Of a stretch of 20,233 nucleotides of DNA, positions 1 to 20,233 are shown one piece after another. The position numbers and the translations under genes were made by a program. A model generated the notes under the pieces. That model saw only the letters and a program-made list of their open reading frames with translations. It made no database searches and had not been told where the DNA came from. Each line of letters starts with the position of its first letter. The stretch's first letter is position 1. The DNA comes from a virus: IMG/VR virus record IMGVR_UViG_3300030419_007695, positions 1-20,233 of that record; one strand, given 5' to 3'.

Positions 1-695
1 TGAACCCCATATGGATATGCATTAAATGCTCTACAGTAAACCTCTGGTCCAGAAGCACCCGAAATTCCAATATTAGGTGATTTCATTATCCTCATTTCTG
101 CACTATAACCACCGATATGATCGTTACCTATAGCACCCAAACCACCGACTGGTGCAGGATTCCCTTTTGGATTTTTGTAAATAAAATCAAGAATAAAAGT
201 GTCCCCACCATAATGAGTTATTGTGTGATTACTTTCAGTTGCTCTGTCGATAACATTAAAATCACCTCGCAGAATAGTCTCTTTTACACCAGTTCCATTA
301 TTTAATAATTGTAAATCATAATAATTTCTTCCTACCGGCAAATTATAAGTTGTTTTTGCGTCGAGTTCCAGGTGAATAGCTCCTGCAGTATTTCCGTCAT
401 TTACAACAATTCCGCCGGTATGAGAACCAACCACAGCATAATTAATATTTGTCCAATCTTCGTATGTTGCACCCGTTCTACCAAAACAACCAGCAGGAAA
501 AGCCTCTGTTAATGCAGCTAATATTCCTGTTGATGATTTTGATCTTCTTATATGCATAGTCGCAGTATAATCAGATCCATCACCCAGTGCATTTAAATTT
601 ATAGTGTCCCCGGTCGGACCGGTATGCACATAATTTAAATAAAACTGATCGCCTTTTATTGCAGTCAAATCGTAATTAGAAATATCTACCGACAT
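1..695 (-). CDS. Phage structural protein with tandem BppU-like domains (3' end outside window)
   Basis: The open frame begins with ATG at 695 and runs off the window edge, giving 231 residues with no stop. A purine-rich SD (AAGGA) lies about 8 bases before the ATG. Residues 9-58 and 156-211 look like two copies of one domain: each has a (K/G)GDxF hydrophobic strand, a PxG turn, then a DY/GYxAxM(H/R)I strand followed by a short S/K-rich stretch. Residues 107-150 supply the rest of the first copy (LELDAKTTYNLPVG, then YYDLQL and GDFNV). This pattern resembles the N-terminal domain of baseplate upper proteins (BppU/DUF2479) and related marine phage virion proteins; that link is from memory. It follows thyX with a 20-base gap but has its own late promoter motif at 717-724, which fits a late structural gene. 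Its exact place in the virion cannot be told. Confidence 0.7.
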   Translation of the reverse strand, partial: MSVDISNYDLTAIKGDQFYLNYVHTGPTGDTINLNALGDGSDYTATMHIRRSKSSTGILAALTEAFPAGCFGRTGATYEDWTNINYAVVGSHTGGIVVNDGNTAGAIHLELDAKTTYNLPVGRNYYDLQLLNNGTGVKETILRGDFNVIDRATESNHTITHYGGDTFILDFIYKNPKGNPAPVGGLGAIGNDHIGGYSAEMRIMKSPNIGISGASGPEVYCRAFNAYPYGV

Positions 696-715
696 TAGTT
701 TTCCTTTTAGTTACC

Positions 716-1435
716 TTATTTATTGGTAAGACATTTCCAACAATAAGGAAATAGCGGAGAAATTAAATTACCTATTTCCTTTGCATACTGTCTAATTTCC
801 CACTGTGCGTGGTCGTCTATTCTTTGAGAATAAAATCTAGCATATGCAGCCAAACTTCCAGTCCAATACCATTCTGTGTACATTCCCTGTGGTAACACAA
901 ATCTAGCCTGTTCTGGTGCAACTCCATTTTCCAATAATTGATTATAGGTGTACATACAAACTTTAATAGCATTTTCATAGCCCAATTCTGTTTCTTGATC
1001 TATTGAAACAAAATCCTCGCTACCCTGTTTCACTTGATCTTTAGGCTTTCCTCTCCAGTTTGGGTAGTAAAAATCTGGTTCAAAAGAAACATAACGACGA
1101 GAAATTTCATTCTCAACGAATCCAGCTTTATGCTTAAAAAATTGAGTACGAATTGACACTGGTGCTTTAATCCGCAGAGTAATCTGAGGATGGGCAAAAG
1201 GTGTCCAATGATTATTATCTGCGAGAAACTTTACCAGATTTCTATCTTTATCACAAAGTTCTTTAAATTCATCATGAACCCATCCTGGTATAGATCCTTG
1301 TATCTTTGAATAACCAACTTCGTTAAAACACCATTCGGTTTCCTTATTAAAAGAAACCCTTGCTGCATTACAAACAGTCAAATCAGAACCCATATGATCA
1401 ACATATTCAACAAAGCCTTTATTTAATACTTTCAC
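716..1435 (-). CDS. thyX: Flavin-dependent thymidylate synthase ThyX
   Basis: ThyX methylates dUMP to dTMP using methylene-tetrahydrofolate and reduced FAD. Family landmarks, numbered from the upstream ATG at 1447, are DHMGSD near residue 17, the substrate-binding region at 105-119 (KHK, then NEISRRY), GVAPEQAR at 175-182, LPQGMYTEWYW at 185-195 and AQWEIRQYA at 214-222. The classical RHR-x7-S signature is changed to KHK-x8-S. Two starts are possible. ATG at 1447 has no clear SD. GTG at 1435 has GGAG six bases upstream and overlaps the primase stop as GTGA, the 4-base overlap used elsewhere here, so I prefer it (239 aa; 243 aa from the ATG). It is the last gene of the replication operon and complements the dUTPase at its head. 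Confidence 0.93.
   Translation of the reverse strand: MKVLNKGFVEYVDHMGSDLTVCNAARVSFNKETEWCFNEVGYSKIQGSIPGWVHDEFKELCDKDRNLVKFLADNNHWTPFAHPQITLRIKAPVSIRTQFFKHKAGFVENEISRRYVSFEPDFYYPNWRGKPKDQVKQGSEDFVSIDQETELGYENAIKVCMYTYNQLLENGVAPEQARFVLPQGMYTEWYWTGSLAAYARFYSQRIDDHAQWEIRQYAKEIGNLISPLFPYCWKCLTNK
717..724 (-). promoter_or_regulatory. T4-type late promoter motif (AATAAATA)
   Basis: On the minus strand this reads AATAAATA, 7 of 8 matches to the T4 late -10 element TATAAATA. It sits in the last codons of thyX, 21 bases before the ATG of the structural gene at 695. That spacing is nearly the same as for the motifs before the two fibre genes at 10570 and 13511. The region is AT-rich, so chance remains possible. 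Confidence 0.5.
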
Positions 1436-2478
1436 GCTTTTCTCCATGAATTTAATTTCAGAGTTGCTTCCAAGCCAGAAAACGTATTATCATCGATGAT
1501 TCTTTTAATTTCAGCTGAAGTTTTACGATAAATCATATCATTTATATCTTTATCTTTTATATCACTAGGCCAGATGCAAACTTTATTTCCTGCTTTAATT
1601 AGTTTTTCATTGTATTTGATAATTTGAACATTTCTTGGTTCATTATCCAGAACATAAACCAATTCACTATCTTTAAATCTGGCAGGAATATTATCGATAG
1701 CTCCAGCTCCAACTATAGCCACCGTATTCGATATAAACAAAGAATCTATTGGTCCTTCTACAACATAAATCCTTTTCTTTGGATTTGCTCTCCACAAACC
1801 ATACCACAATCTGTCTATAGACTTGTCTGCCTTAACAGTAATATATCTCAAAGTGCTTCTTGCGTTCACTTCACCTTTCATGGTCAAAACTCTACCTTGA
1901 GCACCAACAACATTTCCAGCCTTATTGAAAATTGGAATAACCAATCTAGGATCATATGTTATATCATTATAATCCGGATCTAGTAATTTAGCATATTTAC
2001 CATAATTATCTGTATAATACAATAAATCCCATCGTTTCTTTGGAATTTTTCTTATTTCTGCAAATTTAACTGCAACATGATTTGCTGGCAAATCTTTAAT
2101 ACAAGTCAAAGGTTTCAATAAATCTTGTTTCTTGTTAAACTCTGGTTTTTTCATCAAAGATATCATCTCATTCTCTCCTAATGGTTTTTTCTTTGGAACA
2201 TTATTTTCCTTCCAAACTTCTAAGGAATACTCTTTTAGGAGAGAAGGATTTACTTGTTCTATGAAATTATAAAGGTCTGATGCGTAACCACAATTGTGGC
2301 ACTTCACCAAATATTTATTATCCTTTTCATAAAAATAAAACCTTGTTTTTGTTTTTTTCTTTTTAGAATCGCCACATAAAGCACATCTACAATTTGCAAG
2401 ATTCTCCTTTTTCCAGGAAAACATTTCAAGTTGAGTTGAAACTATATTAATATATTTTTTATCAATGTAAGCAGGCAA
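1432..2478 (-). CDS. 61: DNA primase, T4 gp61-like (DnaG type)
   Basis: Makes the RNA primers for lagging-strand synthesis together with the hexameric helicase encoded just upstream. Numbering is from a TTG at 2490. A zinc-binding domain has Cys36/Cys39 (CALCGD) and Cys64/Cys67 (CHNCGY). A middle part has PRLVIPIFN and GAQGR (181-200). The TOPRIM core has VVEGPIDSLF (Glu246, Asp249), LDNEPRN at 281-287 and DINDMI at 315-320. EGPIDSLF, LDNEPR and the DxNDMI segment match T4 gp61 closely as I recall it. No ATG opens the frame. The TTG at 2478 is best: GGAG lies six bases upstream within the end of the helicase gene, and the following PAYID aligns with PWID near the T4 N-terminus. That gives 348 aa, 2 bases after the helicase stop. 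The 3' end overlaps thyX. Confidence 0.92.
   Translation of the reverse strand: MPAYIDKKYINIVSTQLEMFSWKKENLANCRCALCGDSKKKKTKTRFYFYEKDNKYLVKCHNCGYASDLYNFIEQVNPSLLKEYSLEVWKENNVPKKKPLGENEMISLMKKPEFNKKQDLLKPLTCIKDLPANHVAVKFAEIRKIPKKRWDLLYYTDNYGKYAKLLDPDYNDITYDPRLVIPIFNKAGNVVGAQGRVLTMKGEVNARSTLRYITVKADKSIDRLWYGLWRANPKKRIYVVEGPIDSLFISNTVAIVGAGAIDNIPARFKDSELVYVLDNEPRNVQIIKYNEKLIKAGNKVCIWPSDIKDKDINDMIYRKTSAEIKRIIDDNTFSGLEATLKLNSWRKA
1442..1445 (-). promoter_or_regulatory. SD (GGAG) favouring the GTG start of thyX
   Basis: GGAG ends six bases before GTG at 1435. The upstream in-frame ATG at 1447 has no comparable SD. The GTG also overlaps the primase TGA by 4 bases, so this site argues for the shorter ThyX. 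Confidence 0.55.
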
Positions 2479-2480
2479 AA

Positions 2481-3887
2481 TTAACTCCAAGCAGCGAAAT
2501 CGTCTTTCGATTTATTAAATTTACTACTAAAAGAAACATCAAATCCAGAACCGGCTTTTTCTTCTGATGTCTGGTTTGATTGAATTAATCCATCCTGTTC
2601 ACTTATATCAATATCAGATAATTTCATTTTACCTCTATTAATACCTAAAATAAATTTTCTATTTATTGCAGGATCATTATATCGATTCTTCAGTTGCTTA
2701 ACCATGATTTGTCCCTGAGATTCCAGTTCTTCTGTGGAAATCAATGCAAGCATAAAGTCTGCAGTAGCTGGAAGACCAAAAGATTCACTGGTATCCTCAA
2801 GTCCCATATCACTATTATTAAATCCCTGTCGATTTACCTGAGTAGCAGAAAATATCGGGACTGATTTTTCTACTGCAAGACCACGAAGTTCCTCTGCAAT
2901 AGCCTTAATATAAGTATAGGAATTTGAACTACCATTATTTTTAAGTCTAGAAGAAGTACAAATATTCAAATAATCAACAAAGATAATGTCCGGCTTAAAC
3001 TTCTTCTTTAGCCAGAGTTCATCCAACAAATTCCTAAAATGCACAACACTTGCAGAAGAAGTTGGATATTCTTTTACAATTAACTTACCTTTAACGTGCT
3101 CAGAAACTTTCTTAAGTTTTGTTCTATAAACTTCTCTTGGCAAATCTCTAACTTCATCTATTGTTATATCAAAAAGATTAGCATCAATTCTTTCTGCAAT
3201 CCTCTCTTCTGCCATCTCACATGTAATATAAAGAACATTCATATTTTGAGACAAACATCCTGCCGCATGATGACAAAGAAACAATGATTTACCAACTCCA
3301 GTTCCTGCCATAATAATGTTTAATGTTTTCTGCGGAGTACCACCATTTGTAATCCTGTTGAAGAAATCGAGATCGAACGGAATCTTGTTTTCAACTTTAT
3401 GGTAGAAATCATACCGATCATCTGCATCTTCAATATAATCATGTCCAATGTGAGCATCAAACGAAACCGACAAAGCATCAGACAGAATATTAGGAATAGC
3501 ATTTGCAGTATTAATCTCAGACTTTCCATCAATAATATGAATTGATTCCATTATCGCATTATAAACTGCCTTATCTTTACAATAAGTTTCAGTTTCATTT
3601 ACCAACCAATCCTGATCTGTAGTTTTATCTACAGAAAAATTTTCTATAGTCTCCTGACAAATCTTAAAAGTCTCTTCATTCAAATCCGTCCTTTTCTCAA
3701 GAGAAACTAATATAGCATCCTTCGATGGGATAGAATTGTATTCGCGGATAAACGTAGAAATTATCCTAAATATAATCTTGTCTGAAAAATTATCAAAATA
3801 TTTCTCCTGCAAAAAAGGAGAAACTTTTCTAGAATATTTTTCGTTGTATGCTAAATTAGAAAGAATAATCTTAGGCAGTTCACTCAT
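2481..3887 (-). CDS. 41: Replicative DNA helicase, T4 gp41-like (DnaB superfamily)
   Basis: Hexameric 5'-3' helicase that opens the replication fork and recruits primase. The N-terminal part (about 1-140) is helical. The RecA-type motor follows: Walker A AGTGVGKS at 195-202, the H1a-like [15 protein letters not shown] at 221-235, Walker [11 protein letters not shown] at 301-310, SATQVNRQG at 348-356 and KNRYND at 401-406, the likely arginine-finger region (numbering from the TTG at 3890). About 50 Ser/Lys-rich residues form the tail. A TTG at 3890 extends the frame by one codon, but ATG at 3887 is the natural start (468 aa). It overlaps the UvsX stop by 8 bases. In T4, gene 40 lies between uvsX and 41; it is absent here. 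Confidence 0.94.
2485..2488 (-). promoter_or_regulatory. SD (GGAG) deciding the TTG start of primase
   Basis: GGAG lies inside the last Trp and Ser codons of the helicase gene, and TTG at 2478 follows six bases later. The other in-frame TTG at 2490 lies upstream of it and has no SD. The arrangement suggests translation coupled to the helicase. Confidence 0.6.
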
Positions 3888-4920
3888 CAACCGAACTTTC
3901 TGGTGTTATTTCACCGTACATAAATTCTGTTCTTGCTGCATCATCCAGCTTCTTCATAACGTCTTCAGTAAAGTACTTCTCTGGATCTTTATATACATGT
4001 TTCTCGAACACTTTACTTCCATCAGGAAACTCATATCTTGTTGAAACTTTCTTGATTATATCATATTTTTCAGCAAGAGTCAATAGTCCATAATAAGGAT
4101 CGAGTCCAGTATCGTAATGAAGCATTACATCTACCATAGAATTTTCTTTAGTAAGTCTAGACTTATAGAGCTTACAATGAATGATATTACCAATCACATC
4201 AGTTCCTTCTTTAACTTTCTTCTTTGAAAGGTATATGATAGTAGATGCTGCATATTTAAGTCCAGCACCTCCGCTCATTTCTTTTGTTGGGAACATAGAA
4301 CCCATAGAAGCATATGTGTGGTTTGTCATTACCATAGGAATTCCAGCAGCACCCAATTTAAGAGTAAGAACTCTGAAAGTTGCTTTGATAACTTGAGCGC
4401 GAGTCATGTCACGGGTTGTCTTACCATCTGCAGTATCATTCATTTCCTTTTCTGTAGAAAGCATACCAAGAGAATCCAAAACAATCATCATTGGTTTCTT
4501 TTCAGATTTTGGAGAATCATTATACTTATCAACAATATTAATAGCCTGATGTCTAAATTCTTCTACAGTAGAAACAGGCATAATTGCAACCCTCTTTGCA
4601 TCTATACCCCTACCCCTTACCATGTCAGAAGTTACAGCTTGCTCCGAATCGAAGTATAAAACAACACCATCAGGCCTGTCACGCAAAAATTTAGCAACAA
4701 CCCCCAAGGTAAAGTACGTTTTTCCTGTGGCAGACTCTCCTGCAAGAGCAATGATTTTATTATCAGGTATGCCACCGTGAATAGAACCACTAAGGATAGC
4801 GTTAAAAATATAGCATCCAGTATCAACGAAACCACTAATGTCAGATCCTCGTATGCCATCATCGACAATGCTTGCATATTTATTACCGCTTTCTTTTATT
4901 AAATTATTTAAAAAATCCAT
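3880..4920 (-). CDS. uvsX: UvsX recombinase (RecA/Rad51 family)
   Basis: Strand-exchange ATPase that coats single-stranded DNA and drives recombination-dependent replication and repair. Visible motifs: Walker A GESATGKT at 61-68 (closer to bacterial RecA than the T4 version GPSKSFKS as I recall it), DSEQA at 91-95 with the likely catalytic Glu, Walker [10 protein letters not shown] at 144-152, MVMTNHTY at 196-203, and the loop-2 area [12 protein letters not shown] at 215-226. The tail is acidic and ends in SSVDE, as in RecA proteins whose tails regulate DNA access. It is 346 aa, less than the roughly 390 aa of T4 UvsX. The ATG has a strong SD (GAGGAG, 5 bases away) and follows the polymerase stop by 9 bases. 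The next gene, the helicase, overlaps it. Confidence 0.94.
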
Positions 4921-4929
4921 ATGTTCTCC

Positions 4930-7476
4930 TCAAATAAATAAATCTTCTAAAGTACTAATCTTTTCTGCTTTCCAACCAATAACATCCAATATATTTTTCA
5001 ATGGTTCCAAAAAACTAGTATTAAATTGCTTTTCGTAGTTAACATAAGAATCCAAGCCAAATTCATCAGGAACAGAAGTCTTAAAAGAAATTACCTGATC
5101 ACCCTTTGGACCTGAAACTGGATTTGGTTGATTGAGATAAATAAATTTCACTTTATCTCCTTCATAGATAGTCTCATATTTCCTAGTCAATTTTAATTGT
5201 TTCAATTTTCTATTATACAATAAAGCACCCTTGACCGCAATCGGAGTCCCCTTGATGTAAATATCCGTATCACATGAATATTTCTTTAGACTAGAAACAC
5301 CACGGGGAAATGCTATTTCTTCAGGTGTACTATTATAGAATTCTTCTTTGAAGTCCACAATCAAATTTTGGATAGTCCCTTCATCTGTTGTGAGAATCAA
5401 TCGAATACACTCTTTTAGTTTTTCACGAACAATCCCAGGAGTAGAACTGCGAGTCGTCTCGATACCCATGATCTTTAGCTTAGGCTTCTCATAGCGAACT
5501 CCTTCACTGTCCCAGACATTAAGCATATACCTTTTCTTTGCAGTCCAAATACCACTCTCTGCAATAACCTCTCTACCCATAATCATTTTGTTTTGATATG
5601 CAGACATTAACTCAGAAAGTTCTTCATATTTCTTTTCTATGAATGGGATAATTATTTTTTCTGATGCTTTGTCGAGGAAGTTTGTGATCTTTTCCACATT
5701 AGATCCATCAGGGATAAACTTATCCACAAGATTCCCAAGCCTAAGGTAAACAGAATCGGTGTCAGATGCCACAACATAGTCATAATCTTCAGTCCCTATA
5801 TGTTCATTTAAAAATTCGTTTAGTTTATCTGCAATCCAACGAATGCTTAACTGTCCAGAAGTTGTAATCGCTTCTGCCATATCAACATCATAATATCTAA
5901 AATACTGATTACCAATAGCACCATAAGCGGAGTTCAATTGAATCTTTCTAACCAACTGAAAATTATGATACTTAGTAATCTCATAATCTAAATCGGGGTT
6001 ATTAGGATCCTTTTCCTTCCTTTTCTGACACTCAATCATTTTCTTCTTGAACATACTACGCTCTTCATACATCTTCTCCATCAACTCTGGAAGAAAACCA
6101 TAGAAGTCTTTTGTATAGCATGTGCCGTTTGCAGCAACTGAGTATCCCATAGATTTCATCTGTCCTAGATTCTCGTAACAAGCCTTGCCATACAAATTGT
6201 CAGGTCCCTTAAGAATATTATCTGGACCGACACCGAAAGATAAATCCGAGTGTTCCTTATGAAGTGTCTCTGGAGAAATATTATACTGCATGATCAAGTG
6301 TGGGTACAGAGAATTCAAGTCAAAGGAAACAACCCACTCATGTCGTCCTACTATAGGATCTTTTACATAAGCACCCACATACTGATCATTCTTCTGTCCA
6401 CCCTTCTTTGGAGGAATTACAATATTTTTTTCACGCAAGTAATGATAAATGATCGCATCCCATGTTCGCACTTGAGAGAAAACATCTTCATAATTAACCT
6501 TTGCAGCATATGCAAGAGCCAAGGCAAGTTCTAGTAGTTTTAACTTGGACTCTAGCTGCTGAATAAGTACAACATCCTTGATATTATAATCAATGAACTT
6601 TTGAAAATCTTTTTTGTAAAAATCCTTGATAGAATCATACTCGGAGTATGACAACTTCCTCTCGCCAAGTTCAACAAAGGCAATATGATCAAGTCTATAA
6701 GATTCCTGATTTACATAAGTAAAAGTCTTATACAAATCAAAATAATCTAGAATGGAAATACCCAAAATCTGATAAACCAGATTCTTTTTTCCCTGCTTTT
6801 CGATATACTTATCACGCAATCTTTTCCAAGGAGAAAGTCTCTTTGCATCTTTTGGTTTTAGGACATATTTAATTCTAGAAATCAAATAAGGAATATCAAA
6901 AAACTTGACATTCCACCCAGTAATAACATGAGGAGGATCCAACTCCCACCATTCTATGAATGCAAGAAGAAGATCTTCCTCACGATCAAATTTATAAGTA
7001 AAAGTATTTCTATCGGAATTCTCAAACTGCCCCAATCCAAACACATGAGTTTTTCCTAACATAGAAACAGTAATAGCAATAACCTCTTCTCTAGGTTCTT
7101 CTACACTAGGAAATCCCCCCTCACATGTTGTTTCAATGTCCATATAACAAATTGGAATTTTACTGAAATCATAATCAACTTCTTTTGAAAAATAGTCACC
7201 GATATACTGGTAAACATAATCAGTATTACCGTAAACAGTAAAATTTTGAACACCTGAATATTTACTGACAAAATCTCGACACTCAGAAACCAAACCAGGG
7301 CTAATAGCCTCTACGCAATCACCACTGAGGGTCTTAAATTTTGTTTCGTCTTTAGAAGGAATAAAGAGCGTGGGATGGTACTTATCCACCCTCTTAACTT
7401 CATCGCCATCAGAAAAGCCTCTGTATAAAATACCATCTCCAACCAAAGAGACATTGGTATAGAATTCACCGTTCAT
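4930..7476 (-). CDS. 43: Family B DNA polymerase, T4 gp43-like
   Basis: Replicative polymerase with 3'-5' proofreading. Numbering from the TTG at 7488: Exo I YMDIET (Asp117, Glu119), Exo II GWNVKFFDIPYL (Asn193, Asp198), Exo III YNIKDV (Tyr301, Asp305). Polymerase motif A is DLNSLYP at 390-396, motif B KIQLNSAYGAIGN at 515-527, and motif C SDTDS at 575-579. AKKRYMLN at 650-657 and the KIMGIETTRSSTP block at 672-684 follow. The C-terminus STLEDLFI resembles the clamp-binding tail of T4/RB69 polymerase (SLDFLFG). All catalytic acids are present, so the enzyme should be active. ATG at 7476 is preferred (848 aa): GGAG lies six bases upstream, and MNGEFY matches the T4 N-terminus MKEFY. It precedes uvsX by 9 bases. 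Confidence 0.96.
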   Translation of the reverse strand: MNGEFYTNVSLVGDGILYRGFSDGDEVKRVDKYHPTLFIPSKDETKFKTLSGDCVEAISPGLVSECRDFVSKYSGVQNFTVYGNTDYVYQYIGDYFSKEVDYDFSKIPICYMDIETTCEGGFPSVEEPREEVIAITVSMLGKTHVFGLGQFENSDRNTFTYKFDREEDLLLAFIEWWELDPPHVITGWNVKFFDIPYLISRIKYVLKPKDAKRLSPWKRLRDKYIEKQGKKNLVYQILGISILDYFDLYKTFTYVNQESYRLDHIAFVELGERKLSYSEYDSIKDFYKKDFQKFIDYNIKDVVLIQQLESKLKLLELALALAYAAKVNYEDVFSQVRTWDAIIYHYLREKNIVIPPKKGGQKNDQYVGAYVKDPIVGRHEWVVSFDLNSLYPHLIMQYNISPETLHKEHSDLSFGVGPDNILKGPDNLYGKACYENLGQMKSMGYSVAANGTCYTKDFYGFLPELMEKMYEERSMFKKKMIECQKRKEKDPNNPDLDYEITKYHNFQLVRKIQLNSAYGAIGNQYFRYYDVDMAEAITTSGQLSIRWIADKLNEFLNEHIGTEDYDYVVASDTDSVYLRLGNLVDKFIPDGSNVEKITNFLDKASEKIIIPFIEKKYEELSELMSAYQNKMIMGREVIAESGIWTAKKRYMLNVWDSEGVRYEKPKLKIMGIETTRSSTPGIVREKLKECIRLILTTDEGTIQNLIVDFKEEFYNSTPEEIAFPRGVSSLKKYSCDTDIYIKGTPIAVKGALLYNRKLKQLKLTRKYETIYEGDKVKFIYLNQPNPVSGPKGDQVISFKTSVPDEFGLDSYVNYEKQFNTSFLEPLKNILDVIGWKAEKISTLEDLFI

Positions 7477-7482
7477 TAAAAT

Positions 7483-7486
7483 CTCC
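7483..7486 (-). promoter_or_regulatory. SD (GGAG) deciding the ATG start of DNA polymerase
   Basis: GGAG is followed by six bases and ATG at 7476. The longer frame would begin with TTG at 7488, which overlaps this SD and has no SD of its own. Confidence 0.65.
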
Positions 7487-7505
7487 AATTTTAAGTATTA
7501 TACCA

Positions 7506-7925
7506 TCAATACTCAGTAGAATCAAGAGTTTCTTCGAACAAAAGCAATTGTTCATCCCCAATAGCTCCGGAGTCCTGAACATAATCATCTATATCTGAAA
7601 TTATATCCAGTGGTGTTTTTTCTCCAATGTATGCCGAAAGAAGGACCATGTAGTTAATTACATCAATCACAGTATCATTAAATCCTTCATCCTGAACATG
7701 CATTTTACCAGCAGATAGAAAAGAAGACAGTCTACTCATTTTGTCTGTAATTCTGGTCATAAAACCTTGTTCAGTAGAACAAATGCCCATTGACTCGACT
7801 CTGGTAAAATTAGCAAACGGCTCTAAGCCATCATTTCCGGCATAATCTCTATTTTTTAGACTCATCAAATCTTTTGCTTGCTTGCAAAGTTCGTCGTGAT
7901 ATTCTAATAATTCATTTCGTGTCAT
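7506..7925 (-). CDS. MazG-like / DUF1599-like nucleotide pyrophosphohydrolase-family protein
   Basis: A 139-aa, mostly helical protein. KNRDYAG (24-30), PFANF (36-40), TRITDKMSRLSSFL (57-70) and EGFNDTVIDVINYMVLL (80-96) form the pattern seen in DUF1599 and relatives of the all-alpha NTP pyrophosphohydrolases (MazG, dUTPase-2). Glu80, Asp84 and Asp88 are candidate metal ligands. If active it could hydrolyse a (d)NTP, possibly a damaged or non-canonical one; substrate and activity are not shown. The acidic C-terminal tail contains QLLLF (126-130), which matches the bacterial sliding-clamp pentapeptide QLxLF. ATG overlaps the preceding gene's stop by 4 bases, and the polymerase ATG follows 29 bases after its stop, so it belongs to the replication operon. 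Confidence 0.65.
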   Translation of the reverse strand: MTRNELLEYHDELCKQAKDLMSLKNRDYAGNDGLEPFANFTRVESMGICSTEQGFMTRITDKMSRLSSFLSAGKMHVQDEGFNDTVIDVINYMVLLSAYIGEKTPLDIISDIDDYVQDSGAIGDEQLLLFEETLDSTEY

Positions 7926-8224
7926 ACACTTGCCCCTGATTTGTGGTATCCATTTTTCATAAAAAATTCAAACTCCTCTTCAGTTCCTTTTTTTAATTTA
8001 AAATTCAGTTCTAAAGTAGGATCAATAAAACAATCTGCTCTACAAATACTTACATCATTAGAAAAATATAGATTATTATCTAGTATTCCATCTACGTGTT
8101 TAAGAACTATTCTTGTTGTAGAATCTGGTAAATAATCTATAGCACTACAATAAGCAAAAAATCTATCAACTATTTTACCAGTACCTTCGTTATACAACAA
8201 AAACTCATGTGTTTTTATATCCAC
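7922..8224 (-). CDS. Hypothetical protein, 100 aa
   Basis: I do not recognise this protein. It is 100 aa, without a signal peptide or membrane segment, and looks like a small soluble alpha/beta protein. The first half has alternating hydrophobic residues (HEFLLYNEGTG, then TTRIVLKHVDG), followed by a Cys-containing part (SICRADCFIDP). Residues 73-95 are rich in Lys and Glu. The start is GTG at 8224, with GGAG seven bases upstream and 2 bases from the dUTPase stop. Its stop overlaps the next gene's ATG by 4 bases. Such tight coupling between two nucleotide-metabolism genes argues that it is real, and its position suggests a role in early DNA metabolism. Confidence 0.7.
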   Translation of the reverse strand: MDIKTHEFLLYNEGTGKIVDRFFAYCSAIDYLPDSTTRIVLKHVDGILDNNLYFSNDVSICRADCFIDPTLELNFKLKKGTEEEFEFFMKNGYHKSGASV

Positions 8225-8226
8225 TA

Positions 8227-8796
8227 CTAAACTCCGGTTGAGCCAAATCCACCTTTACGATTTGTTTTATTCTCTTTTGCTTTTGCTTCGGTGTAAATAA
8301 TATAGTCAATTTTAGAATAAGGTTTTATGATTTCAATCTGTGAAATCCTATCTCCATGTACAATTTTAAATGGTATGTTTGTGGTATTGTACAAAGGAAC
8401 AAATACTTCATTGCAATAATCAGAGTCGATCACTCCTTCGCAATTAATCAAAGTGACTCCATTTTTCCAAGCATTACCCGATCTTGGATGAATTCTGCCA
8501 GAACAACCATTAGGAATATCCATGATCATTCCAGTTGGAATAAGTGCTCGACATTTAGGTCCAAGCTCAAAAGTACAAATTGGAATATCACTCTCAAAAA
8601 CAACACTCGGTGTTGTTTCATGTAATTGATTGTAACAATCATACCACTTAACTGTTCTTATAATTGGCACTTTATCTTCCGGAGGTACAGGTCCTCGTAG
8701 ATGTGCATGAATATCAAAACAAGCAGAATCGTATGTAGCACGCTTTAATTCTAAAACGTTTGAGTACAGTTTATAAATTTTCATAGAATCAGTCAT
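8227..8796 (-). CDS. dut: dUTPase (trimeric dUTP diphosphatase)
   Basis: Hydrolyses dUTP to dUMP and pyrophosphate, keeping uracil out of DNA and supplying the ThyX substrate. All five motifs of trimeric dUTPases are present (numbered from the TTG at 8799): 1, ACFDIHAHL at 26-34; 2, PRSGNAWKNG at 105-114; 3, GVIDSDYCNEVFV at 122-134, with the base-stacking Tyr128; 4, GDRISQIEI at 149-157; 5, the P-loop-like RKGGFGSTG at 181-189. At 189-190 aa it is longer than the usual 140-155. The extra 40 or so residues lie between motifs 1 and 2 and include three Cys/Trp-bearing strands. Start choice is open: ATG at 8796 is 10 bases after the SD GGAG, while TTG at 8799 is 7 bases after it. It is the first gene after the sigma70-like promoter. 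Confidence 0.93.
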   Translation of the reverse strand: MTDSMKIYKLYSNVLELKRATYDSACFDIHAHLRGPVPPEDKVPIIRTVKWYDCYNQLHETTPSVVFESDIPICTFELGPKCRALIPTGMIMDIPNGCSGRIHPRSGNAWKNGVTLINCEGVIDSDYCNEVFVPLYNTTNIPFKIVHGDRISQIEIIKPYSKIDYIIYTEAKAKENKTNRKGGFGSTGV

Positions 8797-8828
8797 CAAT
8801 ATAAATCTCCCAAATGAGTAACATTAGA

Positions 8829-8856
8829 AGTATACAATATTTAAGAAAAATGTCAA
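8829..8856 (-). promoter_or_regulatory. Sigma70-like promoter of the replication operon
   Basis: On the minus strand a perfect -35 TTGACA (8856-8851) is followed by a 16-base spacer and the -10 TATACT (8834-8829), 5 of 6 to consensus. Transcription would start near 8822, leaving a leader of about 25 bases with SD GGGAG before dut. It lies in the longest gene-free stretch of the window (8800-8888), between a late fibre gene and the first DNA-metabolism gene, as expected of an early promoter read by unmodified host RNA polymerase. Confidence 0.7.
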
Positions 8857-8888
8857 TCAAAAAACAATTCGTCAAGCAGTAATTACAT

Positions 8889-9614
8889 TCATCCATATGC
8901 CTTTATTACAACTTTTCCTGCACCACCAACAGCACCACTTGTATTAGCACTTGCATGACCATTACCTCCACCACCACCGCCTCCTGGTTGATCACCAGCT
9001 TCAGCAGCAGCACTATCTGTAGCACCATCCCCACCGTCGCCATGATCTGGATTTGCACTATCTCCGCCATCCCCACCGTCAATCCCAGCGAAAACACTAG
9101 TGGATCCCCCAGCATTTCCATTTGTATTTGTTATATTTCCACCTGAAGCACTCCCACCCGAAGCAGTAGTAGAACTCGAAGAGGCTTGTCCACCACCTCC
9201 TCCGCCCGCACTCACACTACTAAACGTAGTAATGGTAGCTAAGGATCTCATATGAGTATTTAATGTTGATGCCCCACCAGCACCACCATTAGAACCAGCA
9301 GCTCCAGCAGATCCAGAAGCACCTATGGTAACGTTTATTGCATCACTTTCTTGCATGTTAGCGGCACCATAATAACGATACTTTACATACGCACCTCCAC
9401 CTCCTCCACCACCTCTATAATGAGCTTGACCACCACGACCACCCGATACACTTTTTCTACCTCCACCACCACCACCAGCACCCCACATTTCAATGTCAAG
9501 ATATCTAGTTCCTGCCTGCACACTATATGAAGCACTTCCGGGTGTCGTATAAGTTTGTGTATGAATCAATTGGTATTCTCTTGTGCTTGCAGCTTTTCCA
9601 ATACCTAAATTCAT
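8889..9614 (-). CDS. Glycine-rich adhesin-like / tail tip protein
   Basis: A 241-aa protein. The N-terminal part has YTTPGSASYSVQAGTRYLDIEMWGAGGGG (residues 22-50, described as a beta-sandwich opening: a TPG turn, an aromatic strand, QAGT, then EMWGAG). Long glycine tracts follow at 46-52, 68-74, 137-142 and 211-217, with Ser/Ala/Asn-rich spacers between. It ends in GGAGKVVIKAYG. This opening-and-closing frame is a known 'glycine-rich domain' of phage proteins, and polyglycine clusters recall the receptor-binding adhesin gp38 of S16/T2-like phages, where polyglycine II helices pack side by side; both comparisons are from memory. The likely role is host recognition at a fibre tip. ATG overlaps the stop of the fibre gene upstream by 4 bases, and an early promoter follows the gene. 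Confidence 0.65.
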   Translation of the reverse strand: MNLGIGKAASTREYQLIHTQTYTTPGSASYSVQAGTRYLDIEMWGAGGGGGGRKSVSGGRGGQAHYRGGGGGGGAYVKYRYYGAANMQESDAINVTIGASGSAGAAGSNGGAGGASTLNTHMRSLATITTFSSVSAGGGGGGQASSSSTTASGGSASGGNITNTNGNAGGSTSVFAGIDGGDGGDSANPDHGDGGDGATDSAAAEAGDQPGGGGGGGNGHASANTSGAVGGAGKVVIKAYG

Positions 9615-10570
9615 GAGAAGTTTATCCCACCAACGAATCCATAAATTGTTGTTCCGGCATCAATTGTGGTAAAGGTGACTATATCAACACCAGAAGATGT
9701 TAATGCGGGTGCGTTATCTCCAGGCCATTTTACTGCAGAATTCCATGTTGTCGTATTTGCACCACCATTTGTAATAATAAGAGTTACTGTTCCTGCAATA
9801 CCCGTTGCTGGAGGATTAGTAAAACTAACTGTTAGATCATCTGCAAAGGTAAAGGTTTGAACATTACCATCTTCAAAATCAACATTAAAGGAAGCATTCT
9901 TGCTACCACCTGCATTTACAGTTTCTGAGTAGTCTTTAAATTTTGGTCTGGCTACTTCGTTGTCCAAGAAGCTGCTCGGTCCACCGACAGTGATGCCAGC
10001 ATCAGCAGACAACCCTACAGGTAATTGCATTCCAGTTGCAGTTCCCCGTGCATACGTAACACCACCTGCAAGAAAATTCTTAACATTATTACTAGCAAAA
10101 TGTATATAAGTATCTGTATCGTTCAATGCACCTAAATGACCACCACTTTCAATATAAGTGTCTGGAGCATTGAGTCTGATCTGAGATGCTGCGCTGATAT
10201 AAATCGCACTATGAGAATCACGAATGACCAGATCCGTATCATTGCCTGCAGAGTCAACATCTCCTATGGTTATATTTCTAGTATCGACATCAAAAACAGT
10301 ATTCCCATTATTATTTTTAAGATGAAATGTATTGGGAACAAAAATTGGATCTCCAAACGTTGCACCACCAGATGAAGATATTCCCGCAACGGGTAATATC
10401 AATGCATTTGTAGTAACATCACCCGTGAGACCATTAAATGAATCTACAACAGCTTCAGCAGTGTGACCATGCTCTTTATTCCAAGCATACCCATTCCATT
10501 TCCAAGTTATATTACCGATAGTATGTGTTGAAATATTTGCTACAAGATCTGATGATGGAAAATCACTCAT
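9611..10570 (-). CDS. Tail fibre-like structural protein
   Basis: A 319-aa protein without a signal peptide or membrane segment. The N-terminus (ITWKWNGYAWNKE at 21-33) resembles the short WxW motif common in phage fibre heads. SFNGLTGDV at 44-52 is a version of the (S)VNGxTGxV motif repeatedly found in phage fibres. The middle (75-210) is a series of short beta strands with Asn/Asp/Gly turns. The C-terminal part (from about 215) has Thr/Val-rich strands ending in KWPGDNAP, VDIVTF, and YGFVGGINF, a closing module I associate with marine phage virion proteins. The start ATG has GGAG five bases upstream and is 21 bases downstream of a perfect TATAAATA late motif. It ends in a 4-base overlap with the glycine-rich gene. 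Confidence 0.72.
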   Translation of the reverse strand: MSDFPSSDLVANISTHTIGNITWKWNGYAWNKEHGHTAEAVVDSFNGLTGDVTTNALILPVAGISSSGGATFGDPIFVPNTFHLKNNNGNTVFDVDTRNITIGDVDSAGNDTDLVIRDSHSAIYISAASQIRLNAPDTYIESGGHLGALNDTDTYIHFASNNVKNFLAGGVTYARGTATGMQLPVGLSADAGITVGGPSSFLDNEVARPKFKDYSETVNAGGSKNASFNVDFEDGNVQTFTFADDLTVSFTNPPATGIAGTVTLIITNGGANTTTWNSAVKWPGDNAPALTSSGVDIVTFTTIDAGTTIYGFVGGINFS

Positions 10571-10591
10571 TGTTTCTCCAATTATTATAGT

Positions 10592-10599
10592 TATTTATA
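10592..10599 (-). promoter_or_regulatory. T4-type late promoter, perfect TATAAATA
   Basis: The minus strand reads TATAAATA, an exact match to the T4 late -10 element. It sits in the 34-base gap between two structural genes. Transcription would begin a few bases downstream and the SD GGAG and ATG at 10570 follow, so the layout is a complete short late leader. Confidence 0.72.
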
Positions 10600-10604
10600 T
10601 CAAC

Positions 10605-11750
10605 TCATGAAACAGAAACAAACTCATAATCTTCATTTTGTATTGCACCCAGATTGGTCATACCATCATGCTTGTATAGTCCCGATGATCTCTTGATCCT
10701 AAAATCTAAATTTGCATAGTCAACAAAATCTCCGGTGGTCATTGCTATAACATCAATCATATTTTCATATGAATCCATGTTATTAAAATTCCCCGAAGAG
10801 TTTGATCCCATTGCTGCTAATTGTCCTCCGGCTTGTCTGGTATCATTTGCCGCGACATTTATCCCATATGCACCACAGCCAAATATTATAGAAGAATTGC
10901 CGTTTCTCGCTGTCTGAGTTTCAGTTGCATCCCCACTTATACTTGTCGTGTTAATACCATCTCCACCTACGTTAACTATGGTACAATTTGTCACACCAGG
11001 ACCATTTCTATTATTCGTTGTATTCATAAAAAATCCATGTCCATGAACTCTAGTAATCACCGTTTGAAAAACAGTTCCGGACGAACTGTTGCTTTCAATC
11101 CCGATACCATCACCGGATCCGGAAGTAGAGGGACCAATGACTCTACAATTAATAAGAAAACCATTTGCCCTCATGTCTACAATCTTATCATAAGCGTCCC
11201 CGACAGATTCAAAAACACACATATTAAAATTAGAACTAGATACAATCATAACCTCAGAATTATTATGAGAACAATCTGCTTTAAAATTACAACCAAACCA
11301 ACCTTGCTGATCTACATCAGCAGTGGTAGCATCAATCATACAATTCTTGCTATAACCAGTATTAGTATTTTCAAATGAAAGGCATCTATAATATGTGGTT
11401 TCTTCTGTGTCAACCAGTTCAGTATTTGCTGTATTTACAATTAAAGGATAATCTGTTAAATCCAACCTAAGTCCAGTTGTATCCCATTTTGGTTTCAATA
11501 GAGTTCCGTTAGAATCTGCACCAACCCATTGATTAGGCTCTGCTCTCGATGGTGCTGCTCCACTAAATGTTAATTTAGATCCAACTGTATATGTTCCAGA
11601 TAAAAATACAAATTTTTTATTATTTCGATCTAATGCTTTGATTTCATCAGACCAGTCATTACTATCGACAGCAGGAACAGCATTTGCAACAGAACTACCA
11701 GAGTTATCCCCAGCACCAGCAGGTGAAATGAATACGTTAGTTAACGCCAT
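10605..11750 (-). CDS. Beta-helix (pectate-lyase-like) tail fibre/spike protein
   Basis: A 381-aa protein. Its opening (VFISPAGAGDNSGSS at 6-20) is the start often seen in secreted and phage right-handed beta-helix proteins. Residues 110-330 show short repeating strands of the parallel beta-helix type, each ending in Asn/Cys/Gly turns (CLSFENTNTGY, CNFKADCSHNN, CVFESVGDAY, CRVIGPSTSG, CTIVNVGGDG). About 7 Cys residues, mostly in strand positions, are unusual for fibres. Such folds serve as tail fibres or as depolymerases that cut host polysaccharide. I cannot assign catalytic residues, so enzymatic activity is open. The ATG has GGGGAG seven bases upstream and lies 3 bases after the stop of the collagen-like gene. 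Confidence 0.65.
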   Translation of the reverse strand: MALTNVFISPAGAGDNSGSSVANAVPAVDSNDWSDEIKALDRNNKKFVFLSGTYTVGSKLTFSGAAPSRAEPNQWVGADSNGTLLKPKWDTTGLRLDLTDYPLIVNTANTELVDTEETTYYRCLSFENTNTGYSKNCMIDATTADVDQQGWFGCNFKADCSHNNSEVMIVSSSNFNMCVFESVGDAYDKIVDMRANGFLINCRVIGPSTSGSGDGIGIESNSSSGTVFQTVITRVHGHGFFMNTTNNRNGPGVTNCTIVNVGGDGINTTSISGDATETQTARNGNSSIIFGCGAYGINVAANDTRQAGGQLAAMGSNSSGNFNNMDSYENMIDVIAMTTGDFVDYANLDFRIKRSSGLYKHDGMTNLGAIQNEDYEFVSVS

Positions 11751-11753
11751 ACA

Positions 11754-13511
11754 TCATCTCCCCTCATAACTCAAAAAGGCCTGAGCTTGGGTTGTACCTG
11801 AACTATTACTAAAAACACTAAAATACAAGAAATTGCCCGCAGTTGCGTATAAATGATTAAATCCATCAGTGTCGCCGGTAAGAGCCGAAATTCCTAAAGA
11901 ACAACCAGTAAGTGCTCCAGTTGCAGGAGTTGCAAAATCATTACCTGCAATATAAATTGCACCCGTAAGACCTCCGGTTGCTGCAGCTTTTAATTGAAAC
12001 TTAGTAAATTTTGCATTATAAGGAACTCTGTATAATGAAAATGTTTTATCATCAGAAGATATAGCACTAGAAGAATTTAACGTAAAAATCGCAACATCAG
12101 AAGAATTTCCGCCACCTCCTGCATCTATAGTAACTGCACCAGTGGATCCATTAACAGAGGTAACAATATTTTGTAATTCTATCTGAATCCACCTACCAGA
12201 ATTTCCTCTCCCGGTAATTTTAAATTGATCTCCTCTAAAATCAATATCCTGCGCACTTCTACTTTTAATGCCACCATCTTTAAGAACACCAATTCCCCCA
12301 CCACCAGAAGAAGCAGCATTTATAAACTGCTGGATCATTTGATTATTAACTTCACCACCAGCTGATAATAGCCTTTCAAAAAACTTTTTATCTATTAATA
12401 TTTCTCTTTTATCTTGATCATAAATCAAAGGATAGGATGCATCCACTAAACCAGAACTACCATCATCTCCTTTATCTCCCTGCTTTCCTCTTTCTCCTCG
12501 TTTGCCAGTCTCTCCCCTTTCTCCGGGCAGACCGACATCACCTTTATCACCCTTTTCACCTCTAATTCCTCGTTCGCCCCTATCACCCCTTTCGCCTTTA
12601 ATGCCCTGCTCGCCCCGATCTCCTTTATCGCCCTTTGAACCTTTTTTGCCTTGTTTACCAAACTTTCCTAATTCTCCCCGATCACCCTTTTCACCTTTAT
12701 CTCCCTTTTCACCTCTATAACCTCTAGGACCTAAATCACCTTTATCACCCTTTTCGCCTTTCTCACCACGTTCACCGTCAACACCATCTCTACCTTTAAT
12801 TTGTTCTGTTATTGAAGAAAAATCTTCTATAGTTTTCATTAAAGAATTTTTAATCTCTTCGTTTAAACCAGAGATTCCAGGTTCTCCCCGTTCTCCCTTT
12901 TCACCTCGTTCACCTCGTTCACCTCGTTCTCCCTTAAGAAGTGAAGGATCCAAATTTTCAAGGTATGTTACTGGAGGAGATTCTTCTGTAATGGGCTGCA
13001 CCTCTTCCACAACAAGAACGGGTTCTTCCTCTAATATTGTTTCCTCTAGTTCCGGTTCCGGCATTTCTGGTTGAACTAGTTCTAAATTATTAGAAAATGA
13101 TTTGGCAGAACCCCTAACAATAATGACTTTATCATCTAACTCCAATAAAAGCTTATCCACACCGGTATCGAATGAAAAATCATAATCTGCAAAATCATCA
13201 GACAAAGAAGATTCTTTATAAACAGATCCATTAATAAAAGTTTCATTGGATGGAGAAATCCATCTGTACAATTTAGATTCTATGATATCATCATACTGAA
13301 TTAAATGATCATAAATATCTTCTTTTTTACCTGACAACTTTACAACACTATTATCAGGCAATTTAAATTTTTTACCAGAAGAAAAGAAACTAAAACCCCC
13401 AGAATATTCACCCAAAGAATAAGCTTCGGTGAATAATTCATTCGTTTCTTCTAGAACTAAATTCTTTTTTAATCTCTCGTTTATAGTTTTTTTAACTAGC
13501 CATTTAGACAC
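11754..13511 (-). CDS. Collagen-like tail fibre protein
   Basis: A 585-aa modular fibre. Residues 1-145 form a globular head. Residues 146-190 are a Pro/Glu-rich acidic linker. Residues 194-215 are seven Gly-x-y triplets, followed by a 24-residue coiled-coil-like break (216-239) and then 38 uninterrupted triplets (240-354). The x and y positions are dominated by Glu/Asp and Lys/Arg with only two prolines in the long block (GPR and GLP), so stability probably comes from KGE/KGD salt bridges instead of hydroxyproline. The C-terminal part (355-585) has TSVNGSTGAVTID at 451-463, a fibre motif shared with the gene at 9611, and a beta-rich end that may be the trimerisation tip. The start is GTG at 13511, with GGAG nine bases upstream and a late motif 25 bases upstream. 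Confidence 0.85.
   Translation of the reverse strand: MSKWLVKKTINERLKKNLVLEETNELFTEAYSLGEYSGGFSFFSSGKKFKLPDNSVVKLSGKKEDIYDHLIQYDDIIESKLYRWISPSNETFINGSVYKESSLSDDFADYDFSFDTGVDKLLLELDDKVIIVRGSAKSFSNNLELVQPEMPEPELEETILEEEPVLVVEEVQPITEESPPVTYLENLDPSLLKGERGERGERGEKGERGEPGISGLNEEIKNSLMKTIEDFSSITEQIKGRDGVDGERGEKGEKGDKGDLGPRGYRGEKGDKGEKGDRGELGKFGKQGKKGSKGDKGDRGEQGIKGERGDRGERGIRGEKGDKGDVGLPGERGETGKRGERGKQGDKGDDGSSGLVDASYPLIYDQDKREILIDKKFFERLLSAGGEVNNQMIQQFINAASSGGGGIGVLKDGGIKSRSAQDIDFRGDQFKITGRGNSGRWIQIELQNIVTSVNGSTGAVTIDAGGGGNSSDVAIFTLNSSSAISSDDKTFSLYRVPYNAKFTKFQLKAAATGGLTGAIYIAGNDFATPATGALTGCSLGISALTGDTDGFNHLYATAGNFLYFSVFSNSSGTTQAQAFLSYEGR
12450..12794 (-). repeat. 38 consecutive Gly-x-y triplets (collagen-like coding repeat)
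   Basis: Residues 240-354 of the fibre protein repeat as GxY without a break, and charged residues fill most x and y positions. At the DNA level this is a degenerate 9-base periodicity. A shorter block of 7 triplets lies at 12867-12932. It could lengthen or shorten in-frame by recombination or slippage. Confidence 0.85.
12900..12926 (-). repeat. Perfect 9-base tandem repeat, 3 copies
   Basis: Three identical 9-base units (ttcacctcg on the plus strand) are followed by the first bases of a fourth. They encode Gly-Glu-Arg repeats in the short collagen block. Identity down to synonymous positions suggests recent slippage rather than only selection on the protein. Confidence 0.75.
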
Positions 13512-13536
13512 AATTAAGTACTCCAGCGTATTTAAT

Positions 13537-13544
13537 TATTTATG
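13537..13544 (-). promoter_or_regulatory. T4-type late promoter motif (CATAAATA)
   Basis: The minus strand reads CATAAATA, 7 of 8 to the T4 late element TATAAATA. It lies in the 35-base gap after the stop of the TPR glycosyltransferase gene and 25 bases before the GTG start of the collagen-like fibre gene. It therefore separates the glycan cassette from the fibre genes. Confidence 0.62.
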
Positions 13545-13546
13545 TT

Positions 13547-14776
13547 TTATTTTTTTCTCTTCTTGTATGTTTTTGGTTTTTTAGTTTCTTTCTGTATACT
13601 TTCGTTTACAAGTTTCTCATGTTCTTTTTTCATTCTTTCCATTTCATCCATAACTTGTTGATACGAATCTAAGTTTTTCTGAATTCGTTCCCAATGTTCT
13701 CTCGGAGCTAATTTATTTTCCATCAATACCTTACAAGCTCTATGTCCCATTTCAGAAAAACCAGCATAATATGCAGTTGCACCAATTTCATCCAACAAAC
13801 CCCACTTATAAACATCATTTTGTATAAAAAGAATATCATTTTCTGGATATGGAATATCTAAACCCTGCCTTGCAAACATAAAACCTGTAACTGGTCTATC
13901 GTTCATTCTGTGCATTCTTGCAAGAAACCATAATGGTTCTGCTCTACTAGGTCTAAAGTTATAACACTTAAGAAAACAATCTTGTATTTCATCGAAAGGT
14001 CTTTCCAGAATACCCTTAAGTATTGCACACCTTAGCATGGCATAATATGCTTCTTCTTCCCACCCTCCCATATCAACTCTCTTTTGATATGCTTCCAGAG
14101 ACAATTCCCACTGCTGAGAATCAAAGTAACTCTGTGCAAGGTAAAATTGATACCTTTCATTATTTGGTTCTTCTTTAAGAGCTTCAATCAATGTTTCTGC
14201 ATCTTTTTTATATTTATCTGTTGGAGTGATACCAATATTTCTGTTACCAGCAGTTCTTGCATACACTCTGTAATCACCTCCAAGTTTATGATTTACTAGC
14301 TGATCTTGTGGTGTATCACACATTGCATACTCATGAAGAACTCCAACGTATTTCCACTTTCTAGATAATTTAAATATTTGATTTCTCCACCAAACAAAAT
14401 CCTCTCTCCCAATTTGAAGAGAATATGCATCTGCAGTCATTTCATCTGGATATTTAAAATCTCCCTGAACATAATCATCTGCATCAATAACCCAAGCATA
14501 ATCAGCACCACTTTTTTCTGCATTCCTAAAAGACTCAGTTCTAGACCCCATCTTACCAGCATGATCACCAAAACCCTTCCAGTCTGACTGATGAACTTCA
14601 CCAGGAACGCCTAACTCTTCCATTACAGACTTTATAAGATCCTGTGTACCATCGGTAGAACCAGTATCAGTAATATCATATCTATCAACATATTTTGCCA
14701 TAGAACGAAGACATTCTTCAATTATATGGGTTTCGTCCTTCACAATCATGCAAAGTGTAACACTAGGTCTACTCAT
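13547..14776 (-). CDS. Glycosyltransferase family 2 with TPR-like C-terminal region
   Basis: A GT-A fold glycosyltransferase transferring a sugar from a nucleotide donor. The N-terminal domain opens with VTLCMIVKDETHIIEECLRS (residues 6-25: CMIVKDE nucleotide-binding strand), TDTGSTDGTQ at 36-45, and the metal-binding DADD at 98-101. Residues 185-300 read as helical repeats of TPR type (PNNERYQFYLAQSYF, WELSLEAYQKRV). The last 50 residues are a Lys-rich coiled-coil-like tail. GT2 proteins with TPR tails occur in T4-like cyanophages; the acceptor is unknown. ATG overlaps the preceding stop by 4 bases and has GGAG five bases upstream. It is the last gene of the glycan cassette and is followed by a late promoter, so it may be the last step. 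Confidence 0.8.
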   Translation of the reverse strand: MSRPSVTLCMIVKDETHIIEECLRSMAKYVDRYDITDTGSTDGTQDLIKSVMEELGVPGEVHQSDWKGFGDHAGKMGSRTESFRNAEKSGADYAWVIDADDYVQGDFKYPDEMTADAYSLQIGREDFVWWRNQIFKLSRKWKYVGVLHEYAMCDTPQDQLVNHKLGGDYRVYARTAGNRNIGITPTDKYKKDAETLIEALKEEPNNERYQFYLAQSYFDSQQWELSLEAYQKRVDMGGWEEEAYYAMLRCAILKGILERPFDEIQDCFLKCYNFRPSRAEPLWFLARMHRMNDRPVTGFMFARQGLDIPYPENDILFIQNDVYKWGLLDEIGATAYYAGFSEMGHRACKVLMENKLAPREHWERIQKNLDSYQQVMDEMERMKKEHEKLVNESIQKETKKPKTYKKRKK

Positions 14777-15600
14777 GCTATCTCCAAAATATTTAAACTT
14801 TTCATAAAATCAATCACTTCTTTATATATGTCCTCGACAGAAGGATTCCAAGAACCATCAACAAAAACACATTCTGTATCAAATGGATTTGTATCCTCTG
14901 TCATTCTTTTCTTTAATCCGTTACCATATCCCCAAGAAAACATGGGACATCCACACAAAAGAGCTAAGTGAGAAGTTCCTGTGTTTGATCCAAAATGCAT
15001 CATAGAATTAGAAAGTAAAGATATATGATCAGTAACATCCTTTGTTTCTGGTATCAATACACCATTCGGGCAATAATTATCTTTTGGCAATCCCACCAAA
15101 TAAATAGGTAAATCCATTTCCCTCTTTATCATTCCCACCAATTCATTATAATTTTCTTCTGACCAATTTTTCATAGCACCTCTAGAAATGCTTCTACAAG
15201 AAATTGTCAAATATTTGTCTTCATCTACTATTCGATCTTCATAAAATTTCTTCTCTTTCGAAGGAGCTTCCCAAACCCCAAATCTATTTCCATACGGTAT
15301 TTGTAGATACTGATCTGGATTAAATTTCTCTAAAGTATCAGTATGAATTTTTTCATAAAAAGAACTATGATCGTACCTACCATTATCTGCACCCCTTCCA
15401 CAAGGAAGAAATCCAACTGGCATTTCAAACTCAATAACTTCATCTGCCAATTCAAAAAAAGGAGCTAATGTTTTATTTGCTAGAACAATCTTATGATGAT
15501 CACAATTCTCCTCAAAGAAAGCACGAACCTTTTGTTGAATATCAAAAACAGTCCAACCAAACTCCCCAATTATAGGAGAAACTAAAGCTACTTTATCCAT
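14773..15600 (-). CDS. Glycosyltransferase-like protein, GT9/heptosyltransferase type
   Basis: A 275-aa protein resembling GT-B transferases related to the ADP-heptose family. The C-terminal half has the typical donor-binding layout: KNWSEENYNELVGMI at 144-158, LPIYLVG at 164-170, and GSNTGTSHLALLCGCP at 204-219, where GSNTGTSHL takes the place of the G(N/D)TGxxH motif. The N-terminal half is degenerate. The family usually acts on lipopolysaccharide core or similar acceptors, so a surface glycan role is plausible; the sugar donor is not predictable. The ATG follows the stop of the upstream gene by 1 base and has AGGA seven bases upstream. Its stop overlaps the next gene by 4 bases. Confidence 0.65.
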   Translation of the reverse strand: MDKVALVSPIIGEFGWTVFDIQQKVRAFFEENCDHHKIVLANKTLAPFFELADEVIEFEMPVGFLPCGRGADNGRYDHSSFYEKIHTDTLEKFNPDQYLQIPYGNRFGVWEAPSKEKKFYEDRIVDEDKYLTISCRSISRGAMKNWSEENYNELVGMIKREMDLPIYLVGLPKDNYCPNGVLIPETKDVTDHISLLSNSMMHFGSNTGTSHLALLCGCPMFSWGYGNGLKKRMTEDTNPFDTECVFVDGSWNPSVEDIYKEVIDFMKSLNILEIA

Positions 15601-15601
15601 T

Positions 15602-16291
15602 TCATAATCCTAACGTTTTTTTATCTTTTCTAATCTGTTCTATCCTAGAAGAAACTCCGTGATCAAAAATACCTGCACCCGCGTAGTGAATAATATGAGA
15701 TTCGAATCTACTAGGAAAATGATTCCAGGCTTCACAAAACATAGTCATATTATTATACTTAAATGATAACTCATGAAAGCAGTAATTATTTTTGTTAATC
15801 TGATAACCAAGATGCACATCATCAAAACCCCTACCAACCCAATATTCATTATTTATTTTTTCGAAAATGTTTTTATGTAATTTAGAAGTTAAAAATACCC
15901 CAGTATTTGGATAACCCTCACTCCAACCAATATATCCAAATTGTTCTTGAATAAGTCGAATTCTTTGATGTCTATCCTCTGCTCTAGATCCCTTATCTTC
16001 ATATATTGTACCAACACACTCATATGGAACTATGTCAAATATATTTGGACAAGATTCATTGATGAGAATATCAGAATCCAAATTTAAAACTCTATCATAT
16101 TCATCCAGCAAGCTACCAACTTGCATTATTTTAAAATGATATCTTCCGTGTCCAACTGTGCAATCAGAATCCTCTGTCATTGTGATAAAATCTGCACCAC
16201 ATTTTTTAGCATAATTCTTAATTATTGGATGGGTTAACAATGACATTTCATTTATATTTTGATCACATCTTGTAGCAATAGCTAGTTTCAT
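15602..16291 (-). CDS. Glycosyltransferase, GT8-like
   Basis: A 229-aa GT-A type protein. RYHFKIMQVGSLLDEYDRVLNLDSDILI (50-77, cited as the block holding DSD at 72-74) contains the metal-binding DxD on the strand that typifies GT8/GT-A enzymes. YPNTGVFLTS at 127-136 and HYAGAG at 202-207 follow, like the NxG and HxxG motifs of galactosyltransferase/glycogenin relatives. There is no signal peptide or membrane span, so it should work in the host cytoplasm. It is flanked by 1-base gaps on both sides, within the cassette. Which sugar is moved, and to what, is unknown. Confidence 0.72.
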   Translation of the reverse strand: MKLAIATRCDQNINEMSLLTHPIIKNYAKKCGADFITMTEDSDCTVGHGRYHFKIMQVGSLLDEYDRVLNLDSDILINESCPNIFDIVPYECVGTIYEDKGSRAEDRHQRIRLIQEQFGYIGWSEGYPNTGVFLTSKLHKNIFEKINNEYWVGRGFDDVHLGYQINKNNYCFHELSFKYNNMTMFCEAWNHFPSRFESHIIHYAGAGIFDHGVSSRIEQIRKDKKTLGL

Positions 16292-16292
16292 T

Positions 16293-17060
16293 TCAACTTT
16301 TCTTTCTTAACACAATCATTCTAGCCGAACCTCTTCTACCAAGAGGATCGGAGTCATCATGTAAAGTTTCAACATGTTCAAACATCTTATAAAAATCTTC
16401 CTGCTCTGTAGGACCGAAATATTCATTATGTCTATCCATAAAGTCATCTATAAAGATGACACCATTCTCATCCATGAATTCTGCAACCCTAGTAGCACAC
16501 ATTCCCCTTGCCCTACCATCAACCAAAGCAACATCAATTTTTTCTGGTTTTATGGAGTAGATAAAATCAACATGATCTCTAAACTGCCAATATCTTTTAA
16601 TGGTATGTTCTGTATGATGAGGATATTTTTCTTTTAACCTTTGATAATCGGAATCTGTAATATCAGATAAGTATGCATCCAAAACTTTATCTCCTGCAAA
16701 TTGATTAGGTTCTTTGCAATAATAATAAACATTATCGTAAGAAAAATTTTCCTTAAGTTCGTATTCAATTTTTTCATGAAATTTAGTTATAAATTCAACA
16801 GAATAAAACTTCTTCACAAATTTAGGAAAATAAAACGTACTACCACCACTTCCATATTCAAACATCACACTATCTGATGTAATATACTTCATCATACCTT
16901 TGATAATATTATCACCAAATTCAGGTAAATATTTACTTTGTCTTTCATTTAATATTACAGGATGGTAATCTGGATTTTCTCCTCTTGTTCTAGCATCCTG
17001 ATCTTCTTTAAATGCGAGATAAGTATAAAGATGATCATCTCTATCAATTTCATTTTTCAT
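16293..17060 (-). CDS. SAM-dependent methyltransferase-like protein
   Basis: A 255-aa Rossmann-like protein. FEYGSGGSTFYF at 67-78 looks like the SAM-binding motif I (E-GxGxS), SVEF at 87-90 supplies the acidic residue after strand beta2, and DVALVDGRAR at 176-185 with VIFIDDF at 201-207 are the strand 4 and 5 motifs of class I methyltransferases of the Methyltransf_24 type. The core between these (95-170) is rich in Tyr and charged residues. Substrate unknown; a sugar hydroxyl is possible given the neighbours. Its ATG overlaps the stop of the DUF6165-like gene by 4 bases, and its stop is 1 base before the GT8-like start. Confidence 0.7.
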   Translation of the reverse strand: MKNEIDRDDHLYTYLAFKEDQDARTRGENPDYHPVILNERQSKYLPEFGDNIIKGMMKYITSDSVMFEYGSGGSTFYFPKFVKKFYSVEFITKFHEKIEYELKENFSYDNVYYYCKEPNQFAGDKVLDAYLSDITDSDYQRLKEKYPHHTEHTIKRYWQFRDHVDFIYSIKPEKIDVALVDGRARGMCATRVAEFMDENGVIFIDDFMDRHNEYFGPTEQEDFYKMFEHVETLHDDSDPLGRRGSARMIVLRKKS

Positions 17061-17446
17061 TTTCTAAACTCACTCTTTCCTTCGTAGCCCTTTTCCTCGA
17101 TCAATTCAGATCCAGTAGTAAGGTTGATTTCTTTTTTTATGTTACAACGAAGATCATTTTCTTGATATGCTCTTCTTGCTGCATTCACAAAAGGACCACC
17201 AAAATTTCTAGTCTGTTCATGTTCCCTAAGTTCATCTTCCGCTTCCCATATCTTAGTATTAACATGTACTAACGATTTCAATCTAGCTTCCACAAAGTCT
17301 TTATCAAAATTTTCTAAAAGAGGTTTCAGAACTTTATATTCATTCTTAATATTTTTTAATTTTTCTTTATTCTTTATCTTTTTCATTTTGATTTCCAGGA
17401 TAGAAATCTTATCAAAAAGTTCACCATTAGAAACATCAATTTTCAT
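17057..17446 (-). CDS. DUF6165-like protein
   Basis: A 129-aa helical, Lys/Glu-rich protein. NGELFDKISILEIKMKKI (7-24), LVHVNTKIWEAEDELREHE (59-77) and RRAYQENDLRCNIKKEIN (90-107) reproduce the pattern I know for DUF6165, whose members sit in lipopolysaccharide and surface-sugar clusters of bacteria and phages. No catalytic residue set is known for the family, and its biochemical role is unknown to me. Context suggests an accessory for glycan synthesis. The ATG lies inside the end of the dehydratase gene (11-base overlap), and its own stop overlaps the methyltransferase start. Confidence 0.7.
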   Translation of the reverse strand: MKIDVSNGELFDKISILEIKMKKIKNKEKLKNIKNEYKVLKPLLENFDKDFVEARLKSLVHVNTKIWEAEDELREHEQTRNFGGPFVNAARRAYQENDLRCNIKKEINLTTGSELIEEKGYEGKSEFRK

Positions 17447-18320
17447 TTAGTAGCCTTTCAATGTCGTGAGTATACATCATTTCTATAAGTTTGTCAACAC
17501 TATAGTCTGGAGTCCATTTTAATTTTTTCTTTATTTTTGTATTATCACCCAACACACCATAACTCTTAATTGATTTAAAACTAAAATGTTTATCTATATT
17601 TTTTATTCCTGCATGTTTAAAGACTTTATTTACAAACTCAAGAATAGTTGTTCCTATACCAGTAGATATTATATAATTATCTGAACGATCTTTTTGTAAC
17701 ATCATCCACATAGCTCGTACATAGTCACCTGCAAAACCAAAATCTTTAATTACACCAACATTATCCAAAGACAAAGAATTTACCAAACCCAACTTAATCT
17801 TTGCTACTGTACTAGTGATTTTTCTTGTCACATAAGTTTCATCTCTTCTTGGAGATTCATGATTAAATAGGATTCCACATGAACAATGCATTCCATAGTA
17901 ATCTCTATAACTATTCACTAAATTCTGAGAAAATAATCTTGCACTCGCGTAAGGAGTCAGTGGATTAAAAGCAGTTTCTTCATTAACAACTCCATCAACT
18001 TTTCCGTATATTTCAGAAGAAGATGATTGAAAATACTTTATATCTGGATTTATTTTTTGTATTGATTCTAAAATATTCAATGTACCATCACAAATAACAG
18101 AGGTAACATCGTATGGATATTCAAAAGAAATTCTATCCTTTACTTGTCCAACTAGATTATATATCTCTATTGGCTTAGTCTTTTCTATGGTGTTTTCTAC
18201 AATAGAATGAGATCGAATATCTCCAGAATATCCTATAACTCTGTAGTTTTTCTCTTTTAAGAAACTACTGAGATAATAACCATCTTGACCGTCAATACCA
18301 AAAATTAAAGCGGTTTTCAT
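17436..18320 (-). CDS. gmd: GDP-mannose 4,6-dehydratase-like SDR protein, compact variant
   Basis: Family members turn GDP-mannose into GDP-4-keto-6-deoxymannose using bound NADP. Recognisable parts: GIDGQDGYYL at 8-17 (GxxGxxG), IYNLVGQ at 53-59, QSSSSEIYG at 98-106, NPLTPYASARLF at 119-130 and the strongly GMD-like ILFNHESPRR at 150-159, then DFGFAGDYVRAMW at 193-205. Two oddities stand out. The catalytic YxxxK is Tyr124-x3-Arg128. The stretch after strand beta2, which in usual GMDs carries the RR(S/A)S NADP-binding motif and a loop of about 30 residues, is missing, leaving YSGDIRSH. Total length is 294 aa against about 320-370. It may be altered in cofactor use, of low activity, or specialised. 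It overlaps the C-methyltransferase gene by 4 bases. Confidence 0.8.
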   Translation of the reverse strand: MKTALIFGIDGQDGYYLSSFLKEKNYRVIGYSGDIRSHSIVENTIEKTKPIEIYNLVGQVKDRISFEYPYDVTSVICDGTLNILESIQKINPDIKYFQSSSSEIYGKVDGVVNEETAFNPLTPYASARLFSQNLVNSYRDYYGMHCSCGILFNHESPRRDETYVTRKITSTVAKIKLGLVNSLSLDNVGVIKDFGFAGDYVRAMWMMLQKDRSDNYIISTGIGTTILEFVNKVFKHAGIKNIDKHFSFKSIKSYGVLGDNTKIKKKLKWTPDYSVDKLIEMMYTHDIERLLNEN

Positions 18321-19540
18321 TTTTTAATAAGTTCAAATTTGGGACACGGTACTATAAACGTACCACCATTATTCAGATAATTTTCTTCTCTAATTTTAAA
18401 TTCATTAATGAAATGCCAAGGAAGAATTAGAAGATAATCTGGATTTTGTTTTCTCATGTCATCTTCCGAATAAATTGGAATGTTAGTACCAACAGTTTTC
18501 AATCCATACTTTTGTGGATTTCTTTCTGCTATTCCTTCTATCAAATTATGATCCAATTTGAGCCACTGAAGAAGAGTATTACCTTTCGTAGAAGCACCAT
18601 AACCCCAAACCCTTTTTCCCTCAGTCTTTACCTTATTCCATATAAAATCATGAGTTTTATTTCTGAGTAAGTTTATTTCTTCGTAAAATTTAAGATATGG
18701 TTCTGCTGTTGTAATTCCTTCTTTGTTTTCCAGTTCCAATGTGCTTTCAATTCTATACCTAGCAACATCCCTGAATGGAGATGTTCTGAAAAGAGAATCG
18801 GTGGATTTATTTTTTCTTATGTAAACTCTAAAACTACCACCATTCACATCATTGAATATACAGTCTACAACTTTCATATCCACTTTGTTTAGAAGATTGA
18901 TAATAGAAGTCAAACTATAATAATACACATGCTCATGACATATATTATCAAATGCAAGTTGTCTTAACATAAGAGGTGTGTAGCTAAGTTGCATTACAAA
19001 AAGACCCTCATCATCAAGAACTTCATCGATATCCTTAAGAAACGACAAAGGATCATCCAAATCATAAAACATAGCAATTGTTGTTATTATTTTTGCTTTT
19101 CTGTCGCCATACTTAGATTCCTTAAAACTCTTAGCAGTAAAATAATCCTGTATAATTAAATCTGCAACCTGGGATGATTCATTATAAAATGTATCATCTG
19201 CCGGGTCTATACCAACCCGTGTAAAGTGAGTAGGAATAGAACGAAGAAGAGTTCCATCATTACATGCTATGTCCAAGAAAATATCTCCCTTTTCCATAGG
19301 AATACTTTCCAAGCAGCTTTTAGCTACATCTTTAAGTTCTTTTGTCATTGTAGAGTTTATACCAGATCTATACCAGTACTGACCATACATCTTATTAGGA
19401 TCTACTGTAGTCTTCAAACGAGGAGCGCCTATAGACTCGTCCATAATTAAAGAGAGATTTGCTTTACCTCCCCTTGGTTTACTTTCTTCTGATATAAAGT
19501 CTGATACGTATAAATCACCCAAATCAAATAAAACACTCAT
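18317..19540 (-). CDS. Sugar C-methyltransferase-like protein (TylC3/NovU-type)
   Basis: A 407-aa protein with the arrangement of SAM-dependent sugar C-methyltransferases. The SAM core is LDIACNDGTLL at 89-99 with GIDPADD at 110-116. The family segment FDNICHEHVYYYSL at 197-210 resembles the usual HEH(L/Y)xYFS catalytic region, and NGGSFRVYI at 233-241 follows. The C-terminal Rossmann-like half has GYGASTKGN at 313-321, AERNPQKYG at 338-346 and LILPWHF at 371-377. The N-terminal zinc-binding domain (CxxC pairs) typical of the family appears reduced: it starts directly at LFDLGDLYVSDF with no Cys pair. Known relatives add a methyl to a keto-deoxysugar, fitting the dehydratase just downstream. 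ATG at 19540 is 7 bases after the FkbM stop. Confidence 0.8.
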   Translation of the reverse strand: MSVLFDLGDLYVSDFISEESKPRGGKANLSLIMDESIGAPRLKTTVDPNKMYGQYWYRSGINSTMTKELKDVAKSCLESIPMEKGDIFLDIACNDGTLLRSIPTHFTRVGIDPADDTFYNESSQVADLIIQDYFTAKSFKESKYGDRKAKIITTIAMFYDLDDPLSFLKDIDEVLDDEGLFVMQLSYTPLMLRQLAFDNICHEHVYYYSLTSIINLLNKVDMKVVDCIFNDVNGGSFRVYIRKNKSTDSLFRTSPFRDVARYRIESTLELENKEGITTAEPYLKFYEEINLLRNKTHDFIWNKVKTEGKRVWGYGASTKGNTLLQWLKLDHNLIEGIAERNPQKYGLKTVGTNIPIYSEDDMRKQNPDYLLILPWHFINEFKIREENYLNNGGTFIVPCPKFELIKK

Positions 19541-19547
19541 AATATAA

Positions 19548-20233
19548 TTAACTTCCTTTTATATAAAAATCATTCACCTTATATCTTCTATCTTTTATAT
19601 ATCCATATTCATTTAAATACTTTTCGATTTTATCTTCATTATGATTATTTTCAACAACCAATAGCTTAACATTCCATGTATTTAAATCAATTCCCTCTAG
19701 AACATCAAGTTCGGTTCCTTCTGTATCAATGGAAATAAAATCTATATCTCTACTAAACTCAACCTCATCTAAAATAGAATCCAATTTTCTAACGGGAACT
19801 TTTATTTTGTATATTTCATGTATGAGGTGACTATGGGATTCCAATAACTTTTCATCTACTTCCAATCCACTCAAAGAAGATTTTATCTTATTCTTTCCTA
19901 TTACAAATACATTAAAATCAACACTTTGATTTTCTTCTTTACCACATGCAGACATTACAACATGATTTCTACACTTCAAATCTTCCTGATACTCTGGGTT
20001 AGCCTCAATACACAAAGTCTTCCAACCAGACTCCTCAAAATATTTTGTATTAGATCCCTTAGTCCCATCCGCAGCACCAACCTCTATACATGTACCAACA
20101 TAATCAGAGTCAAAATACTTTTCGATTATACTATCAGTTTCCCATTGACCATAATACTGACTTGTCTTTATTTGAGAAGGTTCATAGAGATCACGTCTAG
20201 CTTGTTCAAATATTTCTTTATCATTATCACTTA
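19548..20233 (-). CDS. FkbM family methyltransferase (5' end outside window)
   Basis: The frame is open from the window edge to a stop at 19548, giving 227 residues, so the start codon lies outside. CIEVGAADGTKGSNTKYFEE (the SAM-binding strand and Gly loop), TLCIEANPE, the VPVRKLDSIL strand, and DFISIDTEGTELDVLEGID with VVENNH are the FkbM pattern. These enzymes O-methylate hydroxyls, often of sugars. An internal TTG at 20015 gives a 155-aa frame, but it would cut through the SAM motif, so the longer reading is right. It is the first cassette gene visible and probably shares a transcript with the genes downstream; the promoter is not in the window. Confidence 0.85.
   Translation of the reverse strand, partial: SDNDKEIFEQARRDLYEPSQIKTSQYYGQWETDSIIEKYFDSDYVGTCIEVGAADGTKGSNTKYFEESGWKTLCIEANPEYQEDLKCRNHVVMSACGKEENQSVDFNVFVIGKNKIKSSLSGLEVDEKLLESHSHLIHEIYKIKVPVRKLDSILDEVEFSRDIDFISIDTEGTELDVLEGIDLNTWNVKLLVVENNHNEDKIEKYLNEYGYIKDRRYKVNDFYIKGS

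Follow-up and report, generated by a model that had tools for sequence, protein, structure and literature searches.

A fixed glycosyltransferase gene between exchangeable glycan-synthesis islands and tail-fibre genes in T4-like phages

The stretch of DNA analyzed here (the window; 20,233 nucleotides) lies within a 21,462-bp IMG/VR record in which T4-type replication genes are present, and the phage is a T4-like virus that is probably marine. Its DNA polymerase has its best matches in cyanomyoviruses, with no more than ~52% identity to any phage record; a search for an isolated close relative found none, with polB at <=52% identity to cyanophages and the GT2-TPR protein described below at 37% to jumbo phage Tunturi_5. 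Eight open reading frames (ORFs), all on the minus strand, run from 20231 to 13547 at intervals of -11 to +7 bp, just as a first-pass annotation had read them, co-oriented and overlapping or nearly so. In that order, they encode an FkbM methyltransferase domain, open at its 5' end (19548..20233; PF05050, 79 bits); a TylC3-like sugar C-methyltransferase (CMT; 18317..19540; PF08484, 141.5 bits against a cut-off of 23.5); a GMD-like SDR with a broken YxxxR dyad and without the RR loop (17436..18320; GDP_Man_Dehyd PF16363, 252 bits); a DUF6165 protein with a predicted four-helix fold (17057..17446; PF19662, 55 bits); a possible class I methyltransferase (16293..17060; PF13578, 14.5 against 26.3); a GT8-like glycosyltransferase (15602..16291; PF01501, weak at 20.7 against 24.3) and a GT9-like, heptosyltransferase-like protein (14773..15600; PF01075, weak at 13.7 against 22), with homologues at 60% and 52% identity, respectively, in a second viral locus, L011; and GT2-TPR, a glycosyltransferase consisting of a GT-A domain and a helical TPR-type domain (13547..14776; PF00535, 25.4 bits, above cut-off). 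The family assignments made at first pass are borne out by Pfam for FkbM, the C-methyltransferase, the GMD-like protein, DUF6165 and GT2, whereas GT8, GT9 and the second methyltransferase fall below their cut-offs. Homologues in other viral contigs are available for seven of the eight genes, and no relative of the orphan methyltransferase (16293-17060) was recognized in IMG/VR viral contigs using peptide patterns. As had been noted, no separate reductase is seen in the window.

The fibre genes reported next to the block are indeed there. A collagen-type tail fibre gene (11754..13511, minus strand; PF01391, 82 bits; tail-fibre PHROGs), whose product is the candidate acceptor, starts 35 bp downstream of the sugar genes, and is followed on the same strand by genes for a fibre-block protein without a Pfam or PHROG match (10605..11750; a homologue is present in the downstream block of L113), a tail-fibre-type protein (9611..10570; PHROG tail fibre and virion structural matches) and a Gly-rich tail protein (8889..9614; phrog_863, tail fiber assembly, E 7e-25). 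The protein encoded at 3-695 belongs to the small phrog_1084 family and is located beyond thyX here, directly after GT2-TPR in relatives.

At the other end of the block, record positions 20234-20243, directly past the window, are a run of 10 N, which leaves the FkbM ORF without its 5' end. Beyond this gap the record encodes a GT-like domain, followed by part of another methyltransferase that reaches the contig end at 21462; the sugar-gene island extends past 20233. In L011, which has the nearest cassette, a GT-like N-terminal domain and FkbM are fused in one 445-aa protein, and the same GT-like domain is encoded in the window's record past the gap. Since the L011 homologue fuses both domains, the window "FkbM gene" probably corresponds to the C-terminal half of a similar fusion protein. 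The alignment with L011 suggests that the missing stretch is nearer 30 bp than 10 and lies within this one fused gene.

The position of GT2-TPR was followed through a sample of 110 listed viral loci with homologues of this gene, gathered in scans of no more than 80 loci each, the frequencies in which describe the sample and not nature; many of the loci lie on partial contigs, where the island is incomplete. Genes in the relatives were called with a greedy ORF caller and clustered using BLAST and the Louvain method. Wherever the flanks are in view among these loci, GT2-TPR lies between regA and dUTPase/gp43: regA is found upstream in 27 listed loci, alongside gp62, gp44 and gp45, and dUTPase, gp43 and uvsX come after the fibre block downstream. 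The window itself contains only the gp43 side of the locus, and we place regA on the opposite side because it is there in the relatives. In eight listed loci regA is 19-29 bp from GT2-TPR with nothing in between (empty sites), and in 19 the two genes are separated by 5.4-13.3 kb and 7-17 genes (occupied sites). Downstream, the next gene is of fibre type or belongs to the fibre block in 84 of 104 listed loci: it is a collagen-type fibre gene in 33 and another fibre gene in 5, and in 46 it encodes a small protein of ~150 aa (phrog_1084, a PHROG without an assigned function and with a weak tail-fibre-assembly match), directly followed in 32 of these 46 loci by a collagen-type fibre. Overall, such a fibre is present near GT2-TPR in 71 of the 110 listed loci. 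What was taken to be an eight-gene cassette is two things, a variable seven-gene island and the fixed GT2-TPR; the glycan-synthesis block is real, but GT2-TPR is part of the backbone and stands outside the exchangeable portion. In three loci (L117, L119 and L121), GT2-TPR is flanked by regA and dUTPase, and there are no island or fibre genes beside it.

The content upstream of GT2-TPR ranges from nothing to 5-13 kb of genes for nonulosonic acid, heptose, amino-sugar or GMD/C-methyl pathways, and 12 sugar-gene markers occur in 35 combinations, the empty one counted, among 87 listed islands. Phage pairs with 93-96% polymerase identity can have zero island genes in common. The L086 polymerase is 87% identical to that of the window, and the compared parts of the two loci share no island gene; L086 carries, at 4661-8827, a gene set for a nonulosonic acid, sialic or pseudaminic, with PseB-like, PseF-like and NeuB/PseI-like proteins, the last of which is 487 aa long, with a longer C-terminal part. 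In contrast, L011, with a polymerase only 60% identical to the window's, has GT-FkbM, CMT, GMD-like, GT8, DUF6165 and GT9 genes in common with it, in a slightly changed order. An exchange is also seen between L096 and L097, from different metagenomes, which have polymerases 96% and GT2-TPR proteins 97% identical, a small fibre-block protein at 95%, another fibre-block protein at 92% and a partly rearranged collagen-type fibre, whereas their islands have no gene in common at 40% identity. The island of L096 includes a heptose-type set at 5495-9097 (HAD/RfaE-II-like, GmhA-like isomerase, transaldolase and HddA-like kinase). The DNA of these two phages becomes similar 4 bp ahead of the GT2-TPR start codon, and in the pairs L235/L236, L094/L106 and L216/L218 the boundary falls at 0 to +11 bp of this codon, with residual upstream similarity of 64-70% in the latter two. 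In four phage pairs, then, the island has been replaced with the break at the GT2-TPR start codon. The first-pass annotation had named absence of the cassette from close relatives with identical fibres as evidence against its own reading, and in this lineage the cassette is absent from relatives with matching fibres, at swapped or empty sites. We accordingly rejected the idea that cassette and fibre are inherited as a single unit, since sites are empty or swapped while the fibres are largely unchanged.

The biochemical route proposed for the window, dehydration of GDP-mannose followed by C-methylation, was examined using 87 listed viral relatives of CMT and 167 listed viral homologues of the GMD-like protein. 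A GMD-like gene is found within 3 kb of CMT in 64 of the 87 viral loci, and near CMT in many cellular loci as well, and DUF6165 is often between or beside the two in other phage loci. Gene order thus points to a recurrent GMD-CMT unit, and the general logic of the proposal appears reasonable; it is the first step that is in doubt here. The window protein scores 261 bits against the GMD equivalog TIGR01472, below the cut-off of 415. The catalytic YxxxK, kept in 160 of the 167 listed homologues, reads YASAR in the window protein and HACSK in L011, and in the alignment the stretch with the RR loop, the role of which in GMD is given in PMC3539893, is deleted from the window protein. By sequence reading, the nucleotide-binding GxxGxxG and the LFNHESPRR..VTRK signature are kept. 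Of 116 conserved positions the window protein has lost 35 and that of L011 42, compared with deviations at 1-17 positions for canonical relatives in a similar leave-one-out count. The two proteins form a clade with support of 100/99 on a long stem, and its sister in the tree, from L219, reads YxxxK. An alignment-based scan for a third member of the degenerate clade gave only proteins <=44% identical. The window GMD-like enzyme looks catalytically broken, and dehydration of GDP-mannose at this locus is doubtful; however, both ORFs are intact at a mutual identity of 45%, and it therefore seems that the protein is retained for a role other than standard dehydration. Such degenerate GMD-like proteins are a warning against inferring pathways from gene names. 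A similar route, GMD followed by a TylC3-type C-methyltransferase, has been proposed in silico for the virenose-type pathway of Coxiella, from which the window differs in that its GMD-like protein is without two features, catalytic Lys and RR loop, that the paper names for GMD (PMC3539893).

The window CMT, in contrast to the GMD-like protein, looks intact. The best PDB match is TylC3 (4rv9, E 1.5e-39), and the equivalents of TylC3/TcaB9 Glu224-His225 and Tyr76 are invariant in the 87 listed sequences. Those of His181 and Tyr222 are replaced by Asp and Cys in 86 of the 87, where characterized enzymes have His and Tyr; this is a trait of the subfamily, and we rejected on that ground the notion of a degenerate CMT. 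The roles of these residues are taken here to be those of their TcaB9 counterparts. The N-terminal zinc CxxC pairs are absent from the window CMT and, by a simple pattern, from 80 of the 87 listed relatives. Cellular CMT relatives gave no clear donor that would indicate a host, the best, at 57%, being on a short contig of a Flavobacteriales MAG, possibly of viral origin itself. The L011 island also has FdtA-family and DegT-family genes; in known pathways, these families act on dTDP-4-keto-6-deoxyglucose. The 4-keto sugar for CMT may thus be supplied by the host. The DUF6165 protein is modelled by AF2 as a confident four-helix bundle (pLDDT 91) with no clear match among PDB folds (best Foldseek E 0.7; best VIA Z 6.7, in the range of common helical arrangements), and no published function for this family was found in the literature.

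The GT2-TPR protein is modelled with high confidence (AF2 pLDDT 93) and has a DxD motif at residues 98-101 in its GT-A domain. Sequence matches in the PDB are to GmaR, SunS and OGT TPR domains, the GmaR GT domain being the best, and the closest folds are those of the SunS/ThuS peptide S-glycosyltransferases (Foldseek 1e-14; VIA Z 23.3 over 270 residues with an rmsd of 2.9, the next family being at Z 16.5). The arrangement of a GT-A domain plus a helical domain in these glycocin S-glycosyltransferases is present in the GT2-TPR model, but the identity to their structures is 15-20%, and against the SunS family model, NCBIfam TIGR04195, the protein scores 26.8 bits, below the cut-off of 350. On the strength of the model, GT2-TPR may work like the SunS/ThuS enzymes; because it is so far below the family cut-off, we do not call it one. 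GmaR glycosylates flagellin and its TPR is proposed to bind the acceptor (PMC9638930), and GmaR and FlmG resemble GT2-TPR as soluble cytoplasmic glycosyltransferases with a protein-binding domain that act on a filament protein (PMC9638930, PMC7591256), although they are bacterial enzymes with flagellin as the acceptor, whereas the acceptor of the phage protein is only putative. GT2 proteins of this fold are encoded by giant viruses as well (Indivirus, Harvfovirus and Pithovirus; TM 0.83, 31-32% identity).

Taken together, the locus is best described as an exchangeable glycan-synthesis island between regA and gp43, upstream of GT2-TPR, and the reading that we favour, with a probability of about 0.48, is that GT2-TPR glycosylates a virion protein in the cytoplasm. 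On this reading, an unusual nucleotide sugar would be assembled and decorated in the cytoplasm by enzymes of the island. CMT would C-methylate a 4-keto-6-deoxy sugar, of which the host is perhaps the source, and O-methyl groups would be added by FkbM and possibly by the orphan methyltransferase. The helical domain of GT2-TPR would hold the acceptor while the enzyme begins the glycan on a virion protein, for which the collagen-like fibre encoded next to it is the likeliest candidate, and the GT8/GT9-like enzymes would extend the chain. A swap of the island would then put a new sugar on the particle with the protein unchanged. Pointing this way are the SunS/ThuS-like fold, the place of GT2-TPR beside the fibres, the lack of membrane proteins, the island swaps at the start codon and the GmaR relatives. 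The first-pass suggestion of virion glycosylation remains plausible from the fold, the fibre neighbours and the lack of membrane proteins, but the cassette is not tied to the fibres. The fuller version, in which the island's sugar is placed by a fixed SunS-like enzyme on the fibre encoded next to it, or on some other virion protein, and an island swap is a switch of glycan "serotype", as a widespread arrangement, is possible but more tentative. Counting against virion glycosylation are the presence of GT2-TPR with neither island nor fibre in L117, L119 and L121, a match to SunS that reaches only 15-20% identity and does not come near the family cut-off, the apparently broken GMD-like enzyme, island swaps beside unchanged fibres, which show that the fibre can do without any one particular sugar, and GT8/GT9-like enzymes, which are typical of lipopolysaccharide (LPS) synthesis.

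The same GT8/GT9-like and deoxysugar genes, which resemble LPS genes, lead to the principal alternative, that the island and GT2-TPR add unusual sugars to the host LPS, at the core or O-chain, and so block superinfection. The high turnover of islands would fit an arms race in which surface structures are contested, and soluble enzymes are able to modify LPS core. However, the 1025 genes that lie upstream of GT2-TPR across 100 listed loci include none for a polytopic membrane protein with >=3 hydrophobic segments, counted by Kyte-Doolittle only, whereas the same test gave 6 segments for Wzy and 9 for Wzx of K-12. With no flippase, polymerase or other such protein in these islands, O-antigen export through a Wzx/Wzy route is unlikely, to judge from the genes. 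The authors of the study of similar islands in pelagimyophages favour host modification (PMC7029224), but the GT2-TPR fold is nearest to peptide transferases and the gene adjoins fibre genes, and we regard host-surface modification as somewhat unlikely, our best guess being the glycosylation of a virion protein. The islands may, in either case, let phages alter which sugars coat their own particles or the host. Considerably less probable is that the islands are mostly non-functional cargo, mobile genes serving as filler for headful packaging next to a GT2-TPR with an unrelated job: stuffer DNA has been considered for cyanophage LPS clusters (PMC3037559), and both the degenerate GMD-like protein and the empty sites would fit, but the ORFs are intact and tightly packed, the CMT active-site residues are intact in 87 listed relatives, and L011, although its polymerase is just 60% identical, has six window genes together. 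Hypermodification of phage DNA, with the sugars placed on modified bases, is least probable of all; although phage glycosyltransferases are known to glycosylate viral DNA (PMC7029224) and the locus lies among replication genes, the window has no recognized base-hydroxylating or hydroxymethylating enzyme, only ThyX and dUTPase, and GT2-TPR resembles peptide transferases.

The first-pass annotation knew of no described phage system with this combination; the exact organization is new, but clusters of the same general kind have been reported (PMC3037559, PMC7029224). The pelagimyophage host recognition cluster is likewise a hypervariable island in a T4-like genome with fibre genes, glycosyltransferases and deoxysugar genes, and its authors infer modification of the host O-chain; it is located between VrlC and gp14, not in the regA-gp43 interval where GT2-TPR islands are found when both flanks are seen, and no fixed GT2-TPR anchor is described for it (PMC7029224). 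Window-type loci similarly combine hypervariable glycan genes and fibre genes within a T4-like backbone. Cyanophage LPS clusters, such as that of P-SSM2, contain GMD, epimerases and glycosyltransferases and are likewise without polytopic membrane proteins, but lie near hli03 or phoH, and their function was stated to be unknown (PMC3037559). In mycobacteriophages, glycans are attached to proteins of the virion itself, on the capsid and tail tube (Freeman 2023, via PMC12619734), and the account in PMC12619734, so far as it deals with these glycans, mentions no swappable sugar island. Phage glycan islands are, therefore, already known; what is new is the combination of a fixed protein-type glycosyltransferase, fibres and an exchangeable island between regA and gp43. 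The 2010 genome comparison considered that the LPS-type clusters of marine T4-like phages might be "stuffer DNA" (PMC3037559), and a fixed protein-type glycosyltransferase between swappable islands and fibres offers a concrete and testable alternative, virion glycosylation. If true, it would mean phage particles with changeable glycan coats, of relevance to adsorption, host range and competition between phages. A GT2-TPR homologue was not found in cyanophage records; in cyanophage S-RS29 the regA-gp43 interval carries other accessory genes, and in pelagiphage HTVC008M it holds one small ORF only.
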